Source: Pseudomonas sp. GGS8
GTDB taxonomy: Bacteria; Pseudomonadota; Gammaproteobacteria; Pseudomonadales; Pseudomonadaceae
NCBI RefSeq assembly: GCF_024168645.1
Contig: NZ_JALJWF010000001.1
Span: forward strand, 6,017,501 to 6,081,500
Length of the DNA: 64,000 nt
Direction: 5' to 3'
Below, piece by piece: positions 1-64,000 of the stretch. Below the pieces are notes generated by a model. That model was not told the DNA's origin. It did not search any database and saw nothing but the letters and a program-made list of their open reading frames with translations. Every line of letters starts with the position of its first letter. Position 1 is the stretch's first letter. A program made the translations under genes and the position numbers.

Positions 1-1
1 G

Positions 2-427
2 CGCCGTGCCAAGGAGCTGATGCTGCGTGACTTGGGCAGCTGCGTTCGCATCAGCGAGATTGCCGAACACTGCAACCTGTCCCGTAGCCATTTTTCCCGA
101 GCGTTCAAAAAGATTACCGGCCACTCGCCGCAAGGCTGGCTAGTGATGATGAAAATCGAAAAAGCCAAAAGCCTGCTAACCACCTCGATGCCGATCACAG
201 ATGTCGTCTATGAATGCGGTTTCGCGGATCACTCGCATTTCACCCGCACCTTCAGCCGTCTGGAAGGGATAACACCCAAGGCATGGCGCCGGGCCTTTGA
301 TCATGCAACGAGCCACCCTACCCAGCCACCAGTGATCAATCGGGACATACCCGACTGGAGCGTTCGCGATAGCCTGGTCGACGGGATGGGACAGTCGCGC
401 TCGCAGGAGCTGCGCGTCGTGAACTGA
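2..427 (+). CDS. AraC-family transcriptional regulator, C-terminal part (5' end outside window)
   Basis: The reading frame is open from the first bases of the window, so the gene starts upstream; the ATG at 20 is internal. The visible part is a complete AraC/XylS DNA-binding domain with two helix-turn-helix motifs: ISEIAEHCNLSRSHFSRAFKK and then ITDVVYECGFADHSHFTRTFSR followed by the usual G-x-T-P-x-x-W/Y end. The family binds promoter DNA and usually activates catabolic or stress genes. The N-terminal effector domain is missing from view, so the ligand cannot be guessed. A clear terminator follows at 459-480. Confidence 0.9.
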   Translation, partial: RRAKELMLRDLGSCVRISEIAEHCNLSRSHFSRAFKKITGHSPQGWLVMMKIEKAKSLLTTSMPITDVVYECGFADHSHFTRTFSRLEGITPKAWRRAFDHATSHPTQPPVINRDIPDWSVRDSLVDGMGQSRSQELRVVN

Positions 428-458
428 TCGAGGTCGACAAAACGAACTCCTCCCCTTT

Positions 459-480
459 GGCCGCTTATGCGGCCTTTTTT
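459..480 (+). terminator. Intrinsic terminator after the AraC gene
   Basis: GGCCGC-TTAT-GCGGCC stem-loop (459-474) followed directly by six T residues. It ends the AraC transcript and overlaps the last codon of the opposite-strand kinase gene. Confidence 0.85.
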
Positions 481-3400
481 ATCCAGTGCTGGCCGGTGCG
501 AGTGGCAGGCTGAAGCAAATCCGGGCGCCCTGCTCGCTGTCCTGGACCACCAGCGTCCCACCGTGCGCGCCGATCACGGACCTGCAGATGGCCAGGCCCA
601 TTCCCATGCCGCTGCCTTTGGTGGTGTAGAACGCATCGAAGATCTGCTCGCGCTGTTGTACGTCAATGCCAGGGCCATTGTCCTGGAAGCAGACCTGGAC
701 ATGAGCGTCCTTCACCGCTGAGCTGATGATGATGCGTCCATTGGGCAACCCTGCTCCGGCGATGGCCTCCAGCGCATTGGTGATCAGGTTGAACACCACC
801 TGCTGGATCTGCACCTCGTCGACCGACACCGGGCATTGCGCATCGAGCCGGGTTTCCAGGCGCACGTTGCGGTTAACCAGATCGGTAGCGGTCAGGAGTA
901 CGACCTCTCCGATCAAGTCATCGATTTGTAACGGTAACCGTTGCAACGGCGCCTGCTTGGCGAGTACGCGAAGCGCCTGGACAATGTCCGCGGCGCGAGC
1001 GCTGTCCGAGCGAATGTCTTCCAGCCCCTGAATCGCCTCCTCCAGATCGGGTTGATCACGCTTGAGCCAGCGCAGGCTGGCCGAGGCATTGGACACGATG
1101 CCCAGCAACGGCTGGCTGATTTCATGGGCAATCGAAGCAGAAAGCTCGCCCATAACCTTGAGGTGCGAGCTACGCGCCAGTTCCGCGCGGGAACTGCGCA
1201 AGTCCGCCTCCATTTGCGCGCGTAGCTGGTTATCTTCGACTAGCTGTTCGTACAACTTGGCGGTTTGCAGTGACACCGCGGCCTGAGAGGCGAGAATTTC
1301 CAGCATGGTCAGGCGCTGGGCGCTGAACAGCTTGGGGACCAGACTATTTTCCAGATAAACAAGGCCGATCAACGTGCCTTGTTTGAGCAACGGCAGGCAT
1401 AACACCGACCGCACTTGCCGCTGTTGCAGATCGCTGCTGTAGGCCTCGGGACAATCGGCCAGAGCATCGTCGAGCACCAGGGTTGTGCGCGTGCGCATCG
1501 TGGCGTTGAGCACCGAGTCCGGCGCAATCTGTTCGAGCGGTTGCGCGGAGTCCAGAGCGACCCGTACATTGCCGGCTTCGACCGAAGCCGTCGCAGCCAG
1601 TTGCAGTTCGGTGCCGCTGACGATCATCAGCACGCCATTGTCGGCACCGGCCTGTATCATCAAGTGATTCATCAGGGTTTCGACCAGTCGTTCAAGCAGA
1701 ACCTCCTGCGACAGTGCACGCGCCGCTTCGATCCCCACTTCAAGATCGAGGCGGACCTGGGTCACAGGCCGGACCGGTTCGAACGATGGTTCCGCACTCA
1801 GAAACGGGTGCAAGGTTTCCAATAGACGCGCCTTGCTGTCGGCGCCCCACAAGTTGTAGCAATCGCGCGCGACACGCAGGTGGTGGCTGGCACCCGACAC
1901 CAGCCCGTTAGGTAGGCAGATATCGGCTAGCTGTTCATGGGCCAGCGCCTGCTCATGGATGAAACCGGCCGCCGCCGCAGCGATCTGCGACTGATCGAAA
2001 CAACGGATAGCTACCAGTTCCTGACCGCGCAAACGGGCGATGACCCCCTCGATCAGCAGCAGTTTGTTCCGAAAGGTTATCGGGTTGAGTTCGACCCACG
2101 GCAGAAACCGCAGGCGTTGCCGCTCGAGTTTTTCCAGTTTTTCCGCCACCTCGCCCGGCGCTTGCGCACTGCCCAGCGCCAGACAGTAGAACAGGTAGTA
2201 ATCGGCGAGATTGATATGCGCCGGAATGGACCAGGCCAGCGCGGCTGCTTCTTCGAAACGTCGCAATGCGTAAGGGATATCGCCGAAATAAAACGCCGAC
2301 ATACCTGAATACAGCCACGACCAGAACAGCGTCGGCTGCGACACACGGGTACGGTCGATGGGGCCGAAACGGTCATTTTCGATGCCATCCAGTTCGGCCA
2401 ACGGCCGATGCTGGCGCCCGTCGCGCAGATCGGTGGCGAATGCCTGTTGCGCCAGCAGGATGCGCTCGATATCGATGTAATGAAACTGCCGCACCCACGC
2501 CAATCCATGCTCCAGTTCGTTCAACACCCCTTGCAAGGGTTCGCCCATGAACAGCAGGTCGGAGGCGATGTGGTTGCAGGCGTAACAGGACATTCCCAGG
2601 TCGCCGCCGGCCTGGCCGCACTCGAATGCGGCGAAGGCCTTCTGTCGAGCGTACGCCATCGGTCGGGTCCAAGGACTGACCTGATCGAGCGCCACCAGCG
2701 TGCCTGTGCGCCCTGCTTCGTAGCCGTGCTTGTCGGTGAGTTCAAGAGCCACTTCGGCGAAGGCCTGCCCGTCCATATACTCGCCATAGCGTTCGGCAAT
2801 CATCACGCCAAACCAGGCTAAACCGTAACCGCTGCCTGGCGTGGTGCCATGCAGCAGCGTGAGTTCGACCATTTTCGCCAAATGCAGAAAACGAATGTCG
2901 TCGTCGACGAAGAACGAAGAAATCAACGTACTGAGCAACTCCATGGCCGCTTCCACAGAAGGGTCATCGGCCTTGGGCAAATGCACCAGATCGGCGATGC
3001 GGCGTGCGCCGACAAGTTCACGAACCTGGGTAAATGCCAGGGTCAAATCGTTCTGTGAGGGCCTGCGCTGAAGGGGAATATCCAGCAGGACCAGACCGCT
3101 CAACGCCTCGGTGATCGCCCCCTCGTAATCGGAGTACAGCGTGCGCAAGGTGGCTAATAACCGATAGGATTTCGCGCGATCAAGCGCTGTAGTGGCGTGC
3201 ATCAGGCAGTCGTCGAGGCGGCGTTGGGCACCAGTCAGATCGGCCAGAAGCATGTCGCACTCGGCCGCCAACCATTGAGTGGCGAACGCCTGGGTGTAGA
3301 GGCTCGACCAACCCGTCTGACCGAGCAGACTTTCGGCCGTGCGAAGATAGCCCACGGCCTGCTCGACAGCGGCGGTGCCCCGGGCGCGTTCGGCGGCTTC

Positions 3401-5620
3401 GACCAACAGCTCGATGAACGCGGCGCGCCGATGCGCCTCCAGTTCATCGGCGTCAATGCGTTGGACCTGACTGGCGACTTCGAACACGTGCTCTTGGACC
3501 CGTTCGCGCCAATGATCAAGCATGGCGCCGGCGATACGCGCATGCTCGGCGGCGCGCCCCGCTGGCGCCGCAAGCTGACAGGCCGCCTCAAGCACGCGGT
3601 CATGGGGAAACACCAGTTGCTCGTGCTCACGCAGCAGAAAACCTGCATCGACCAGGCTTTGCACATCATGGGTGATCTGTTGCAGCTCATACGGCAACAG
3701 CCGGTGCAGCAGTGATTCATCACAGCGCCCGCCGACATAGCTGGCCGTGCGCAGCACTTCGCGCTCTATCGATGACAGGCGTTCGAGTCGCAGTACCATC
3801 AAGTCTGCAACGTTGTCAGCGTAGCGATAACCGTCCACCTCCTGTTGATTCCAGACCCAGCGGCGCCCCTGCACGTCGAAACGTACCAGACGTTCATCGA
3901 TCAATGCGCGCAACACTTGGCTGACGAACAGAGGGTTGCCGGCCGTCTTGTAATGCACAACTTGCGCGAGCGCCTCAATCTCCCAGGGGGCGGTGTCCAG
4001 CTCAGCGGCGATCAGCTCTGCGACCGCGGGCACCGACAATGGCCCCAGCATGACGCTTGCACAGGGCAACGATTGCTCACGGCCCAGCACCTCCAGCACG
4101 CCCCCGTCGCGCTTGAGGGCCTGCGACTCCGCCTCGCGATACGCCAGGATCAGCACCAGATGCCGGGGCCGCCGGGCGACGAAGGCCTGCAAAAACGACA
4201 GCGTCGAATCGTCCGCCCATTGCACATCATCCACGAACAGCACCAGGGGGCGTCCCGGCTGAGCGAAGACTTCCAATACATCGAGCAGGGTCCGGTTGGC
4301 GTGATCGAGCGCATGTCGGGCTGGCATGTTCGGCATCTCAGGTGTGACCCCGATGACCAGCTCGGCCTCGGGCGCCAGTTCCACCAGAAGCCTGCCCCGC
4401 CCCTTAAGCCGTTCGACCAGTTGATCGCCCAGCGTCTGCAGCTCCGGAGCCGGCTTGCCCAGCAACTGGGTCATCAGCGACTTGAAGATTTCTGCCAAGG
4501 GTGCAAATGGAATTTCCTGCTGCAACAGATTGCTCTTGCCGCTGGCCCAGTAGCCGGGCGCCAGGGGCCGGACACCTTGATGGATCAGCATCGACTTACC
4601 GGCACCTGGCGCGCCACCGACCAGCAGAACCCGGGCAATGCCATCGTTGCCCACCTGGTGAATCAGCTCGACCAACTGCGTACGTTCGGCCTCTCGACCG
4701 AACAGCACCTCGCTGCGGGCCAAGGAAGGCAACGCATCGAAAGCGCCCAGGCGGAACGCGTCGATACGCTCATGTTCCAGCCACTGCTGTTGGCACCAGG
4801 CCAGATCCGCAGCCATTGATTCGGCACTCTGGTAGCGGGCGCCCGGTTCTTTCGCCAGGCCTTTGAGCAGAACTCGGCAGATGCCTTCTGGTAGATCGGT
4901 GACATGAATCGCCGGTGATTCCGGCTGGACGGCAGCGTGCACGTGCAGCCATTGGGACGGGTCGCGGGCGGTGAGCGGCAGTCGGCCGGTCAGCGCTTGA
5001 TAAAGAATCGCGGTCAGCGCGTAGACATCGCTGCGCGCATCAAAATTGGCGGCATCACGTTGCACCTGCTCGGGGGCCAGATAAGGCCACTGCTCCAGGC
5101 CGGGTAGTTCAACGGCGGGCGCCTCCCCGGCATGGCTGTGAAAACTCAGTAGTTTGACCGAGTCAGCGGCGTCCACAACCAAGTGGTGGGGTAGCAGACT
5201 GGCATGTCGCACGCCCATCTTCTGGGCACTCGCGAGTGCGTTGGCCGCGGTTACGGCGATGACCAGCACGCGCGCCAGTGGCAACGCTGTGTCACCAATC
5301 AAATCAGTCAGCGGCGTCCCATGCTCGGGATAGATCAACAAAGGCCCCTCGGCCGAGCGGATGAACGCGACAGGGGCAATCGCCCAGGCCGGATCCAGGC
5401 GCAGGTGAAAATCGCGCTCCAGCCGCTGGCATACAGCAGGCCGCTGAATCGGCGCCCGGGCGGCGAGCCAGCGTGTGCCCGATGCCCGATCCTGGAGCGT
5501 GAACCAGGTCAGGTCGTTTTCCCGGCGCAGTATGGTGAAGGTGCAACGCTCCAGCCAGGCCTCATCGTGTACGACATCAAGACTGTGGGAACCGGATGCT
5601 GAGAGAGAGCTGCTGGGCAT
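479..5620 (-). CDS. Giant pseudokinase / AAA-type ATPase / GAF / sensor histidine kinase
   Basis: About 1713 aa. Order: protein-kinase-like domain (about 20-280), P-loop ATPase with FGRE entry and Walker A GGAPGAGKS plus Walker B LVLFVDDVQWAD (about 305-600), a long helical-repeat region, a GAF domain (about 1290-1440), then a histidine kinase with H-box AHEISQPL, N-box NALEAI, and DNGPGID and GMGMGLAICRS ATP-binding motifs. This is the known serine/threonine-kinase-ATPase-histidine-kinase signalling family. Oddity: the kinase lobe is degenerate, with HAS in place of HRD (near 139-141) and SFH in place of DFG (near 159-161), so it is probably a pseudokinase used for sensing. The ATG at 5620 is preferred; a TTG six bases upstream is possible. 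It is divergent from the response regulators at 5887 and 6876, its likely partners. No transmembrane segment is evident, so it is probably cytosolic. Confidence 0.88.
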   Translation of the reverse strand: MPSSSLSASGSHSLDVVHDEAWLERCTFTILRRENDLTWFTLQDRASGTRWLAARAPIQRPAVCQRLERDFHLRLDPAWAIAPVAFIRSAEGPLLIYPEHGTPLTDLIGDTALPLARVLVIAVTAANALASAQKMGVRHASLLPHHLVVDAADSVKLLSFHSHAGEAPAVELPGLEQWPYLAPEQVQRDAANFDARSDVYALTAILYQALTGRLPLTARDPSQWLHVHAAVQPESPAIHVTDLPEGICRVLLKGLAKEPGARYQSAESMAADLAWCQQQWLEHERIDAFRLGAFDALPSLARSEVLFGREAERTQLVELIHQVGNDGIARVLLVGGAPGAGKSMLIHQGVRPLAPGYWASGKSNLLQQEIPFAPLAEIFKSLMTQLLGKPAPELQTLGDQLVERLKGRGRLLVELAPEAELVIGVTPEMPNMPARHALDHANRTLLDVLEVFAQPGRPLVLFVDDVQWADDSTLSFLQAFVARRPRHLVLILAYREAESQALKRDGGVLEVLGREQSLPCASVMLGPLSVPAVAELIAAELDTAPWEIEALAQVVHYKTAGNPLFVSQVLRALIDERLVRFDVQGRRWVWNQQEVDGYRYADNVADLMVLRLERLSSIEREVLRTASYVGGRCDESLLHRLLPYELQQITHDVQSLVDAGFLLREHEQLVFPHDRVLEAACQLAAPAGRAAEHARIAGAMLDHWRERVQEHVFEVASQVQRIDADELEAHRRAAFIELLVEAAERARGTAAVEQAVGYLRTAESLLGQTGWSSLYTQAFATQWLAAECDMLLADLTGAQRRLDDCLMHATTALDRAKSYRLLATLRTLYSDYEGAITEALSGLVLLDIPLQRRPSQNDLTLAFTQVRELVGARRIADLVHLPKADDPSVEAAMELLSTLISSFFVDDDIRFLHLAKMVELTLLHGTTPGSGYGLAWFGVMIAERYGEYMDGQAFAEVALELTDKHGYEAGRTGTLVALDQVSPWTRPMAYARQKAFAAFECGQAGGDLGMSCYACNHIASDLLFMGEPLQGVLNELEHGLAWVRQFHYIDIERILLAQQAFATDLRDGRQHRPLAELDGIENDRFGPIDRTRVSQPTLFWSWLYSGMSAFYFGDIPYALRRFEEAAALAWSIPAHINLADYYLFYCLALGSAQAPGEVAEKLEKLERQRLRFLPWVELNPITFRNKLLLIEGVIARLRGQELVAIRCFDQSQIAAAAAGFIHEQALAHEQLADICLPNGLVSGASHHLRVARDCYNLWGADSKARLLETLHPFLSAEPSFEPVRPVTQVRLDLEVGIEAARALSQEVLLERLVETLMNHLMIQAGADNGVLMIVSGTELQLAATASVEAGNVRVALDSAQPLEQIAPDSVLNATMRTRTTLVLDDALADCPEAYSSDLQQRQVRSVLCLPLLKQGTLIGLVYLENSLVPKLFSAQRLTMLEILASQAAVSLQTAKLYEQLVEDNQLRAQMEADLRSSRAELARSSHLKVMGELSASIAHEISQPLLGIVSNASASLRWLKRDQPDLEEAIQGLEDIRSDSARAADIVQALRVLAKQAPLQRLPLQIDDLIGEVVLLTATDLVNRNVRLETRLDAQCPVSVDEVQIQQVVFNLITNALEAIAGAGLPNGRIIISSAVKDAHVQVCFQDNGPGIDVQQREQIFDAFYTTKGSGMGMGLAICRSVIGAHGGTLVVQDSEQGARICFSLPLAPASTG

Positions 5621-5886
5621 GAACAATCACCGCTGAAGATTCGTTTCGGGCTGAGCCGGTGAGTATACGCAAGGCTCTGGCCCGATGGCTGCGCTCGAGC
5701 AGTCCTGTCCGTTATCGGCACCAGGATGGCAGTTGAGGGCCTCCGCGGCCTGTGGTTTTTGCGCACTGAAATCGTTGCATGTTATCCCTCGGGATAATTG
5801 CATTATGCGAGGCCATCCCCTAGCGTGTAGCCCTGATGAAACGACGTTTCGGCGTCACTCCCCGTCAACGCAGCGCAGAGGAACCT

Positions 5887-6879
5887 ATGATCCGACTTGG
5901 CCAAGCCACTATCTCCCTGGAACGGCGTGAAGCCTTTCTTGACGGACGGCCGCTGCGTGTCGGAGGCCGGGCGTTCGAAATCCTCTCGGTGCTGTTGCAG
6001 GCCGATGGCCGAATCGTCAGCAAAGATGAATTGATCACACAGGTCTGGCCTGACACCGTCGTCGAGGAAAACAATCTGCAGGTGCAGATTTCCTCGCTAC
6101 GCAAGTTGCTTGGAGAAAAAGAGCTCATCCAGACGGTCCCGCGCCGAGGTTACCGATTATTGAAAGAACTTGAACCGCTCCTGCCCCTGTTCCATCCGGT
6201 ATCACCGGGCACCTATGCATCCGAGGATCAGGAGACGATCGATCCTGACAGCGTGCCGGTGTACATCGTGGATGATGAAGCGTCCGTACGCACAGCACTC
6301 AGTCGTTTGCTACGCGCCGAAGGAATCGCGCACCGGATATTCACCTCGGCCGAAGAATTGCTCAACGCTGACCTCGACATTGGCCCCGCTTGCTTGTTGC
6401 TGGACATCAGCCTGCCCGAGGCGACAGGTATGGAACTGCAATCGGCACTCGGACAACGCGGACATCCGTGGCCGGTGATTTTCATGACAGGGTTCGGCAC
6501 CATCCCGATGTCGGTGCAGGCCATGAAAGCGGGAGCGGTCGAGTTCATGACCAAACCTTTCAATGACGAGCAGTTGCTCGGTATCCTGCGCACTACCCGT
6601 CAGCGTGCAGCGATGGCATTCGAGCAATGGCGGCGCACTCAGGCCGCCCGTAAAAAGGCCGCCCTGTTGACCCCCCGTGAGCGTGAAGTGCTGCCACTGA
6701 TCGTGGAGGGTCTGTCCAACAAACACATCGCCAACCGGCTGGGTACCAGCGAAATCACCGCCAAGGTCCACCGCAAACACATCATGGAGAAGATGCAGAC
6801 GCGCTCGCTGGTGAGCCTGGTCAACCTGTATGGCTTGATTAGCTCAGAGCCGACGTTTGGCGCGCAGAGTCCTACATGA
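5887..6879 (+). CDS. Response regulator with N-terminal winged helix, receiver and C-terminal LuxR HTH
   Basis: About 330 aa. Residues 1-95 form an OmpR/CadC-type winged helix (GGRAFEILSVLLQADGRIVSKDELITQVWP, then NLQVQISSLRKLLG and TVPRRGYRL). Next comes a receiver domain (VYIVDDEASVR, phospho-acceptor Asp in LLLDISLP, conserved Lys in TKPF). It ends with a FixJ/LuxR-type HTH (LTPREREVLPLIVEGLSNKHIANRLG). Two different DNA-binding domains around one receiver is uncommon. The ATG at 5887 follows AGAGGAA and is preferred to the ATG at 5836, whose extra 17 residues look unstructured. It is divergent from the histidine kinase and overlaps the next receiver gene by ATGA, so all three probably form one signalling system. 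Confidence 0.85.
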   Translation: MIRLGQATISLERREAFLDGRPLRVGGRAFEILSVLLQADGRIVSKDELITQVWPDTVVEENNLQVQISSLRKLLGEKELIQTVPRRGYRLLKELEPLLPLFHPVSPGTYASEDQETIDPDSVPVYIVDDEASVRTALSRLLRAEGIAHRIFTSAEELLNADLDIGPACLLLDISLPEATGMELQSALGQRGHPWPVIFMTGFGTIPMSVQAMKAGAVEFMTKPFNDEQLLGILRTTRQRAAMAFEQWRRTQAARKKAALLTPREREVLPLIVEGLSNKHIANRLGTSEITAKVHRKHIMEKMQTRSLVSLVNLYGLISSEPTFGAQSPT

Positions 6880-7307
6880 CTACCAACAATGACTGCGCCG
6901 CGCCCGGGTCATTCGTCAGCGCCATGATCATCGTCTGTATCGTGGACGACGACGCGTCCGTGCGCAAAAGCCTGGCCAATCTGCTCCGGTCGGCGGGATA
7001 CCGCTCTCGGGTATTCACCTCGGGAGAGGAGTTCTTAGCCCTCGAAAACTTAGATGACGTCGCGTGCCTGCTTTTGGATTTGAAGATGAACGGACTGTCA
7101 GGGATAGAGGTCATGCACGCGCTGAAGCTCAAAGACAGAAAATTTCCAGTGATTTGTATGTCGGCACACTGGGATGAAGCGACACTGGCCGAAACCAGCC
7201 GATATGAGCCCATCGAATGTTTGCGTAAACCCTTCAGCGGCGAAGCTTTGCTGAGCGCTGTCGAGTCTGCGCTTCAATGTAGGAGTTGCTTTTTACACGG
7301 TGCATGA
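6876..7307 (+). CDS. Single-domain response regulator (receiver only)
   Basis: 143 aa, almost all receiver domain: IVCIVDDDASVRKSL, the acceptor Asp in LLLDLKM, Ser in MSAHWDE and Lys in LRKPFSG. No output domain follows. Its start overlaps the previous stop (ATGA), so it is translationally coupled to the winged-helix/LuxR regulator. Stand-alone receivers usually act as phosphate sinks or relay proteins; here it may tune or compete for the neighbouring hybrid kinase. The first 15 residues precede the domain, and an internal ATG (MIIVCIVDDD) is an alternative start. Confidence 0.85.
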   Translation: MTTNNDCAAPGSFVSAMIIVCIVDDDASVRKSLANLLRSAGYRSRVFTSGEEFLALENLDDVACLLLDLKMNGLSGIEVMHALKLKDRKFPVICMSAHWDEATLAETSRYEPIECLRKPFSGEALLSAVESALQCRSCFLHGA

Positions 7308-7484
7308 AGGAATGCAAAGCGTGTTTGTATTGGATAGTTAGCAGCCAATAGCGACCACACTTTCTGGCCGACAGTAGCGTTTGGTCAATGTCCACTTCTG
7401 ACCGTTTTCTGCCCGTCACGACTGACCAGGGCTGGCTCCAAATCCCACTTCAGATGAAGGCCGCTTTCCACCAAGCGCCTGCAT

Positions 7485-7766
7485 TTGAGTGCCGACAAGA
7501 TTTTTCATAGCGCCGATGGCGTTGTTGCAGAGTTGGGGCTCTGCGAAGCCAGTGCCGACCTGGCTTACCTCAAAGAAAACATGATCGGGCAAGCGGCACA
7601 GACCTTCGTGCTGGCTGACGCCACAAAATTAAGGCGCGCCCTCCAGCAATATTGGTCTCCCCTCAAAGGGCCGTGGACGTTGATTACCGATTCAGGGGCA
7701 GATGAATCGCTGCTGGCGCCGTTCCGGGCACACAAAATGATCACCCTTGAAATAGCCAACAGCTGA
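7485..7766 (+). pseudogene. Decayed 3' fragment of a DeoR/GlpR-family regulator
   Basis: The translation reads LSADKIFHSADGVVAELGLCEASADLAYLKENMIGQAAQ...VLADATKL...WTLITD. This matches the C-terminal sugar-phosphate-sensing part of DeoR regulators (ADKxFxSxDG, VLADxxKxG, LITD). The N-terminal winged helix is missing. In frame there is a stop at 7455-7457, only ten codons before the TTG at 7485, and no ribosome site. I read it as a gene remnant at the left edge of the accessory region. Confidence 0.6.
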
Positions 7767-7783
7767 CTGTTCTATGTACAGGC

Positions 7784-8215
7784 TCAAGGGACAAGCTTTC
7801 TTCTCTCGATAGGGACAGACAAGACAATGCTTGTACGTGTCTCACCGTACGCGTTGATCTTCGCAATGATATTTTCGATATCGGCCATTGACCTGGCATA
7901 GATCCTGATCAGGTAGGAGTCGTTACCCGTGACGTGCAGGCACTCAACGACTTCGGGTATGTCGTTGAGCGTCGCTATCAATTTGGATTTCGCAGGCTTG
8001 AGGGTGGTCATGCCGACGACAGCAGATATGCCGAACCCTAGCTTGGTTGGATCTAACTGAGCGCTATACCCCTTGATGACCCCAGAGTCCTCGAGCTTTC
8101 GCAACCGATCAGTGGTGGCGGGAATAGAAAGACCTGCGTGCTTGGACAACTCCGTGATGGAAATGCGACCAAAGTCCTGCACCTTCCCCAAGATTTTGAT
8201 GTCTATACGATCCAT
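7784..8215 (-). CDS. Lrp/AsnC-family transcriptional regulator
   Basis: 143 aa from the ATG at 8215, which follows a strong GGGGGGA ribosome site; the longer open frame upstream to 8461 is non-coding. Residues 1-60 form the HTH (MDRIDIKILGKVQDFGRISITELSKHAGLSIPATTDRLRKLEDSGVIKGY). The rest is the RAM/ligand-binding domain (VVECLHVTGNDSYLIRIYA). Lrp/AsnC proteins sense amino acids and often control a neighbouring LysE-type exporter or amino-acid pathway. It is divergent from the YczE/radical SAM/PLP genes and its intergenic region holds a perfect 12-bp inverted repeat. It probably controls that cluster and itself. Confidence 0.92.
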   Translation of the reverse strand: MDRIDIKILGKVQDFGRISITELSKHAGLSIPATTDRLRKLEDSGVIKGYSAQLDPTKLGFGISAVVGMTTLKPAKSKLIATLNDIPEVVECLHVTGNDSYLIRIYARSMADIENIIAKINAYGETRTSIVLSVPIERRKLVP

Positions 8216-8242
8216 GTAAGTCCCCCCAGCAAAAAGTATAAA

Positions 8243-8274
8243 TTTTAATGAAAAGCACCCGGTTTTCATTAAAA
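8243..8274. promoter_or_regulatory. Perfect 12-bp inverted repeat, likely Lrp-type operator
   Basis: TTTTAATGAAAA, an 8-base spacer (GCACCCGG), then TTTTCATTAAAA. The arms are perfectly complementary. It lies 27 bases upstream of the Lrp-family start codon and about 140 bases before the divergent YczE gene, in AT-rich DNA. Position and symmetry suggest an autoregulatory operator; binding is inferred. Confidence 0.6.
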
Positions 8275-8415
8275 AATAATGCACCAAAATAAAGCAGAGT
8301 GCTAGTCTATTTGCAGCCCGGTAAAACCTAACAAGAACCCGGGCAGTCAATAGCTCTGAATCCTTAGCGTTACGCACTGCATAATAAAATATTCTCCTCC
8401 AGGGATGGTGTTCGT

Positions 8416-9135
8416 ATGGAAGATGAAAAAATAAAGTGTGAAAAAAAACCCTATCCATCATTCGCGAATTATATTGGAACGCAAGTCCTAAGTTTTCGTG
8501 ATTTCAAGATGGATCAGATTTTTATGTATCTGGCTGGAGTCGCCCTTTTCTCGGTGGGGGCCAAGTTTTTCATAGTCAGTCAACTGGGGACTGACCCCTT
8601 AGATGTCCTGATCATCTCGATAAATAAAATACTCATGCTCGGAATGGGCGTTTGTTCGGGTATTGTTTCTCTATTCTTTCTGCTGTGGTGGATGCTCTGG
8701 AACAAGAAATATCCTCCGATAAGCCCATTTATTACAACCACACTTACAGGTCTGTTGATTGACCTCTGGTCCGTGCTGGGGCTTGGAGAGTATTTGATTG
8801 TCAGAGTGAATGAATACACGATATTGGCGATGGGTCTGGTGCTGTGTGCTTATTCGTCTGCACTGATTATCATGAGCGGTATTGGTATCAGAATCATGGA
8901 CCTTGTGGTGCTTACCATGGTGTCCAAATGGGCGTGGTCATTCACCAAAGCCAAAATGATAATTGAAATTGGCATCTTTTCAACCGGATGGCTTCTAGGC
9001 GGGCCCTTCGGTGTGGGAACCATTGCATTCTTGTTGGTCATAGGCCCTCTTATACAGCCATTCATGAATATAAACGCCAGGCGTTTTTCACTTAAGAATT
9101 ATGGATTGACCAGCGTTTCTTCCGCCTATCAATAA
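8416..9135 (+). CDS. YczE/YitT-like integral membrane protein
   Basis: 239 aa with about five or six hydrophobic segments, beginning near residue 35 (MDQIFMYLAGVALFSVGAKFFIVSQLGTDPLDVL). The motif F-x-V-x-x-x-x-G-x-D-P-x-x-x-L is typical of the YczE/YyaS group of bacterial membrane proteins, whose function is poorly known; some sit next to peptide or amino-acid antibiotic genes. It is the first gene of a plus-strand run leading into the radical SAM gene 100 bases downstream. The charged N-terminal 34 residues are unusual, and the ATG at 8509 is an alternative start. A transport or immunity role for the cluster product is only inference. Confidence 0.75.
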   Translation: MEDEKIKCEKKPYPSFANYIGTQVLSFRDFKMDQIFMYLAGVALFSVGAKFFIVSQLGTDPLDVLIISINKILMLGMGVCSGIVSLFFLLWWMLWNKKYPPISPFITTTLTGLLIDLWSVLGLGEYLIVRVNEYTILAMGLVLCAYSSALIIMSGIGIRIMDLVVLTMVSKWAWSFTKAKMIIEIGIFSTGWLLGGPFGVGTIAFLLVIGPLIQPFMNINARRFSLKNYGLTSVSSAYQ

Positions 9136-9235
9136 CGACTAGAGGATTGCTGCCACTGTGGCGGCGGGATTGTTTCGCCTCGACTATTTCAACCGATGAT
9201 ATTGACAGTAACTTCCGTGAGATGAGGAGTGAGAG

Positions 9236-10720
9236 ATGGACACTACAAAAAATAAAAACTGGACCTTGGAAAGCACGCCTGCAAAGTTGGAAGAAATACT
9301 CCCAAACGGCGTCGTAAAGTGTCATCTTTCTCCCCGAAACTGTGTCATTCAGGAGGGCAAAGTAGGTTTTTGCAAGGTGCGCGGAAACAGAGGCGGCCGG
9401 TTAGTTACGTTGAATTATGGCAAAGGCGTTCACAGCACCGAAGAGACCATCGAAACCGAGGCGGTATTCCACTTTGCTCCCGGAGAGCGAATCCTTTCCC
9501 TAGGCAATATCGGCTGCATGCTTAACTGCGGCTACTGCCACAATTGGAAGACCTCTCAGGCCAAGTATGTGACAGATAAAGATGTTTACTACTATACGCC
9601 TGAACAGGTTGTAGAAACTGCCTTGAAGCATGGTATACGCGTTATCTCCTGGACGTATAACGACCCTGTTGTCTGGCATGAATTCATCCTCGACACGGCA
9701 AAGCTGGCAAAGGAAGCGGGCTTAATCAATTTATATAAATCAGCTTTTTTTATCAGTGAAGAAGCCATTGATGAACTATTGCCCGTCATCGACATATTCT
9801 CGATTTCGCTAAAATCCATCTCCCCCGAATACTATCGAAAAGTCACGACAGGCTGGGTAGAGCCCGTTCTGGCTGGCATCAAGAAAGTATACGATGCTGG
9901 TAAATATGTTGAAGTCAGCACCTTGATGGTTACCGATATCAGTGACGATGAGGATACCGCCAGGAAAATTAGCCAGTGGGTACTGGATGAACTGGGCCCG
10001 AATGTACCGCTCCACTTTGTAAGGTTTCACCCTGATTATAAAATGAGCAATAGCATCAGGACGCCCGTGGATAGACTCCTGAAGGCTCGGGACATTGCCC
10101 GGAGCATGGGGGTTGAGCATGTTTATCTGGGCAACGTCAATGATGTCCAGGGCACCAATACCAACTGCAATAATTGTAACGCTCTACTCGTTACCCGCTA
10201 CGGTTTGAATGCTGAAATAATTGGATTGGATAGCAACGGTTGCTGTGCCCGGTGTGGGCACGACGCACACTTCAAGTTACTGGGCGAACACAAAGCGAAC
10301 GCGCCTGTTGAACTGCAAGAGGCTGCATTGACCTCTTACGAGAAGCGAAAGTTCGAGTGGCATGGGGATATCGTATCGCTGCACGCCCAAGTGCTGAATA
10401 CTGAAGACTTTGAACAGACCGTGTACCTGCGGCGCAACTATACCGACGGGCTCAACAGTGATTGGAAATCACTGACATTGCGGCCGTATGAAAGCTATCG
10501 ATTTATCATTGCCAAGGCACGAATTGATGAATCAGGCCCTGAAGTCTGGCTTCCCAAGGGGGTGAACTCAAATCTTCATGAAGTATTCGACAGGGCTCAC
10601 TTCCCAACCGAGTCGATTGAAGAGATTGGTATTTCGCAAAACGACATCACGCCGACCATTGGGTATGAAGGCAAGCAGAACATGTATGAGCAGGTTATCA
10701 AACTGGTGAGCAAATCATGA
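9236..10720 (+). CDS. Radical SAM enzyme, AmmeMemoRadiSam-like, with unknown C-terminal domain
   Basis: 494 aa; AGGAG ribosome site 8 bases before the ATG. It has a canonical radical SAM CxxxCxxC motif (C94, C98, C101: GCMLNCGYCHNW). An N-terminal Cys set (C29, C36, C46) and a later cysteine cluster (C311, C314, C336, C337, C340) could bind a second FeS cluster or zinc. The core resembles the pyruvate-formate-lyase-activating-like AmmeMemoRadiSam group. Residues from about 355 to 494 form an extra domain I cannot assign. The stop overlaps the start of the PLP enzyme (ATGA), so the two are co-translated and probably act on the same amino-acid substrate. Its chemistry is unknown. Confidence 0.88.
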   Translation: MDTTKNKNWTLESTPAKLEEILPNGVVKCHLSPRNCVIQEGKVGFCKVRGNRGGRLVTLNYGKGVHSTEETIETEAVFHFAPGERILSLGNIGCMLNCGYCHNWKTSQAKYVTDKDVYYYTPEQVVETALKHGIRVISWTYNDPVVWHEFILDTAKLAKEAGLINLYKSAFFISEEAIDELLPVIDIFSISLKSISPEYYRKVTTGWVEPVLAGIKKVYDAGKYVEVSTLMVTDISDDEDTARKISQWVLDELGPNVPLHFVRFHPDYKMSNSIRTPVDRLLKARDIARSMGVEHVYLGNVNDVQGTNTNCNNCNALLVTRYGLNAEIIGLDSNGCCARCGHDAHFKLLGEHKANAPVELQEAALTSYEKRKFEWHGDIVSLHAQVLNTEDFEQTVYLRRNYTDGLNSDWKSLTLRPYESYRFIIAKARIDESGPEVWLPKGVNSNLHEVFDRAHFPTESIEEIGISQNDITPTIGYEGKQNMYEQVIKLVSKS

Positions 10721-11862
10721 ACGTGTCTACTGAAATACTCCATATCAGGGTCGATGACCGAGAGGCCCACCCATCCGTGACGCCTATTTATCAGTGCAGC
10801 GCTTTTAGCGCTGACTCGGCATTCTTCTACTCGAGAAAAGCCAATCCCAATGTGACTGAGCTGGAACAGGTTGTCGCTGCACTGGAAGGAAGCGAATACG
10901 CCTTGGCCTACAGCACCGGAATGAGTGCCATCTACATGGTTCTGGAGCTGCTGAAACCCGGTGGGTCGCTGGTGATCAACAAATATATCTATGGCTGTTC
11001 TTATAAGCTGTTTCAGCGATATGCGGCACGTATCGGTGCGAAACTGACGATTCTGGATCTCACCACGGAAAGTGGATTGAAAGAGTTGCCGTCGAACGTG
11101 GACATGGTCATTTTCGAAACACCGACCAATCCCTTTCTGAAAGATATTGATATTCATGCGGTCAGCAAGGCGGTTAAGCAAAATAACCCACACGCTCTGG
11201 TGGTCGTTGACAACACGTGGGCCACGCCGATATTTCAAAAGCCTCTGAACTTTGGCGCGGATATTTCTCTGTACAGCGCAACGAAGTATTTCTCCGGGCA
11301 TAGCGATGTCATGGGCGGCCTGGTACTCATCAACAATGAAATGATTTATACGCGCCTCCTCGAAGGCCGCTTTTATTCAGGCTCAATATTAGCGCCTAAT
11401 AGCGCATGGCTGCTTCGCAGAAGCATGCAGACATTTAACCTGCGCATGGAGAAACACAGCAACACAACCTCCAGCATGCTCAACTATCTGCGGGAACTGC
11501 CCTTTATTGAGCGTGTTTATTATCCACGAGTCGATGGTAAACAATTGACCGGCTATGGTGGCATTGTGTTTGTTGATATTCGGCCTGATCTGGTCCCCTT
11601 TTACAAAACTTTCACCAGCGCCCTCAAATGGTTTGGAACGGGTACGGGAATGGCCTGTGTCACGTCAATGGTTGCGCAACCCTTTAGTGGAAGCCATGCC
11701 TCGATGACTGAGCAGGAAAAAGCGGATATGGGGATTGAAAAGGGTTTGGTTCGATTGTGTTTTGGTTTAGAGGCCCTTGAGGATCTTAAAGAGGATCTGC
11801 TTCAGGCATTTGTAGCCATGGAAAATATGGCCCATCAAAAAAGTGCACTTAAACCTGCGTAA
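10717..11862 (+). CDS. PLP-dependent Cys/Met-metabolism enzyme (cystathionine gamma-synthase/lyase-like)
   Basis: 381 aa, fold-type I PLP enzyme of the Cys/Met metabolism family: STGMSAIYMVLELL, ETPTNPF, VVDNTWATPIF with Asp165, and the PLP lysine in SLYSATKYFSGHSD (K190). These enzymes catalyse beta- or gamma-elimination or replacement on homoserine, cysteine or methionine derivatives. Overlap with the radical SAM gene (ATGA) implies tight co-expression. It diverges from housekeeping MetB/MetZ in its short N-terminus (VSTEILHIRVDDREAHPSVTPIYQ). Together with the following aminotransferase and the LysE exporter it suggests synthesis of a non-protein amino acid. Exact reaction not determinable. 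Confidence 0.85.
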   Translation: MNVSTEILHIRVDDREAHPSVTPIYQCSAFSADSAFFYSRKANPNVTELEQVVAALEGSEYALAYSTGMSAIYMVLELLKPGGSLVINKYIYGCSYKLFQRYAARIGAKLTILDLTTESGLKELPSNVDMVIFETPTNPFLKDIDIHAVSKAVKQNNPHALVVVDNTWATPIFQKPLNFGADISLYSATKYFSGHSDVMGGLVLINNEMIYTRLLEGRFYSGSILAPNSAWLLRRSMQTFNLRMEKHSNTTSSMLNYLRELPFIERVYYPRVDGKQLTGYGGIVFVDIRPDLVPFYKTFTSALKWFGTGTGMACVTSMVAQPFSGSHASMTEQEKADMGIEKGLVRLCFGLEALEDLKEDLLQAFVAMENMAHQKSALKPA

Positions 11863-11878
11863 CAGATGTTAATCATGA

Positions 11879-11910
11879 GCAACGAGCCTTCCACGGCTCG
11901 TTGCTTTTTT
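11879..11910 (+). terminator. Intrinsic terminator between the two PLP genes
   Basis: GCAACGAGCC-TTCCAC-GGCTCGTTGC with a 10-bp perfect stem and six T residues. It separates the radical SAM/PLP pair from the aminotransferase gene only 15 bases downstream, so it may act as an attenuator setting relative expression. Confidence 0.85.
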
Positions 11911-11924
11911 ATGGAGAAGCGAAA

Positions 11925-13181
11925 TTGCCCAGCGTACTCGAAAAAACGATATTCGAAGACCCTACTCTGAACGTTATCCATCTTCTAAATTCCATTTCCA
12001 GTGAAAATCCAGAGGCAATCTCTCTGGCTTCCGGTCGACCTGACGACGAGCAATGTGACCTGTCCCTCATCGATAAAGGGCTGGCCAGCTATACACGATA
12101 CGCCGCCGATACGGAACATTCACTTGCGACACTACTTTGCCAATATGGAAAAACCACCGGGATTATCAACGGTATAATAGCCGAACACTTGCAGGTGGAT
12201 GAAGGCATAAAGATTTCCAACCCTGAAAGTATTGTCGTGTGTATGGGGTTTCAGGAAGCTGCGACCTTGACACTGCTATCAATCTTTGAAGGAAGTGGTG
12301 TTTTATTAGTGCCTGACCCTGTGTTTTCCGGAATAACGGGTATTGCGAAACTATTAAGAATAACAATTGTACCCGTTCCCGAGGACACCTTCCTCGATCC
12401 ATCTGCCCTGCGCAAGGTAGCTGAAGATCTTGAGTCCAGGGGGGAAAAGGTAAAAGCGCTGTACGCGATTTCGGATTTTAGTAACCCTACTGCTAACAGC
12501 CTTTCCTATGAAGACAGAAAGGCCATGCTCTCCTTGGCCAATGAAATGAATTTTTTTATCCTGGAGGATAATGCCTACAGCTACTTCAGGTACGAGGGAG
12601 ATAAAATCCCCTTGATGAAGTCGATCGACAGTAGTCGAGTATTCCTTCTTGGCTCTTTTGCAAAGTCAATTTTTCCGGGATTGCGTATGGGCTATGTCGT
12701 CGCCCCGGAGAGCGCTGGGGTGATTTCCTTTAGCGCCAGATTATGTAAAGCCAAAAGCTTGATCACCGTCAATACACCGCCCCTGTGCCAAGCAGTTGTC
12801 GGTGGTTTGCTGATAGAGAACAATTACTCTTTAAAAGCGCTCAATCAACCAAGAGTGTTGTCTTACAGGCAGAAAAGAAACTATATGATTGAATGCCTTG
12901 AACGTGAATTCCCGATCAAGGCTGATTCTCGAAGAAGTGTCACCTGGAACCATCCAGAGGGGGGCTTTTTCATCAATGTACAGCTGCCTTTCACCTTTGA
13001 ATATTTTGAAATGTGCGAGTGCGCCAGGAACTTCAAGGTTATCGTATTTCCCACTTCCTTGTTTTCGCTGACGAATGAGGCTGTCACTCAGGTCAGGTTG
13101 TCGTTTAGCAATGCGACAGAATCAGAAATCAAACAAGCGATAGGCAGCCTCAGGGCGTACATTGAATCCAGAATGCAGTAA
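11925..13181 (+). CDS. PLP-dependent aminotransferase, class I/II
   Basis: About 418 aa. The best start is a TTG at 11925 preceded by GGAGAAG; the open frame also extends to a TTG inside the terminator, which is unlikely. Motifs: SLASGRPDDEQ near the N-terminus, SDFSNPTANS (substrate/PLP Asn), FILEDNAYSYFRY and the PLP lysine in LLGSFAKSIFPGLRMGYV (about K247). This resembles the aminotransferase half of MocR regulators and 2-aminoadipate-type transaminases, but no HTH domain is present. It would move an amino group between an amino acid and a 2-oxo acid in the local pathway. The rare start codon just after a terminator suggests deliberately low expression. Confidence 0.82.
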   Translation: MPSVLEKTIFEDPTLNVIHLLNSISSENPEAISLASGRPDDEQCDLSLIDKGLASYTRYAADTEHSLATLLCQYGKTTGIINGIIAEHLQVDEGIKISNPESIVVCMGFQEAATLTLLSIFEGSGVLLVPDPVFSGITGIAKLLRITIVPVPEDTFLDPSALRKVAEDLESRGEKVKALYAISDFSNPTANSLSYEDRKAMLSLANEMNFFILEDNAYSYFRYEGDKIPLMKSIDSSRVFLLGSFAKSIFPGLRMGYVVAPESAGVISFSARLCKAKSLITVNTPPLCQAVVGGLLIENNYSLKALNQPRVLSYRQKRNYMIECLEREFPIKADSRRSVTWNHPEGGFFINVQLPFTFEYFEMCECARNFKVIVFPTSLFSLTNEAVTQVRLSFSNATESEIKQAIGSLRAYIESRMQ

Positions 13182-13216
13182 AGCATCGTCCCGTTAGACC
13201 GTAGGGGATTGATGCC

Positions 13217-13251
13217 AAGGCTTACTCATCAGTCAATGAGAAATAAGCCTT
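13217..13251. terminator. Hairpin between convergent aminotransferase and LysE genes
   Basis: AAGGCTTA...TAAGCCTT outer stem with inner CTCAT...ATGAG, a short AAA bulge and a weak T-rich flank. It sits between two converging stops, so it probably terminates transcription in one or both directions. Confidence 0.5.
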
Positions 13252-13265
13252 GTCTCATTTCCCGT

Positions 13266-13898
13266 TTAAGCTCCTGTGGCGAGCATAACGCCAGTGGCTA
13301 CTTGGTAGGCCCCCAGAATGGTTATGGTTGACCCGGAAAAATAGTTGATCAACCTGAGCTTTGATTGGGAGATTCTGGTCTTGAATACGGAGGAGAATCC
13401 GCTCAATCCCAGCCACCAGACAGCCGAGCCGAGAAAGATACCTGTCACCATAGGCAGCACTGAGTGCTGACCGCTTTGATCATTAGCCATGCCGTCGCTC
13501 ATGGCAGCAAATATCGCAATAAACGACAGGATGGTCATGGGGTTCGACAGTGTCAAAAACAGTGTACTCAAGTAGGCTTTTAACAGGTTGGCTCGTTCAC
13601 CCGCCAGGGCTGTTGAGCTCGCTTTCGATCTTATTGTTTGATAACCAATGTACGCGAGGAACATTCCCCCCAAAATACACAACCATGGTTTAAAGCTAAT
13701 GAGTGTCGCTATGATGACTGTGATCCCCAGCGCACCGACATATCCATAGATCGAATCGGCTGTGGCCGCCCCTAACCCTGTCGCGAAACCTGCTCTCCAT
13801 CCAAGCGCGAGGCTCCTCTGTATGCACAACAGCCCAATGGGTCCCACAGGGGCTGCAATACAAAGCCCAATGATCATCGACTTAATGAAAATCAACAT
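13266..13898 (-). CDS. LysE/RhtB-family amino-acid exporter
   Basis: 210 aa with about six membrane segments; GGAGG ribosome site 7 bases before the ATG. The N-terminus (GLCIAAPVGPIGLLCIQRSLALGWRAGFATGLGAATADSIYG) carries the family motif APVGPIGxLCI...G..AG..TGLGAA.AD, and NPMTILSF lies mid-protein. LysE proteins export basic or neutral amino acids across the inner membrane. It converges on the radical SAM/PLP gene run, and with the Lrp regulator at the other end it brackets the cluster. It probably exports the amino-acid-like product and so gives self-protection; the substrate is inferred. Confidence 0.88.
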   Translation of the reverse strand: MLIFIKSMIIGLCIAAPVGPIGLLCIQRSLALGWRAGFATGLGAATADSIYGYVGALGITVIIATLISFKPWLCILGGMFLAYIGYQTIRSKASSTALAGERANLLKAYLSTLFLTLSNPMTILSFIAIFAAMSDGMANDQSGQHSVLPMVTGIFLGSAVWWLGLSGFSSVFKTRISQSKLRLINYFSGSTITILGAYQVATGVMLATGA

Positions 13899-14193
13899 AA
13901 ATGCACCTCCGCAATTGATGCTTAAAGGTTAGGGGACGTGCATTTTTTTATGAATTAATTATTAATTTCCATACCGGCTTTTTCGATAATTTTGTACGAA
14001 GTATTCTGATCTTTCCTTCATTATTAAGGTGCACTCTGTGGTGAGCCTTACTAAACACGACCGGCCTGCCATTCGCCTTCGACAATGACGCCGGCCAGGA
14101 CGGGGCGCAGGCTTTTTCGTTTCGGCGTCGCTTTTGCATTTTTGTGCTGCCCCCAGCAATGGACTTCTCACTCAAGCCAGCCACAGCTGTCGA

Positions 14194-15126
14194 TCACGTG
14201 TTGGACGGTAATTGCGGAGTATCGGGATTGAGTTGCTGACGCCTGAATTGCCCAGGTGGCTGGCCATGTATCTGGCGAAAGCGTCGGGAGAAATAAGCCT
14301 CGTCAGCGAAACCGCACAACCTCGCCACCTCCCCCACCGGTCGTGTCCCATTAAGCAAATAATTGCGTGCCGCGTGCATCCTGCGCTCGAGCACCAGCTC
14401 AGTGAAGGTCTTGCCGACTTCCTTGCGTAACCAGTGCGTGAGGTACGTCGGCGACAGGTAGGTCGCAGCGGCGACCTTGATCAGGTTGAGATCGGGGTCG
14501 GCGATGTTCTTGCGCAAATACTCCGACATCCTGCTCAGTGCGTCGCGTCGGCTGACTTCGGCGGCGTTCTCTTCGGCCAGCCGTTTTAATGGCTCTGCGT
14601 ACAAGGCGCAGACACTTCCAATCAATTGCAGCAGCAAGCCCTTGAGCATCTCGCGGGTGCCGAACTGACGGTTTCCATCAAGCACGCGCATCTGTTCGAT
14701 CAAACCACAGACTTTGCTGAAATCTTCATCGGCCAGAATGAAATCCAGATGCTCCTGAAAGCGGAACGGCGACAACTCCGGCGCCAGGAGAATCGAGACT
14801 TCCTCCAGATCCATCGGGTCACACTGCAAGTGCGGCAGCAGAAAGGTCTGGGAAAAATTGATCACCATGAAGTTGCTGTCAACCGGATGCGGAATCACGT
14901 GCACGCGATGCGGCAGGATGAAGGCCAGCGTGTTGCGTGGAAACGGCCGCTCGACGTTGCCAATGTGCTGCACGGTATCGCCACCGAGGTTGATCTGGAT
15001 CTGGAAATACTCGTGGCGATGCGGGCTGGTTTCGGCGTGCCGGCCTTTTTTGTCGCGGATGTAAAAGTCCGTCAATTCGCTACGTTGCTGCATGACGTAA
15101 GTGGGTACTCGACTCGATGACGACAT
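14194..15126 (-). CDS. AraC-family regulator with N-terminal cupin domain
   Basis: About 310 aa from the ATG at 15126; the frame stays open to a TTG at 15246, but that start lacks a ribosome site. An N-terminal cupin-like domain (SPHRHEYFQIQINLGGDTVQHIG) is followed by a C-terminal double HTH (NLIKVAAATYLSPTYLTHWLRKEVGKTFTELVLERRM and VGEVARLCGFADEAYFSRRFRQIHG). It is divergent from the MFS/FAH/SDR/dehydrogenase operon and is its likely activator, with the cupin binding the growth substrate or a catabolite. Confidence 0.87.
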   Translation of the reverse strand: MSSSSRVPTYVMQQRSELTDFYIRDKKGRHAETSPHRHEYFQIQINLGGDTVQHIGNVERPFPRNTLAFILPHRVHVIPHPVDSNFMVINFSQTFLLPHLQCDPMDLEEVSILLAPELSPFRFQEHLDFILADEDFSKVCGLIEQMRVLDGNRQFGTREMLKGLLLQLIGSVCALYAEPLKRLAEENAAEVSRRDALSRMSEYLRKNIADPDLNLIKVAAATYLSPTYLTHWLRKEVGKTFTELVLERRMHAARNYLLNGTRPVGEVARLCGFADEAYFSRRFRQIHGQPPGQFRRQQLNPDTPQLPSNT

Positions 15127-15709
15127 CGCCTGAGGATCCTCGACAGGTACATGGGCAGGTTGTCGTCGCGCCGCGGAACAGGCGGCGACGTCGGTGATTG
15201 TGTAGGGCGATACGGCCGATTTCAATGCGTCATAGGATGACAGCAAAAATCAGAGAATTAATTGTATTCGTGTGTGCTACGTCGTCTGTCCAAAAAAATA
15301 CGCCAGGATAAAAATAATTAACCATTAACAATCAATAACTTATTAAACACTTAAGACAGAACTGCGGAAATGAGCTGATTTGATTTTTCTTGGACACCTG
15401 CATTAATCGCCTTTTTCAGGAGAAAAAACGATCTAACGCCTCCGTTGATTTTGAGAGGTTGTACGACCACTGTGATAGCCAATGCAGCCCAACCTTCCAA
15501 AAACAATCAAAAGGTGCGCACGTGATGAACCGGCTTTTCTACCTCGCCACCCCTCCCCCGACCGAACCTCTGCGAAGGCGTATCTGAGCGCCTGACAACC
15601 GCTGTCCGCGCCCCTCATTCAAGTAACGATTGCTCTGCCCCGGGACTGGGGCAACGGCTTCGGCTGCGCGCGAACAACTGGATTCCTCTAACAATAAAAA
15701 GGTCTACTC
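15127..15709. other. Intergenic region between AraC regulator and MFS operon
   Basis: 583 bases without a supportable gene. The central part (about 15245-15400) is AT-rich (runs such as AACCATTAACAATCAATAACTT) and likely holds the divergent promoters and AraC sites. Short open frames near 15390-15620 lack ribosome sites and protein-like composition. Confidence 0.5.
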
Positions 15710-17059
15710 ATGTCGAACTCGCACACCTCCCCGTCCACCGCGCCGTCGGTGAGCGCCGGCGCCCGGGACGCCCTGTTGCCACAGCGACTGCCGACGCGTC
15801 GGCGCTGGTTCATGCTGTCGTTGCTGCTGATTGCAACCATCATCAACTACATCGACCGCGTGAACATTTCGATTGCGGCACCGTTCCTCGCCAAGGACCT
15901 GGGCCTGGACAAGATTGAAATGGGCCTGATTTTTTCCGCGTTTGCGTGGACCTACGCACTCGCCTTGGTCCCCGCCGGGTTCATCGCCGATCGCTTCGGT
16001 TCCCGGTTCACTTACGGGGTGTCGCTGATCAGTTGGTCGACGGTCACCGTGTGCCAAGGCCTGGCCACAGGATTCGCTTCACTGTTCGGGCTGCGACTGG
16101 CTGTCGGTGCCATGGAAGCTCCAGCGTTTCCGGCCAACAGCCGAGCAGTCACGGTGTGGTTCCCGGCCCGCGAACGGGGCCTGGCCAGCAGCATTTACGT
16201 GTGCGGCCAATATCTGGGCACGGCACTGTTTACCGGCGTGCTGTTGTGGCTGGCCACGACCTATGACTGGCGCCATGTTTTCTACAGCACCGGGATACTC
16301 GGCATTGTGTTCGGTGTGATCTGGCTCTACGTGTACCGCGATCCGCTGAGCTGCAAGAACGTCAGCCAGGAAGAACTGAAGTACATCGAAGCCGGTGGTG
16401 GACTGGTCAAGAGCAGCCAGGAACGCACCCGGTTCAACTGGCGGCAGATCGCCGAGCTGTTCAGCTATCGGCAGATATGGGCGATTTGCATCGGCAAGTT
16501 CGCCAGCACCTCGGCGTTGTACTTCTTCCTGACCTGGTTCCCGACGTACCTGATCGAAGAACGCAAGCTGACCATGATCAAGGCCGGGATCTTCGCGGTG
16601 CTGCCGTTCGTGGGTGCAACGGTCGGCATCTTACTCGCCGGTATCATCTCCGATCTGCTGATTCGCCGTGGTTACTCAATGTCCTTCGCGCGCAAGTTGC
16701 CATTGGTGGTCGGCTCGATGCTGGGAATGTCGATCGTGCTGGTGAATTTCACCGACTCGAACGTGATCTGCATTGCCGTGCTGACCATGGCCTTCTTCGC
16801 CCAAGGAATCGCTTCGTCGTCGTGGGCGGCCGTATCGGAAGTCGCGCCCAAGGAACTGATCGGCCTGACCGGCGGGGTCACCAGCCTGGCCGCCAACATC
16901 GGCGGGATCGTCACCCCGATTGTGATTGGCGGCATCGTCCACGCGACAGGCTCGTTTGCCTACGCCTTCTGGTTCATTGGCGCCGTGGCGTTGATGGGAA
17001 CCTTGTCGTATTCGTTACTGCTCGGTCGCTTGTATCGCATCGAACTCAAGGCGCGCTGA
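15710..17059 (+). CDS. MFS transporter, anion:cation symporter (ACS) type
   Basis: 449 aa with about 12 membrane spans. The N-terminal signature RRRWFMLSLLLIATIINYIDRVNISIAAPFLAKDLGLDKIEMGLIFSAFAWTYAL is typical of the ACS (D-galactonate/glucarate/phthalate) branch, which imports organic acids with protons. RFGSRFTYGVSLISWS is the loop 2-3 motif. It heads a four-gene operon with an FAH-type hydrolase, an SDR and a 2-hydroxyacid dehydrogenase, so the substrate is probably a sugar acid or related hydroxy-acid. Confidence 0.92.
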   Translation: MSNSHTSPSTAPSVSAGARDALLPQRLPTRRRWFMLSLLLIATIINYIDRVNISIAAPFLAKDLGLDKIEMGLIFSAFAWTYALALVPAGFIADRFGSRFTYGVSLISWSTVTVCQGLATGFASLFGLRLAVGAMEAPAFPANSRAVTVWFPARERGLASSIYVCGQYLGTALFTGVLLWLATTYDWRHVFYSTGILGIVFGVIWLYVYRDPLSCKNVSQEELKYIEAGGGLVKSSQERTRFNWRQIAELFSYRQIWAICIGKFASTSALYFFLTWFPTYLIEERKLTMIKAGIFAVLPFVGATVGILLAGIISDLLIRRGYSMSFARKLPLVVGSMLGMSIVLVNFTDSNVICIAVLTMAFFAQGIASSSWAAVSEVAPKELIGLTGGVTSLAANIGGIVTPIVIGGIVHATGSFAYAFWFIGAVALMGTLSYSLLLGRLYRIELKAR

Positions 17060-17157
17060 GCCAAGAAACCGCTTTTCTCCAACACGAGGCGGCTTTCGTC
17101 CAACTTTGCAAAAGATTGCCGCCGTACGCTGACGCTTCAAACAGGACGACTAAAAAA

Positions 17158-17850
17158 ATGACGATAACCGAGTACGTGTTTACCCCGGATCTGCCCGTGA
17201 CCTTGCCAGTCGTGGGCAGCCAGCAGCGCTTTCCCGTTGGCCGGGTATTTTGCGTCGGCCGCAATTACCCTTGGCCAGATACCCAAGGCCAGTCCCGCCA
17301 GCCGCCGGTGCTCTTCATGAAACCGGCAAGCAACGTGGTGGATGCGACGGGCGAAGTGACTTTCCCGCCATTGACCGAAGAGTTTGCCCACGAAATCGAA
17401 TTGGTCGTGGCCATCGGTGAGGGCGGCACCAATATTCCGCAGAGCCAGGCGCTGGCCTATGTCTGGGGCTATGCCGCCGGTCTCGATCTGACCCGTCGTG
17501 ATGTCCAGCGCGCGGCCAAAAGCAATGGTTTGCCCTGGGAAGGTGCCAAGGTGTTCGACGGCGCCGCGCCGATGACCGCCATCGTGCCGGTGACTCGCGC
17601 CGGACACCCGGACGGCGATTTGTGGCTGAACGTCAACGGCGAAGAGCGCCAACGCGACAGCCTCGACAGCCAGATCTGGTCGGTGAGTGAAATCATCAGC
17701 CGCATCTCGCAATCGGTAGCGCTCCGGGCCGGTGACTTGATCATGACCGGCAGCCCGGCGGGCGTCGATGTGCTGCAACCGGGCGACATCATCAATGCCG
17801 GGATCGACGGCATCGGCCAACTGGAAATGCGCGTCGGTCAGCGACCTTGA
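17158..17850 (+). CDS. Fumarylacetoacetate hydrolase (FAH) family protein
   Basis: 230 aa from the ATG at 17158; the longer upstream open frame is a shadow of the MFS gene. It has the FAH fold signatures: [35 protein letters not shown] with metal-binding acidic residues, [14 protein letters not shown], and [15 protein letters not shown]. The family cleaves or decarboxylates 1,3-diketo acids with Mg2+ or Mn2+. In an operon with an SDR and a 2-hydroxyacid dehydrogenase it could cleave a diketo-deoxy sugar acid, as in non-phosphorylating L-fuconate-type pathways; that assignment is inference. Confidence 0.88.
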
Positions 17851-17893
17851 ACCCGACACACGCGCTCGTGAATTGAAAAAAGGAGATAACAAC

Positions 17894-18652
17894 ATGTCCA
17901 GCCCTTTGAAAGTGGCCCTGGTCACCGGCGCCGGCAGCGGAATCGGCCGCGCTGTGGCCCTCGGCCTGATGGCAGACGGATTCACCCTGGTGTTGGCCGG
18001 TCGCCGAGCGGAGCCGTTGCAGGCCTTGGTCGAATGGGCGCTCAGCGAAGGACACGAAGCGTTGGCGGTGCCCACTGATGTGCGCGACCCGGCCAGTGTC
18101 GATGCGCTGTTTGCCACCATCACCGAGGTCTACGGACGCCTCGACGTGGTGTTCAACAACGCCGGGGTCAATGCCCCTGCCGTGCCGCTCGATGAGCTGA
18201 CATTCGAGCAGTGGAGAAACGTGATCGACACCAACCTCAACGGCGTTTTCCTCTGCGCCCGTGGAGCCTTCGCACTGATGCGCCGGCAACAGCCACAGGG
18301 CGGACGCATCATCAATAACGGCTCGATCTCGGCGCATACCCCACGACCGTTCAGCAGCGCCTACACCGCCAGTAAACACGCGGTGTTGGGACTGACCAAA
18401 TCTCTGGCCCTGGACGGGCGCGAATTCAACATCGCCTGCAGCCAGATCGACATCGGCAACGCCTTGACCGAAATGTCGGTGCGCATGACCAAAGGCGTGC
18501 GCCAGGCCAACGGCACCATTGCCGTGGAGCCGATGGTGGACGTCAAGCATGTGGCCGATGCCGTGCGCTACATCGCCGGTCTGCCGCTGGAGGCGAACGT
18601 CCTGAACATGACCGTCATGGCCAGCGCCATGCCGTTTGCCGGTCGCGGTTGA
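17894..18652 (+). CDS. Short-chain dehydrogenase/reductase (SDR)
   Basis: 252 aa with an AGGAG ribosome site 8 bases before the ATG. Classical [18 protein letters not shown] nucleotide motif, [12 protein letters not shown], and the catalytic Ser-Tyr-Lys set ([13 protein letters not shown]). It oxidises or reduces a hydroxyl/keto group with NAD(P). Third gene of the MFS-FAH-SDR-dehydrogenase operon, probably acting on the same imported acid before FAH cleavage. Confidence 0.9.
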
Positions 18653-18685
18653 ACCGGCCTTTTTACTCCGTTACGCGAGGTCCAT

Positions 18686-19642
18686 ATGAAGCCAGAAGTT
18701 TTGCAGCTCAGCCCGATCCTGATCCCTGAAATCAACGCGCGGCTCGATGAGCTGTTTACCGTCAGACGCTACTTCCAGCAGGCCGACAAGCAGGCATATT
18801 TGCAGGAACACGGTGCGAACATTCGCGGGGTGATCACCGGCGGGCATACCGGCATCAGTCAGGCGCTGATGGCGCAGTTGCCCAAACTGGAAGTGGTGGC
18901 GGTCAATGGCGTCGGCACCGATGCGGTGGACCTGGCTTACGCCAGGGATCGCGGGATCCGCGTCACCGCGACCATCGGCGCGCTAACCGAAGATGTCGCC
19001 GATCTGGCCATCGGTTTGCTGATTGCCGTGTGTCGCGGGCTGTGCACCAGTGATCGTTACGTGCGTTCGGGCCAATGGCCGCATAGCCCGACGCCGTTGG
19101 CCCCGTTACCGTTGGCGCGTCAGGTGTCTGGCATGCGCATCGGCATCGTCGGCATGGGTCGGGTCGGGCGTGCCGTGGCGACGCGAGCCGCGGCGTTCGG
19201 TTGCCCGATCAGCTACACCGATTTGCAACCCATGAGCGATGTGAACCACACCTTCATCGCCGACTTGAACCAACTGGCCAGCAACAGCGACGCGCTGATT
19301 CTCGCGGCCGCCGCCGATAAGGCTGAAGCCATCATCAATTCCGAGGTGCTGCAGGCGCTGGGCAAGGACGGGTATCTGATCAACGTGGCGCGCGGCAAGC
19401 TGGTCAACGAGGTCGATCTGGTGACGGCACTGGCCGCTGGAGAGATCGCGGGCGCGGCACTGGATGTGTTTGTCGATGAACCGAACGTACCCGAAGCACT
19501 GTTTGGTAACGAGCACGTGGTGCTGCAGCCCCATCGCGCGAGTGCGACGCTGCAGACTCGCACGCGAATGGGAAATATGGTGGTGGCGAGCCTGGTGGAC
19601 AGTTTCGCCGGGAGAATACCGCAGGGGTCTGTGACTGACTGA
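18686..19642 (+). CDS. D-isomer 2-hydroxyacid dehydrogenase
   Basis: 318 aa. NAD-binding motif GIVGMGRVGRAVATRA in the middle, catalytic Arg in NVARGKLVNE, Glu in DEPNVPEAL and the His in LQPHRASATLQTR. This family interconverts 2-oxo and D-2-hydroxy acids (glyoxylate, hydroxypyruvate, lactate types). As last gene of the operon it probably handles the small 2-oxo acid released upstream. A strong terminator follows at 19688. Confidence 0.9.
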   Translation: MKPEVLQLSPILIPEINARLDELFTVRRYFQQADKQAYLQEHGANIRGVITGGHTGISQALMAQLPKLEVVAVNGVGTDAVDLAYARDRGIRVTATIGALTEDVADLAIGLLIAVCRGLCTSDRYVRSGQWPHSPTPLAPLPLARQVSGMRIGIVGMGRVGRAVATRAAAFGCPISYTDLQPMSDVNHTFIADLNQLASNSDALILAAAADKAEAIINSEVLQALGKDGYLINVARGKLVNEVDLVTALAAGEIAGAALDVFVDEPNVPEALFGNEHVVLQPHRASATLQTRTRMGNMVVASLVDSFAGRIPQGSVTD

Positions 19643-19687
19643 ACGTTGGCCGCCGAGGAGATTGCGCCCCTGCCGGGCGCACCATAA

Positions 19688-19721
19688 AAAATCCGATGCC
19701 AGAGGTCTGGCATCGGATTTT
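19688..19721. terminator. Strong bidirectional intrinsic terminator
   Basis: A 16-bp perfect stem (AAAATCCGATGCCAGA and its complement) around a 2-base loop, with T-runs on either strand. It ends the catabolic operon on the plus strand and probably the long biosynthetic operon arriving from the other side. Confidence 0.85.
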
Positions 19722-19819
19722 CGAGGAAGCCCTGCTGAGACTCAAGTACTTAAGTGAACAGCATTACGGTCATTGGCCGGACCTTGTCAATGCAGGGCTT
19801 GCGAAACACTCGTTCCTTA

Positions 19820-20455
19820 TCAGGTGAGCGGTTTGCGCAGCAGGATATCGACCGCGAAGACGCCCAGGACAGTCCCGGACACCCAGCGTTGGGTGCGCAT
19901 GGCAGAGGGTCGCTTGGCCAGGAATCCGCTGACCCGGGAGGCGGCGAGGACGATCATTCCGTTCACGGTGACGGCAATGGTGATCTGTACCAGCCCCATC
20001 TGGATGAATTGCTGGAAGGTAGACCCTGCGGAAGGGTCGATGAACTGGGGAATCAGCGCGGAATACATCAGCGCAATCTTCGGATTCAACAGGTTCGTCA
20101 CCAGCCCCATGGTGAACAGCCGTCTCGGCGAGTGAGGTGGCAGCTCCCGCGCCTCGAAGGGGGAACTCCCCCTGGGCTTCAGCATGTTCCAAGCCAGATA
20201 GCCTAGATAAAATGCGCCTGCGATCCTGACGACATCGTAGGCGACTGGCACTGCCTTGAACAAAGCGGCCAGTCCCAGTCCCGCCGCCAACAGGTAGCAC
20301 ACGAAGCCTAGCGCCACACCCGCCAGCGAAATCATCCCGGCCAACCGCCCCTGGGAAATCGCCCGCGAGGTCAGGTAAATCATGTTGGGACCCGGCGTCA
20401 GAACCATGCCCAAGGAGATGATGGCCACACCGGCCAGGTTTTCCAGCGCCATCAT
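19820..20455 (-). CDS. LysE/RhtB-family exporter, last gene of the biosynthetic operon
   Basis: 211 aa from the ATG at 20455; its start overlaps the SDR stop by one base (TAATG), so the longer open frame upstream is a shadow. About six membrane spans; IISLGMVLTPGPNMIYLTSRAISQGRLAGMISLAGVALGF is the classic RhtB/LysE N-terminus with its PGPN motif, and NLLNPKIALMYSALIPQF lies mid-protein. RhtB proteins export neutral amino acids. As the last member of the carbamoyltransferase/ATP-grasp operon it most likely exports the product, as LysE proteins do in vinylglycine clusters. Confidence 0.92.
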   Translation of the reverse strand: MMALENLAGVAIISLGMVLTPGPNMIYLTSRAISQGRLAGMISLAGVALGFVCYLLAAGLGLAALFKAVPVAYDVVRIAGAFYLGYLAWNMLKPRGSSPFEARELPPHSPRRLFTMGLVTNLLNPKIALMYSALIPQFIDPSAGSTFQQFIQMGLVQITIAVTVNGMIVLAASRVSGFLAKRPSAMRTQRWVSGTVLGVFAVDILLRKPLT

Positions 20456-21249
20456 TAGCGTGCTCCTTCGTTCAATGGAGATTTGTCGGCTCGCTGTTCG
20501 AGCCAGCCGAGACTGCCGCGGAACAGCGCATGCTGAGCGCGCTGTGCCACTGGCCGAACCACGATTTCGTCGACATTGACATGGGCGGGCTGATCGGCAA
20601 CCCAGGCCACGACCTGGGCGACATCGTCCGCGCTCAAAGGCCGGTCGACATCCTTGTAGAGGGCGCTGACCCGTTCGGCGTCGCCACGAAAACGATTCAA
20701 GGAAAACTCTGGCGTATGCACCATGCCGGGGAGCACTTCGGTGATGCGCACCGGTACACCCTTCATCTCCAGTCGCAAGGACTGGGTCAGTGCGCGCTGA
20801 GCGCCCTTGGCCGCGCAATAACCGCCTCCCCCCTCATAACTGGCCAGCGCAGCCGTAGAGGTAATATTGATGATGGCCCCTTGGGATGCGATGAGCCGAG
20901 GCAATAGCAGTTGGGTCATCCGCAAAGTCCCCAGTACGTTGCTGTTGAACATGTTAGTCCAATCCTCAGCACTGGCCGTGTCTACCGCATCCAGGCCGAT
21001 CGCACCGCCCGCACAGTTCACCAGAAGATCGCACTCGCAAATCTGTCCCAAGTCCTCCTCTCGCGCTTGTGTCACATCCAGCACAATGGCGCGTCCGCCG
21101 GTTTCGTCGGCAATCTGCTCGAGCCGATCCCCCCTGCGCGCCACAAGGAATACCCGCCAGCCACTTCTGGCCAAGGTACGAGCGCAGGCCTCGCCAATGC
21201 CACTGCTGGCACCTGTAACAACTGCTGTTTTCAAGATTGAGCGCCCCAT
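20455..21249 (-). CDS. SDR oxidoreductase (YdfG-like) of the biosynthetic operon
   Basis: 264 aa. TGASSGIGEACARTL cofactor motif, LVNCAGGAIGLDAVD, catalytic Ser in NITSTAALAS and YCAAKGAQ. The sequence is close in style to serine/3-hydroxy-acid dehydrogenases of the YdfG group (EVLPGMVHTPEFSLNRFRGD). It overlaps the ATP-grasp gene by 19 bases and the LysE gene by one base, hence tightly coupled. A role in oxidising a hydroxyl set by the upstream TauD or HDO enzymes is plausible inference. Confidence 0.88.
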   Translation of the reverse strand: MGRSILKTAVVTGASSGIGEACARTLARSGWRVFLVARRGDRLEQIADETGGRAIVLDVTQAREEDLGQICECDLLVNCAGGAIGLDAVDTASAEDWTNMFNSNVLGTLRMTQLLLPRLIASQGAIINITSTAALASYEGGGGYCAAKGAQRALTQSLRLEMKGVPVRITEVLPGMVHTPEFSLNRFRGDAERVSALYKDVDRPLSADDVAQVVAWVADQPAHVNVDEIVVRPVAQRAQHALFRGSLGWLEQRADKSPLNEGAR

Positions 21250-22427
21250 GACTCGGATAAATGTTCGAAGATCGTTCCCACGTCTCGTACCAACGCGGGA
21301 CGATCGAAGCTGCGCAGACGAAGGCGCGTGCCAGAGCCCTCATAAACACCGCTGGCGAAGCGATCCAGGTTCTGCGGCTGAGCCCAGTACAGGGTACCCA
21401 AACCATCACGCGGCGAGCTGTTGCGGCGGGCGATCACCCATGCCCCCCGCTCGCGGTGCAATGGCCTGCCCTCCTTGCTAAGGCTGCGCGCAAGGTCCCT
21501 GTAGCGGGTAGACGCCCCGGTCTGGATTTCCCAAGCGATCCCCAGCAGGTCGATATCCCTCACCTCTCGCCAGAGGAACGGGATTTCGGCGCCACCGACC
21601 CGGGCACCGATTTCCAGGAACAGCAATTGGTCATCCAGGTCGAACAGTTCGAGGTGGAAGACGATTTCTCGCTCAGGCGCGAAGACTGCCAGCAGTTGCT
21701 CGACGCGCCCCGCAATCCGCCGTTCGTCATCGCCCTCCTCGAGTTCGATGCTACCCAGCGGGCTGTCCGGACCGAAATCGGCACAGCTGTTCACATAACG
21801 CGACGCCGTGACGACCACTATCCGTTGCCCATCCCACCAGCCGTCCACGTGCAGGATGGGGGCCGCGCAGTAAGCCTGGACCATCATCGGCTCCGTGGCC
21901 TGACTAATCTGATCAAGATCCCTTGGGCCGCGAAGAAACCTTACGCCGCGACTCGCCGTGCCGTAGCGCGGCTTGAGCACCAGCGGATAGCCGTGTTCAG
22001 CGGCCAGTCGCTCCACCGCTTCGCGGGAATCTGCAGGCGAGGCAGGCAGCACGCCGATCGACGATTGCCGGCCTGCGACCTCCAGCATGGTGAGCTTGTC
22101 GCGAAACCGCTCGGTCCACGCGACAAGATCTCCCGGTACCTGCCATCGCTCACGGATAGAAGCCGCATTGAGCAGGTCGCCCTCATTGAGGGCAACCACC
22201 AGCGCTGGAACGCCATGTTGCTCGACCAGACGCTCGGCCTCAGCCATGACCGCCTCAGCATCGTCCAGTGAGACGAGCGCCGAACTTGACGCCAGGCGCT
22301 CGCTCGGCAGGGACGCGCAGGATTCGGGCGTACAGATCGCCCGAATCTGCATTCCTGCTGGCAGTTCGTATCGGTCGTATAGCGCTTGGCTGCCGACCCA
22401 ACGGTGCAAGCAGAGGACATATTTCAT
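21231..22427 (-). CDS. ATP-grasp enzyme (second of two), probable carboxylate-amine ligase
   Basis: 398 aa. ATP-grasp features: AEHGYPLVLKPRYGTASRGVRFL (ATP-lysine and glycine loop), MMVQAYC, IVFHLELFDLDDQLLFLEIGARVGGAEIPFL (metal-binding Glu and Arg/Gly loop). Members of this group join a carboxylate to an amine through an acyl phosphate, as in L-amino-acid ligases that make dipeptides. It overlaps the other ATP-grasp gene by ATGA, so the two are made together and may add two different residues. The substrate is unknown. Confidence 0.85.
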   Translation of the reverse strand: MKYVLCLHRWVGSQALYDRYELPAGMQIRAICTPESCASLPSERLASSSALVSLDDAEAVMAEAERLVEQHGVPALVVALNEGDLLNAASIRERWQVPGDLVAWTERFRDKLTMLEVAGRQSSIGVLPASPADSREAVERLAAEHGYPLVLKPRYGTASRGVRFLRGPRDLDQISQATEPMMVQAYCAAPILHVDGWWDGQRIVVVTASRYVNSCADFGPDSPLGSIELEEGDDERRIAGRVEQLLAVFAPEREIVFHLELFDLDDQLLFLEIGARVGGAEIPFLWREVRDIDLLGIAWEIQTGASTRYRDLARSLSKEGRPLHRERGAWVIARRNSSPRDGLGTLYWAQPQNLDRFASGVYEGSGTRLRLRSFDRPALVRDVGTIFEHLSESWGAQS

Positions 22428-23680
22428 GCCGTGGGATCCACGATGAAGTTGACCGCCGCTACCAGTTCGTCACCGATACGCACGGCATCCTCGCGCGAGG
22501 AGCCTGTTGCCAGGACGTACCCTGAAACGCAGTCGGCAACGGTGTCGAGCGGTGGAATCGTATCGCCCTCATGCTTCTGGATGACTACGGCACGCTCGGC
22601 TGCGCCCAGTTCGAACAGGAACGGCAGGAACACCCGTGGAGTCTCGCCCGACTTGGTATGGCGTACATCGACGTCAGGCTTGAGATCGAGCTCGACCTTT
22701 CTGACCTTGCCAGGCGTCGGTACGAAGAACTGGATCGCGGCACCCGCCTTCGGCTCGGGCGACACATCCGGCAGGGTGTCGATACCCAGCGGCACAGTCA
22801 GGAACATGCGGTTCAGGTCCAGGCCGAACGCACGCCGCACCAGTTCCGGGGCACCCGAGCCCGCCAGGCGAGCGTGGGATTCGAGTACACGAGGACCTTT
22901 CGGGGTAAGCACAAACTCGCTGTGGGAAGGACCTTCCTCCAGCTCTACGGCATCGAGCAGGCGGCAGGTCATTTCCTTCAGCTCGCTCAGCCATTTCCTG
23001 GCCTCGGTGCTCGGCGTGCTGACTTCCCACTCAACGTATTTGTCGTTCATGCGGTACTGGGAGTAACCAATCGGCAGGTGGCGCCCCTTGAACGAGAAGG
23101 AGTCGACGCTGACGACCGGCCCCTCCAGGTACTCCTCGATGATAATGTGCTTGACGTCGGCATCCTGAAGCGCCTGCCAGGCCTTGGAAGCAGAGGCTGC
23201 GTCATCGCAGGGATGGATATGCAGGCTGGCCACGCCTTCGGCGGGTTTGAGAACCGACTTGCCATGCTCTTTGACGAACGCGACGGCATCCTGCGCACTG
23301 GTGACATGGCGATAGGCAACCGGGCTCAGGTTGTGCTCGACCAGCAACTCGCGCATGGCCACTTTGTCCTTGAGCAGGCGCGCAGTCTTATAGGAAACCC
23401 CGGTGAGACCGAAGTGATCGACCACCTTGCCCGTTGACTCGCCCGCCACTTCGGTAGTGGTCATGATGCGGTCGAACGGACGTTCGCGGTGCAGCGGCTC
23501 GAGGACCTTGATAATGGCCTCGGCGTCGTCAATCCTGGCATGCACCACCTGTTCGCAATGGGCGAGGATTTCCTGCTCGTAGTCACCCTCTTGATGCACC
23601 AGTACGACGTCGATGCCCAGCTCCTTGGCACCGTGAATGGGCGAGGGACGGCCACCGACTACTGCGATACGCTTATTCAT
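22424..23680 (-). CDS. ATP-grasp ligase (first of two), L-amino-acid-ligase-like
   Basis: 418 aa. Rossmann-like N-terminus (MNKRIAVVGGRPSPIHGAKELGIDVVLVHQEGD), then the ATP-grasp core: EHGKSVLKPAEGVASLHI, IIIEEYLEGPVVSVDSFSFKG, EEGPSHSEFVLTPKGPRVLESHARLAGSG, which has the carboxylate/metal-binding HxEF...E.H.R.AG motif of the carbamoyl-phosphate-like and dipeptide-ligase branch. The lone Lys and paired acidic residues look intact. 44 bases after TauD and overlapping the next ATP-grasp. It suggests that the final product or an intermediate is a peptide or amide. Confidence 0.88.
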   Translation of the reverse strand: MNKRIAVVGGRPSPIHGAKELGIDVVLVHQEGDYEQEILAHCEQVVHARIDDAEAIIKVLEPLHRERPFDRIMTTTEVAGESTGKVVDHFGLTGVSYKTARLLKDKVAMRELLVEHNLSPVAYRHVTSAQDAVAFVKEHGKSVLKPAEGVASLHIHPCDDAASASKAWQALQDADVKHIIIEEYLEGPVVSVDSFSFKGRHLPIGYSQYRMNDKYVEWEVSTPSTEARKWLSELKEMTCRLLDAVELEEGPSHSEFVLTPKGPRVLESHARLAGSGAPELVRRAFGLDLNRMFLTVPLGIDTLPDVSPEPKAGAAIQFFVPTPGKVRKVELDLKPDVDVRHTKSGETPRVFLPFLFELGAAERAVVIQKHEGDTIPPLDTVADCVSGYVLATGSSREDAVRIGDELVAAVNFIVDPTA

Positions 23681-23724
23681 GCATGAACTCCATGTCTATT
23701 GTGATGGTTTTTTGAAGCAAAGGC

Positions 23725-24681
23725 TCAACTGCCGTATACCCTGCGCAGCCAGCGTGCCTTGCCGTTGAGCAGAGGCTGGAACGCCTTGCGGCGGTGCAGC
23801 ACGCGGGCATTTTTGAAAATGAAGAAGTCACCTGGTTGCAACACCACCTCTATACCCTGGGCATCGCGCAGGCACTGGCGCAGGAGCCCAAGTGCCTTTT
23901 CGCTGTCCAGGTCGAGGGCGGCCACGATGCCATCGTCAAAGCGCAGGCGATAACCACCCTCGTCGTGCTCCAGCACCGGCAGCACCCTCGGCTGGCCATC
24001 GAAGCCCTCGTTGGAGGCAGGGGCGCCAAAGGTGTAGGCAGACTTCTGCAACTGGGCGATCGCCCAGCCGGGCAGCTTTGAAAGGACATGATCCACACAA
24101 ACAATGTCGGTGGAGGCGCCTTCAAAGTTGCGCACGGCGGTAAAGGCCAAGAAGTTCGGCACGGCGGTCGCGACATTTCGGCCTTGATCGGCAAAGGGCC
24201 AGTTGGGATTGTCGGTGTGCCAGAAAAACTCCACATCCGCGCCCCAAGAGCTGGTGGTGCCCGCGGCCTCCGGAACCGGAACGACATTTCTGACCAGCTT
24301 GCCGAAGTTTTCATACTCGACTGCATGCGGCCTGACACCGAGCAGCCGCAACATGCCAAAGTGCAGCAGATCGAAGTCAAGAACACACTCGGCGTTGGGC
24401 AGGAAACCATTGCGCGGCGTCGCGACGTCCGTAGAGAGCGAAATGCCTCTGATGAGCAACGCTTTGTGCGGGCTGGCAGGAAATGCGCGAATTGCCTCGA
24501 CGATGTCCTGGCCCAACACGGTACCGAGCCAGTCCCCGCCGACTGCACCCACACTGTCAGCGCAGTGCGGCGTTTCGGCCAGCCTCACGCGACAGCCCTC
24601 CAGCCCGGTGAGGTCGGGATCATTGACGACCACCACCTGTACCAACGAAGCCTCCTGAACATCCATGGCCATGACGCTCAT
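23725..24681 (-). CDS. TauD/TfdA-family Fe(II)/2-oxoglutarate dioxygenase
   Basis: 318 aa from the ATG at 24681, which overlaps the stop of the small ORF upstream (ATGA); the frame is open further but is not coding there. Metal-binding HxD is in EFFWHTDNPNW and the distal His in FKNARVLHRRKAF, with the Arg for 2-oxoglutarate close by (RRKAFQPL). N-terminal region ends with PLARV-like support. These enzymes hydroxylate, desaturate or epoxidise small amino-acid-like substrates using iron, oxygen and 2-oxoglutarate. In this operon it may install the hydroxyl or double bond of the product. Confidence 0.9.
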   Translation of the reverse strand: MSVMAMDVQEASLVQVVVVNDPDLTGLEGCRVRLAETPHCADSVGAVGGDWLGTVLGQDIVEAIRAFPASPHKALLIRGISLSTDVATPRNGFLPNAECVLDFDLLHFGMLRLLGVRPHAVEYENFGKLVRNVVPVPEAAGTTSSWGADVEFFWHTDNPNWPFADQGRNVATAVPNFLAFTAVRNFEGASTDIVCVDHVLSKLPGWAIAQLQKSAYTFGAPASNEGFDGQPRVLPVLEHDEGGYRLRFDDGIVAALDLDSEKALGLLRQCLRDAQGIEVVLQPGDFFIFKNARVLHRRKAFQPLLNGKARWLRRVYGS

Positions 24682-24794
24682 GATTTGCGGTTCAGGTATG
24701 AGGTGGCCTTGGGGTCCGGCTGATGAGCGAACGCCTTGGTTCGTCGGATAAACATCCCCAGCGGCAGGATCAGGTAGAGCAGAACATAATCCAT
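24678..24794 (-). CDS. Small ORF 2: 38-aa membrane-type peptide
   Basis: A 117-base ORF (ATG at 24794, TGA at 24678). GGAAGG lies 6 bases before the ATG. The N-terminal half is hydrophobic (MDYVLLYLILPLGMF), then comes a basic stretch IRRTK and a polar tail ending LNRKS. The start is 28 bases after the carbamoyltransferase stop and the stop overlaps the TauD ATG (ATGA), the same coupling seen between the certain genes. It is too short for ordinary gene callers. I do not recognise it. It looks like a single-pass membrane microprotein. The FVG cluster of P. fluorescens WH6 is reported to need two ORFs under 150 nt, which makes this one worth taking seriously. Confidence 0.72.
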   Translation of the reverse strand: MDYVLLYLILPLGMFIRRTKAFAHQPDPKATSYLNRKS

Positions 24795-24822
24795 AGTGCA
24801 CCTTCCCTAGTGTATGAAAGAG

Positions 24823-26664
24823 TTAATCCAGCGGTACTGTCTCGCGCCAGTCGACCGCCTCCTCGAACTGAGGCTGCTCCGATTTATCGAGGTAGAAGTC
24901 GCCGATCGCCAGCACATCCATGTTGGTACGCATAAAGCAGCGATAAGCTTCGAACGGCGTGTTCACAATGGGCTCACCGCGCACGTTGAACGAGGTGTTG
25001 ACCAATACTGGACACCCTGAACGCTGATAGAAGTGTTCAAGCAGCGCCCGGAACCGCGGGTTGCGCTCCCGGTCCACGGTCTGCACCCTTGCCGAGAAGT
25101 CCACGTGGGTGATTGCCGGCAGATCGCTACGCACCAACTTGAGCAAGTCGATCCCGGTAAGCCGCGCACTCTCCTGTGGGATCGCCTTGCGAATGCCCGT
25201 TGCAATTGGCGAGACCACCAGCATGTAGGGGCTTTCCTCGACGATGTCGAAGTAGTCTGCCGCTTTTTCCTCAAGCACCACGGGAGCGAAGGGGCGGAAG
25301 GACTCGCGGAACTTGATGCGCAGGTTCATGTTTGACTGGGTGTCCGAGCGACGCGGATCACCCAGGATCGAACGGCTGCCAAGCGATCGCGGACCGAACT
25401 CCATTCGCCCCTGGAACCAGCCGATGACCCCGCCGTCCTCTATGCTGGTGCTCACCCGCTGGTCGAGCTCTTCCTGCGAAAGCCTGTGAAAAACAGCGCC
25501 GCAGGCTTCCAGTTCGTCCCTGATCTGCTCCTCGCTGTACTCCGGTCCAAGCAATGCTCCGCTCATGCCATCGCGCACGCCAGCAGGCAGCTCGCGGCTT
25601 GCTACCCTGCGATGCTTGCGGTCAGTCAGCAGCGCGGCGCCCAGCGAGCCACCCGCATCGCCAGCCGCCGGTTGCACCCACAGACGGTCGAAAATCCGCT
25701 CACGCGAGATCACGCCGTTGGCTACGCAGTTAAGGGCTACGCCCCCGGCCATGCACAGCGCGGTCTCGCCAGTGAGCTCACGGGCGGTCTTGGCCAGGCG
25801 CGAAACGACTATCTCCGTGACTTTCTGCACCGATGCTGCCAAATCGAACTCGCGATCGGTAAGGGGGGCCTCGGGCAAGCGCCGCGGACCACCGAACAGC
25901 TGCTCAAAGGCATCGCCCGTCATGACTTGGCCTTTGATGAACTCAAACTTGGTCCAGTCGAGCCTGAAGCTGCCATCGGGCTTCACATCGATCAGATGCG
26001 AGAGGATCATGTCGACGTAATGAGGCTTGCCATATGGCGCAAGTCCCATGAGTTTGTATTCGCCGGAGTCCACCTTGAAGCCACAGAAATAGGTGAAGGC
26101 CGAATAGAGCAGGCCCAGCGAATGGGGAAAGGACAACTCGGCGACCAGCTTGATACCTTCTGGCCTGCCGTGCCAGATGGTGGTCGTCGCCCATTCGCCG
26201 ACACTGTCGATGCACAGGATCGCGGCGCTCTCGAAAGGACTGGGGAAGAATGCCGATGCGGCGTGGGACTCGTGGTGACCATGCACGTCGATTCGGCGAC
26301 CGTCCCGGTCCCCCATCGCTCTGAGATGACGCACGACCTCACGGTCCATCCGGCGCTTGGTTGATAACCATTCGCCAAGCACCGGTGCGTAGGTGCGCGC
26401 TGCCGAAAACCCGGCCACAGCGGCCGTCGAGAGTACCCGACGGAACTTGAGTGCCGGGTCTTCGTAATAGGCAACATGGTCGACATCAGCCAGGTTTATA
26501 CCTGCGTTCCTCAGGACGTACTCGATGGCCTTGCGTGGAAAACCCGGGTCATGCCGTATCCGGCTGAAACGCTCTTCCTGGGCCGCGGCAACGATCTTGC
26601 CGTCCACCACCAGAGTGGCCGCGCTGTCGTGATAAAAGGCAGAAATGCCAAGCGTAATCGTCAT
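24823..26664 (-). CDS. O-carbamoyltransferase (NodU/CmcH/TobZ family)
   Basis: 613 aa, the usual length of the family. The N-terminal Kae1-like domain has ISAFYHDSAATLVVDGKIVAAAQEERFSR and the metal-binding HHESHAASAFF, then IDSVGEW and YSAFTYFCGFKVDSGEYKLMGLAPYG. The YrdC-like C-terminal domain follows with GRMEFGPRSLGSRSILGDPR and FRPFAPVVLEE. The enzymes transfer carbamoyl from carbamoyl phosphate via carbamoyl-AMP to a hydroxyl or related acceptor. Its start overlaps the HDO gene stop by ATGA. A related enzyme is a signature gene of the FVG cluster, where carbamoylation is thought to prepare an oxy-vinylglycine intermediate. Substrate here is unknown. Confidence 0.92.
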   Translation of the reverse strand: MTITLGISAFYHDSAATLVVDGKIVAAAQEERFSRIRHDPGFPRKAIEYVLRNAGINLADVDHVAYYEDPALKFRRVLSTAAVAGFSAARTYAPVLGEWLSTKRRMDREVVRHLRAMGDRDGRRIDVHGHHESHAASAFFPSPFESAAILCIDSVGEWATTTIWHGRPEGIKLVAELSFPHSLGLLYSAFTYFCGFKVDSGEYKLMGLAPYGKPHYVDMILSHLIDVKPDGSFRLDWTKFEFIKGQVMTGDAFEQLFGGPRRLPEAPLTDREFDLAASVQKVTEIVVSRLAKTARELTGETALCMAGGVALNCVANGVISRERIFDRLWVQPAAGDAGGSLGAALLTDRKHRRVASRELPAGVRDGMSGALLGPEYSEEQIRDELEACGAVFHRLSQEELDQRVSTSIEDGGVIGWFQGRMEFGPRSLGSRSILGDPRRSDTQSNMNLRIKFRESFRPFAPVVLEEKAADYFDIVEESPYMLVVSPIATGIRKAIPQESARLTGIDLLKLVRSDLPAITHVDFSARVQTVDRERNPRFRALLEHFYQRSGCPVLVNTSFNVRGEPIVNTPFEAYRCFMRTNMDVLAIGDFYLDKSEQPQFEEAVDWRETVPLD

Positions 26665-28772
26665 AGCAGCGACCTCACTTTTTCGCGAAACTTATCCAGC
26701 ATTGTTTGCTCCCTGGGTGGATTGAGCGCGACGAATCCATTACGGACGCGCGCCCAGAGTTCATCACGGTCACTTCGAGAAAATGCGCAAAGGTAGGTAT
26801 CCAGACTCGCGGCAGCCCATGCCGTATGCCCGGTGGAGATGTTGTCGATGGAGTTGTGCAGATCGACGAACATCGTCGGATAACCGTAGGCAACCAACGC
26901 CTTGTGGGTACGCCGATAACCGCCCCCTACTCCGGACAGCTCCATCGCCAGGTTCAGCCCGAGAATCTCCGGGCAGTAGGTTTGGGGGTATCGCCCGATA
27001 GACAACCAGAACACGGGCAGCTCGAAGTTCTCGTCGTTGAAGCAAGCGGCGTTGGCGTATCCAGGGTCAGCGGTGGCCGGCAACTCGCCATGTACGGCCT
27101 TGAGCAGATGGCGGTAGATGACCGGATGGTTCTGCGCCTCGATTCCATTGCCCAACTCATCGAAAAGCGTTTCGAACAGTCTGCTGCCGTACGCCGTGGA
27201 GGCTACCGCCGGGTGGGCGAACCCGGCCAGCCAGGCCCCGTCGATCATTGTCAGCGGCGCCAGGGACAGGATATCGGCGACCACCTCATCGCGAGACGGC
27301 AGCTCTTCGTCCTGCTCCAGTGCCTGGTTGGAGGCTTCATGCTGGCCCTGCAACCACTGCTGCAGGACACCGGGAGCCCAATGCTCCGGCAACGAGCAAT
27401 GCCCCTTGGTGACGCCAAGGGCGGCCCTGGCCAGCCAGCTCTTTACGTAGTGACCGGCATAGGCTTCCTCTGACGGCGTGAGCTCCATTCGCAACAGGCG
27501 CGGGTAGGCCTGTCGCGGGCTGAATCTGGCGGCCAACGCGCCGGTTTCAGCGACCTCGCGAAAAGTCCCGGCGAGTTTGCCGTCGTCTTTCCATACCTGG
27601 AAAGCCGGGGTCTGCCTGGGCGCATCGGAGTAAGGCAAACTGGAGATCCAGCGGTGAAGAATGGCAATATCGTCGCGACTGAAGATTCGGAACATCTTGC
27701 CCCGCGGCGAAATCAGGCTGGTGAGCAGTGGACTCGATTCCGGCTTGCCCGCCCGCACGTAGGCGCTGGCGGCAAGATGGTCGAGAAACTTCAAAGAGTC
27801 GTCGACCGCGAGCAAGGGCTTCATCGGCACCTTATTCAACTGAGTCTTGTCATGGTATTGGCAAGCATCCAGCCGACGTCGGCTGATCAGGTGGCGCGCC
27901 GCCTCTCTCGGATCGAGCCAGCGCTCAAGTACATCGAGCAGCGCCTTGTTCATCTCCTCGGCCTGCCAGCGCGCCCACAGGTAGCCTTGGCGTACCCCAT
28001 CGTTTCCGGCAGCGCCCATTTGCACGAGAAATTCCCGGACTGCCGTTTCGGCGAGCACGGCAAGATCATCGGTACTACCGGCGGGGTCGCAACGCAGATC
28101 GAGAAATTGGCGGGCGGACGGCTCGTTATGGGCGATGAACTCAAACGAGGGCAACAGCCCGCAATGGCGCAGGTAAAGGTTGACCCCCAAGATCTGGGCC
28201 GTCAGCGACTCCGGGAAATGCCCCAATACGACCAGGGTCGAGGCAAAGTTGAAGGCTCCATCCGAGATCCTCGGGTCGGCCACCGCTCGCAGGAGATCTT
28301 CGCCAGCATCTGCCAGCGCATGCTGACGCAGCAATTCCTGGTAGCGCTGGATACGACTGGCCCCCGGCTGACCGGCACCCACATCCACCGCATGAATACG
28401 CAGCGCTGCCATCGCATGGCGCGCTTCATTATTCCAGCTGCCGCACACCCCATGAATCAGGTGCTGACTGCCGATCAGAAAGGGAGCCGACTCCAACGCC
28501 GCCTTGGCATGCAACGCCTGGGCATCCGCTTCGCTCCCCTCGATTGTCTGTGCCAACCTTCGGAAACCGTCGCGCAACGGCCCAAGCCGCTCGCATGCAA
28601 CACTCGCCAGCCCAGCCAAAGCCGCCGGGCTGGTGAAGTCGATGTCTGCCAAGTCCGTCCCATGCACCGCATCCAGGCAAGTGCGCAGGGTGACCGACGT
28701 GAACATACGCCTGGCCTCTCCCCCGGTCTCTGCCCCGAGGAAGCTGGAAAAGATTTGCCTATTAGTCTTCAT
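26661..28772 (-). CDS. Iron-containing redox enzyme (heme-oxygenase-like diiron oxygenase, HDO), two-lobed
   Basis: 703 aa. The C-terminal half holds an intact HDO core: CPEILGLNLAMELSG (Glu near 602 and 611), then a His/Asp-rich stretch VDLHNSIDNISTGH (about 636-649). The middle of the protein carries a related but degenerate copy (LTAQILGVNLYLRHCG) in which the Glu is replaced by Gln, so the protein looks like a duplicated HDO domain with one catalytic lobe. HDO enzymes use two irons and oxygen to oxidise amino or carbon positions, including N-oxygenation. The ATG at 28772 overlaps the stop of small ORF 1 by one base and has no obvious ribosome site, so it depends on coupling. Confidence 0.85.
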   Translation of the reverse strand: MKTNRQIFSSFLGAETGGEARRMFTSVTLRTCLDAVHGTDLADIDFTSPAALAGLASVACERLGPLRDGFRRLAQTIEGSEADAQALHAKAALESAPFLIGSQHLIHGVCGSWNNEARHAMAALRIHAVDVGAGQPGASRIQRYQELLRQHALADAGEDLLRAVADPRISDGAFNFASTLVVLGHFPESLTAQILGVNLYLRHCGLLPSFEFIAHNEPSARQFLDLRCDPAGSTDDLAVLAETAVREFLVQMGAAGNDGVRQGYLWARWQAEEMNKALLDVLERWLDPREAARHLISRRRLDACQYHDKTQLNKVPMKPLLAVDDSLKFLDHLAASAYVRAGKPESSPLLTSLISPRGKMFRIFSRDDIAILHRWISSLPYSDAPRQTPAFQVWKDDGKLAGTFREVAETGALAARFSPRQAYPRLLRMELTPSEEAYAGHYVKSWLARAALGVTKGHCSLPEHWAPGVLQQWLQGQHEASNQALEQDEELPSRDEVVADILSLAPLTMIDGAWLAGFAHPAVASTAYGSRLFETLFDELGNGIEAQNHPVIYRHLLKAVHGELPATADPGYANAACFNDENFELPVFWLSIGRYPQTYCPEILGLNLAMELSGVGGGYRRTHKALVAYGYPTMFVDLHNSIDNISTGHTAWAAASLDTYLCAFSRSDRDELWARVRNGFVALNPPREQTMLDKFREKVRSLL

Positions 28773-28867
28773 CAGTGCATTGGATATATGGAGGAATTGT
28801 TTTTCTTCTTGGCTTTTTTCTTTTTCTTGAACAAAGAGCCAAGTGCCTTGCGAATTCGCTTTAACAT
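28772..28867 (-). CDS. Small ORF 1: 31-aa lysine-rich peptide
   Basis: A 96-base ORF (ATG at 28867, TGA at 28774-28772). AGGAGG lies 6 bases before the ATG. The N-terminal part is an amphipathic basic helix (MLKRIRKALGSLFK), the middle is almost all lysine, and the end is NNSSIYPMH. Ten of 31 residues are Lys and two are Arg. The stop overlaps the HDO start (TGATG), and the start is 16 bases after the SGNH stop. Its ribosome site is the best in the operon. I do not recognise it. It could be a scaffold or leader for product assembly, a partner for an enzyme, or a regulator of HDO translation. Confidence 0.75.
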   Translation of the reverse strand: MLKRIRKALGSLFKKKKKAKKKNNSSIYPMH

Positions 28868-28883
28868 AGAGCCTCCTAAACTT

Positions 28884-29933
28884 TCACTGCAGGTATCGAT
28901 GAATGGCGCGTGCTACGACATCACTGCCAAGGTCGGTAAAGTGCGCGCGATCAACGTATAACCATTCATCGCCCGGACGTTCTCTAAAATCATCGATCAG
29001 ACTGGCAAATCGAATACCCAAGTCATGACAACTATTGGCCAGACTATCGGCGTAATATTCCGCGACAGCGGGAGTGGATATGTCGCCATATAAATGCTGC
29101 CAAGTACCAAACCGGGAAATCCGATCAAGTTCATCGAACAGCTTCTGCTCTTCGGCACACGGCGTCCTTACCCAAGTCGCCAAGGGCTGGAGAACAAACG
29201 TAAGTTCCGCACCCAAAGAATCCGCGAGTCGTTTCCAGGTCGTCAGACAATTCATGGTGTCTTGTAGAGCGCGTACCAGAGTTTGCGAAATCGGCGGAAC
29301 CTCAGTCGTTTCGGCTGGCCACTTTGGAAGTTTACCAGGCGGCAGTTCTGCACCATTTTCCTCAGCAATTTCATCAAACTTTTCGTAATAGTCACCGCAG
29401 AAGTAGAACGGTGGCAGATCACCTCGAATAAACTCAGGAAGACGCGCCATGACCAGAGTATTGAAGCCGCCCATGATCACGATACGTCGCAACGCAGGCA
29501 GTCGATGGGCATGCAGCATAAACAGCATCAATTCCTGGGTCGCGTTAAAGGTATGCCCAGCAAAATTCAGCCATGGCGTACCGCGAGAATCATGCGCGGA
29601 CAGGCGGCTCGCTACCGAGGCAGCATCACTGGAGGCCCCGTAACCCAAGGCTGACGAGGCCCCGACCAGCAAATTCACTTCTGGCAGCGCGCAGGCCTCC
29701 AGGTTGCCGACACTGACCGGCCGGCCTTGCGCATCATAGGCCAGGCGAAATCCGAGCCGATCGGTATTGATCGCTTCCGAACGGTAATCGGCGGCATTGA
29801 AACCCATCACATAAGGCAGGTACTGGGAACGACTGCGACTGGCAAATTGATCGTAGGTGAGCATCTGAGGTGTCAACTTCACACGTTCCAGACTGGGATC
29901 GTCCAATGCAATGCGTTTGCGTCTTTTAAACAT
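28884..29933 (-). CDS. SGNH/GDSL-hydrolase-like protein, first gene of the operon
   Basis: About 349 aa from the ATG at 29933 (AAGGAG 10 bases upstream; a TTG at 29939 is possible). It shows an SGNH-like layout: nucleophile block VNLLVGASSALGYGAS, where GAS replaces the usual GDS, then IVIMGGFNTL in the block III position, and DRAHFTDLG with the Asp-x-x-His pair near the C-terminus. The N-terminal part (DRLGFRLAYDAQGRPVS) resembles proteins annotated as SGNH or phenazine-inducer-like in pseudomonads. It could hydrolyse or transfer an acyl group on the product. Translation leads closely into small ORF 1 (16-base gap). Confidence 0.7.
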   Translation of the reverse strand: MFKRRKRIALDDPSLERVKLTPQMLTYDQFASRSRSQYLPYVMGFNAADYRSEAINTDRLGFRLAYDAQGRPVSVGNLEACALPEVNLLVGASSALGYGASSDAASVASRLSAHDSRGTPWLNFAGHTFNATQELMLFMLHAHRLPALRRIVIMGGFNTLVMARLPEFIRGDLPPFYFCGDYYEKFDEIAEENGAELPPGKLPKWPAETTEVPPISQTLVRALQDTMNCLTTWKRLADSLGAELTFVLQPLATWVRTPCAEEQKLFDELDRISRFGTWQHLYGDISTPAVAEYYADSLANSCHDLGIRFASLIDDFRERPGDEWLYVDRAHFTDLGSDVVARAIHRYLQ

Positions 29934-30485
29934 GGCCAAGCCACTCCTTATAGCGAGAATCAGAATTCCATTTGATCAGCCAATTTTTTGGGACGAACGG
30001 GCACCCTCGATTATTTAATATCGAAAGTGCGAACCTGCTAATAACGACCCACAGCAAGCCAGGCACCATAAGTTTGGGATATCACTAATCCAAACAGTTA
30101 GATGCATGAAGCTCGAAATTAATTAAAACCGGGTGCGAGCAAAATAATTCACAGCACAATGCGACGAGGTGGGAAATTCAGTGATGGCTTTTGCGAGGTG
30201 CAATTTGAAAGTATTGCAGACTGCAATACGGTGATGTGGATAGCTTCCATGCATTGTATCGTCCCTTTTACTTTTATTCTTTTCGGCCCATCCGAGGGGC
30301 TCATGCGATCGATTCTAGACATTGAATCCCAAATGTCAAATGAAAGTACCTGCATTTTATCCATGAAAAAAAATATTCATGAAAGGCGCGTAAATCAACA
30401 AACCCTATGTATACCCGGTCACACTCCTGACAGAAACTGACAGCGCCTCCTTTATGCTGCGTCCACCTTCTAATGGAGCCGCCCC
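29934..30485. other. AT-rich upstream region of the biosynthetic operon
   Basis: About 550 bases of AT-rich DNA between the first operon gene and the DUF1254 remnant. It holds the 19-bp palindrome at 30211-30229. A short open frame at 30159-30440 has no convincing ribosome site or composition. The operon promoter most likely lies here. Confidence 0.5.
30211..30229. promoter_or_regulatory. Perfect 19-bp palindrome, candidate operator
   Basis: GTATTGCAGACTGCAATAC: nine-base arms fully complementary around a central A. It lies about 280 bases upstream of the SGNH gene and downstream of the TetR gene that points the same way. Symmetry of this kind is usual for TetR-, GntR- or LuxR-type dimers. 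Which protein binds is not known. Confidence 0.5.
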
Positions 30486-30551
30486 ATGAGCGCGGAACCT
30501 GCGGTGATGGTGCAGGCACGCGACCTCTATTTATTCAGTTACCCCATTTAG
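30486..30551 (+). pseudogene. N-terminal remnant of a DUF1254-type protein
   Basis: ATG at 30486 after GGAG; the reading MSAEPAVMVQARDLYLFSYPI then TAG matches the start of DUF1254 proteins (A-x-D-x-Y-x-F-x-Y-P-x-V-L-M-D). After the stop the same frame gives I-M-T-stop-A-R-H, which still lines up with the expected VLMDLTRR, so the gene was cut off by decay. It runs into the 3' end of the TetR gene on the other strand. Confidence 0.5.
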
Positions 30552-30559
30552 ATCATGAC

Positions 30560-31114
30560 TTAGGCCCGCCACGGTGGAAGAGCCCCTTCGAAAAGTGAAA
30601 AGGCTCGATGCAGAAAACTGTTGAAGCGAGCGGCATCACGCCGCAGCCCTGCCTGTTGACCACCAATCAGGCACAGATGGGCCACCTGACCAATCACTTC
30701 TGCTCCGCCTGGCACATGGACCAAGCGGCGGCACGTCCGTATCGCGAAGTCCAGTCGCCTTGTGTCGACACGCTGCTGGAACTCGCCTACCAACGGATCG
30801 TGCAGCGACCAGGCTCGGATGGAAACTTCCCGCCCAGGTTGTTTCTCAGCGGCGATACTCAAGTAGCGTGTCAAGGTTTCGCCCGCGCTACGACCCTGCG
30901 CTGCATAGGCGAGCATGCGCTCCGTGTAGTCTTCTTCCCAAGCGGCCAGCAAGGTGCGGACAAAGTCTTCGCGATTGCGGAAATGGTGATAGAACGATCC
31001 GCGGGTCACATTCAATCGGCGCGATAGACTCTCGGCCGAAACGCCAAGATGCCCAATTTGGTCGAGGGCCTCAAAACCAGCCGCGATCCAATGGTTACGA
31101 GTTAGTTTTCTCAC
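30560..31114 (-). CDS. TetR-family transcriptional regulator
   Basis: 184 aa. The N-terminal HTH reads WIAAGFEALDQIGHLGVSAESLSRRLNVTRGSFYHHFRNREDFVRTLL, followed by a TetR ligand domain. It is transcribed in the same direction as the biosynthetic operon and lies about 600 bases upstream of it, so it could control that operon or, originally, the DUF1254 gene now reduced to a stub. TetR proteins are usually repressors relieved by a small ligand. Confidence 0.9.
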   Translation of the reverse strand: MRKLTRNHWIAAGFEALDQIGHLGVSAESLSRRLNVTRGSFYHHFRNREDFVRTLLAAWEEDYTERMLAYAAQGRSAGETLTRYLSIAAEKQPGREVSIRAWSLHDPLVGEFQQRVDTRRLDFAIRTCRRLVHVPGGAEVIGQVAHLCLIGGQQAGLRRDAARFNSFLHRAFSLFEGALPPWRA

Positions 31115-31465
31115 GAGTTACTTCGCTCCATATTTAGCGCCATACAGACTGTGTAGGGTGCGCAACCGATTCTGGTGAGATGGTTGGTTGAATCCTGGTT
31201 CGGTGTCGACAAGCGCCGTGCGACGCTGCTCCCTGTTCTACCAGCTGGGCAGCAAGAGCTCTATGATGCCTTGATCGGGCTCAGTATCCGACAAGGAGAA
31301 GCTGGCGCCTCAACAACATCCATTTAATTCATGCTGCTCCACTCGGTGTATCCGGAATGGCAGCCGGGCCACTGAGGCGAGTGAATGGTTTGTTGCTGGA
31401 GTCATGAGTTTTCGGCAGCGCTGTATTCAGTGGCAAAAAGCTCAAAAAATCGGGGGTTTTCGCAT
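31115..31465. other. Intergenic region, TetR to DUF2867 gene
   Basis: About 350 bases between divergent genes. I see no clear gene. One in-frame stretch ends at a TAA near 31326 but has no start or ribosome site and matches nothing I recognise. Confidence 0.4.
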
Positions 31466-31987
31466 ATGTCGGGGAGACAATGTTTGGCTACCACATCACC
31501 TGCTCACACTCTGCGTACGCTGTCCGAACTTGATTACTATGACAGCAGGTCGGTTCCGCTCTCTGCTGAAATCACTGTTCTCGACGCTTGGAACATCATG
31601 ACGGCCGAACCGGGACTGCTCATGCGGCTAGCTTTCCGAGCGAGGGATGCCATTTCCTCGTTATTCGGCGTGAAACGGATCGGCGGGTTCTCCGGCGCTA
31701 GGCGGGTGACAGTGCAAGTGGGCGAACAGCTGGATTTGTTTCTGGTGGAACATAGTGCCCCCGACATGCTGGTTCTGACCGCGCGTGATCGACACCTGGA
31801 TGTCATGATTTGTCTTTCGATAACAGATCGTGTGCTCATGATCACAGCATCTGTCGTCACGCATAACGCCTTTGGGCGCATCTATATGCTGCCGGTAGGT
31901 CCAGCGCATAAGCTGATCGTCAATCGTGATCTCAGGCGACTGAAACGAAAGCTAGAAGGAATGGGATCAAATCTTACGAGCAAATAG
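31466..31987 (+). CDS. DUF2867 family protein
   Basis: 173 aa from the ATG at 31466; the upstream extension to 31385 lacks support. Motifs: LRLAFRARDAISSLFGVKRIGGF, then DRHLDVMICLS and VVTHNAFGRIYMLPVGPAHKLIVNRDLRRL, the pattern of DUF2867 (DRHLDF, NxxGRxYxxxxxPxHxxIV). The function is unknown; members are often predicted to belong to a START/SRPBCC-like fold. It stands alone between non-coding flanks. Confidence 0.72.
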   Translation: MSGRQCLATTSPAHTLRTLSELDYYDSRSVPLSAEITVLDAWNIMTAEPGLLMRLAFRARDAISSLFGVKRIGGFSGARRVTVQVGEQLDLFLVEHSAPDMLVLTARDRHLDVMICLSITDRVLMITASVVTHNAFGRIYMLPVGPAHKLIVNRDLRRLKRKLEGMGSNLTSK

Positions 31988-32345
31988 ATACGGCTGGGGG
32001 CGGACAGGTTTCTCAGAGCACGTCTCGAACAAATCTCCAGCCAGCCAAAATCAGGGTGAACAAGCGTTAGGGGTTGCACGGACGGTTTGGCGTTTTGTTT
32101 ACACCTGGCAACTGGAAAGGCCAAAGGAAAACCACTACAGACATAGAATTATCGAGCTATCGTAGGGGTTGAGAAGTGCACCGAGTGTGAGGCGAACGGA
32201 GAGGTCTGGAATGGCACCGACAAGTGAGTCGGGCTGTCCCTGATCGCCAAATGAACGTCCGCGGTTAGTCGGCTAATCGACAGGGCGCCAGACTTCAATC
32301 TCAGGCACACCCTTATGATCGAACAGCAATAGCCAAGGAGGCAGT
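31988..32345. other. Intergenic region before the 275-aa gene
   Basis: 358 bases with no gene that I can support. It contains the AGGAGG ribosome site of the next gene at its right end and presumably that gene's promoter. Confidence 0.4.
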
Positions 32346-33173
32346 ATGCTCGCTCGCTTCTCGACCGAACTCCAGACCCGAGAGGAGCTCAATGCAAAGC
32401 AGGCAGATCCCATGGACTGCGGCATCACCTCCCCGCCAAGGCATGCATTGGGCCCCAAGTTCAACATTGTCTGTCAGCAGAAACCATTCAAAGGCTGGTC
32501 AGCCAATGTGCAAATCCTGCAAAGAGCCTACGAGGGAGACAATGAAGCCTACCATCTGGCGCCGGGCCTTTATGCAACCGGCTTGATGATTTCCGGCGGC
32601 TTCACGTCGAACTACGTCGCAGCGACAGGCAACCGACAGATTTATGTGGAAATCGACGCCATGCGCGCTGTGGATGCGCGCGATGCCGAACAAGAGCACT
32701 GTCGGGATATTCTGCACGCCTACGATATTACGTTGAAAGCCATGCAAGATGCTCTGGATAGAGCAAAGGCCAGCGGCCCCTATGTCGGGGATAAACGCGA
32801 CAAGGTCGTGCGAGCCACGAAGAACGCCATACTCATGGGCCTGCATCCGAAGCTTCAAGAGATCGTCCGCGCCTGTGTAATCGACAATTGGGGCGTGAAG
32901 ATCCCAGAGTTCGAAGCCAAGCTCCGGCAGCTCTACCTGAACACATGCGACCTCACACAACAGCGCGACGCCAATGGCTGGCACACCCTCTCGCCGGACC
33001 TCAACAACAAGTCCGGGAGTCTCTGGTCATGGACAGAATACGCCAGCGAACAACTGATGCCTTCCAACCTGCACGCACTCATGCTGGGAGAGGTCAAGGA
33101 CATCCGAAAACTTCTGCGAGGCCCGAATTTTTCAGTAAACACAACGTCCAGTCAGCAACTGATCACACTCTGA
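32346..33173 (+). CDS. Hypothetical protein, 275 aa
   Basis: A strong AGGAGG ribosome site stands 4 bases before the ATG, so the gene is real. I do not recognise the family. It has no signal peptide or membrane segment and is of mixed composition: a glycine/aromatic part (ATGLMISGGFTSNYVAATGNRQIYVEIDAMRAVDARD) and a helical middle (EHCRDILHAYDITLKAMQDALDRAKASG). It could be a stand-alone effector or phage-type accessory protein; nothing here decides it. No partner gene is adjacent. Confidence 0.65.
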   Translation: MLARFSTELQTREELNAKQADPMDCGITSPPRHALGPKFNIVCQQKPFKGWSANVQILQRAYEGDNEAYHLAPGLYATGLMISGGFTSNYVAATGNRQIYVEIDAMRAVDARDAEQEHCRDILHAYDITLKAMQDALDRAKASGPYVGDKRDKVVRATKNAILMGLHPKLQEIVRACVIDNWGVKIPEFEAKLRQLYLNTCDLTQQRDANGWHTLSPDLNNKSGSLWSWTEYASEQLMPSNLHALMLGEVKDIRKLLRGPNFSVNTTSSQQLITL

Positions 33174-33357
33174 AAACCATTTGCCCCTATGAGGTTTTCC
33201 AGTGTCAGTAAGCGTCTGTTCGACAACCTTGGTTAATTGCCGAGGGCAGTCTGGTGCGGATCTTGGAGGATTGGTGCCCCGTTTGCATTCGACGTAACCC
33301 GTCATTTGCATTTGTTCTGACCACCGATTGCTAAAGCAATCAGGATCCGAAAATAGC

Positions 33358-34257
33358 TCACTCGGTCGACGGGACGGGCGCTTTGCTGCCCAAGCGGATC
33401 AGTTCATTGGAGAAACACAGCCCGACGATGATCAGTGCCGCCCCCGCGTACAGGCTTTCGCGCGGTACTTCATTGAGCGCCACAAACGCCAGCAGCGCGG
33501 CGAACAGCGGCTCGGTCAGCTCCAGCGCCTGCACTTGGGATGGCTTGAGATACTCGATGGCCTTGGTGGTGCAGAAGAAGCCAAGGATTGTCGGCAGCGC
33601 AGCCAGCGCCAGCAGTGCGGCGATCGCCAGCGGCGACAGCTCGCCGATCGCGAAACCATCGGCCGCAGCCGGCATCAGCAGGTACAAGCTGCCAAAGAAC
33701 AGCAATTGCCGGGTGAAGTGCAGCCCCCCCGACACGCCCATCCGCTTCATGGCAACCGAAAAGGCCCCATAGCCGCAGCCGGCCATGGAGGCTAGCGCAG
33801 CACCTTGCAGGGTAAAGCCCTGCTGCAGATCGGCGCCGAAGATCACCGCGATCCCGGCGATAGCCAGTGCGGCGCCCACGGTCGCGTTCGCGGTGATGGC
33901 ATCCTTGAGAACAATGCGCCCCAGAATGATCGAGGAAATTGAGGCACTGGCCATCAGCACCACCACCACACCTGCCGCAGCGTAATGTCGATAGGCGGAC
34001 GTTTCGAAGTGGAACAGCACAAAGATGCCAAGGAACGCGCAGATAGCCGCCTGAGTCCATTTGGTCGTCGACGCCGGGCGCTTGAGCAAAAGCAGCAAGA
34101 TCGAGAGAAGCATGCAACCCAGTACGGTCTTGATGACGGCGACACTGCTGGCGGTAAAGCCATTACTCATGAGCACTTTGCTGAGTACACCGATCGTTGC
34201 GTTCAGTGCCGCGGCGGAGAGTGCAAATATGACGCCTTTGCTGAAAGTAGATTGCAT
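33358..34257 (-). CDS. EamA/DMT-superfamily transporter
   Basis: 299 aa from the ATG at 34257; the frame extends upstream without a better start. Ten predicted membrane spans arranged as two EamA repeats (VIFALSAAALNATIGVLSKVLMSNGFTASSVAVIKTVLG... and ...SMAGCGYGAFSVAMKRMG...LTEPLFAALLAFVALNE). DMT proteins export small metabolites or amino acids. It lies downstream of a TetR gene of the same strand, gap about 170 bases, but its substrate cannot be inferred. Confidence 0.9.
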   Translation of the reverse strand: MQSTFSKGVIFALSAAALNATIGVLSKVLMSNGFTASSVAVIKTVLGCMLLSILLLLLKRPASTTKWTQAAICAFLGIFVLFHFETSAYRHYAAAGVVVVLMASASISSIILGRIVLKDAITANATVGAALAIAGIAVIFGADLQQGFTLQGAALASMAGCGYGAFSVAMKRMGVSGGLHFTRQLLFFGSLYLLMPAAADGFAIGELSPLAIAALLALAALPTILGFFCTTKAIEYLKPSQVQALELTEPLFAALLAFVALNEVPRESLYAGAALIIVGLCFSNELIRLGSKAPVPSTE

Positions 34258-34428
34258 TGATGACGATCCCTGTCGCTGATTTTGTCGTTGGATAGAATGC
34301 CGCACCACATCGACGGCGCGAAGTTCGAGAATACGAAGATCCCGCCACCCCCCGCTTTCATTGCTGCATAAGCCGAGCATCAAAATCCGAAGTTCTACCG
34401 AAATCCGCGCTTTGAATGAGCCACCTCT

Positions 34429-35016
34429 CTACACCGCCTCCACTTCATTGACCGGCAACGAAGCAAACATTTCAGTGCGGCACACCTCAAGGATCTCATC
34501 CGCCAGTGCAGAATCATCCGGGCAGGCACGCGACAAAATAATCGCACCGACAGCACGAGACAACAGGTCGATCATTTTTTTTCTCCCCTCACCCGGAGCG
34601 GCATCCGGCCTAGTCGGATATTTGTCCCCCAGTGTTTGCAAGGTGTGCTCGATCCCTTCGGCAAACGTCGCTTTCAAATCATCCGATTGACGCGCCGCGT
34701 CGCCGCACAGCGCGGCCATGGTGCAACCGCTGCCACGTCCGTCCCGATGTTCCCTCGACACATAGACGTCGATGAAGCCCGGAATATCGAGCGATTCAGC
34801 AACTGCCAGCGATTTGGAAAGGCTGCTGGCCGAGGCTTCGGCCATCAAGTCGGCCTTCGAACCGAAATGCTTGTAGAAACCTCCGTGGGTGAAACCGGCA
34901 GCCGCCATGAGGTCCGACACACCGACGCCGTCGAAGCCGCGCTCACGGAATAGCTCAGAGGCCGTCTCAACGATGTGCTCTCGATTGGCCTGCGCCTGGG
35001 CCTTGGTCACTCTCAC
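34429..35016 (-). CDS. TetR-family regulator, likely repressor of the Old Yellow Enzyme operon
   Basis: 195 aa; GTG at 35016 with GAGG eight bases upstream is preferred over the TTG at 35022. HTH: HIVETASELFRERGFDGVGVSDLMAAAGFTHGGFYKHFGSKADLM. The C-terminal part (RDGRGSGCTMAALCGDAARQ) carries cysteines typical of NemR-like TetR regulators, which sense electrophiles. It is divergent from the flavoenzyme gene at 35166, with 149 bases between, so it probably represses that operon and is released by reactive carbonyls or quinones. This last point is inference. Confidence 0.9.
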   Translation of the reverse strand: MRVTKAQAQANREHIVETASELFRERGFDGVGVSDLMAAAGFTHGGFYKHFGSKADLMAEASASSLSKSLAVAESLDIPGFIDVYVSREHRDGRGSGCTMAALCGDAARQSDDLKATFAEGIEHTLQTLGDKYPTRPDAAPGEGRKKMIDLLSRAVGAIILSRACPDDSALADEILEVCRTEMFASLPVNEVEAV

Positions 35017-35165
35017 GTGCAATACCTCATGTCCACTGGGAAATCATGCGCCCAATGATACATAGATGTTGGTCATAATCAAAATCGTTGACAGTTTAGA
35101 TTTCGATCATCATCCTAATTGCACGCACAACCGATCTCCATCAACGGGCACGGAAGAAATACCAA

Positions 35166-36266
35166 ATGACCGACCAGAATCTGTTCACCCCTTACACGCT
35201 TGGCGCCCTCACGCTCTCGAACCGTGTCGTCCTCGCGCCACTGACACGCAACCGTGCAAGCGAAGGCTTTGTGCCAAGCGAGTTCGCGGCCACCTATTAC
35301 AGCCAACGCGCAAGCGCAGGCTTGCTGATCAGTGAAGCCACGCAGATTTCCCAACAGGGTCAGGGCTATCAGGACACCCCCGGGATCTACACGCAGGCGC
35401 AGATAGATGGCTGGCGCAAAGTGACCGAAGCCGTCCACGCCAAGGGCGGAAAAATCTTCCTGCAGCTGTGGCATGTCGGCCGCGTGTCGCACGTTGATCT
35501 GCAAGAAAACGGCGCCGCCCCCGTGGCCCCTTCTGCGCTGCGAGCCGCCACCAAAGTATTCGTCAACAACCGCTTTGAAGACGTCTCCGAGCCGCGCGCA
35601 CTGGACATCAGCGAACTACCGGGGATCGTCTCCGATTTCCGCCAGGCCGCGGTAAACGCTGTCGCCGCCGGGTTCGATGGCGTAGAGATTCACGGCGCGA
35701 ACGGCTATTTGCTGGATCAATTTCTCAAGGACAGCGCCAACCTGCGGACCGACGCTTACGGCGGCTCAATTGAAAATCGTGCGCGTCTGTTGCTCGAAGT
35801 GACGGCGGCCGTCATCAATGAAGTCGGCGCGGACCGCACCGGGGTGCGCTTGTCGCCAGTGTCACCGGCCAATGGTGTTTCCAGCAGTGATCCGCAGACG
35901 CAATTCGATTACGTCGTCGATCAACTCGACGCCCTCGGCGTCGTTTATCTGCACGTGGTCGAAGGCGCAACCGGTGGCCCGCGTGACGTGGCGCCATTCG
36001 ATTTCGGCTCCCTGCGCCAGCGCTTCAAAAACACCTACATCGCCAACAACGGCTATGACCTGGACCTGGCGACTTCGCGGCTCGCCAAAGACCAGGCCGA
36101 TCTGATCGCGTTCGGTCGCCCGTTCATTGGCAATCCGGATCTGGTGGAGCGCCTCAAGCGTGGCGCGCCGTTGTCCGCCTTCAATCCCGCCACCCTCTAT
36201 GGCGGCGGCGCGGAAGGCTACATCGACTACCCGACGTTGGCTGAATCGAGCGCCACCGCAAGCTGA
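35166..36266 (+). CDS. Alkene reductase, Old Yellow Enzyme family
   Basis: 366 aa. FMN-binding and active-site pattern of the NemA/OYE group: LFTPYTLGALTLSNRVVLAPLTRNRA, QLWHVGRVSHVD, and GFDGVEIHGANGYLLDQFLKDSANLRTDAYGGS with the His-x-x-Asn pair. It reduces activated double bonds (enals, quinones, nitro esters) with NADPH. First gene of a set (OYE, SDR, hydrolase, quinone reductase) that faces a TetR regulator, typical of detoxification units. Confidence 0.92.
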   Translation: MTDQNLFTPYTLGALTLSNRVVLAPLTRNRASEGFVPSEFAATYYSQRASAGLLISEATQISQQGQGYQDTPGIYTQAQIDGWRKVTEAVHAKGGKIFLQLWHVGRVSHVDLQENGAAPVAPSALRAATKVFVNNRFEDVSEPRALDISELPGIVSDFRQAAVNAVAAGFDGVEIHGANGYLLDQFLKDSANLRTDAYGGSIENRARLLLEVTAAVINEVGADRTGVRLSPVSPANGVSSSDPQTQFDYVVDQLDALGVVYLHVVEGATGGPRDVAPFDFGSLRQRFKNTYIANNGYDLDLATSRLAKDQADLIAFGRPFIGNPDLVERLKRGAPLSAFNPATLYGGGAEGYIDYPTLAESSATAS

Positions 36267-36320
36267 GCAATCAGTGACCGCGTTTTCTGTTTTCACACAT
36301 TCTGAAAGAGAGATAATCCC

Positions 36321-37109
36321 ATGAGCACTCGCCCTACTGTTCTTATCACTGGCGCCTCCACCGGAATTGGCGCTGTCTACGCCGAGCGCTTCGCGCAACG
36401 CGGCCACGATCTGGTGCTGGTCGCCCGCGACCAGGCACGTCTGGACGCACTTGCCACCCGGTTGCGCAGCGAACACGACGTCGCCACCGATGTCATTCAG
36501 GCGGACCTGACCCAACTCGGCGATCTGACAACCGTTGAAAGCCGCCTGCGCGACGACGCCCGTATCGGCATCCTCGTCAATAACGCTGGCGCCGCTCTGT
36601 CCGGTAATTTCATCGACCAAAGCACCGACAGCATTGCGCAACTGGTTGCCCTCAACACCACGGCGCTGGTGCGGCTCGCCAGCGCCGTCGCCCCACGCCT
36701 GGCCAAAGCAGGCGAAGGCGCAATCATCAACATCGGTTCGGTGGTGGGTCTGGCGCCGGAGTTCGGCATGTCGGTCTACGGTGCGACCAAGGCATTTGTG
36801 CTGTTCCTTTCCCAAGGCCTGAGCCTGGAACTCTCGCCCTTGGGCGTTTACGTGCAGGCCGTGCTGCCGGCCGCTACCCGCACGGAGATCTGGGATCGCT
36901 CCGGCGTCGACATCAACACCTTGAACGAAATCATGGAAGTGGGCGATCTGGTGGATGCCGCACTGGTCGGTTTCGATCGTCGTGAGCCGGTGACTATCCC
37001 GCCGCTGCACGAAGCTGAACGCTGGGATGACCTGCAGAGCGCACGTCAGGGCCTGCTGGGGCAAATCCGCCAGTCTGCGGTTGCCCAGCGCTACCTGACC
37101 CCACAGTGA
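36321..37109 (+). CDS. SDR-family oxidoreductase
   Basis: 262 aa; GAGAGAGATAA ribosome region. Classical SDR: LITGASTGIGAVYAERFAQRG, LVNNAGAALSG, and the catalytic Ser/Tyr/Lys (NIGSVVGL, YGATKAFV). Follows the Old Yellow Enzyme by 54 bases. Probably a carbonyl reductase acting with it on reactive carbonyls. Confidence 0.92.
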   Translation: MSTRPTVLITGASTGIGAVYAERFAQRGHDLVLVARDQARLDALATRLRSEHDVATDVIQADLTQLGDLTTVESRLRDDARIGILVNNAGAALSGNFIDQSTDSIAQLVALNTTALVRLASAVAPRLAKAGEGAIINIGSVVGLAPEFGMSVYGATKAFVLFLSQGLSLELSPLGVYVQAVLPAATRTEIWDRSGVDINTLNEIMEVGDLVDAALVGFDRREPVTIPPLHEAERWDDLQSARQGLLGQIRQSAVAQRYLTPQ

Positions 37110-37193
37110 TTTATTTGTAGCGAACACCTGTGCAGGACTCGATGCAGGCGCCCAAGGCACTGCATCGACTGCGGCCCTCTGTTCGGAGTAGAT

Positions 37194-38063
37194 ATGACGC
37201 CCACGAATACAATTAACCCCGCAGGTTCGCAGACGTCGTTCATCAACGCGGCAAACCAGTCGATCACGGTCAACGGCATTCCCTTCGCCTATCGCGACAT
37301 CGGCCCCAAGACCGACGTGCCCCTCGTACTGTTCAACCATTGGGGCGCGGTGCTGGACAACTTCGACCCCGGGATCATCGATGGCCTGGCACAAACAAGG
37401 CGCATCATTGCCACCAACTATCGCGGGATCGGCGGCTCTGGCGGAACCGCGCCACTGACGGTCGGCGAAATGGCTGACGATGCCATCCAACTGATACATG
37501 CGCTGGGATTCGAGACCGTTGACGTGCTGGGTTTTTCACTCGGCGGCTTCGTCGCTCAGGACATCACCCTGAAGGCGCCCGAATTGGTGCGCCGATTGAT
37601 TCTCACCGGCACCGGGCCGGCCGGCGGCACCGGTATCGACAAGGTTGGTTCGGTGACGTGGCCATTGATGATCAAAGGCTTGATGACCTTGCGAGATCCC
37701 AAGTTCTACCTGTTCTTTACTTCGACGCCCAATGGCCGTCGAACCGCATCGCAGTATTTGCAACGCTTGAAAGAGCGCAAAAAAAATCGCGACAAAGGCC
37801 CGACGCCCAGCGCTTTCCTACGGCAGTTGAAAGCCATCACTGCGTGGGGCAAACAGGCGCCCCAAAACCTCGGGCGCTTGCGGACGCCGACGCTGATCGT
37901 CAACGGCGACAACGACATCATGGTGCCCAGCGTTAACTCGATTGCGCTTGCCAACCGCATTCCCAACGCACAACTGGTCATTTATGAAGATGCCGGGCAC
38001 GGCGCCATTTTCCAGTACTACGCTGACTTTGTGACCAAGGCGCTGGCGTTCCTTGATACCTGA
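37194..38063 (+). CDS. Alpha/beta-hydrolase fold enzyme
   Basis: 289 aa. Oxyanion region VLFNHWGAVLDN, nucleophile elbow LGFSLGGFVAQ (Ser), the Asp in VNGDNDIMVPS and His in DAGHGAIFQ complete the triad. Related to haloperoxidase/esterase-like hydrolases. Third gene of the OYE set, 84 bases after the SDR, possibly an esterase or lactonase in the same stress response. Confidence 0.88.
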   Translation: MTPTNTINPAGSQTSFINAANQSITVNGIPFAYRDIGPKTDVPLVLFNHWGAVLDNFDPGIIDGLAQTRRIIATNYRGIGGSGGTAPLTVGEMADDAIQLIHALGFETVDVLGFSLGGFVAQDITLKAPELVRRLILTGTGPAGGTGIDKVGSVTWPLMIKGLMTLRDPKFYLFFTSTPNGRRTASQYLQRLKERKKNRDKGPTPSAFLRQLKAITAWGKQAPQNLGRLRTPTLIVNGDNDIMVPSVNSIALANRIPNAQLVIYEDAGHGAIFQYYADFVTKALAFLDT

Positions 38064-38131
38064 TAGCGCGGCGCAGCAACGCCGCAAACGCTCCGCCTAC
38101 CCTCATTCCAACCGATAAGAGCCGCACAACG

Positions 38132-39130
38132 ATGAAGGCATTTTTAATTGATCGCTATGGCCAGAACACCGGGCGCATTGGCGAAGCGCCCGCTCCCGTG
38201 GTGGGCGCCCACGACGTCTTGATTGAGGTGCACGCCAGCAGCGTAAACCTGCTGGACTCGAAGATCAGGAAGGGCGAATTCAAACTGATCCTGCCTTATT
38301 CATTTCCGCTGGTACTGGGCAATGACCTGGCAGGCGTCGTGGTTGAGGTTGGCTCGCAAGTGAAACGCTTCAAAGCGGGAGACGAAGTCTACGCTCGCCC
38401 GCCCGAAGCACGGATCGGGACGTTCGCCCAATTGATCGCCGTGAACGAAAACGCGATCGCCCTGAAACCTGCCAATACCAACATGGCACAAGCCGCGTCC
38501 CTCCCCTTGGTCGCACTGACCGCCTGGCAAGTGCTGGTCGAAACCGCCCAACTGAAAAAGGGCCAGAAAGTGCTGATCCATGCCGGCTCCGGCGGTGTCG
38601 GCACCCTCGCCATCCAACTCGCCAAACACCTCGGCGCCTTTGTCGCGACCACCACCAGCACCGCGAATGTCGAATGGGTAAAGGCGCTGGGGGCCGACCT
38701 GGTGATCGATTACACACAGCAGAACTTCGAAAGTGTCCTGCACGACTACGACTTGGTCTTGAACAGCCTCGGCGCCGACGTACTGGAGAAGTCACTCAAG
38801 GTCCTCAAGCCCGGTGGCCAGCTCATTTCCATCTCAGGGCCACCCACTGCGCAGTTCGCGCAGGAGCAAGGGTTGTCCTGGCCATTGAAGCAAGTCATGC
38901 GCCTGTTGAGCCTCGGCATTCGGCGCAAGGCACGCAAGCAGGACGTCAGCTACGCGTTCGTTTTCATGCGGGCCAATGGCGCCCAACTGCAACAAATCAC
39001 CGCGCTCATTGAGGCCGGAATCATCAAACCTGTGATTGACCGCGCCTTCACCTTTGAATCAACGGCAGAGGCGTTGAAGTACGTCGAGCAGGGACGAGCC
39101 AAGGGCAAAGTCGTTGTTACGATCAAATGA
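38132..39130 (+). CDS. NADP-dependent medium-chain oxidoreductase, quinone reductase type
   Basis: 332 aa. MDR fold without catalytic zinc ligands: GRIGEAPAPVVGAHDVLIEVHASSVNLLDSKIRKG, LGNDLAGVVVEVG, and nucleotide motif VLIHAGSGGVGTLAIQLAKHLGAFVATTTS. The VNLLDSKI and AGSGGVG features are of the quinone oxidoreductase/zeta-crystallin group. It follows the hydrolase by 68 bases and is probably the last main gene of the TetR/OYE operon. The last bases overlap an ATG (ATGA) of a possible 58-aa ORF. Confidence 0.9.
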   Translation: MKAFLIDRYGQNTGRIGEAPAPVVGAHDVLIEVHASSVNLLDSKIRKGEFKLILPYSFPLVLGNDLAGVVVEVGSQVKRFKAGDEVYARPPEARIGTFAQLIAVNENAIALKPANTNMAQAASLPLVALTAWQVLVETAQLKKGQKVLIHAGSGGVGTLAIQLAKHLGAFVATTTSTANVEWVKALGADLVIDYTQQNFESVLHDYDLVLNSLGADVLEKSLKVLKPGGQLISISGPPTAQFAQEQGLSWPLKQVMRLLSLGIRRKARKQDVSYAFVFMRANGAQLQQITALIEAGIIKPVIDRAFTFESTAEALKYVEQGRAKGKVVVTIK

Positions 39131-39303
39131 CTACGCCGCGTATCGATGAGCCAACCGCAGAGGCTGCGCAACTTTTACTGCTTCGGCAGTCATCATCCGA
39201 GGTGACTTCGCCAGAGTTACAGAAACAGGAAGAGCTGCAACCGGACGCTGTGTCTGTTGAACCGCCAGTGATCGTTTGGCGCAGCTTGATGCTCGAACAG
39301 TAG
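39127..39303 (+). CDS. Possible small ORF, 58 aa
   Basis: ATG overlaps the previous stop (ATGA) and the frame runs to TAG at 39301-39303. The protein is acidic/polar (AAQLLLLRQSSSEVTSPELQ) and unlike anything I know. Only the coupling supports it, so it may be spurious. Confidence 0.3.
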   Translation: MTTPRIDEPTAEAAQLLLLRQSSSEVTSPELQKQEELQPDAVSVEPPVIVWRSLMLEQ

Positions 39304-39444
39304 GACGAAACGGGTTGCATGGATGGGGGTGCCTCCCTGGAGACTTTTCACCGCTGACACTCAAAACAATGACACCTGTCTATTGAGACGCCTTGTAGGG
39401 TCGGGCACACTTCCACTGAATCATTTAAAAAAAGGAATTTACGG

Positions 39445-39699
39445 ATGCCATTTTCACTGGAAGAAAGAACCGCTTTGCTCGCCCTCAAGGGCGTAGGACC
39501 AACGGTCATTACTCGGCTTAAGCAGATGGGTATCGAATCGTTCGCCGAGCTCCGAAAATCGGATGCTGGTGACATCCTGGCTCAAGCATCCGCAGCATTA
39601 GGTTCGACTTGCTGGAAGAACAGCCCTCAAGCCAGAGGAGCAATCACTTCGGCCGTCGAGCTTGCGAGAGGCTCAGCAGAGCACAGCCCCATCCGATAG
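39445..39699 (+). CDS. Small helix-hairpin-helix protein
   Basis: 84 aa; AAGGAATTT stands before the ATG. The N-terminal part LLALKGVGPTVITRLKQMGIESFAELRKSDAGDIL is a helix-hairpin-helix DNA-binding motif (G-V-G-P), followed by CWKNSPQARGAI. Such small HhH proteins are common stand-alone genes in proteobacteria; function unknown. Its 3' end overlaps a phage-like remnant on the opposite strand. Confidence 0.72.
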   Translation: MPFSLEERTALLALKGVGPTVITRLKQMGIESFAELRKSDAGDILAQASAALGSTCWKNSPQARGAITSAVELARGSAEHSPIR

Positions 39700-39833
39700 G
39701 TGCGTTCGATTGCCTCCCACTCGGGTTGCTTGGTTGCCATGGGAATCCTTATTCGCCTGGCTGCTCCAGCAGCACTTCAATCAGCTTCTGCTCCCCAAGC
39801 GGAACAGGGCAAGGCGGCGCACCTGAATAATTT
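39627..39833 (-). pseudogene. Phage-like gene remnant (terminase-small-subunit-like N-terminus and the tail of a preceding ORF)
   Basis: On the minus strand an ATG at 39740 opens a 37-aa ORF starting MATKQPEWEAIERTYRMGL, which resembles the N-terminus of phage terminase small subunits (W-x-x-I-E-R-x-Y-R-x-G). Just upstream a frame ends in LGEQKLIEVLLEQPGE then TAA (39749), as if it were the end of the preceding gene. Neither part is complete. Likely leftover of a prophage; the identification is weak. Confidence 0.35.
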
Positions 39834-39918
39834 CAAATGTTATCGAGAATATTGAGTGTTGCAGTGGCCCCTCCAGGGTTTGCCCACGACTCAGATCTGA
39901 TTTATACAACAAGGCCAC

Positions 39919-40308
39919 ATGAAAATGAAAATGAAAATATCCTTCATCGCTTCGCTAGGAATTTTATCGCTAATTCAAACATCACTCTCCTTCGCGGATA
40001 ATCTCAATGGGAAAAATCTCTATTTACAGAGATGTGCCATGTGCCACGGAACAGACCTCAAAGCAACCGGACCATTGGCCAATAAAAGCAACCCTCCTGC
40101 AGCTAACCTTACAACCCCCGCTTTCAAAAAACGACTTAATGATTATCCGGGCGTTATTGTATCGTCGATAATACTTCGCCCCAATGGAGACTTGATTCCA
40201 AAAACGTTGAAAGAGAATGGTGTAAAGCTATCACCGTACGCTTGGCGGACTCAGGATCTGCGCGATTTAAATCAATACATGAGTGGTGTGATTTCAAAAA
40301 GTCGATGA
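39919..40308 (+). CDS. Small periplasmic cytochrome c
   Basis: 129 aa. AAGG five bases before the ATG. An N-terminal signal peptide (ISFIASLGILSLIQTSLSFA) is followed by one haem c site CAMCH and a candidate distal ligand (Met) later in the chain. The base composition is AT-richer than the flanks, so it may be recently acquired. No oxidoreductase gene lies beside it, so its redox partner is unknown. Confidence 0.85.
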   Translation: MKMKMKISFIASLGILSLIQTSLSFADNLNGKNLYLQRCAMCHGTDLKATGPLANKSNPPAANLTTPAFKKRLNDYPGVIVSSIILRPNGDLIPKTLKENGVKLSPYAWRTQDLRDLNQYMSGVISKSR

Positions 40309-40582
40309 TTTTGACATGAGAGGTGGGCTGAGCCAGTCGACCTCTCATGGACACATCGCTAATGAACAATCTCGGATAATTCGTCTTCGTTGGATCAACT
40401 CTGCACTCGATTCATTTGCATCACAGCACCAGGCCGCATCGGAGTGTGATCTGCAGCAACGCAAGGCACCCGACTCGTAGTCGGGCGAGCCACCGGGCAC
40501 GCCGGACAGCAGGCGCAGGCTGAGCCAGAGGTGACGACCTCGCGCAGATCACACCCCGAAGCGTACGAACGCCGGCATCAGA

Positions 40583-40822
40583 TTAAAAGTTGCAGCTGTA
40601 TTGATACTCGAAGGGAAAAAATACTGTGTCGACCACCAACGAGAACGGCGCGTCGACGAGCAAAAAGGGAATTAGTTTTCCGCGGGATGTGCCTACCAAC
40701 CACCAGTCAAACCGCACGCCAATGTAAGGGCATCGATGTTTGTCGTAATCCATCCGCATAGCGGTTGCCGCACACCCACTTAAACTGGCGATCAAAACCA
40801 GCAAAATCACTTTCCGAAACAC
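40583..40822 (-). CDS. YceK/YidQ-like lipoprotein
   Basis: 79 aa from a GTG at 40822 with AAGGA six bases upstream. Signal peptide with lipobox LSGC, then the family pattern YIGVRFDWWLV and VDAPFSLVVDTVFFPFEY. YceK-type proteins are small lipoproteins of unknown function that sit in the envelope. The open frame on the other strand here is its shadow. Confidence 0.8.
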   Translation of the reverse strand: MFRKVILLVLIASLSGCAATAMRMDYDKHRCPYIGVRFDWWLVGTSRGKLIPFLLVDAPFSLVVDTVFFPFEYQYSCNF

Positions 40823-41136
40823 GTAACGTCCTTATTATGTCTTTGCGCAGACTTGCGTAGACGCAGTTACGAATAGTGAGTCACGCCCTTCCTCTCCGAC
40901 ACCGCCCGCAAGCACTGGCAGATCACATGGCTGCAAACCCAGACCCTGATCGATACATCGAGAAAATCTTGATCGAGCTGATCTGTCGCGAGGATGGCGG
41001 CTTGTTGCACGAGCAGAGGGCTAACAGTTGACCTGGAGCAATTCAAGCCTCGAAAGATGAACATACATTCATGCAAGCGCCGCCGTAGATGTCTACCCTC
41101 AAGTTTCCGACATAGTGAATACAGGAGTAATCCACC

Positions 41137-41310
41137 ATGTTCTCGCACGAAAGCATCCCGCTGATTTCACTCTTCATCATCATGCTGCTTTGCGTGTTTG
41201 CGGCCTTTCTCCATCCCGTACACGCCTTCTGGTGTTTGGTTCGAAGGCGAAAGGGTAGATCCTCGCTCGAACGCACGGAGCAAGTGAGGAAGCTTTATTG
41301 CGCTGAGTGA
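41137..41310 (+). CDS. Small single-pass membrane protein, 57 aa
   Basis: AGGAGT stands 8 bases before the ATG. The chain has a hydrophobic span (LISLFIIMLLCVFAAFLHPV) followed by a basic tail (RRRKGRSS). A terminator follows 13 bases after the stop, which supports a real transcript. Family not recognised. Confidence 0.55.
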   Translation: MFSHESIPLISLFIIMLLCVFAAFLHPVHAFWCLVRRRKGRSSLERTEQVRKLYCAE

Positions 41311-41322
41311 TTTACCAAAGAG

Positions 41323-41345
41323 GCCCGGCGAAGCCCGGGCTTTTT
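41323..41345 (+). terminator. Intrinsic terminator after the 57-aa gene
   Basis: GCCCGG-CGAAGC-CCGGGC stem-loop followed by five T residues, directly downstream of the small membrane-protein gene. Confidence 0.8.
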
Positions 41346-41675
41346 GTTGCCTGTACCAATCCTCAGTCACGCCCCTCCGACCACCGATAATAGCCGCGAG
41401 TAATCAAAGAGGCTGACGAGGCGCAAGCTGTGGCTCGTTCGCAATAGCTCTTTTGATCAGTTGCAGGCAATGAAGTTTTTCCCGCAGATCCTCTCTATGA
41501 GAGCGCATCGGCCTGCACTCAGCGTCACTGCCATAACGTGGCTGGCAGGCCGCCCATAAGACGCTTGGGATGAGCGCAGACCGGTGCAGACGAAAACAAA
41601 GAAGTCGTCAAGCCAGCCCCTTTGCATCAACAAAATGGAGCGCTGCCTGGCGGTCCATCCTGGCTCTCCTACGCA
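41346..41675. other. Intergenic region
   Basis: 330 bases without a gene that I can support. One open frame from 41570 is the shadow of the small lipoprotein on the other strand. Confidence 0.4.
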
Positions 41676-41828
41676 CTAATACCGGTGGTATTCCTGACCT
41701 CCGCGGTCACCTCCATAGTAGCGACCATGATCACGTCCATGACCATCACGATCATGCCAATACGGCCAGCAGCCACCGAGCAGTAGGGTTGCTGATACCA
41801 CCAGAATCAATGCAGTTGTGCGTTTCAT
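41676..41828 (-). CDS. Small lipoprotein, 50 aa
   Basis: ATG at 41828 with GGAG eight bases upstream; stop TAG at 41678-41676. A signal peptide (RTTALILVVSATLLLGGC) ends in a lipobox LGGC, followed by a His/Asp/Gly-rich tail (WHDRDGHGRDHGRYYGG). Histidine/aspartate-rich tails of this sort can bind metals. It is shorter than the usual gene-caller limit. Small pseudomonad lipoproteins of this shape are common, function unknown. Confidence 0.65.
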   Translation of the reverse strand: MKRTTALILVVSATLLLGGCWPYWHDRDGHGRDHGRYYGGDRGGQEYHRY

Positions 41829-42253
41829 ATGAATATCTCCGGACAGGAAAAACCTGACGCTGCATTCATTTGATTACGCCTCAATTGTGAAGGTTCAAAC
41901 CGTGTGGTTGTCTCGCGCCCCTCAGCGCCCGGATCAAATCAAATGACCATTTAGCGGATGCTGGTAAGAGGATCAGGGCCTGCTGCTGTCTACCGTGTAG
42001 GAGTTGTGCCGATTTCCAAAGTTGTAGGCAACTCACAGATCAATGCAGGCAAAACAAAGGTGTCGCAGGCCAAACTCGAGAGCGGCGCCGCAGCCTGCAC
42101 CATTTCCGGGACTGAGTGGTTCCAAGGTGCTTAGGCGCCCTTGAGCACCAATGCCTGATGGTCTCGGCCATCTGCGTTTTTGTACCAAACACCTCGACCT
42201 GTTCGGGGCGTTTTTTTATGTGCCACAGACCACAAAAAGATTTCCCATATTGG
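41829..42253. other. Intergenic region
   Basis: 425 bases upstream of the small lipoprotein gene. It probably holds that gene's promoter. I see only imperfect inverted repeats near 42110-42155 and no gene. The open frames here have no ribosome site. Confidence 0.4.
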
Positions 42254-43270
42254 TCAATCATCACGACCTTCAAACCGCAAACGGTATTGCCCCGGGCTCT
42301 CCCCCGTCCATTTTTTGAAGGCGCGGTGAAACGCACTCGGCTCCTGAAACCCCAACTGTTCGGCAATATCGCTGATGCTCGCCTTGCTCTGGCGCAACCG
42401 CTCAAACGCCACTCCGCGTCGCACTTCGTCCTTGATTTCCTGATACGAACAGCCTTCACGTCCCAGTTTCCGGCGAAAGGTACTGGGGCTCAGGTGCTGC
42501 TCCAGGGCGAAGTCCTGCAAGGTCGGCCATTCGCTGTAATGGCTATGGCGCAGGCGCTGATGAACCTGCGATGCCAGCCCATGCTGGTTGCGGAAGCGGA
42601 TCACCAGCCATTGCGGTGCGGTGCGCAAAAACACTTTCAGCGAGGCAAGGTCCTGAACCACCGGCAGCCGCAAGTAGTGACTGGCGAACTCGATTTCGGT
42701 GTGCTCGGTGCCAAAGGTCAGGTTGGGCCCCCAGAGCAAGGCATCATCACGCAGCGACAAACGCTGATGACGAAAGTCCGCACGATCGATGGGAATTCGC
42801 CGCCCGCCCAGCCAACACAGCAGACTGATCATCAACACCAGAAACGTTTCTTCGCCCAGCCGGCTGACCTCGCTGTTCTGCGAGCGGGTCTGCAGGCTGA
42901 TGACCGCACGCTTGCCACGCACACTTAACGTGCCGCGAAAATCATGCAGGAACAAGGCGAAATTGGCCAGGCACTGACGCATGGCTTTTTCCAGCGTTGG
43001 CTCCTGAATCAATGCCCGACAGATCAAGGCAAAACTGCCCGGCGGCATGCCATGGGAGTCCAACTGGAAAAATTCGTCGTTCAACTCACGAATCTGCGCC
43101 AGCCACAACGCGGCGAAAGCCGTGGCCGGCACCCGCGCCGTCGGCTGATCCATCAGTGCCGGATCAATTCCCACCTGTTCAAGGAGTGACCGCAGACGCT
43201 GCGGCTTCTCACGCAGCGCATGGATCATGGGATACATGAAGTAAACCGCCACCGAATCCGATTCCCGCAT
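42254..43270 (-). CDS. AraC-family regulator with arabinose_bd-type N-terminal domain
   Basis: 338 aa from the ATG at 43270, where AGAGAGG lies seven bases upstream; the frame stays open further. The N-terminal part (LLEQVGIDPALMDQPTARVPATAFAALW) is of the ligand-binding type seen in OruR/ArgR-like regulators. The C-terminal HTH reads LQDFALEQHLSPSTFRRKLGREGCSYQEIKDEVRRG and ISDIAEQLGFQEPSAFHRAFKKWTGESPGQYR. It is divergent from the thiolase/HAD/TetR operon and is the likely activator of that fatty-acid or beta-oxidation unit. Confidence 0.9.
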   Translation of the reverse strand: MRESDSVAVYFMYPMIHALREKPQRLRSLLEQVGIDPALMDQPTARVPATAFAALWLAQIRELNDEFFQLDSHGMPPGSFALICRALIQEPTLEKAMRQCLANFALFLHDFRGTLSVRGKRAVISLQTRSQNSEVSRLGEETFLVLMISLLCWLGGRRIPIDRADFRHQRLSLRDDALLWGPNLTFGTEHTEIEFASHYLRLPVVQDLASLKVFLRTAPQWLVIRFRNQHGLASQVHQRLRHSHYSEWPTLQDFALEQHLSPSTFRRKLGREGCSYQEIKDEVRRGVAFERLRQSKASISDIAEQLGFQEPSAFHRAFKKWTGESPGQYRLRFEGRDD

Positions 43271-43401
43271 TTGAATGCCTCTCTCGTCACATCTGAACAT
43301 GGCAAAAAACGCCATCACCCTTGAACAGTTTTGGCATAGGCCAGCGGCGCTGCTGATTCTAAACTCGTGCCCAACAAAAAAGACCTGTTCAGAGAGCCAA
43401 C

Positions 43402-44586
43402 ATGAACCATTCCGATATTTTTGTAGTGAGCGCTGTCCGTTCTGCCATTGGCAGTTTTGGCGGTTCACTCAAGGATGTACCGCCTATTCAGTTGGCAACC
43501 GACGTTTGCCGCGTCGCTATCGAGCGATCAGGCCTGGCGCCCGAGCATATCGGCCACGCGGTGATGGGACATGTGATCCCGACCGAGGCACGCGATGCCT
43601 ACATCTCCCGGGTCGTAGCGATGAATGCCGGCCTGACGAAAGAGACCCCCGCCTTCAACGTCAACCGTCTGTGCGGTTCGGGTTTGCAGGCGATTGTCAG
43701 TGCCGCGCAAAGTTTGATGCTGGGGGATGCGGGCGCTGCGCTGGCCGGTGGCGTCGAGTCCATGAGCCGAGGCGCGTACCTGTTGCCGCAAGCGCGCTGG
43801 GGCGCACGCATGGGCGACATGCAGGCCGTCGACTACATGCTTGGCGCACTGCAAGACCCGTTTGCCGGTTTCCACATGGGGATCACCGCTGAAAATATCG
43901 CCGAGCACTATGGCATCACGCGTCAGACCCAGGATGAATTGGCGCTGATCAGCCAACAGCGTGCTACCCGGGCGATTGCCGAAGGGCGTTTTTCCGGGCA
44001 GATCGTGCCGATTGAAGTAGCGACCCGCAAAGGGACGGTTTCGTTTGCGACGGATGAGCATGTACGGGCTGAGGTCGACGTCGAGCAATTGAGCCGCATG
44101 AAACCCGCGTTCAAAAAGGACGGCACCGTGACCGCCGGCAACGCGTCTGGTCTCAATGACGGTGCTGGCGCACTGATCATGGCCACGGGCCAAACTGTTC
44201 AGGAACAAGGCCTCAAGCCCATGGCTCGACTGGTGGGCTATGCCCACGCCGGCGTCGAGCCCTCAATGATGGGGCTGGGACCGATTCCCGCCACCCGCCT
44301 GGTGCTCAAGCGTGCCGGTCTGACCGTTGCCGACCTTGACGTGATCGAGTCCAACGAAGCCTTCGCTGCCCAGGCCTGTGCCGTAGCGCAAGAGCTGGGC
44401 TTCGATCCGCAGAAGGTCAACCCCAACGGCTCGGGCATCTCGCTGGGCCATCCGGTGGGCGCCACTGGCGCGATCATCGCCACCAAAGCCATTCATGAAC
44501 TGCATCGCTGTCAGGGCCGCTATGCCCTGGCGACCATGTGCATCGGTGGCGGTCAAGGCATCGCCGTGTTGTTCGAACGGGTTTGA
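43402..44586 (+). CDS. Acetyl-CoA C-acyltransferase (thiolase)
   Basis: 394 aa. Nucleophilic Cys in NVNRLCGSGLQAIVSAA, His in SLGHPVGATGAIIATKA and the second Cys/His region CIGGGQGIAVLF are intact. The enzyme cleaves or condenses 3-ketoacyl-CoA. First gene of an operon with a 3-hydroxyacyl-CoA dehydrogenase, so the pair would complete a beta-oxidation or polyhydroxyalkanoate-type cycle. Divergent AraC regulator. Confidence 0.95.
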   Translation: MNHSDIFVVSAVRSAIGSFGGSLKDVPPIQLATDVCRVAIERSGLAPEHIGHAVMGHVIPTEARDAYISRVVAMNAGLTKETPAFNVNRLCGSGLQAIVSAAQSLMLGDAGAALAGGVESMSRGAYLLPQARWGARMGDMQAVDYMLGALQDPFAGFHMGITAENIAEHYGITRQTQDELALISQQRATRAIAEGRFSGQIVPIEVATRKGTVSFATDEHVRAEVDVEQLSRMKPAFKKDGTVTAGNASGLNDGAGALIMATGQTVQEQGLKPMARLVGYAHAGVEPSMMGLGPIPATRLVLKRAGLTVADLDVIESNEAFAAQACAVAQELGFDPQKVNPNGSGISLGHPVGATGAIIATKAIHELHRCQGRYALATMCIGGGQGIAVLFERV

Positions 44587-44602
44587 TCACAAGGACATGC
44601 GC

Positions 44603-45454
44603 ATGAATCTACAGAACATTGGCGTTATCGGCGCCGGCACCATGGGCAATGGCATCGCGCAAGTCTGCGCCCTGGCCGGCTTCAACGTGACCTTGATCGA
44701 CATTTCCGAGAGCGCTCTGCAAAAGGCAATCGCGACCGTCGATAAAAACCTTGATCGGCAGGTCGTCAAGGACACGCTGACCCATGAGCAAAAGCTCGCC
44801 GCCCTCGACAAGATTCGCACCAGCACTGATTACGGCTGCCTGCTGAACGCACAACTGGTGATCGAAGCCGCCACCGAAAACCTCGATCTGAAACTGCGCG
44901 TGTTGCAACAGATCGCCGCGCAGGTCAGCCCTGAGTGCGTGATCGCCTCCAACACGTCATCGCTGTCCATTACCCAACTGGCGGCCAGCGTGAGCCGGCC
45001 TGAGCGCTTTATCGGCCTGCATTTTTTCAACCCGGTGCCGGTGATGGGCTTGATCGAAGTGATTCGTGGCCTGCAAACCAGCGATGTCACCCACGCCCTG
45101 GCGCTGGATATGGCAAACACTCTCGGCAAGACCGCAATCACCGCGGGCAACCGTCCGGGATTCGTGGTCAACCGGATTCTGCTGCCGATGATCAATGAAG
45201 CAATCCTGGTGTTCCAGGAAGGCCTGGCCAGCGCGGAAGACATCGACGCCGGCATGCGCCTGGGTTGCAACCAGCCGATCGGGCCACTGGCTCTGGCGGA
45301 TCTGATCGGTCTGGACACGGTGCTGGCCATTCTTGAAGCCTTTTACGACGGCTTCAATGACAGCAAATATCGCCCTGCACCGCTGCTCAAGGAAATGGTC
45401 GCCGCCGGTTACCTGGGGCGCAAAACGGGGCGTGGCTTCCATGCCTATGCCTGA
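44603..45454 (+). CDS. 3-hydroxyacyl-CoA dehydrogenase
   Basis: 283 aa from the ATG at 44603, chosen because AAGGA lies seven bases upstream; the ATG at 44597 is too close. NAD motif GVIGAGTMGNGIAQVCALAG, then SNTSSLSIT and the catalytic His in LHFFNPVPVM. It is the monofunctional PaaH/FadB2 type. Gap of 16 bases from the thiolase; its stop overlaps the TetR gene by 14 bases. Confidence 0.95.
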   Translation: MNLQNIGVIGAGTMGNGIAQVCALAGFNVTLIDISESALQKAIATVDKNLDRQVVKDTLTHEQKLAALDKIRTSTDYGCLLNAQLVIEAATENLDLKLRVLQQIAAQVSPECVIASNTSSLSITQLAASVSRPERFIGLHFFNPVPVMGLIEVIRGLQTSDVTHALALDMANTLGKTAITAGNRPGFVVNRILLPMINEAILVFQEGLASAEDIDAGMRLGCNQPIGPLALADLIGLDTVLAILEAFYDGFNDSKYRPAPLLKEMVAAGYLGRKTGRGFHAYA

Positions 45455-46085
45455 GCGTTGCTCACGGTTTGCCGAGTACCGGGGCACGGTGCTGGAGCTG
45501 TTTGCCAGCAAAGGTTTCGGTCAGGTCGGCATGCGTGAGCTGGCGACGAGCCTGGGACTCGCCCCCGGCTCGTTGTATCACCATTACCCCAGCAAACAGC
45601 ACTTGCTGCTCGACTTGATCGAGGAGTTCTACGAGGAGCTGTTGGCAACCCTGGGGCGCATTGAGCAACAGGCGCCGGCAAAACGCGACAAGATCAACAG
45701 CCTGATCCGCGCCCACCTGAATCTGCACCAGGAAATGCCCTGGCATTTTCGACTGGCGGAGCGCGACAGTGGCTGCCTCAACGAGGAGCAGCAGGAACAA
45801 GTTCGCCACTTGCGCGAGCAATACGAACGCAAATTGCTGCTGATGCTCGGAGCCAAACCCCGCGTGAGCGAACCGGCGCAACGGGCCGCGGGTCGAGCCA
45901 TTGCAGCCTTGCTCAACAGTGCGCCCAGTTGGCTGAGGTCATATTCGCTGGATGAACGAGAGCGCGATAATCTGATGGAAAACATGGTGAGTGGCGCCAT
46001 CGAGCGGTTATTGGCGCCAAAGACGCGTAATTGGGTGACGACTGCCAACGCGGGCGACAATACGAAGGAGCCAACTACGAAATAA
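45441..46085 (+). CDS. TetR-family regulator of the thiolase/HAD operon
   Basis: 214 aa from the ATG at 45441 (an ATG six bases later is possible). HTH: YRGTVLELFASKGFGQVGMRELATSLGLAPGSLYHHYPSKQHLLLDL, a classic TetR domain. Its start lies inside the end of the dehydrogenase gene, so it is co-translated. It may repress this operon when no acyl-CoA inducer is present, as FadR/PsrA-like TetR proteins do. Confidence 0.88.
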   Translation: MPMPERCSRFAEYRGTVLELFASKGFGQVGMRELATSLGLAPGSLYHHYPSKQHLLLDLIEEFYEELLATLGRIEQQAPAKRDKINSLIRAHLNLHQEMPWHFRLAERDSGCLNEEQQEQVRHLREQYERKLLLMLGAKPRVSEPAQRAAGRAIAALLNSAPSWLRSYSLDERERDNLMENMVSGAIERLLAPKTRNWVTTANAGDNTKEPTTK

Positions 46086-46133
46086 CAAACCTATGCGGCT
46101 CTTCCTCGAACTGCGTAGCCAGCAGATTCCGTA

Positions 46134-46165
46134 CGACAAAGCCCCGATTATTCGGGGCTTTGTCG
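46134..46165. terminator. Intrinsic terminator after the thiolase operon
   Basis: A 14-bp perfect stem (CGACAAAGCCCCGA and complement) around TTAT. T-rich bases lie on either side, so it may act for both the operon and the convergent cupredoxin gene. Confidence 0.75.
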
Positions 46166-46248
46166 TTTCTGGGGATACCTGTTGAGTGAGCCGGCAGACG
46201 TCGGAACAGTCGAAGGCTGCGGTCTTTTAACCTTCCAGCGCCCTTTGT

Positions 46249-46557
46249 TTACTGGGTGACTACAATCTTCCCGATCATCTGCGGGTGCAGCGCACAAAAA
46301 TACTCGAACTCTCCCGGCGTATTGAACACCCAGGAAAAACTGTCATTCGTATCCAGCGCCCCCGAGCGAAACACCTTGTGGGTTTCTGCCACCGTGTGCG
46401 GAATCTGATCGTCATTCACCCACGTCACTTTGGTGCCCACGGCCACGGTCAAATCCTTGGGTGCAAACATGAACTCCTTGATATCGATCTTTACCTCCTG
46501 AGCCCACGCCGGCATCGACAGCATCAGGCACACCACCGCCAACAGTCGCGTTTTCAT
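46249..46557 (-). CDS. Periplasmic cupredoxin (plastocyanin-like)
   Basis: 102 aa with a signal peptide (LLAVVCLMLSMPAWA). Type-1 copper ligands are visible: His in IPHTVAE and the C-terminal Cys-x2-His-x3-Met (CALHPQM). It would carry electrons in the periplasm. It sits 15 bases after the metallophosphoesterase, likely in the same transcript. Confidence 0.92.
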   Translation of the reverse strand: MKTRLLAVVCLMLSMPAWAQEVKIDIKEFMFAPKDLTVAVGTKVTWVNDDQIPHTVAETHKVFRSGALDTNDSFSWVFNTPGEFEYFCALHPQMIGKIVVTQ

Positions 46558-46572
46558 CCTGACCGCCCTCCC

Positions 46573-47541
46573 CTAGACCAGTGTCGAATCAATCAGCGCC
46601 AGCGGATGATCGCCCTGTGTCGCTCGCACATCGGTGATCCCCAGATAATTGCGCAGTTGATCGGCCGCCACCGTCATCGGCCCCGGTGCCGGCGCCGCAC
46701 CCGGTGCGGGTTGTGGATAGGCCGTGCCACGGGCGGTGTGGAAGGTGATATTGCCTTCGACCTTCTGGATGACCTGATGGATGTGACCGTTCAATACCGT
46801 TACTGAACCGTATTTGCGCAGCATCGCAATCGCCTGATCACCATCCTCGGTGCCCCAGCCCCACGGCTGATAAATCGTCCACAGCGGAATGTGGGTAAAC
46901 ACGACGATGGGCGTACTGGTCGTCACCGCCCGCAAATCATCGGACAGCCAGGCCAATTGATCAGCTCCAAGGGTAGCTTCATGGCCGGCCTGGAAGTTGA
47001 AGACATTGACCAGTGCGATGAAATGCACGCCGTGGTCGTCGAAGCTGTACCAACCATTGCCTTTGGTGCCCTTGCCGTAACGCTCCAGGTAAAGCTTGCC
47101 GCCGCCCTCGTCGAGGGTGTCGTGTTCACCCGGCACGTAATGCACGGTGGACGGCAGGCCTTTGAGCAACTGTGCCGCCGTGTCGAACTCCTCAGGCTTG
47201 GACAGGTGCGTGATGTCGCCGGTATGCAGGATCAGCGACGGCCGTTTTGGCAGCGCGATGACCTTGTCGATCGCCACCTGTAACGTCTTTGCCGGCTCCG
47301 GGTTGGCTTCCTTGTTGAAGCCGATGTGCGAGTCGCTGATTTGCACGAAGTGAAACGTGCTGGCCAGTGCCTTGGGGTCGGCGACGTTGCCTGCCTCATC
47401 CAGCGCAAAAGCCCGGGGAATGCCGCCGCTCAGGGCCCAGATGACCCCCGCCCCGGCCCACGCCGAGCACTTGAGCAGCGTTCGGCGGTCAGGGTTCAGC
47501 AAGCTGTCGGTGCGCACGGGGTGTTTTGATTGAATGTCCAT
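46573..47541 (-). CDS. Exported metallophosphoesterase
   Basis: 322 aa. The N-terminus holds a Tat-like signal (RRTLLKCSAWAGAG). Calcineurin-type motifs are present: DSHIG, HTGDITH, GEHD, FTHIPLW and NGHIHQ. The enzyme hydrolyses phosphate esters with two metal ions in the periplasm. It forms a unit with the cupredoxin and faces a divergent ECF sigma factor. Confidence 0.9.
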   Translation of the reverse strand: MDIQSKHPVRTDSLLNPDRRTLLKCSAWAGAGVIWALSGGIPRAFALDEAGNVADPKALASTFHFVQISDSHIGFNKEANPEPAKTLQVAIDKVIALPKRPSLILHTGDITHLSKPEEFDTAAQLLKGLPSTVHYVPGEHDTLDEGGGKLYLERYGKGTKGNGWYSFDDHGVHFIALVNVFNFQAGHEATLGADQLAWLSDDLRAVTTSTPIVVFTHIPLWTIYQPWGWGTEDGDQAIAMLRKYGSVTVLNGHIHQVIQKVEGNITFHTARGTAYPQPAPGAAPAPGPMTVAADQLRNYLGITDVRATQGDHPLALIDSTLV

Positions 47542-47693
47542 CGGTATGTCCTCGCAAGCGGACTACAGTGATGTAGCTGACACGAGGTAAACCTTGCGGG
47601 ACGAGTGTTTATTCCGCGCTGCAAAAAAAATCTTTTCAGGGAATAAAAGACGACGCATCACGGTTATAGGGGTGTGACAGTGCGGAAGCCACT

Positions 47694-48206
47694 ATGAAGC
47701 GATTTGAGGACCTGATTGCGCCGCATCTGGACGCCGCTTACAACCTCGCGCGCTGGCTCACCGGCAACGACAGCGCCGCACGCGATGTCGTGCAGGAAAG
47801 CGCGTTGCGCGCCTTCAGGTTTTTACAGCGTTTCGCCGATGGCAACGCCAAGGCCTGGTTTCTGACCATCGTGCGCAATGAAAGCTACACCTGGCTCAAA
47901 GCCTCGGCCGGGCGCCATTGGGTGGCTATCGATGACGACATTGGCGATGACGAAGGGGCACTGAGCCACAGCCAGACCCCGGAATTGCTGGCTATTCACA
48001 CGGAAAACGCAGCGCTGATCCAGCAAGCGCTGTGCGCCCTGCCGCCGGTGTTTCGTGAGGTGATTGTGCTGAAAGAACTCGAAGACATGCCTTACAAGGA
48101 GATCGCTTTGGTGGTCGATATCCCCATCGGCACCGTCATGTCGCGACTGGCCCGGGCGCGCGCGATGCTCAAGCTCGAACTACTGAAGTCGCACGATCAT
48201 GAATGA
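47694..48206 (+). CDS. ECF-type RNA polymerase sigma factor
   Basis: 170 aa. Region 2 (LARWLTGNDSAARDVVQESALRAFRFLQRF) and region 4 (ALCALPPVFREVIVLKELEDMPYKEIALVVDIPIGTVMSRLARARAML) are typical of ECF sigma factors. It overlaps the anti-sigma gene by eight bases and is divergent from the phosphoesterase/cupredoxin pair, which may be its regulon. Confidence 0.94.
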   Translation: MKRFEDLIAPHLDAAYNLARWLTGNDSAARDVVQESALRAFRFLQRFADGNAKAWFLTIVRNESYTWLKASAGRHWVAIDDDIGDDEGALSHSQTPELLAIHTENAALIQQALCALPPVFREVIVLKELEDMPYKEIALVVDIPIGTVMSRLARARAMLKLELLKSHDHE

Positions 48207-48942
48207 ACTCGACTGCACGGTTTACCAGACACGGCTGCATGGCTATCTGGATCAGGAGCTCGATCCTGCGACGGCTGCGGATGTGGCTGCGCATCTGGCC
48301 GCATGCGCCGAGTGCGCGCGGCTGCATGATGAAGTGAAACTGCTGAGGGTCAGTGTGAAGCGCCAGGCGCCGTATTACCCAGCGCCGGCGTCGTTGGCGG
48401 CCAGCGTCTTTGCTACGGATGCTCCCGCGACTCGCGCCATCGAGCGCTGGCAGACATGGTTCGCACCGACGTTTTCCGCGGCGGCGCTGGCCTTGGCGGC
48501 GGTGCTTTATGTGATAACGCCGGGCAGCGAACAACCGCTGATGGACGAGGCTGTCTCCAGCCATGTCCGCTCGTTGATGGGTGAGCATCTGAACGATGTG
48601 GTGTCCTCCGACCGTCACACCGTGAAGCCTTGGTTTACCGGCAAACTCGACTTCTCGCCGCCGGTATTTGACTACTCGGCGCAGGGATTTCCATTACTGG
48701 GCGGGCGGCTGGATTATCTGCAACACCAGACCACGGCAGCCCTGAGTTACGGGAGGGCCAAACACATCATCAATGTGTTTATCCTGCCCATGCCGGAGGC
48801 AGACAAGCCGCGGCAGACCCAGACGATTCGTGGCTTTAACGTGGTGTCCTGGCAGGTCAACCATTTGCGCTTCGTGCTGGTTTCCGATGTGGAAAAAAGC
48901 GAACTGGAGGCGTTCAGCCAGTTGCTCAGGGACGGTGGCTGA
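48199..48942 (+). CDS. Anti-sigma factor with zinc-finger domain
   Basis: 247 aa. The N-terminal zinc-finger anti-sigma motif is CTVYQTRLHGYLDQELDPATAADVAAHLAACAECARLHDE (His...Cys-x2-Cys). A single membrane segment (SAAALALAAVLYVI) at about 95-110 puts the C-terminus in the periplasm. It overlaps the sigma gene and must be its partner, releasing it on a signal. Confidence 0.9.
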   Translation: MNELDCTVYQTRLHGYLDQELDPATAADVAAHLAACAECARLHDEVKLLRVSVKRQAPYYPAPASLAASVFATDAPATRAIERWQTWFAPTFSAAALALAAVLYVITPGSEQPLMDEAVSSHVRSLMGEHLNDVVSSDRHTVKPWFTGKLDFSPPVFDYSAQGFPLLGGRLDYLQHQTTAALSYGRAKHIINVFILPMPEADKPRQTQTIRGFNVVSWQVNHLRFVLVSDVEKSELEAFSQLLRDGG

Positions 48943-49383
48943 AGGGAGCACGGTTTCGCGTGCGCCGTCATTCTCTCTGTCGAGAACAATCAAAAATGAG
49001 GGCTCACCCAACCAAGACCTAGCACTCCGTGCCTGGTAAAGAGCCGAAGCTGGGTGAGCGATGCAAACTCTATCCAGAGTTGCACCCTGTGTCCCGAACA
49101 CAATTCTGAATAAACCTGAACAGCCCGCCGGTGAACGGCGGGCGAGGAGTCTCTATGCCCGTGCAAGGTTGCACCGTTCGTCTAGATCAAGGGGCCATAC
49201 CCCATTCCTCGTCTACACCTGCCTGATACGCCCTTCAACGTTCATCTGACCTCCACGTCGCCTCTCTTGGGTATGTACATACGAGAAGATTGGGATATCA
49301 GGCATTAATTCGATGGCATACGAAGCGCCATACGGAACTGTAGTACCTCAAGCTTCGAGTTTCATTTCTCAAGGAATAGAAGA
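48943..49383. other. Intergenic region with hairpin and short palindrome
   Basis: 441 bases with no supportable gene. It holds the hairpin GCCCGCCG-GTGAA-CGGCGGGC near 49123-49143 (no T-run) and a perfect 12-bp palindrome GTATGTACATAC at 49271-49282, about 100 bases before the next gene. The latter may be an operator. Confidence 0.45.
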
Positions 49384-49713
49384 ATGACCATCAAAAGCAA
49401 AGACTGGTATGCATGGCTGAACACGATGCCACCAAAACCTGACGACTTCCATGTGGTTGGCGATGTTGAAGTTGCCAATCCAGGGATTGTGGCCGTCCTT
49501 ACCAGGCGATCCCCTAAAGGCAGTGACCAGAAAGCGCTCATGCTGGACCTACACTTGGTCCAGCAACCAGGAAAATGGATTCAACAAATTAGCTGGACGC
49601 AAGCAAAGTACGACCAAGTAATGCCTCCAAACTCGCCTATCTATACAACGGTTGAAATTTTCTACGAAGGGGAGCGAATTGCGTTTATCGAGGAAATTGG
49701 ACGCGTCTCCTGA
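49384..49713 (+). CDS. Hypothetical protein, 109 aa
   Basis: AAGGAATAGAAGA stands before the ATG, so the gene is plausible. The protein has alternating hydrophobic strands (VVGDVEVANPGIVAVLTRRSPKG), no signal peptide and no membrane span. I do not recognise it. It stands alone. Confidence 0.6.
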   Translation: MTIKSKDWYAWLNTMPPKPDDFHVVGDVEVANPGIVAVLTRRSPKGSDQKALMLDLHLVQQPGKWIQQISWTQAKYDQVMPPNSPIYTTVEIFYEGERIAFIEEIGRVS

Positions 49714-49863
49714 CTGATTTGCACTGAATCAGTTGAGCCGTAATGCTCAACCACGACCGGCTGGCTATTTGGATCAGTCGGTCGCCGCTACACACCTCGC
49801 CTGTACGAATGCGCGCGTCCCTGCGCACATCGCCGCGCACAGAGGTTCGTCGTTCAGCGTCCC

Positions 49864-50439
49864 TTACTCACTGCCAGTGCACGACCACTCATCATCCATG
49901 GCACCCGCTGTGCTGGAGACTATCCACACCACTGCAAAAGCCACTAACGAGAACCCGGCAAAGGCACCCATCACATGCAAGTAAGGCAGCACGTGATTCC
50001 ACGCTCGAGCCCCCCCCAGGAATGCGGCAAATAACCAGCCACTCATGGAGAGAGCGCCCAATAGTGCAAGGCGAGTCCGGGCGCAGCTGTGTAACAAGAC
50101 AAAGGGAGCCTTCTGCAACAGTGGAAAACCGATCCGATGCAACAATGCGCCGTTGAGGCTAAGCAGCGCGACAACACTCACCTTGGCCCAGAGCTTTTGA
50201 TTGAGCAGATACGCGGTCCCCTCATAAAGGTAACCCTGGAGCACCAGCAGCAAGCCACTTCCCCAAAGAGCCAATAGCGCAAGCGTGACGATTTTTTGAG
50301 TTTCGTCGAGATACTCACGTTGCGCCTGGCTCAACACATCCTTGCGCCAGCTCCATAGCTTTTGATCTGCCTGCAGCACCCTCCCCAGAGCAATACAGGT
50401 GGCAATCAGATGACCGTACACGAGTAGCATTTTGAGCAT
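49864..50439 (-). CDS. Conserved multi-pass membrane protein, CopD-like
   Basis: About 191 aa if the ATG at 50439 is used; longer starts up to 50529 are open and 50430 is also possible. Five hydrophobic spans, starting MLKMLLVYGHLIATCIALGRVLQADQ. Layout is like CopD/DUF-type bacterial membrane proteins, but I cannot assign a function. Confidence 0.55.
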   Translation of the reverse strand: MLKMLLVYGHLIATCIALGRVLQADQKLWSWRKDVLSQAQREYLDETQKIVTLALLALWGSGLLLVLQGYLYEGTAYLLNQKLWAKVSVVALLSLNGALLHRIGFPLLQKAPFVLLHSCARTRLALLGALSMSGWLFAAFLGGARAWNHVLPYLHVMGAFAGFSLVAFAVVWIVSSTAGAMDDEWSCTGSE

Positions 50440-51069
50440 TACCTGGACGTTATTGTTATGTGGGCAATGCACTCCCTCGCACCCTTGATTTGAAACGAAA
50501 TGAAACAAATTCATATTTGTATCAAGCAAGTTACAAATTCAACCATCCATCCGGAGCCGCTTTTTCCCTCGCAGGGCTGTCCGCCCTTCTCGACACCGAA
50601 CATGCACATGCACTCAATCACGTCCCCCGGCTCCTGCACGCCCATGCGTTTGGTGCTGGCTCGAGCATCGTGACCTCGCCGTTACCGGTCCCCCTGGCAT
50701 GAAATTGGAGATGTATAGGTATGTTCAGGACGAACAACTACCATTTGTATAACTACAACTGTCATCAATAGGAACTCAGATTATCACTCAGCCTGTCAGC
50801 GCCAAAAAACCGACAAACACAAACCCTTCGATGAAACCCTCATTAACTGATTGTTAAAATATGCAGAACAGATCTGCACTAATAGCAAGCGCAAAAGAAC
50901 ATAAGCCACCACCTTGCCACCATACTAAAGCATGCTTAACTGTGCTGCACCTGCAGCGCTAGCCTTCATATAGTTGCGTCGGCTGCCTGAGGTTAAGCAA
51001 GCACTATTGCTAAAGTATTAATCGTTCGATCTGTGCAACTCATCAATTGGTAACATCAGGAGATTTTAC
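50440..51069. other. AT-rich intergenic region before the toxin gene
   Basis: 630 bases including possible extensions of the membrane protein. AT-rich, especially after 50700. The frame at 50460-50702 has no ribosome site. It likely holds the toxin promoter. Confidence 0.4.
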
Positions 51070-52227
51070 ATGGACGCGCAAAAAAAGTTGTTTTTCCCCT
51101 TCGCCCTGAAACCCGTACCGAACGTCACGAGTATCGCAAACTTACAGAGCTCGCCGCCTACTTTCGCTGCCGGATCCAACGACCCTTTGCCGATTGATCA
51201 ACAGTTGGCCAATGCTTTCAATGCCAACAATGCTGTCATGGCGTATGTGTTAGGTATTGGCAATACGAGACTACCGACTATCTCCCCTTCGCCAACGTGG
51301 TACAGCACATTCCAAACAGCTTTCAGCAACGCACAAATCCACGCCAACGGGTGGTATCCGATTGCGGCTAACTTGGTGAGCATACCCAACTCCATTGCAG
51401 GATACGGCATTGCTTTCAACGTCAGCATGTCGACCATCAATTCATTGGTCAGTGTATTGCAGTCCGATCCTACCAACGCCACTGCGATTGCAGCGTTGAA
51501 AACACAATTCAGCCGCTTGATCTCTCAGATTCGTTCTTACACGCAAAGCGCCGTGACGGTCCAGCAGACCATTACCGAGTTCAGCAATACCTTGGCATCC
51601 GATGCAACAGTGCTTTCAACGGCTGTAAATGACTCGACTAGGGAGCAACAAGTAGATCAGCAGAAAATTGCAGAGTTCAAGGCACATATCGCTTCGCTAC
51701 AGTCTGAAATCAGTCATTGGCAAACTGTTGAGACGGCAGCAGCCATTGCGGCGGGCGTTGCATTCTTTGCAGGTGCTGTTATCGCCATTTTCTCGTTCGG
51801 AATTGGGCTGGCATTCGGGATCGTTTCTGCCGCGGCCTTGATTACTACGATGGTGATCGCTTCAAACAAGGTTCAAGCGTTGAAGAGTCAGGTGGAGGCT
51901 GACAACAGCAATATGAATGCGGTTACGCGGCAGGCTGCAAGCCTGGCTGTACTGAACGATCAAATCAATGCGCTGATCGCACTTTCCCAGGCCGCAAGCA
52001 CCCAGATTGCCCTCGTCCTGCAGGTCTGGCAAGAGCTGGAATCCGAACTGAACACAGTCCTGACGGACCTAACCAACTGCAGCGGCAACGTCACTGACTT
52101 GAACCTCGGCGAGCTTCAGCAGAATCTGAACGCGGCCAATCAGGATTGGCAGACATTGGTCGGGCTCTGCAACACGATTGCCTCTATCACCTACAATCAG
52201 GCAACTCCGCCCACCGCCAATATCTAA
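51070..52227 (+). CDS. Alpha-helical pore-forming toxin candidate (ClyA/HBL/NHE-like)
   Basis: 385 aa; AGGAG seven bases before the ATG. Long amphipathic helices flank one strongly hydrophobic hairpin at about residues 222-264 (AAAIAAGVAFFAGAVIAIFSFGIGLAFG...), the layout of ClyA, HBL/NHE and YaxA/XaxA alpha-pore-forming toxins. The flanking helices contain heptad-like segments (QQKIAEFKAHIASLQSEISHWQ and NKVQALKSQVEADNSN). No signal peptide is visible. HBL and NHE need two or three proteins, but only one is here. Two Cys (in NCSGN and GLCNTI) could be paired. Toxin assignment is by shape, not by a strong signature. Confidence 0.65.
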   Translation: MDAQKKLFFPFALKPVPNVTSIANLQSSPPTFAAGSNDPLPIDQQLANAFNANNAVMAYVLGIGNTRLPTISPSPTWYSTFQTAFSNAQIHANGWYPIAANLVSIPNSIAGYGIAFNVSMSTINSLVSVLQSDPTNATAIAALKTQFSRLISQIRSYTQSAVTVQQTITEFSNTLASDATVLSTAVNDSTREQQVDQQKIAEFKAHIASLQSEISHWQTVETAAAIAAGVAFFAGAVIAIFSFGIGLAFGIVSAAALITTMVIASNKVQALKSQVEADNSNMNAVTRQAASLAVLNDQINALIALSQAASTQIALVLQVWQELESELNTVLTDLTNCSGNVTDLNLGELQQNLNAANQDWQTLVGLCNTIASITYNQATPPTANI

Positions 52228-52262
52228 CGAACGGCCATCGACAACCGGATGAAAATGGATAG

Positions 52263-52293
52263 GGTCACTCACCCACGAAGTGGATGAGTGACC
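52263..52293. terminator. Stable hairpin between convergent toxin and I78 genes
   Basis: GGTCACTCACCCAC-GAA-GTGGATGAGTGACC: near-perfect 14-bp stem, one G-T type mismatch, loop GAA. No T-run follows, so it may be an mRNA-protecting hairpin or a non-canonical terminator. Confidence 0.5.
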
Positions 52294-52305
52294 GTAAAAA
52301 TCAAA

Positions 52306-52785
52306 TCAACCAAACCATATCGATACGATTATTCGGTCATTATTCAGTTCAATATTGCAACGCTCCGGCCTCCAGTCCTTAGTCAGTCCATCACCTGTTT
52401 CATAGACTCGAAGAGAGTGGCCCACCAATTGAGCAATTGTCTGTGGTTGCGCCGAAGTGAGTGAGCCAATCAGCTGACCTATATTCAGTTCTTCCGGCGA
52501 CATTGACCTTACATGGCCTTCTTCTAGTCGAAGAAACCCTTCCGACCCACGAAAACCATGTTGCAGTATGTACCAGCCCTGAGTTGTAATTTCAAAAGCA
52601 TTGTAACCTCCGGTCGGAAAATCGCACACTTCCGGAACGATCCGACTCCCGACTTTCTCTCCGATAATGTTGTTGGAACCGATCAAACTACTTAGCTCGG
52701 CTCTCGCTTCGGCAAGTGGAGTTTTGCGAGATCCCTTATCGCATTGAATTGTGCCATCAAGTTTATAAACCCATACGTTAGACAT
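52306..52785 (-). CDS. I78-family peptidase-inhibitor-like protein
   Basis: 159 aa from the ATG at 52785 (AAGGAG seven bases upstream). The C-terminal 60 residues show the I78 pattern: IGQLIGSL...IAQLVGHSLRVYETGDGLTKDWRPERCNIELNNDRIIVSIWFG (R-P-E-R-x-N-I and final IxxIxxG). The N-terminal half (NVWVYKLDGTIQCDKGSRKTPLAEARAEL) is a separate domain I cannot place. No signal peptide. It lies downstream of and convergent with the toxin candidate. It may protect against a protease or be the toxin's partner; this is inferred. Confidence 0.6.
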   Translation of the reverse strand: MSNVWVYKLDGTIQCDKGSRKTPLAEARAELSSLIGSNNIIGEKVGSRIVPEVCDFPTGGYNAFEITTQGWYILQHGFRGSEGFLRLEEGHVRSMSPEELNIGQLIGSLTSAQPQTIAQLVGHSLRVYETGDGLTKDWRPERCNIELNNDRIIVSIWFG

Positions 52786-53260
52786 TGCTTTCTCCTTCCC
52801 TAAGTTTGCTCTCCTCATAAGAGCACTCACCCAATGGCACACTACTTAGGCTGCTAATCAAAATGAAAAACACCAGCATGCTATTCGGTTGATTCAGCAT
52901 AGTTGAAGAAATACTGTGCAAGCTCCTGTTGGTCGGAAGGGTTGGCCGTTTCCAGTTTCGATATATCAGGGAAATCGCTGTATCGAAAATTACCGACGTT
53001 GGCGAGGCGACTGTTTTGCGTGGAGTGGCACAGACTCATTAGCAGTTGGGTAATGGGCCGTTCAAGCGTTCATCACGATCACGCGGATATACGCAACCAC
53101 AACGACCGAATACACCTGTCATCGCACGGATATACCCAACCTCTGTAGGAACTGACGCAGCCTGCGATCTTTTGGCGATGTTGCAGGCTCACGAAGACCA
53201 GGATCAAAAGATCGCAGCCTTCGCCAGCGCCTACGGAGGTTGAGTACAACCGGGCGGAAT
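52786..53260. repeat. Intergenic region with pseudomonad inverted repeat
   Basis: 475 bases with no gene that I can support. At 53162-53173 and 53205-53216 stand TGCGATCTTTTG and its perfect complement CAAAAGATCGCA, an intergenic repeat type that I recall as common in pseudomonads. Two related stretches near 53084 and 53130 (CGGATATAC followed by CAACC) form a short direct repeat. Confidence 0.55.
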
Positions 53261-53566
53261 CTAATCCGACGTCAGCGGTTGCCTGGAGCGACTCGGCGCG
53301 ATGGCCGACTTCTCCCCGGTGTCGCGATGCAACAAGGCAACGTTGTAGTCATAGCGGGATATCAACGGTACCGGCTCGTCATTGCGGGACATCTTGAGCC
53401 ATTGTCTTGTGCGCTCGATGTCAAAGGATTCGTTCCTGCCCTTCATGCTTTTAATCAGGTTGGCCGAGACCCTGAAGCGTCCACATCCAGCCGAGCACGC
53501 AACCTCTGACCAGTCTTCAGCCACATGAACAGTGTTAGAGACAGCGTGACAAATTAAGCACTTCAT
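53261..53566 (-). CDS. Small zinc-ribbon-like protein, 101 aa
   Basis: ATG at 53566 with GGAG before it; the open frame continues upstream with less protein-like sequence. Cys pairs CLICH and CSAGCGRF suggest a zinc ribbon. The rest is polar and ends in a basic tail. Family not recognised. Confidence 0.55.
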   Translation of the reverse strand: MKCLICHAVSNTVHVAEDWSEVACSAGCGRFRVSANLIKSMKGRNESFDIERTRQWLKMSRNDEPVPLISRYDYNVALLHRDTGEKSAIAPSRSRQPLTSD

Positions 53567-53707
53567 GTTCGATCTCCGTATCCATGAACTACCAACTGTA
53601 GACGATCCACGAGCAAGGAACTCAGCGTCCACAAAAAACCAGATCAGCCCATCGCGTCGCCAAGTGACAGCCTGACCAGGTGGCCTGTCAAAGAGGCGAT
53701 AAGAAAA

Positions 53708-53731
53708 GAGCCCGGCACTATGGCCGGGCTC
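53708..53731 (-). terminator. Intrinsic terminator
   Basis: GAGCCCGGC-ACTATG-GCCGGGCTC stem of nine perfect pairs, with TTTTCTT on the minus-strand side. It ends the 64-aa gene at 53736. Confidence 0.8.
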
Positions 53732-53735
53732 CGTT

Positions 53736-53930
53736 TTATCTTCTATTTTCAAGCATCTTGTCGGCGAGCGCTTTGGCCCTTTGGATCAGCAGGTTTTGCC
53801 TGTCTTCGTGGGTGGCTTCTCCTACCACCGGTGCCGTCAGATGGCTTTCGGCAATCAGTGCAGCACAGAAATATTGGTCCCAGACAGTGCTCTGCTCCGA
53901 CACCTGTCTGTTCGTTTGGTCGGCGATCAT
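53736..53930 (-). CDS. Small hypothetical protein, 64 aa
   Basis: AAGGAG six bases before the ATG and a terminator right after the stop make the gene credible. The protein is soluble and helical (DRQNLLIQRAKALADKML). The family is not known to me. Confidence 0.6.
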   Translation of the reverse strand: MIADQTNRQVSEQSTVWDQYFCAALIAESHLTAPVVGEATHEDRQNLLIQRAKALADKMLENRR

Positions 53931-54109
53931 ATGCGGCTCCTTTTGATGAGGTAGCCGTGTCAGTTTACGCCCGAATCACCAACGCCCTTCGTCGCGCAGG
54001 ACAGTCGGCACTGCCAATCGCTGGCGACAAATCGTTTCCTCGACTAGGATTTTTATTCGCACAGGACTTCGCCCACTGTGTTGTCGGGCGACTCACAAGG
54101 GAGAGATAG

Positions 54110-54304
54110 ATGACGCCTACTCGTATTACCGAGCAAACCTATCGTGGCTGGTCCAGCCCCATCTTGCTTGAACTCAAGGAGAGAGAACATCAATTGGATC
54201 CTTCAGCACGCCAGGCCCTGCGAAATGTCCTGGTCGAAAGAAGGCTTATAAACACCGGCAATCCTTCTGGCAGTGATCGGCGCAAGGCTGATCCGGCCGG
54301 GTAA
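54110..54304 (+). CDS. Small hypothetical protein, 64 aa
   Basis: AGGGAGAG before the ATG. Sequence is basic and helical (LLELKEREHQLDPSARQALRNVLVERRLIN). Family not recognised. Confidence 0.5.
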   Translation: MTPTRITEQTYRGWSSPILLELKEREHQLDPSARQALRNVLVERRLINTGNPSGSDRRKADPAG

Positions 54305-54401
54305 CAACAAGCAGCAATAGCGCTTACCCACCTCATCACCGACGCTGCTGGCGCTCTGCCAGCAGCGTGCTTGTAAGCCATCGCCAAATGCCAGACAAAA
54401 A

Positions 54402-54434
54402 AAAGCCCAGGCAGCTGATGGACGCCTGGGCTTT
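54402..54434. terminator. Bidirectional intrinsic terminator
   Basis: AAAGCCCAGGC-AGCTGATGGAC-GCCTGGGCTTT, 11-bp stem with A-rich left and T/A-rich right flank. Lies between converging genes 54110 and 54584. Confidence 0.7.
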
Positions 54435-54583
54435 AAAAATGCATAAACCGTGGTGGTGAACGCGGGACAATATTACCCAATCAATTGATCTGTAACAATA
54501 TATTTTGATTCACCATCCAGTTACTAAATTTCGTAACCCATTAAATATCCACACTATTTTTGAGCCTTCTACTTAAACAACCG

Positions 54584-54919
54584 TTACAAACAATCCCGGA
54601 CAGCCTTGCGCAGCGCCCCTGACTTGGCCCATGGCGGCCCTTGGTAAAGCGATACCCGGCTGCCATCCTTTGACTTCACGATATCCAGAATTTCGTCAGC
54701 TGTGATGACGCTCGGTGCAGTAATCCGGTAGCCATTGGAAATCTCGGTTTGTGTCGTACCCGCAATCTCCTGACGCCACAACGGCAATACACACCCGGCA
54801 TATTCCTTGGGCGCCTTATCGCTGTATTTGCTGACATTGGGCTCACCGGGCACAAGGGATGCAGGCAATGAACAGCCCGCCAACGCAGCCACCGCTACTC
54901 CCGCTATCAACATCCGCAT
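54584..54919 (-). CDS. Small lipoprotein, 111 aa
   Basis: ATG at 54919 with AGGGAAA upstream; ATG at 54913 is an alternative. Signal peptide MLIAGVAVAALAGC with lipobox LAGC. The mature part contains one Cys pair (CVLPLW and the C-terminal RDCL). Outer-membrane lipoprotein of unknown function. Confidence 0.8.
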   Translation of the reverse strand: MRMLIAGVAVAALAGCSLPASLVPGEPNVSKYSDKAPKEYAGCVLPLWRQEIAGTTQTEISNGYRITAPSVITADEILDIVKSKDGSRVSLYQGPPWAKSGALRKAVRDCL

Positions 54920-55010
54920 GATGTTTCCCTATCCTGAAAAACGGGAAATGTAGCCTGTACTTGCGCAGACATCCAGCAAACGCTGGGGTTATGCCCTTAT
55001 ATAAAAGCCT

Positions 55011-55247
55011 TTATACAGAAACCTCGCCCTGCCCCGGATCGGCCCCCGAGCCGGAATCGACATACGAACTCGCATTCAGAAACTTCATCCATCGCTCGTA
55101 CGCTTCATGCTGCCATTTCGTAACCCGCTCCCATTCCGGGCCACTAAGCTGATGGGCAGAAATCAGCTTCATCATTTCGCTGGTGGCCGCCTCCAGGTCA
55201 GCGATCAGCTCATGCGCATGGTGTCTGAAATCATCGGTAGCCGTCAT
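55011..55247 (-). CDS. Hypothetical protein, 78 aa
   Basis: GAGG lies eight bases before the ATG. Helical and rich in Trp/His/Glu (HHAHELIADLEAATSEMMKL...PEWERVTKWQHEAYERWMKFL). Family not recognised. Confidence 0.55.
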   Translation of the reverse strand: MTATDDFRHHAHELIADLEAATSEMMKLISAHQLSGPEWERVTKWQHEAYERWMKFLNASSYVDSGSGADPGQGEVSV

Positions 55248-55341
55248 TTGAGATACCTCGCCCCAGCGAATAAATCACTACTTCCATACGACAGCAGAGC
55301 TACCCCCTCCCGTTGACTTTCCCGACGAGCGGAACGCATCC

Positions 55342-56568
55342 CTACCCTTTCACGCATACCACCTGTCGCAACGTGTGCAGCACTTCCACCAGATCACGCT
55401 GGGCGTACATGACTTTGTCGATGTCCTTGTAGGCCATCGGAATCTCATCAATGACCGCGGCGTCCTTGCGGCATTCCACATGAGCGGTCGCGCGGATCTG
55501 GTCGGCGACGGTGAAGGTGTTTTTGGCTTTGGTGCGGCTCATGGTGCGACCGGCGCCGTGGCTGCAGGAACAGAACGATTGCTCGTTACCGAGGCCGCGA
55601 ACGATGAAGCTTTTGGCCCCCATGGAGCCGGGAATGATCCCCAGTTCGCCCTTCTGCGCCGACACCGCGCCCTTGCGGGTGACCAGGATGTCTTCACCGA
55701 AGTGCCGTTCTTTCTGCACGTAATTGTGGTGACAGTTCACAGCCTCCAGCGCGACCTCGAAGGGTTTGCGGATCACTTGCCGCGCCGCGTGAATCACTGC
55801 TTGCATCATCAAGGCACGGTTCTGCCGAGCGAAGTCTTGAGCCCAGCCCACCGCTTCGACGTAGTCATCGAAGTGTCGGCTGCCTTCTTTGAAGTAGGCC
55901 AGGTCGCGGTCCGGCAGGTTGGCAATGTGCTGACGCATGTCAGCCTGGGCCAATTGAATGAACAAGGTGCCGATGGCGTTGCCCACACCGCGAGAACCGC
56001 TGTGCAGCATGAACCAGACACTATTGGCCTCGTCCAGGCAGACCTCGATGAAGTGGTTACCGGTGCCGAGGGTGCCCAGATGGTGACGGTTGTTGGTGCT
56101 GGCGAGTTTCGGGTACTTGTCGATGATCGCCTTGAACCGTGGGTTCAGTGCCGCCCAGGCCTGATCGGCCTGCTGTGGAACGCGCTCCCAGGCGCCTTCG
56201 TCACGGCGACCACGGCTCAACGTGCGCCCATGGGGCACGGCCTTTTCAATGGCAGTGCGCAGACCGTGCAGGTTGTCCGGCAAATCGGCGGCAGTCAGCG
56301 AGGTGCGGGCGGCGATCATGCCGCAGCCGATGTCCACGCCCACAGCCGCCGGAATGATCGCGCCCACGGTGGGAATCACGCTGCCGATGGTGGAGCCTTT
56401 GCCCAGGTGCACGTCCGGCATCACCGCCAGGTGCTTGAAGATGAACGGCATCTTCGCGGTATTGATCAGTTGCTGCCGGGCTTCGCTTTCAACCGGCACA
56501 CCCTCGGTCCAGAGTTTGATCGGCTTGCCGTTGGCGACTTCCAGCAGTTGGTAGGCAGGTTGTTGCAT
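55342..56568 (-). CDS. rtcB: RNA-splicing ligase RtcB
   Basis: 408 aa from the ATG at 56568. Metal/GTP motifs of RtcB are all present: VDIGCGM (metal Cys), GTGNHFIEV, HSGSRGVGN, GSMGAKSFIV and SHGAGRTMSR (His that becomes guanylylated). The enzyme joins RNA ends with 2',3'-cyclic phosphate to 5'-OH, using GTP and Mn2+. Here it stands alone without rtcA. Its ribosome site is weak. The open frame on the opposite strand is a shadow. Confidence 0.95.
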   Translation of the reverse strand: MQQPAYQLLEVANGKPIKLWTEGVPVESEARQQLINTAKMPFIFKHLAVMPDVHLGKGSTIGSVIPTVGAIIPAAVGVDIGCGMIAARTSLTAADLPDNLHGLRTAIEKAVPHGRTLSRGRRDEGAWERVPQQADQAWAALNPRFKAIIDKYPKLASTNNRHHLGTLGTGNHFIEVCLDEANSVWFMLHSGSRGVGNAIGTLFIQLAQADMRQHIANLPDRDLAYFKEGSRHFDDYVEAVGWAQDFARQNRALMMQAVIHAARQVIRKPFEVALEAVNCHHNYVQKERHFGEDILVTRKGAVSAQKGELGIIPGSMGAKSFIVRGLGNEQSFCSCSHGAGRTMSRTKAKNTFTVADQIRATAHVECRKDAAVIDEIPMAYKDIDKVMYAQRDLVEVLHTLRQVVCVKG

Positions 56569-56659
56569 GATTTCGACTCTCTTCGGATCAGACGAACATA
56601 ACGCTCCATCAAGGTAAATGGGATTACTATTTCGTAGCGGGGAATTGCAGGAGGTCATC

Positions 56660-56899
56660 ATGTGGCTTAACGAATATGAACAGCAACTGCGGCGCGACCT
56701 GCAAGGTGTGGCGTCGGATCTGAGGTGGTCGGCGGTAGAGCTTTTGCGCATCGCAGAGCAATTGCGCCTGGCCGGCAACGATGTGGACGCCGAGGCGACG
56801 CTCAGGCTGTGCTCGTTGTTCCAGGGCGATGAAGAGCGGCTGGCGGGCTATGCTGAAGAGGTGAAAGCAAAAACCATCACTCGAACGAAAGCTCACTAG
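56660..56899 (+). CDS. Small hypothetical protein, 79 aa
   Basis: AGGAGG five bases before the ATG at 56660, so this start is preferred over 56618. Helical and charged (WLNEYEQQLRRDLQGVASDLRWSAVELL). Eleven bases before osmE, so co-transcription is possible. Confidence 0.6.
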   Translation: MWLNEYEQQLRRDLQGVASDLRWSAVELLRIAEQLRLAGNDVDAEATLRLCSLFQGDEERLAGYAEEVKAKTITRTKAH

Positions 56900-56910
56900 A
56901 GAGCGCTGCC

Positions 56911-57270
56911 ATGAACAAGCCTCTATGCGCTCTGATCGCCGTGCTGGCGGCGACAAGTGGCTGTAACACAGAATCGCATATCTACCGGGACCAACCGCTG
57001 GTCGCCAAGGTCGAAGCCGGCATGACCAAGGATCAGGTCGAGCAGATTGGCGGCAAGCCGCTATCGATCACCGATCGCACGGTGGAGCCAGGCTCTTGCT
57101 TTGATTACAAGCTGACCCAGGCCGGCCATCAGCAGCCGTATAGCGTCAGTTTTGATGGCAGGGGCCAGGTCGACCATAAAGCCTTCATGACCTGCGCCGA
57201 GTGGAGTCGTGTCCAACAAAAAGCCAGAGCGTATTCCCCCTCCACGGGCGGGATGGGCGGCGGTTACTGA
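56911..57270 (+). CDS. osmE: Osmotically inducible lipoprotein OsmE-like
   Basis: 119 aa. Signal peptide with lipobox TSGC, then an SmpA/OmlA-like domain: VEAGMTKDQVEQIGGKPLSI and VSFDGRGQVDHKAFMTCAEW, which follows E. coli OsmE closely. An outer-membrane lipoprotein induced by osmotic stress. Ends in a Gly-rich tail. Confidence 0.85.
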   Translation: MNKPLCALIAVLAATSGCNTESHIYRDQPLVAKVEAGMTKDQVEQIGGKPLSITDRTVEPGSCFDYKLTQAGHQQPYSVSFDGRGQVDHKAFMTCAEWSRVQQKARAYSPSTGGMGGGY

Positions 57271-57272
57271 CC

Positions 57273-57308
57273 TGTAGCAGCTGCCTCGCGAGCTCGGCAG
57301 CTGCTACA
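57273..57308. repeat. REP-like inverted repeat
   Basis: TGTAGCAGCTGC and its perfect complement GCAGCTGCTACA around CTCGCGAGCTCG. Typical Pseudomonas REP architecture, right after osmE. Confidence 0.7.
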
Positions 57309-57318
57309 AGCGGGTACA

Positions 57319-57340
57319 AAGCCCCGGCATGCCGGGGCTT
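57319..57340. terminator. Terminator between osmE and the 67-aa gene
   Basis: AAGCCCCGGC-AT-GCCGGGGCTT, 10-bp stem, serving the two convergent genes. Confidence 0.65.
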
Positions 57341-57348
57341 CAGGCGCA

Positions 57349-57552
57349 CTATTTGTCTGATTTGTGGCTACGTGATGATCTGCCCGACCGGGCTCTGTAG
57401 GCAGGAAGCGCAGCCGCATAGGCCAGTGCTTCCTCTCGACTGCCAAAGGACCCAAGCCGGTCACCTTTGGTGCACACCCGCCAGGGTCCGCTGTTCACGC
57501 TGAGTACGTCATAGCCGTTCATGTGCATTTTGGTCAGCATTGGAACGCTCAT
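57349..57552 (-). CDS. Small hypothetical protein, 67 aa (DUF2188-like)
   Basis: ATG at 57552 with GGAGG five bases upstream. Sequence GYDVLSVNSGPWRVCTKGDRLGSFGSREEALAYAAALPAYRA resembles DUF2188-like small proteins (strand-strand-helix with W-x-V...A-x-x-A). Basic Ser/Arg-rich tail. Function unknown. Confidence 0.6.
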   Translation of the reverse strand: MSVPMLTKMHMNGYDVLSVNSGPWRVCTKGDRLGSFGSREEALAYAAALPAYRARSGRSSRSHKSDK

Positions 57553-57773
57553 AGTCACCTCCATTTCGGCAGGGATAGTCCAGGATCCACTTCATTACCT
57601 TACACCCGACCTTCGCTGAAGGGCCAACCAGACGTCGCGTCAGGATTCCGGCATCCCGTTGCACTTTCAATCACCCTGTCGACTCGAACCCTTGAAGCAG
57701 ACACGTCTGCGGATTACGGTCTGAATATTGCATTTTTATGACTGTTTTATGACAACCGGCAGTCAGGTAATCC

Positions 57774-58136
57774 ATGAAAATACGCGCAACCGTCATTTGC
57801 GAGCAGGACCGGCATATTCTCCTGGTGCGCAAACTCAGGGGGCGCTGGACGTTGCCGGGCGGAAAAATCGAGCCTGGTGAAACCATCGCGGGCGCGGCCA
57901 CAAGAGAGCTCTATGAAGAAACCGGGCTTGGGGTCGACGGCCTGCTGTACTTGATGGAGTTGGACACGGCCAGCACCCGCCACCATGTCTACGAAGCGTC
58001 GGTGGTAAACCTGGCGGAAGCTCGGCCACAGAATGAAATCTTCGACTGCATCTGGTATCCACTGGACGCCGTCCAGAACCTCAACACAAGCGACGCCACG
58101 CTCAGAATCATCAAAGCGTTTCAGCGTCGCTTGTAG
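57774..58136 (+). CDS. NUDIX hydrolase
   Basis: 120 aa with a full NUDIX box GGKIEPGETIAGAATRELYEETGLG. Such enzymes cleave nucleoside diphosphates linked to another moiety. The substrate is unknown. Converges on benD. Confidence 0.9.
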   Translation: MKIRATVICEQDRHILLVRKLRGRWTLPGGKIEPGETIAGAATRELYEETGLGVDGLLYLMELDTASTRHHVYEASVVNLAEARPQNEIFDCIWYPLDAVQNLNTSDATLRIIKAFQRRL

Positions 58137-58161
58137 CTCATCGCAGCCCCCCCCTGAAAAG

Positions 58162-58935
58162 TCAGCCCAAATCGCCGCCACCGACCGGCATGACCATGCC
58201 GGTGATGTAGGAGGCTTCGTCGCTGGCCAGAAACAGAATAGCGCTTGCCTGTTCATCCAGCGTGCCGTAACGCTTCATCAAACTGCTGTCGAGGGTCTGG
58301 TCGACGATCTGTTGATACCACAGCTTTTCCTGAGCGCTTTGTTCGGCGGTGTTGCGCGGGATCAGCCGCGGCGGCGCTTCGGTGCCACCGGGGGCCGTCG
58401 CGTTGACCCGCACGCCACGGCCGGCGGTTTCGAACGCCAGACACGCGGTCAGCGCGTTGACCCCGCCCTTCGCCGCACCGTACGGCACGCGATTGACGCT
58501 GCGGGTGGCGATGGATGAAACGTTGACGATGGCGCCGCTGCCTTGTTCAAGCATGAATGGCAACGCGGCATGGCAGCACCACAGCGTCGGGAACAATGAG
58601 CGGCGCACTTCGGCCTCGATCTGCTGCTGTTCATAGTGCTCGAAAGGCTTGGCCCAGATCGTGCCGCCGACGTTGTTGACCAGCACATCGAGGCGCCCGA
58701 AGCGTTCGACGGCGGTGCGCATCACGCGGCTGCATTCGCTGTATTGTTCAAGGTCGGCGGTCAGGGCGAGTACCTGGCTGTCCCGCCCCAGCTCTTTCTG
58801 CAACTCGAACACCAGATCGGAGCGGTCGACCAGAATCAACCGCGCTCCTTCGGCGGCCATGCGTTCAGCTACGCGCCGGCCAATGCCCTGGGCGGCACCG
58901 GTAATCAGCGCGACTTTTTCTTGGAATCTGTTCAT
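58162..58935 (-). CDS. benD: 1,6-dihydroxycyclohexa-2,4-diene-1-carboxylate dehydrogenase BenD
   Basis: 257 aa from the ATG at 58935 (GGAGAG before it). SDR motifs: ITGAAQGIGRRVAERMAAEG, VNNVGGTIWAKPFEHY, YGAAKGGVNALTACL. It oxidises the benzoate cis-diol to catechol with NAD, releasing CO2. Last gene of benABCD; the catechol goes to CatA. Confidence 0.95.
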   Translation of the reverse strand: MNRFQEKVALITGAAQGIGRRVAERMAAEGARLILVDRSDLVFELQKELGRDSQVLALTADLEQYSECSRVMRTAVERFGRLDVLVNNVGGTIWAKPFEHYEQQQIEAEVRRSLFPTLWCCHAALPFMLEQGSGAIVNVSSIATRSVNRVPYGAAKGGVNALTACLAFETAGRGVRVNATAPGGTEAPPRLIPRNTAEQSAQEKLWYQQIVDQTLDSSLMKRYGTLDEQASAILFLASDEASYITGMVMPVGGGDLG

Positions 58936-58959
58936 GTATCTCTCCCACAACAGCGCGGC

Positions 58960-59973
58960 TCAGGCCGCGCTGGCGGCAAATTTCTCGTAGTAAAAGTTCG
59001 CAGGCGCGATGCCTTTTTCGCGAATGAACTGGCTGACCGCCTCGACCATCGGCGGCGGGCCGCACAGGTAGACATCGACGTCGCCATCGTTCAAATGCCG
59101 TGGCTCGATGTGTTGCGTCACGTAGCCCTTGAGCGGGTGCCCGCTGTCGGGGTTGGCCACGCAGGCGCTGAAGCTGAAGTTCGGGATTCGCGCGGCAAGG
59201 GCTTCCAGTCGATCCATTTCCACCAGGTCGAAATCGTTGGTCACGCCGTAGATCAAATGCAGCGGATGCGCGCTGCCCTGCTCGGCGATTTTTTCCAGCA
59301 TTGCCGTGAACGGCGCCAGACCGGTACCACCGGCCAGCAGCAACAGCGGCCGGCGGATGTCACGCAGATAGAAGCTGCCCAACGGTCCGGCCAGGCTCAT
59401 GCTGTCGCCGGCCTTGGCCATGCCGGTCAGAAAACTGCTCATCAAGCCACCGGGCACGTTGCGAATCAAAAAACTGACCTCGCCGTCGCGCTGCAACGAG
59501 CTGAACGAGTACGCGCGGGTCTGCTCGCTACCGGGAATCCCGAGGTTCACATACTGCCCCGGCAGAAACGCCAATTTGCTCAGGGCCTCGCCCTTGATCG
59601 ACAGCGCGATGGTGCTGTCGGACAGCCGACGCACGGCGCTGATGGTCGCCTCGTAACCGGCCTGCCGGGTGCGGCAGACATCCGATGAAACCGGCACCCG
59701 CACCACGCAATCGCTCTGCGCACGCATCTGGCAGGTCAGGACAAAACCCTGCTGCGCTTCTTCGGCGCTGAGGGCGTCTTCGATGTAGTCCTCGCCCATG
59801 TCATAACGCCCGGCTTCAGCGAAACACTTGCAGGTGCCGCAAGCGCCGTCGCGGCAATCCAGAGGAATATTGATGCCCTGGCGGTACGCGGCATCGGCCA
59901 CGGTCTCACCAGCGTTGGCGTCGATGAATCGGGTGACGCCGTCTTCGAAATTGAACGCAATGGAATGAGTCAT
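58960..59973 (-). CDS. benC: Benzoate 1,2-dioxygenase reductase component BenC
   Basis: 337 aa from the ATG at 59973. N-terminal plant-type [2Fe-2S] ferredoxin domain (CRDGACGTCKCFAEAG...VLTCQ), FAD-binding RAYSFSS and NAD-binding GGTGLAPFTAM, CGPPPMVEA. It passes electrons from NADH to the BenAB oxygenase. 24 bases before benD and 10 after benB. Confidence 0.96.
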   Translation of the reverse strand: MTHSIAFNFEDGVTRFIDANAGETVADAAYRQGINIPLDCRDGACGTCKCFAEAGRYDMGEDYIEDALSAEEAQQGFVLTCQMRAQSDCVVRVPVSSDVCRTRQAGYEATISAVRRLSDSTIALSIKGEALSKLAFLPGQYVNLGIPGSEQTRAYSFSSLQRDGEVSFLIRNVPGGLMSSFLTGMAKAGDSMSLAGPLGSFYLRDIRRPLLLLAGGTGLAPFTAMLEKIAEQGSAHPLHLIYGVTNDFDLVEMDRLEALAARIPNFSFSACVANPDSGHPLKGYVTQHIEPRHLNDGDVDVYLCGPPPMVEAVSQFIREKGIAPANFYYEKFAASAA

Positions 59974-59983
59974 GACGACCGCC

Positions 59984-60472
59984 TCAGAGGTGGTAAACAT
60001 CGATGACCTGGCGAACGTAGTCGTTCTTCAGGATCACTTTCTTGGCCAAGATCTGCGTGTTCTCGCCGCGCACATCCAGAGTGTAGAAACTGCTGCCGAA
60101 ATAGCTGTCGACGGTCTTGTAGCGAAAGCTCAGGGTGTGCCAGTTGAAGCGCACCTTGCACAGACCGTCAGCCTGTTCGATCAGCTCGATGTTGCTGAGG
60201 TTGTGTGAGGTGCGGGTGTCCGGCACGCTGGCGCTGGAACGCTCGGTCTTGATGCGGAAGATGCGGTCTTCCAGGCCCGTGCGGTTGCCGTACCAGATCA
60301 GCGAGATTTCCCGCTGCGGGTCTTCGGTCAGCTCGTCGTTGTCGTCCCAGGACGGCATCCAGAAGGTTGCGTCCGGCGCGTACAGCTCCAGCCAGTCGTC
60401 CCATTGCTTGTCGTCGAGGTAGCGCGCTTCGCGGTAGAGAAAGTCGCGCACCGCGTCATAGGTGATGGTCAT
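59984..60472 (-). CDS. benB: Benzoate 1,2-dioxygenase small subunit BenB
   Basis: 162 aa, ring-hydroxylating dioxygenase beta subunit: [36 protein letters not shown]. Forms the (alpha-beta)3 oxygenase with BenA. Overlaps benA by four bases (ATGA). Confidence 0.96.
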
Positions 60473-61833
60473 TGCACGGCCTCCACTGCAATCAGTTCGG
60501 ACTGTTCGGCAGCCAGGGCTTTGAGCATGGTCTGCTGCCAGTATTTGTGTTGCAGCACGAACAGGCCTTCGTCTTCGGTGCGCACGCCGCTGAGTAACGG
60601 ATGCAGGTCGATTTCCTTGGCCGCGTCATCGGCGCCTTCAATCCAGTGTTCGGCACCACGGGACATGTCGTTCCAGGTGGTGACGCTGCCCTGGTAGCCG
60701 GTCTGGCAGGAACGAAACTCTTCCAGATCGTCTGGAGTGGCCATGCCGCTGACGTTGAAAAAGTCCTCGTACTGCCGAATGCGACTCGAGCGGGCGTGGT
60801 CGCTTTCACCTTTGGGGGCGATGCAGTAAATGGTGATCTCGGTGCGGTTGACCGAGATCGGCCGGGCGATGCGAATCTGCGAGCTGAACTGGTCCATCAG
60901 GTACACATTCGGGTACAGGCACAGGTTGCGCGAGTTCTCGATCATCCAGTCGGCGCGGGCCTGGCCGAAGTCCCGGGCCAACTCGTCGCGGCGCTCATAC
61001 AGCGGACGGTCCTCAGGGTTGGACCAACGGGTCCAGAGCAGCATGTGGCCCTTGTCGAAGGAATAGAAACCACCGCCCTGCCTGGCCCAGGTGCCGGCGC
61101 TCATGGTGCGGATGTCTTCGCCGGCTTCGCGCTGCTTGCGTTGGTTCTGGGTGGCGGCGTAGTTCCAGTGCACCGAACTGACGTGATAGCCGTCGGCACC
61201 GTTTTCGGCGGTGAGTTTCCAGTTGCCTTCGTAGATGTAACTGGAGGAACCGCGCAGCACTTCCAGGCCATCGGCGGACTGGTCGACGATCATGTCGATG
61301 ATCTTCGCCGACTCGCCCAGGTGCTCCACCAACGGCACCACGTCGGCCTTCAGGCTGCCGAACAGGAAACCGCGATAGGACTCGAAACGCGCGACGCGGG
61401 TCAGGTCGTGGGAGCCTTCGCAATTGAAGCTCGCCGGGTAACCGGCCGCCGCCGGGTCCTTGACCTTGAGCAGCTTGCCGGAGTTGTTGAAGGTCCAGCC
61501 GTGGAACGGGCAGGTGTACGAACTCTTGTTGCCGGTCTTGTGCCGGCAGAGCATCGCCCCGCGGTGGCTGCACGCATTGATAAAGGCGTTCAACTCACCG
61601 TCCTTGTTGCGCGCGATGAAGATCGACTGGCGCCCCATGGTGGTGGTGTAGAAGTCGTTTTTATTGGGGATCTGGCTTTCGTGCGCCAGGTACAGCCAGT
61701 TGCCTTCGAAGATGTGTTGCATCTCGAGGTCGAACAGCCGCGGGTCAGTGAACATCTCGCGCTTGCAGCGATAGATACCCTGTTCAGGGTCTTCTTCAAG
61801 CAGGGAGTGAAGGTATTCGAGTCGCAGGGACAT
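60469..61833 (-). CDS. benA: Benzoate 1,2-dioxygenase large subunit BenA
   Basis: 454 aa from the ATG at 61833, with GGAGG eight bases upstream; the ATG at 61848 is less likely. Rieske [2Fe-2S] centre [26 protein letters not shown] and mononuclear iron ligands in [17 protein letters not shown]. It adds O2 across C1 and C2 of benzoate. First gene of benABCD. BenR sites are upstream. Confidence 0.97.
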
Positions 61834-61896
61834 GGCCGCCGCCTCCATTGTTTTTATTCAGGCAGGGCCATGCTAGGACGTGGGGATGGGGTGGAC

Positions 61897-61932
61897 TATC
61901 CGCGGGGTGCAGACCTGTATCCGTTTTGTGCA
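61897..61932 (-). promoter_or_regulatory. Two BenR/XylS-type operator half-sites upstream of benA
   Basis: On the minus strand TGCACAAAACGGATA and TGCACCCCGCGGATA are direct repeats of the known XylS/BenR consensus TGCA-N6-GGNTA, six bases apart. The proximal copy ends 64 bases before the benA ATG, in the right place to overlap the -35 region. BenR with benzoate should activate here. Confidence 0.85.
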
Positions 61933-61954
61933 AAGGGCGGTTGATGGTTGCCAA

Positions 61955-62076
61955 TGTGGCGAGGGAGCTTGCTCCCGCTGGGCTGCGAAGCGGCCCCCGG
62001 CAATCTGTCAGGCACACCGCGTCGGCAGGATTGACGACTGCTGCGCAGCCGAACGGGGGCAAGCCCCCTCGCCACA
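61955..62076. repeat. REP-type inverted pair
   Basis: TGTGGCGAGGGAGCTTGCTC at the left and the complementary ...GAGGGGGCTTGCCCCC arm at the right (read on the minus strand), the REP family that is widespread in the P. fluorescens group. It lies between benR and its target promoter. Confidence 0.8.
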
Positions 62077-62101
62077 GGTTATTCGTCAAACGTCTTGGCA
62101 A

Positions 62102-63061
62102 TCAATGACGGCGCTTGAGGGTGTCGGAAGGCAATTCGCCGAACTGTTTGCGGTAGCGGTCGGAGAACCGTCCCAGGTGCAGAAAGCCGTAATCCATGGC
62201 CACTTCGGTGACGTTGCGCACGTTGCAGGTTGGGTCGCTCAGGTTGGCGTGAATGCGTTCGAGTTTCTTCTGCCGGATGTAGTTTTTCGGCGTGTCCCCC
62301 GCGTTACGTTCGAACAACCCATACAGCGAACGCAGGCTCATCCGTGCCTGGCGCGCCAGCTCTTCGCTGTCGATATCCTGCTTGAGGTTGCGGGCGATGT
62401 AATCGACCAGCGCCTCGAACGTGGCCGAGGCTGAGCCGGGATCGGTGCGCATGACGTTGGTCTTCATCAGGCCGAGCATTTTGCTGACCACGATTTGCGC
62501 ATAGTGCTCCTGCACGCGGGGAATCGGCTCGGCGGCTTCCGCTTCCTGGCAAATCATCGCCAGCAGGCCGACGAAACCTTCCAGTTGATTGAGCTGATAA
62601 CGGTTCTCCAGAAACCGCACGCCCTGCCCTGGATACCGCCAGCGCTGCTCCTCGCACACCGACTCCAACAGCCGGGTGGGGACTTTCAGGATGAATTTTT
62701 CGCAATCACTGGAATAGGTCAGATCCACCGGATCGTCCGGGTTGATCAGCAGCAACTCCCCAGGCGCAAAGTAGTGTTCCTGACCGTGTCCACGCCACAG
62801 GCAGTTGCCGCGCAGCAACACTTGCAAGTGATAGATGCTGTCCAGCGCGCCTGAGGTAACCCGCACGCTGGCGCCATAACTGATGCGGCACAGGTCAAGG
62901 CTGGCAAATTTGCGATGATCGAGACTGGCCAGCGGTCGACCGACCCTGGGCATCTGCAGGCAATGGTTGCCGACGTGCTGATTGACGTAGCCGGAGACCG
63001 CGTACGGGTCGGCATGGTCGAAGATTCTGCTGCGATGACTCAACAATTGCGTTTGCATCAT
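62102..63061 (-). CDS. benR: AraC/XylS-family benzoate regulator BenR
   Basis: 319 aa; the ligand domain shows GNCLWRGHGQEHYFAPGELLLINPDDPVDL and the C-terminal double HTH (NLKQDIDSEELARQARMSLRSLYGLFERNAGDTPKNYIRQKKLERIHANL, then VTEVAMDYGFLHLGRFSDRYRKQFGELPS) matches XylS/BenR. It activates benABCD with benzoate. Lies directly upstream of benA and downstream of catA. Confidence 0.93.
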   Translation of the reverse strand: MMQTQLLSHRSRIFDHADPYAVSGYVNQHVGNHCLQMPRVGRPLASLDHRKFASLDLCRISYGASVRVTSGALDSIYHLQVLLRGNCLWRGHGQEHYFAPGELLLINPDDPVDLTYSSDCEKFILKVPTRLLESVCEEQRWRYPGQGVRFLENRYQLNQLEGFVGLLAMICQEAEAAEPIPRVQEHYAQIVVSKMLGLMKTNVMRTDPGSASATFEALVDYIARNLKQDIDSEELARQARMSLRSLYGLFERNAGDTPKNYIRQKKLERIHANLSDPTCNVRNVTEVAMDYGFLHLGRFSDRYRKQFGELPSDTLKRRH

Positions 63062-63180
63062 CGGATCACTCTCATTGTTGTTATCGGTGGCGTCGCCATT
63101 CTAGGGTACCGCCTGAAACACAGAGGGCCACGAGATAAACGGTCGGTTATCTCGCGGCCCGGTTCGGCGGGTCGAGGGCA

Positions 63181-64000
63181 TCAGTCCTCGAGTGCGCGGA
63201 CCCGCTCGTGACGTTGCTGCTCCTCAGGCTGGGCGGACGACTGCAGGGTGAAATCGAAATCGATTTCGGCAAAACGACCGCTCACACCATGGGCCGCCGC
63301 ACGCTGCGGATCGTCGCTGAAAGTGATCTTGGCGATCAGCTCGTCACGGGTGGCGTAAGCGAAATCGTCATGCAGGTACTGATCGCCATCGAGGTTGATC
63401 TGGGTGGTCAGATGACGATGGTCCGGGGCCGAAATGAAGAAGTGAATGTGCGCCGGCCGCTGACCATGACGGCCCAGTTGATCGAGCAGTTGCTGGGTCG
63501 GACCGTCCGGCGGGCAACCGTAGCCCGACGGCACGATGCTGCGAAAGCGGTAGCGACCCTCGGCATCGGTGACGATCCGGCGACGCAGGTTGAACTCGGA
63601 CTGGGCGGTATCGAAGTAGGAATAGGTGCCGCCGGTGTTGGCGTGCCAGACATCAACCACCGCCCCGGCCAGCGGTTCGCCGGCGGTGTTGCGCACCTGG
63701 CCTTGCATGAACAGCACCACGCCCGGATCGACGCCATCGTCCAGTCGCGCTTCGAAGTTCGACAGCGGCGCACCCGCCACATACAGCGGCCCTTCGATGG
63801 TCCGCGGGGTGCCGCCGGATTTACCGGCCTGCTCGTCTTCGGCATCCATCAGCAGGTCGAGGTAATGCTCAAGACCAAGCCCGGCCACCAACAGACCGGC
63901 CTCCTGCCGCGCACCCAGCACGTTGAGGTAATTGACGGCGTTCCAGAATTCTTCCGGGGTCACGGCCAGGTCTTCGATGATGTTCACCGAATCGCGCAGG
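63181..64000 (-). CDS. catA: Catechol 1,2-dioxygenase CatA (5' end outside window)
   Basis: The frame is open to the window edge (LRDSVNIIEDLAVTPEEFWNAVNYLNVLGARQEAGLLV). Intradiol dioxygenase core GPLYVAGAP, VDVWHANTGGTYSYFD (first Tyr ligand), FRSIVPSGYGCPPDGPTQQLLDQLGRHGQRPAHIHFFISAPDH with Tyr and two His ligands for Fe(III). It opens the catechol ring to cis,cis-muconate. The first residues, about 40, lie off the right end. Confidence 0.96.
   Translation of the reverse strand, partial: LRDSVNIIEDLAVTPEEFWNAVNYLNVLGARQEAGLLVAGLGLEHYLDLLMDAEDEQAGKSGGTPRTIEGPLYVAGAPLSNFEARLDDGVDPGVVLFMQGQVRNTAGEPLAGAVVDVWHANTGGTYSYFDTAQSEFNLRRRIVTDAEGRYRFRSIVPSGYGCPPDGPTQQLLDQLGRHGQRPAHIHFFISAPDHRHLTTQINLDGDQYLHDDFAYATRDELIAKITFSDDPQRAAAHGVSGRFAEIDFDFTLQSSAQPEEQQRHERVRALED

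Follow-up and report, generated by a model that had tools for sequence, protein, structure and literature searches.

What does a ten-gene operon of Pseudomonas sp. GGS8 make, and is its product assembled from free amino acids or on a ribosomally made peptide? The operon is related to the gvg cluster of P. fluorescens WH6, the source of the natural herbicide FVG. FVG production in WH6 was published as needing gvgA, gvgB, gvgC and gvgF, and the pathway, including the roles of gvgA, gvgB and gvgC, is still called unknown in the available text of PMC8064604 and PMC8067088. For the locus described here we consider it moderately probable that a transferable gvg-like operon encodes a peptide-templated, RiPP-like pathway.

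Layout and boundaries of the operon

The operon was first noticed in a sequence-only reading of the window (the whole stretch of 64,000 nucleotides that was analysed). All ten ORFs of that reading proved to be real; they occupy positions 19820-29933 of the minus strand, start with ATG and contain no internal stops (Table 1). Its junctions were exact, with overlaps of 1 (B/C), 4 (C/F), 4 (G/TauD), 4 (ATPg1/ATPg2), 19 (ATPg2/SDR) and 1 (SDR/LysE) bases and gaps of 16 (A/B), 28 (F/G) and 44 (TauD/ATPg1) bases, and it had correctly named the families of seven genes (PF14518 on C, Carbam_trans_N and Carbam_trans_C on F, TauD, two ATP-grasp enzymes, SDR and LysE).

DNA similarity to eight relatives ends between 19,659 and 19,829 at one side of the operon and between 29,935 and 30,444 at the other, and beyond these ends the fetched flanks of the window and the eight relatives contain no further match. 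Because similarity stops at both ends and the flanks are unmatched, the operon behaves as a single transferable unit. A promoter-like pattern is found at a similar place in 6 of the 9 window-type loci (the window counted); over the whole scan, such sites were no commoner than in shuffles (3 vs 3.4). An attenuation leader peptide at 30123-30254 was considered and rejected: its ATG and spacing recur in all nine loci, but its reading frame is poorly conserved and departs from the others in L067 and L068. The GntR/MocR regulator gvgR had no match among ten chosen flanking ORFs, and a GntR/aminotransferase protein adjoins locus L098.

Table 1. Features of the operon and its borders, in window coordinates
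Feature	Position	Strand	Length	Assignment	Basis
LysE	19820..20455	-	211 aa	LysE-type amino-acid exporter	PF01810
SDR	20455..21249	-	264 aa	SDR, optional gene	
ATPg2	21231..22427	-	398 aa	divergent ATP-grasp enzyme	
ATPg1	22424..23680	-	418 aa	L-amino-acid-ligase-like ATP-grasp enzyme	LAL_C2, ATPgrasp_N, 3vot
TauD	23725..24681	-	318 aa	TauD-type Fe/2-oxoglutarate oxygenase, nearest amino-acid beta-hydroxylases	profiles, structures, invariant residues
Gene G	24678..24794	-	38 aa	GvgG-type micropeptide; hydrophobic N-terminal segment, then polar tail	position, weak similarity, codon test
Gene F	24823..26664	-	613 aa	GvgF-type carbamoyltransferase, NodU/TobZ kind	PF02543, PF16861, PDB relatives, tree
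Gene C	26661..28772	-	703 aa	GvgC-type two-domain haem-oxygenase-like protein	PF14518, invariant residues, structural comparison
Gene B	28772..28867	-	31 aa	Lys-rich micropeptide (32% Lys), proposed precursor or scaffold	tail, codon test, Shine-Dalgarno-like aggagg upstream
Proposed core of B	28775..28789	-		Ile-Tyr-Pro-Met-His, boundary inferred	analogy with crocagin core Ile-Tyr-Trp
Gene A	28884..29933	-	349 aa	GvgA-type SGNH hydrolase, homologue of crocagin leader peptidase CgnD	
Promoter-like site	30312..30339	-		TTGACA-16-TAGAAT, 406 nt before A	
Shared-DNA unit	19771..30422	.			typical similarity ends vs four closest relatives

Relation to the gvg-like clusters

The proposed kinship with the FVG cluster, including its two tiny ORFs, stands up to homology comparison: identities to nine FVG-type loci are 38-42% for A, 33-35% for C and 56-57% for F, and the tail of B and the position of G agree. 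Homologues of gvgA, gvgB, gvgC and gvgF all occur together in the operon and, with a G-type micropeptide, in the same order as in WH6. LysE export and a B peptide with about 30% Lys are likewise shared with WH6 gvg and its relatives, and the two small ORFs are, as in the gvg cluster, one Lys-rich and one with a hydrophobic segment. The C-terminus of B reads MH in the window (MY in two relatives) and MF in the FVG-type gvgB. The cluster had also been called undescribed, which does not hold, since the literature already describes gvg-like clusters with the core gvgA, gvgB, gvgC and gvgF as a class, in at least eight variants (Davis et al. 2021; available text of PMC8064604). The window variant may be one of them. 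Members of this group turned up in 23 of 398 Pseudomonas genomes, besides single records from Photobacterium, Agrobacterium, Acinetobacter, Pantoea and Streptomyces.

Compared with WH6 gvg, the operon adds the TauD enzyme, two ATP-grasp ligases and the SDR, and is without gvgH and gvgI. With query sequences read from Photobacterium locus L083, gvgH (class III aminotransferase) and gvgI (formyltransferase) were found in all nine FVG-type loci (in L072 the contig end truncates gvgI) and, over the stretches fetched (16 kb for the window), in 0/9 window-type loci, in line with the absence of both enzymes reported earlier. On this absence from the fetched stretches, FVG itself was rejected as the product. 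It also bears on the product that the sequence-only reading had proposed, in which A, C, F and the peptides form an oxyvinylglycine-type amino acid that is then ligated by ATP-grasp enzymes to a dipeptide or amide. The core common to the FVG cluster is consistent with this proposal, as are the L-amino-acid-ligase C-terminal domain of ATPg1 and the amino-acid ligases that are its nearest solved relatives. However, as gvgH and gvgI are missing here, nothing indicates oxyvinylglycine formation, and the TauD enzyme is nearest to beta-hydroxylases; we consider this route improbable.

The hydrolase and the two micropeptides

Gene A, unnamed in the sequence-only reading, had no match in Pfam or NCBIfam profile searches. 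By homology, A is an SGNH hydrolase of the type of CgnD, the leader peptidase of the crocagin cluster of Chondromyces crocatus, and its own peptidase activity is putative. Relatives of A were found in 7 of 398 genomes of the phylum sample (two of them Pseudomonas), in 2 of 369 genomes of the class sample (one being the window's own genome) and in 5 of 72,556 plasmid records. Beyond the CgnD-type hydrolase, the crocagin cluster shares with the operon a short basic precursor with Ile-Tyr near its C-terminus, a carbamoyltransferase and an alpha-ketoglutarate-dependent oxygenase. The operon differs in having a haem-oxygenase-like enzyme, ATP-grasp ligases and a second micropeptide, and in being without CgnB/CgnE, the core Trp and a methyltransferase. 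Within the operon, the eight full-length products belong to families other than CgnB and CgnE, and B and G are too short. The conserved Tyr-Trp of the crocagin core is not found in B, where Pro replaces Trp behind Ile-Tyr.

In the window and related loci, B ends in the conserved tail SIYP[ML]X, which in the window reads S-I-Y-P-M-H and follows a basic leader. Across nine loci (the window and eight relatives), single-base codon differences in B are synonymous in 29 cases and not in 9 (ratio 3.22, chance 0.24); the corresponding test on G gave 41 synonymous and 22 not (ratio 1.86, chance 0.34). Both tiny ORFs thus behave as coding genes in these tests. G takes the place after F that a 47-49 aa ORF holds in FVG-type loci, with weak similarity (24-27%). 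The gvgB gene has been dropped from NCBI annotations, as noted by Davis et al. in the accessible text of PMC8064604. A and B also occur together without C and F, in locus L100. The pair looks like a crocagin-type leader peptidase and its precursor peptide, so that B may be a substrate or template and not an accessory.

The accessory role has points in its favour. B and G could assist an operon whose product is a free modified amino acid derived from ordinary ones, the route assumed in the FVG literature, with SIYP[ML]X docking on A, C or F, or with B tethering enzymes to the membrane, and with A acting as an esterase or acyl hydrolase. Read by eye, the N-terminal stretch of B is short and basic, that of G hydrophobic, and the last residues of B are kept in the manner of a docking motif. 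Amino acids are the cargo of LysE exporters, the known product FVG is a free amino acid, and Glu, Asp, Gln and Asn regulate FVG production (available text of PMC8067088). This explanation does not account for A as a CgnD homologue, for the likeness of B to CgnA (basic leader, Ile-Tyr) or for the existence of A-B without C and F; we regard it as possible but rather unlikely.

Alternatively, B could serve mainly as a signal or regulator, with A processing it to a pheromone-like peptide or to a ligand by which the operon and other metabolites are controlled. According to the available text of PMC8067088, WH6 strains deleted for gvgA or gvgC express the whole cluster less strongly, and in P. chlororaphis the counterparts iopA and iopB have an effect on phenazine. 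However, the WH6 authors propose feedback by a cluster product, and this accounts for the lowered expression with no need of a pheromone; clusters with B also hold biosynthetic enzyme sets and often amino-acid exporters. A mainly signalling role appears very improbable.

Modifying enzymes and a proposed pathway

Candidate metal ligands of the C-terminal domain of C are among D511, D538, E539, H549, E602, E611, H639, D643 and H649, while residues 1-300 contain no invariant Glu, Asp or His (E15 is nearly invariant). A model of C matched no PDB entry at E <= 0.001 in Foldseek. The PDB relatives of F are novobiocin carbamoyltransferase, GdmN and TobZ; in the carbamoyltransferase tree, the program flags as unsure where L098, L099 and other long rows fall. 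A NodU-like carbamoyltransferase acts on a precursor peptide in the std RiPP cluster of Streptomyces thermodiastaticus, which differs in its peptidase type, MNIO oxidase and YcaO-TfuA, as far as its available description goes.

Matches of the TauD enzyme to the GntD, VioC and CS1 profiles all fall under their cut-offs, and comparison with Arg hydroxylase structures gave E 3e-12; H155-x-D157 and H296 are invariant in all five sequences. ATPg1 scores 30.7 bits with LAL_C2 (cut-off 29.4), exceeds the cut-off of ATPgrasp_N as well, and matches 3vot with E 1.5e-16. Combining ATP-grasp with the LAL C-terminal domain, it is a predicted L-amino-acid ligase. ATPg2 is the weakest family call, with one family, CPSase_L_D2, just over its cut-off; its relatives were found in Thiomonas, Paraburkholderia and Halomonas. 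The SDR gene is whole in 5/9 window-type loci, a remnant in 2/9 and not found in 2/9. The 9 of 398 genomes with ATPg1 are also those with the window's type of F; on this co-occurrence and on locus L098, the idea that TauD and the ligases had joined the core by chance was rejected. Among plasmids, the best 12 of 297 records for ATPg1 and the best 12 of 88 for TauD are 26-35% identical.

The mangotoxin mbo cluster also combines a haem-oxygenase-like diiron enzyme with two ATP-grasp ligases that build a peptide. It differs in that this peptide is ligase-made, not ribosomal, and carbamoyl terms are absent from the available text of PMC13185094. The same text reports at least 25 cluster types pairing a haem-oxygenase-like diiron enzyme with an ATP-grasp ligase, and the window cluster may be among them.

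The peptide-templated pathway builds on what was observed: the genes, their homologies, the pairing of A with B, the conserved tail, the tie between ATPg1 and this cluster type, and the lack of gvgH and gvgI. B as the substrate, the order and sites of reaction set out below, and the product are inferred. Gene B would yield a 31-residue peptide, whose leader would recruit the enzymes, perhaps via the seemingly metal-free N-terminal domain of C. F would then carbamoylate the tail or a residue attached to it. Oxidations would be carried out by the TauD-type oxygenase and by C, through a putative diiron domain like that of the N-oxygenases SznF, RohS and HrmI. A would subsequently cleave the modified part off B, ATPg1 and ATPg2 could add one or two amino acids to the released product or close an amide, and LysE would export the final product.

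A tiny gene that resembles a ribosomal precursor and is paired with its own cutting enzyme suggests that amino-acid antibiotics of the FVG family may be assembled on a peptide template. If the model is true, FVG of WH6 would also be made on or from the peptide GvgB. With gvgA tied to a proven leader peptidase and gvgB to a peptide resembling a precursor, the FVG pathway question becomes open to simple tests on a peptide of about 27-31 residues. This cluster group would then also join the two RiPP pathways with a carbamoyltransferase counted in the available text of a 2026 preprint (PMC13174530). The SIYP tail could serve as a handle for mining such clusters. For the chemistry of the core, the cyclic carbonate of aldgamycin was considered as a model; in D-cycloserine, ring closure is performed by an ATP-grasp enzyme, which was considered as a parallel.

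Operon layout and kinship with the FVG cluster

All ten genes of the operon (A, B, C, F, G, TauD, the ATP-grasp genes ATPg1 and ATPg2, SDR and LysE) lie on the minus strand, each with an ATG start and without internal stops, and are joined exactly as claimed by the sequence-only reading, with overlaps of 1, 4, 4, 4, 19 and 1 bases and gaps of 16, 28 and 44 bases. Its family names for seven genes were confirmed by Pfam; neither Pfam nor NCBIfam gave a match for A or for the two tiny ORFs, B and G. The genome is a single contig of 6.72 Mb, and the window contains no tRNA genes. Among named organisms, the closest relatives of ATPg2 and A come from Pseudomonas sp. CT11-2 and P. frederiksbergensis.

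The FVG cluster of P. fluorescens WH6 consists of gvgR and gvgA to gvgK. According to the accessible part of its description, gvgA is of the lipase/esterase type, gvgB a small Lys-rich ORF (~30% Lys), gvgC a haem-oxygenase-like protein, gvgF a NodU-family carbamoyltransferase, gvgG a small ORF encoding a transmembrane or signal segment, gvgH a class III aminotransferase and gvgI a formyltransferase (PMC8067088). Among 398 Pseudomonas genomes, window F has close copies in nine (82-100% identity) and copies at 54-58% in 14; some match occurs in 395, and beyond those 23 the matches listed are distant carbamoyltransferases (35-38%). Window C splits likewise, with 61-100% identity in nine genomes and 32-38% in 14. 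Gene neighbourhoods were compared for 18 of these genomes and four named ones. Nine loci of the 54-58% group (L069-L077) are of the FVG type and carry H and I, the latter cut by the contig end in L072. Within the stretches examined, neither gene was found in the nine window-type loci, which bears out the claimed lack of an aminotransferase and a formyltransferase, nor in five others (L078-L082). Window and FVG-type loci share 38-42% identity for A, 33-35% for C and 56-57% for F, while B and a G-like peptide occupy the same places in both; the G peptides are more alike in position and make-up than in sequence (24-27%). These identities, the placing of B and G, and the restriction of H and I to the FVG type show a common A-B-C-F-G core with the remainder exchanged. 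The proposed FVG kinship named the right family.

Calling the operon undescribed was too strong, since gvg-like clusters are already a published class. In the accessible text of Davis et al. (PMC8064604), clusters with the core gvgA, B, C and F form at least eight mostly uncharacterised variants, expected to yield other amino-acid-like products. Window A and ATPg2 have relatives in Thiomonas arsenitoxydans, Paraburkholderia and Halomonas, the first of these genera being on the list given there (PMC8064604); the window variant may therefore already be one of theirs. Photobacterium, host of the FVG-type locus L083, is not among the FVG-type host genera in the accessible part of Davis 2021.

Features of the window and side observations at compared loci
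Feature	Location	Positions	Observation
Ten-gene operon	window, minus strand	19820-29933	
A, ORF	window, minus strand	28884-29933	
A, base composition	window, minus strand	28887-29933	G+C 0.533, third positions 0.536; below the seven other long operon genes (0.607-0.628; third positions 0.663-0.791)
DNA shared with four closest relatives	window	~19,660-19,772 up to 30,421-30,444	fetched flanks without further match
DNA shared with four other relatives	window	~19,797-19,829 up to ~29,935-29,979	fetched flanks without further match
Possible upstream ORF, 43 aa	window	30123-30254	ATG and spacing common to nine loci; reading poorly conserved
L083	Photobacterium sp. GJ3 plasmid pGJ3-1 (1.69 Mb)	6430-13917	FVG-type A, B, C, F, class III aminotransferase, formyltransferase
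L081	compared locus	5364-5623	partial second B tail directly downstream of B, resembling gene duplication
L114	genome G846	9706-10900	A homologue whose frame is broken; decay or assembly error possible
L100	compared locus	8664-9823	A-B homologues amid apparent sugar or O-antigen genes (by-eye reading), no carbamoyltransferase or diiron enzyme
L089	Pantoea sp. At-9b plasmid pPAT9B04	6240-12763	A, B-like ORF, F, PhyH-type dioxygenase, two ATP-grasp genes; diiron enzyme not found
L084	Agrobacterium vitis plasmid pRvVAR031a	1318-13452	minimal set C-LysE-F-A-B

The conserved tail of B and its pairing with A

Window B reads MLKRIRKALGSLFKKKKKAKKKNNSSIYPMH (Lys 32%). In the 23 loci first examined, B ends in S-I-Y-P-[ML]-X, the last two residues being MH in seven window-type loci and MY in the other two, MF in all nine FVG-type loci and LR in five others; in eight aligned examples the leader also preserves a run of Lys and a Leu-Phe pair. 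The tail recurs in Photobacterium (DASIYPMF, in the FVG-type cluster with H and I), Agrobacterium vitis (SSIYPLR), Acinetobacter baumannii (GGSIYPLR), Streptomyces (DDASIYPMF) and loci L098 and L099 (both SSIYPMF), with B preceding C ~5 kb away from A in L099. Near variants close B in Pantoea At-9b (STYPLR) and L100 (DNYPMF). An A homologue is present in 34 loci, of which 29 show the strict tail and two a near variant; in L114 a TIYPLF tail lies out of frame beside the frame-broken A, and no such tail occurs in the two distant loci L102 and L101, the latter having A inside an ORF resembling a ligase. When 16,381 stop-to-stop ORFs with a minimum length of 20 codons were scanned (662,085 bases of loci, the window itself left out), 29 ended in IYP[ML]x; every one is a B peptide, and together they come from 28 loci, L081 contributing a second, partial copy. 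A and B remain paired in L088 and L089, where C was not found, and in L100, which yielded neither C nor F and in which the two genes overlap by 4 bases.

From its sequence, B looks like a precursor peptide. The crocagin precursor has a reported length of 21 residues, with a Lys/Arg-rich leader of 18 and an Asn directly before the core Ile-Tyr-Trp, in which Tyr and Trp are conserved and Ile is variable. Both peptides have a basic leader, then a residue that is small or polar, then Ile-Tyr, whereas B has Pro where crocagin has Trp, and their lengths differ. A link of gvg genes to crocagin or ribosomal peptides was absent from the literature matches listed (mainly open-access coverage) and from a term look-up in PMC8064604 and PMC7744662. 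The new, testable point is the crocagin-type A-B pair common to the window and the FVG clusters.

A proposed peptide-templated pathway and its docking-peptide rival

The most economical reading of the operon is a peptide-templated pathway. F, C and TauD would modify B close to its C-terminus, A would free the modified piece, the ATP-grasp enzymes would extend it, and LysE would export the final product. This would explain why the tail is the best-kept part of B, why A and B occur together and why gvgA, gvgB, gvgC and gvgF are each required for FVG production (published mutants, tabulated in the accessible part of PMC8067088). It leaves the origin of individual FVG atoms unexplained: FVG contains no Ile, Tyr or Pro, and B may therefore serve as a scaffold and not as the source of FVG's atoms. 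The main rival holds that B is a docking peptide serving a free-amino-acid pathway, and FVG is itself a free amino acid.

Genes specific to the window variant

ATPg1 (E <= 1e-50) occurs in nine of the 398 Pseudomonas genomes, exactly those with the close F type. Locus L098 (genome G647, another family, 67% complete) matches the window operon in gene content but not in gene order (C, F, G-like ORF, LysE, A, B, TauD, ATPg1, ATPg2, adjoined by a GntR/aminotransferase-type regulator). Its identity to the window is 61-62% for A, 71% for ATPg1, 53% for TauD and 51% for ATPg2, against just 35% for C and 55% for F; in the carbamoyltransferase tree it falls on the FVG side, on a long branch whose placement the program marked as unsure. 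This gene set and the divergent C and F suggest that A, TauD and the ligases move as a group and pair with more than one lineage of C and F. The SDR is an optional member, being whole in the window, L002, L003, L065 and L066, reduced to a ~30-codon remnant in L004 and L005, and not found in L067, L068 or L098.

In design, the Pantoea plasmid locus is a sister to the window operon. The minimal set of A. vitis is preceded by genes annotated as a diaminobutyrate aminotransferase, a SidA/PvdA-type monooxygenase and a PLP-dependent transferase, and is perhaps another N-O amino-acid pathway.
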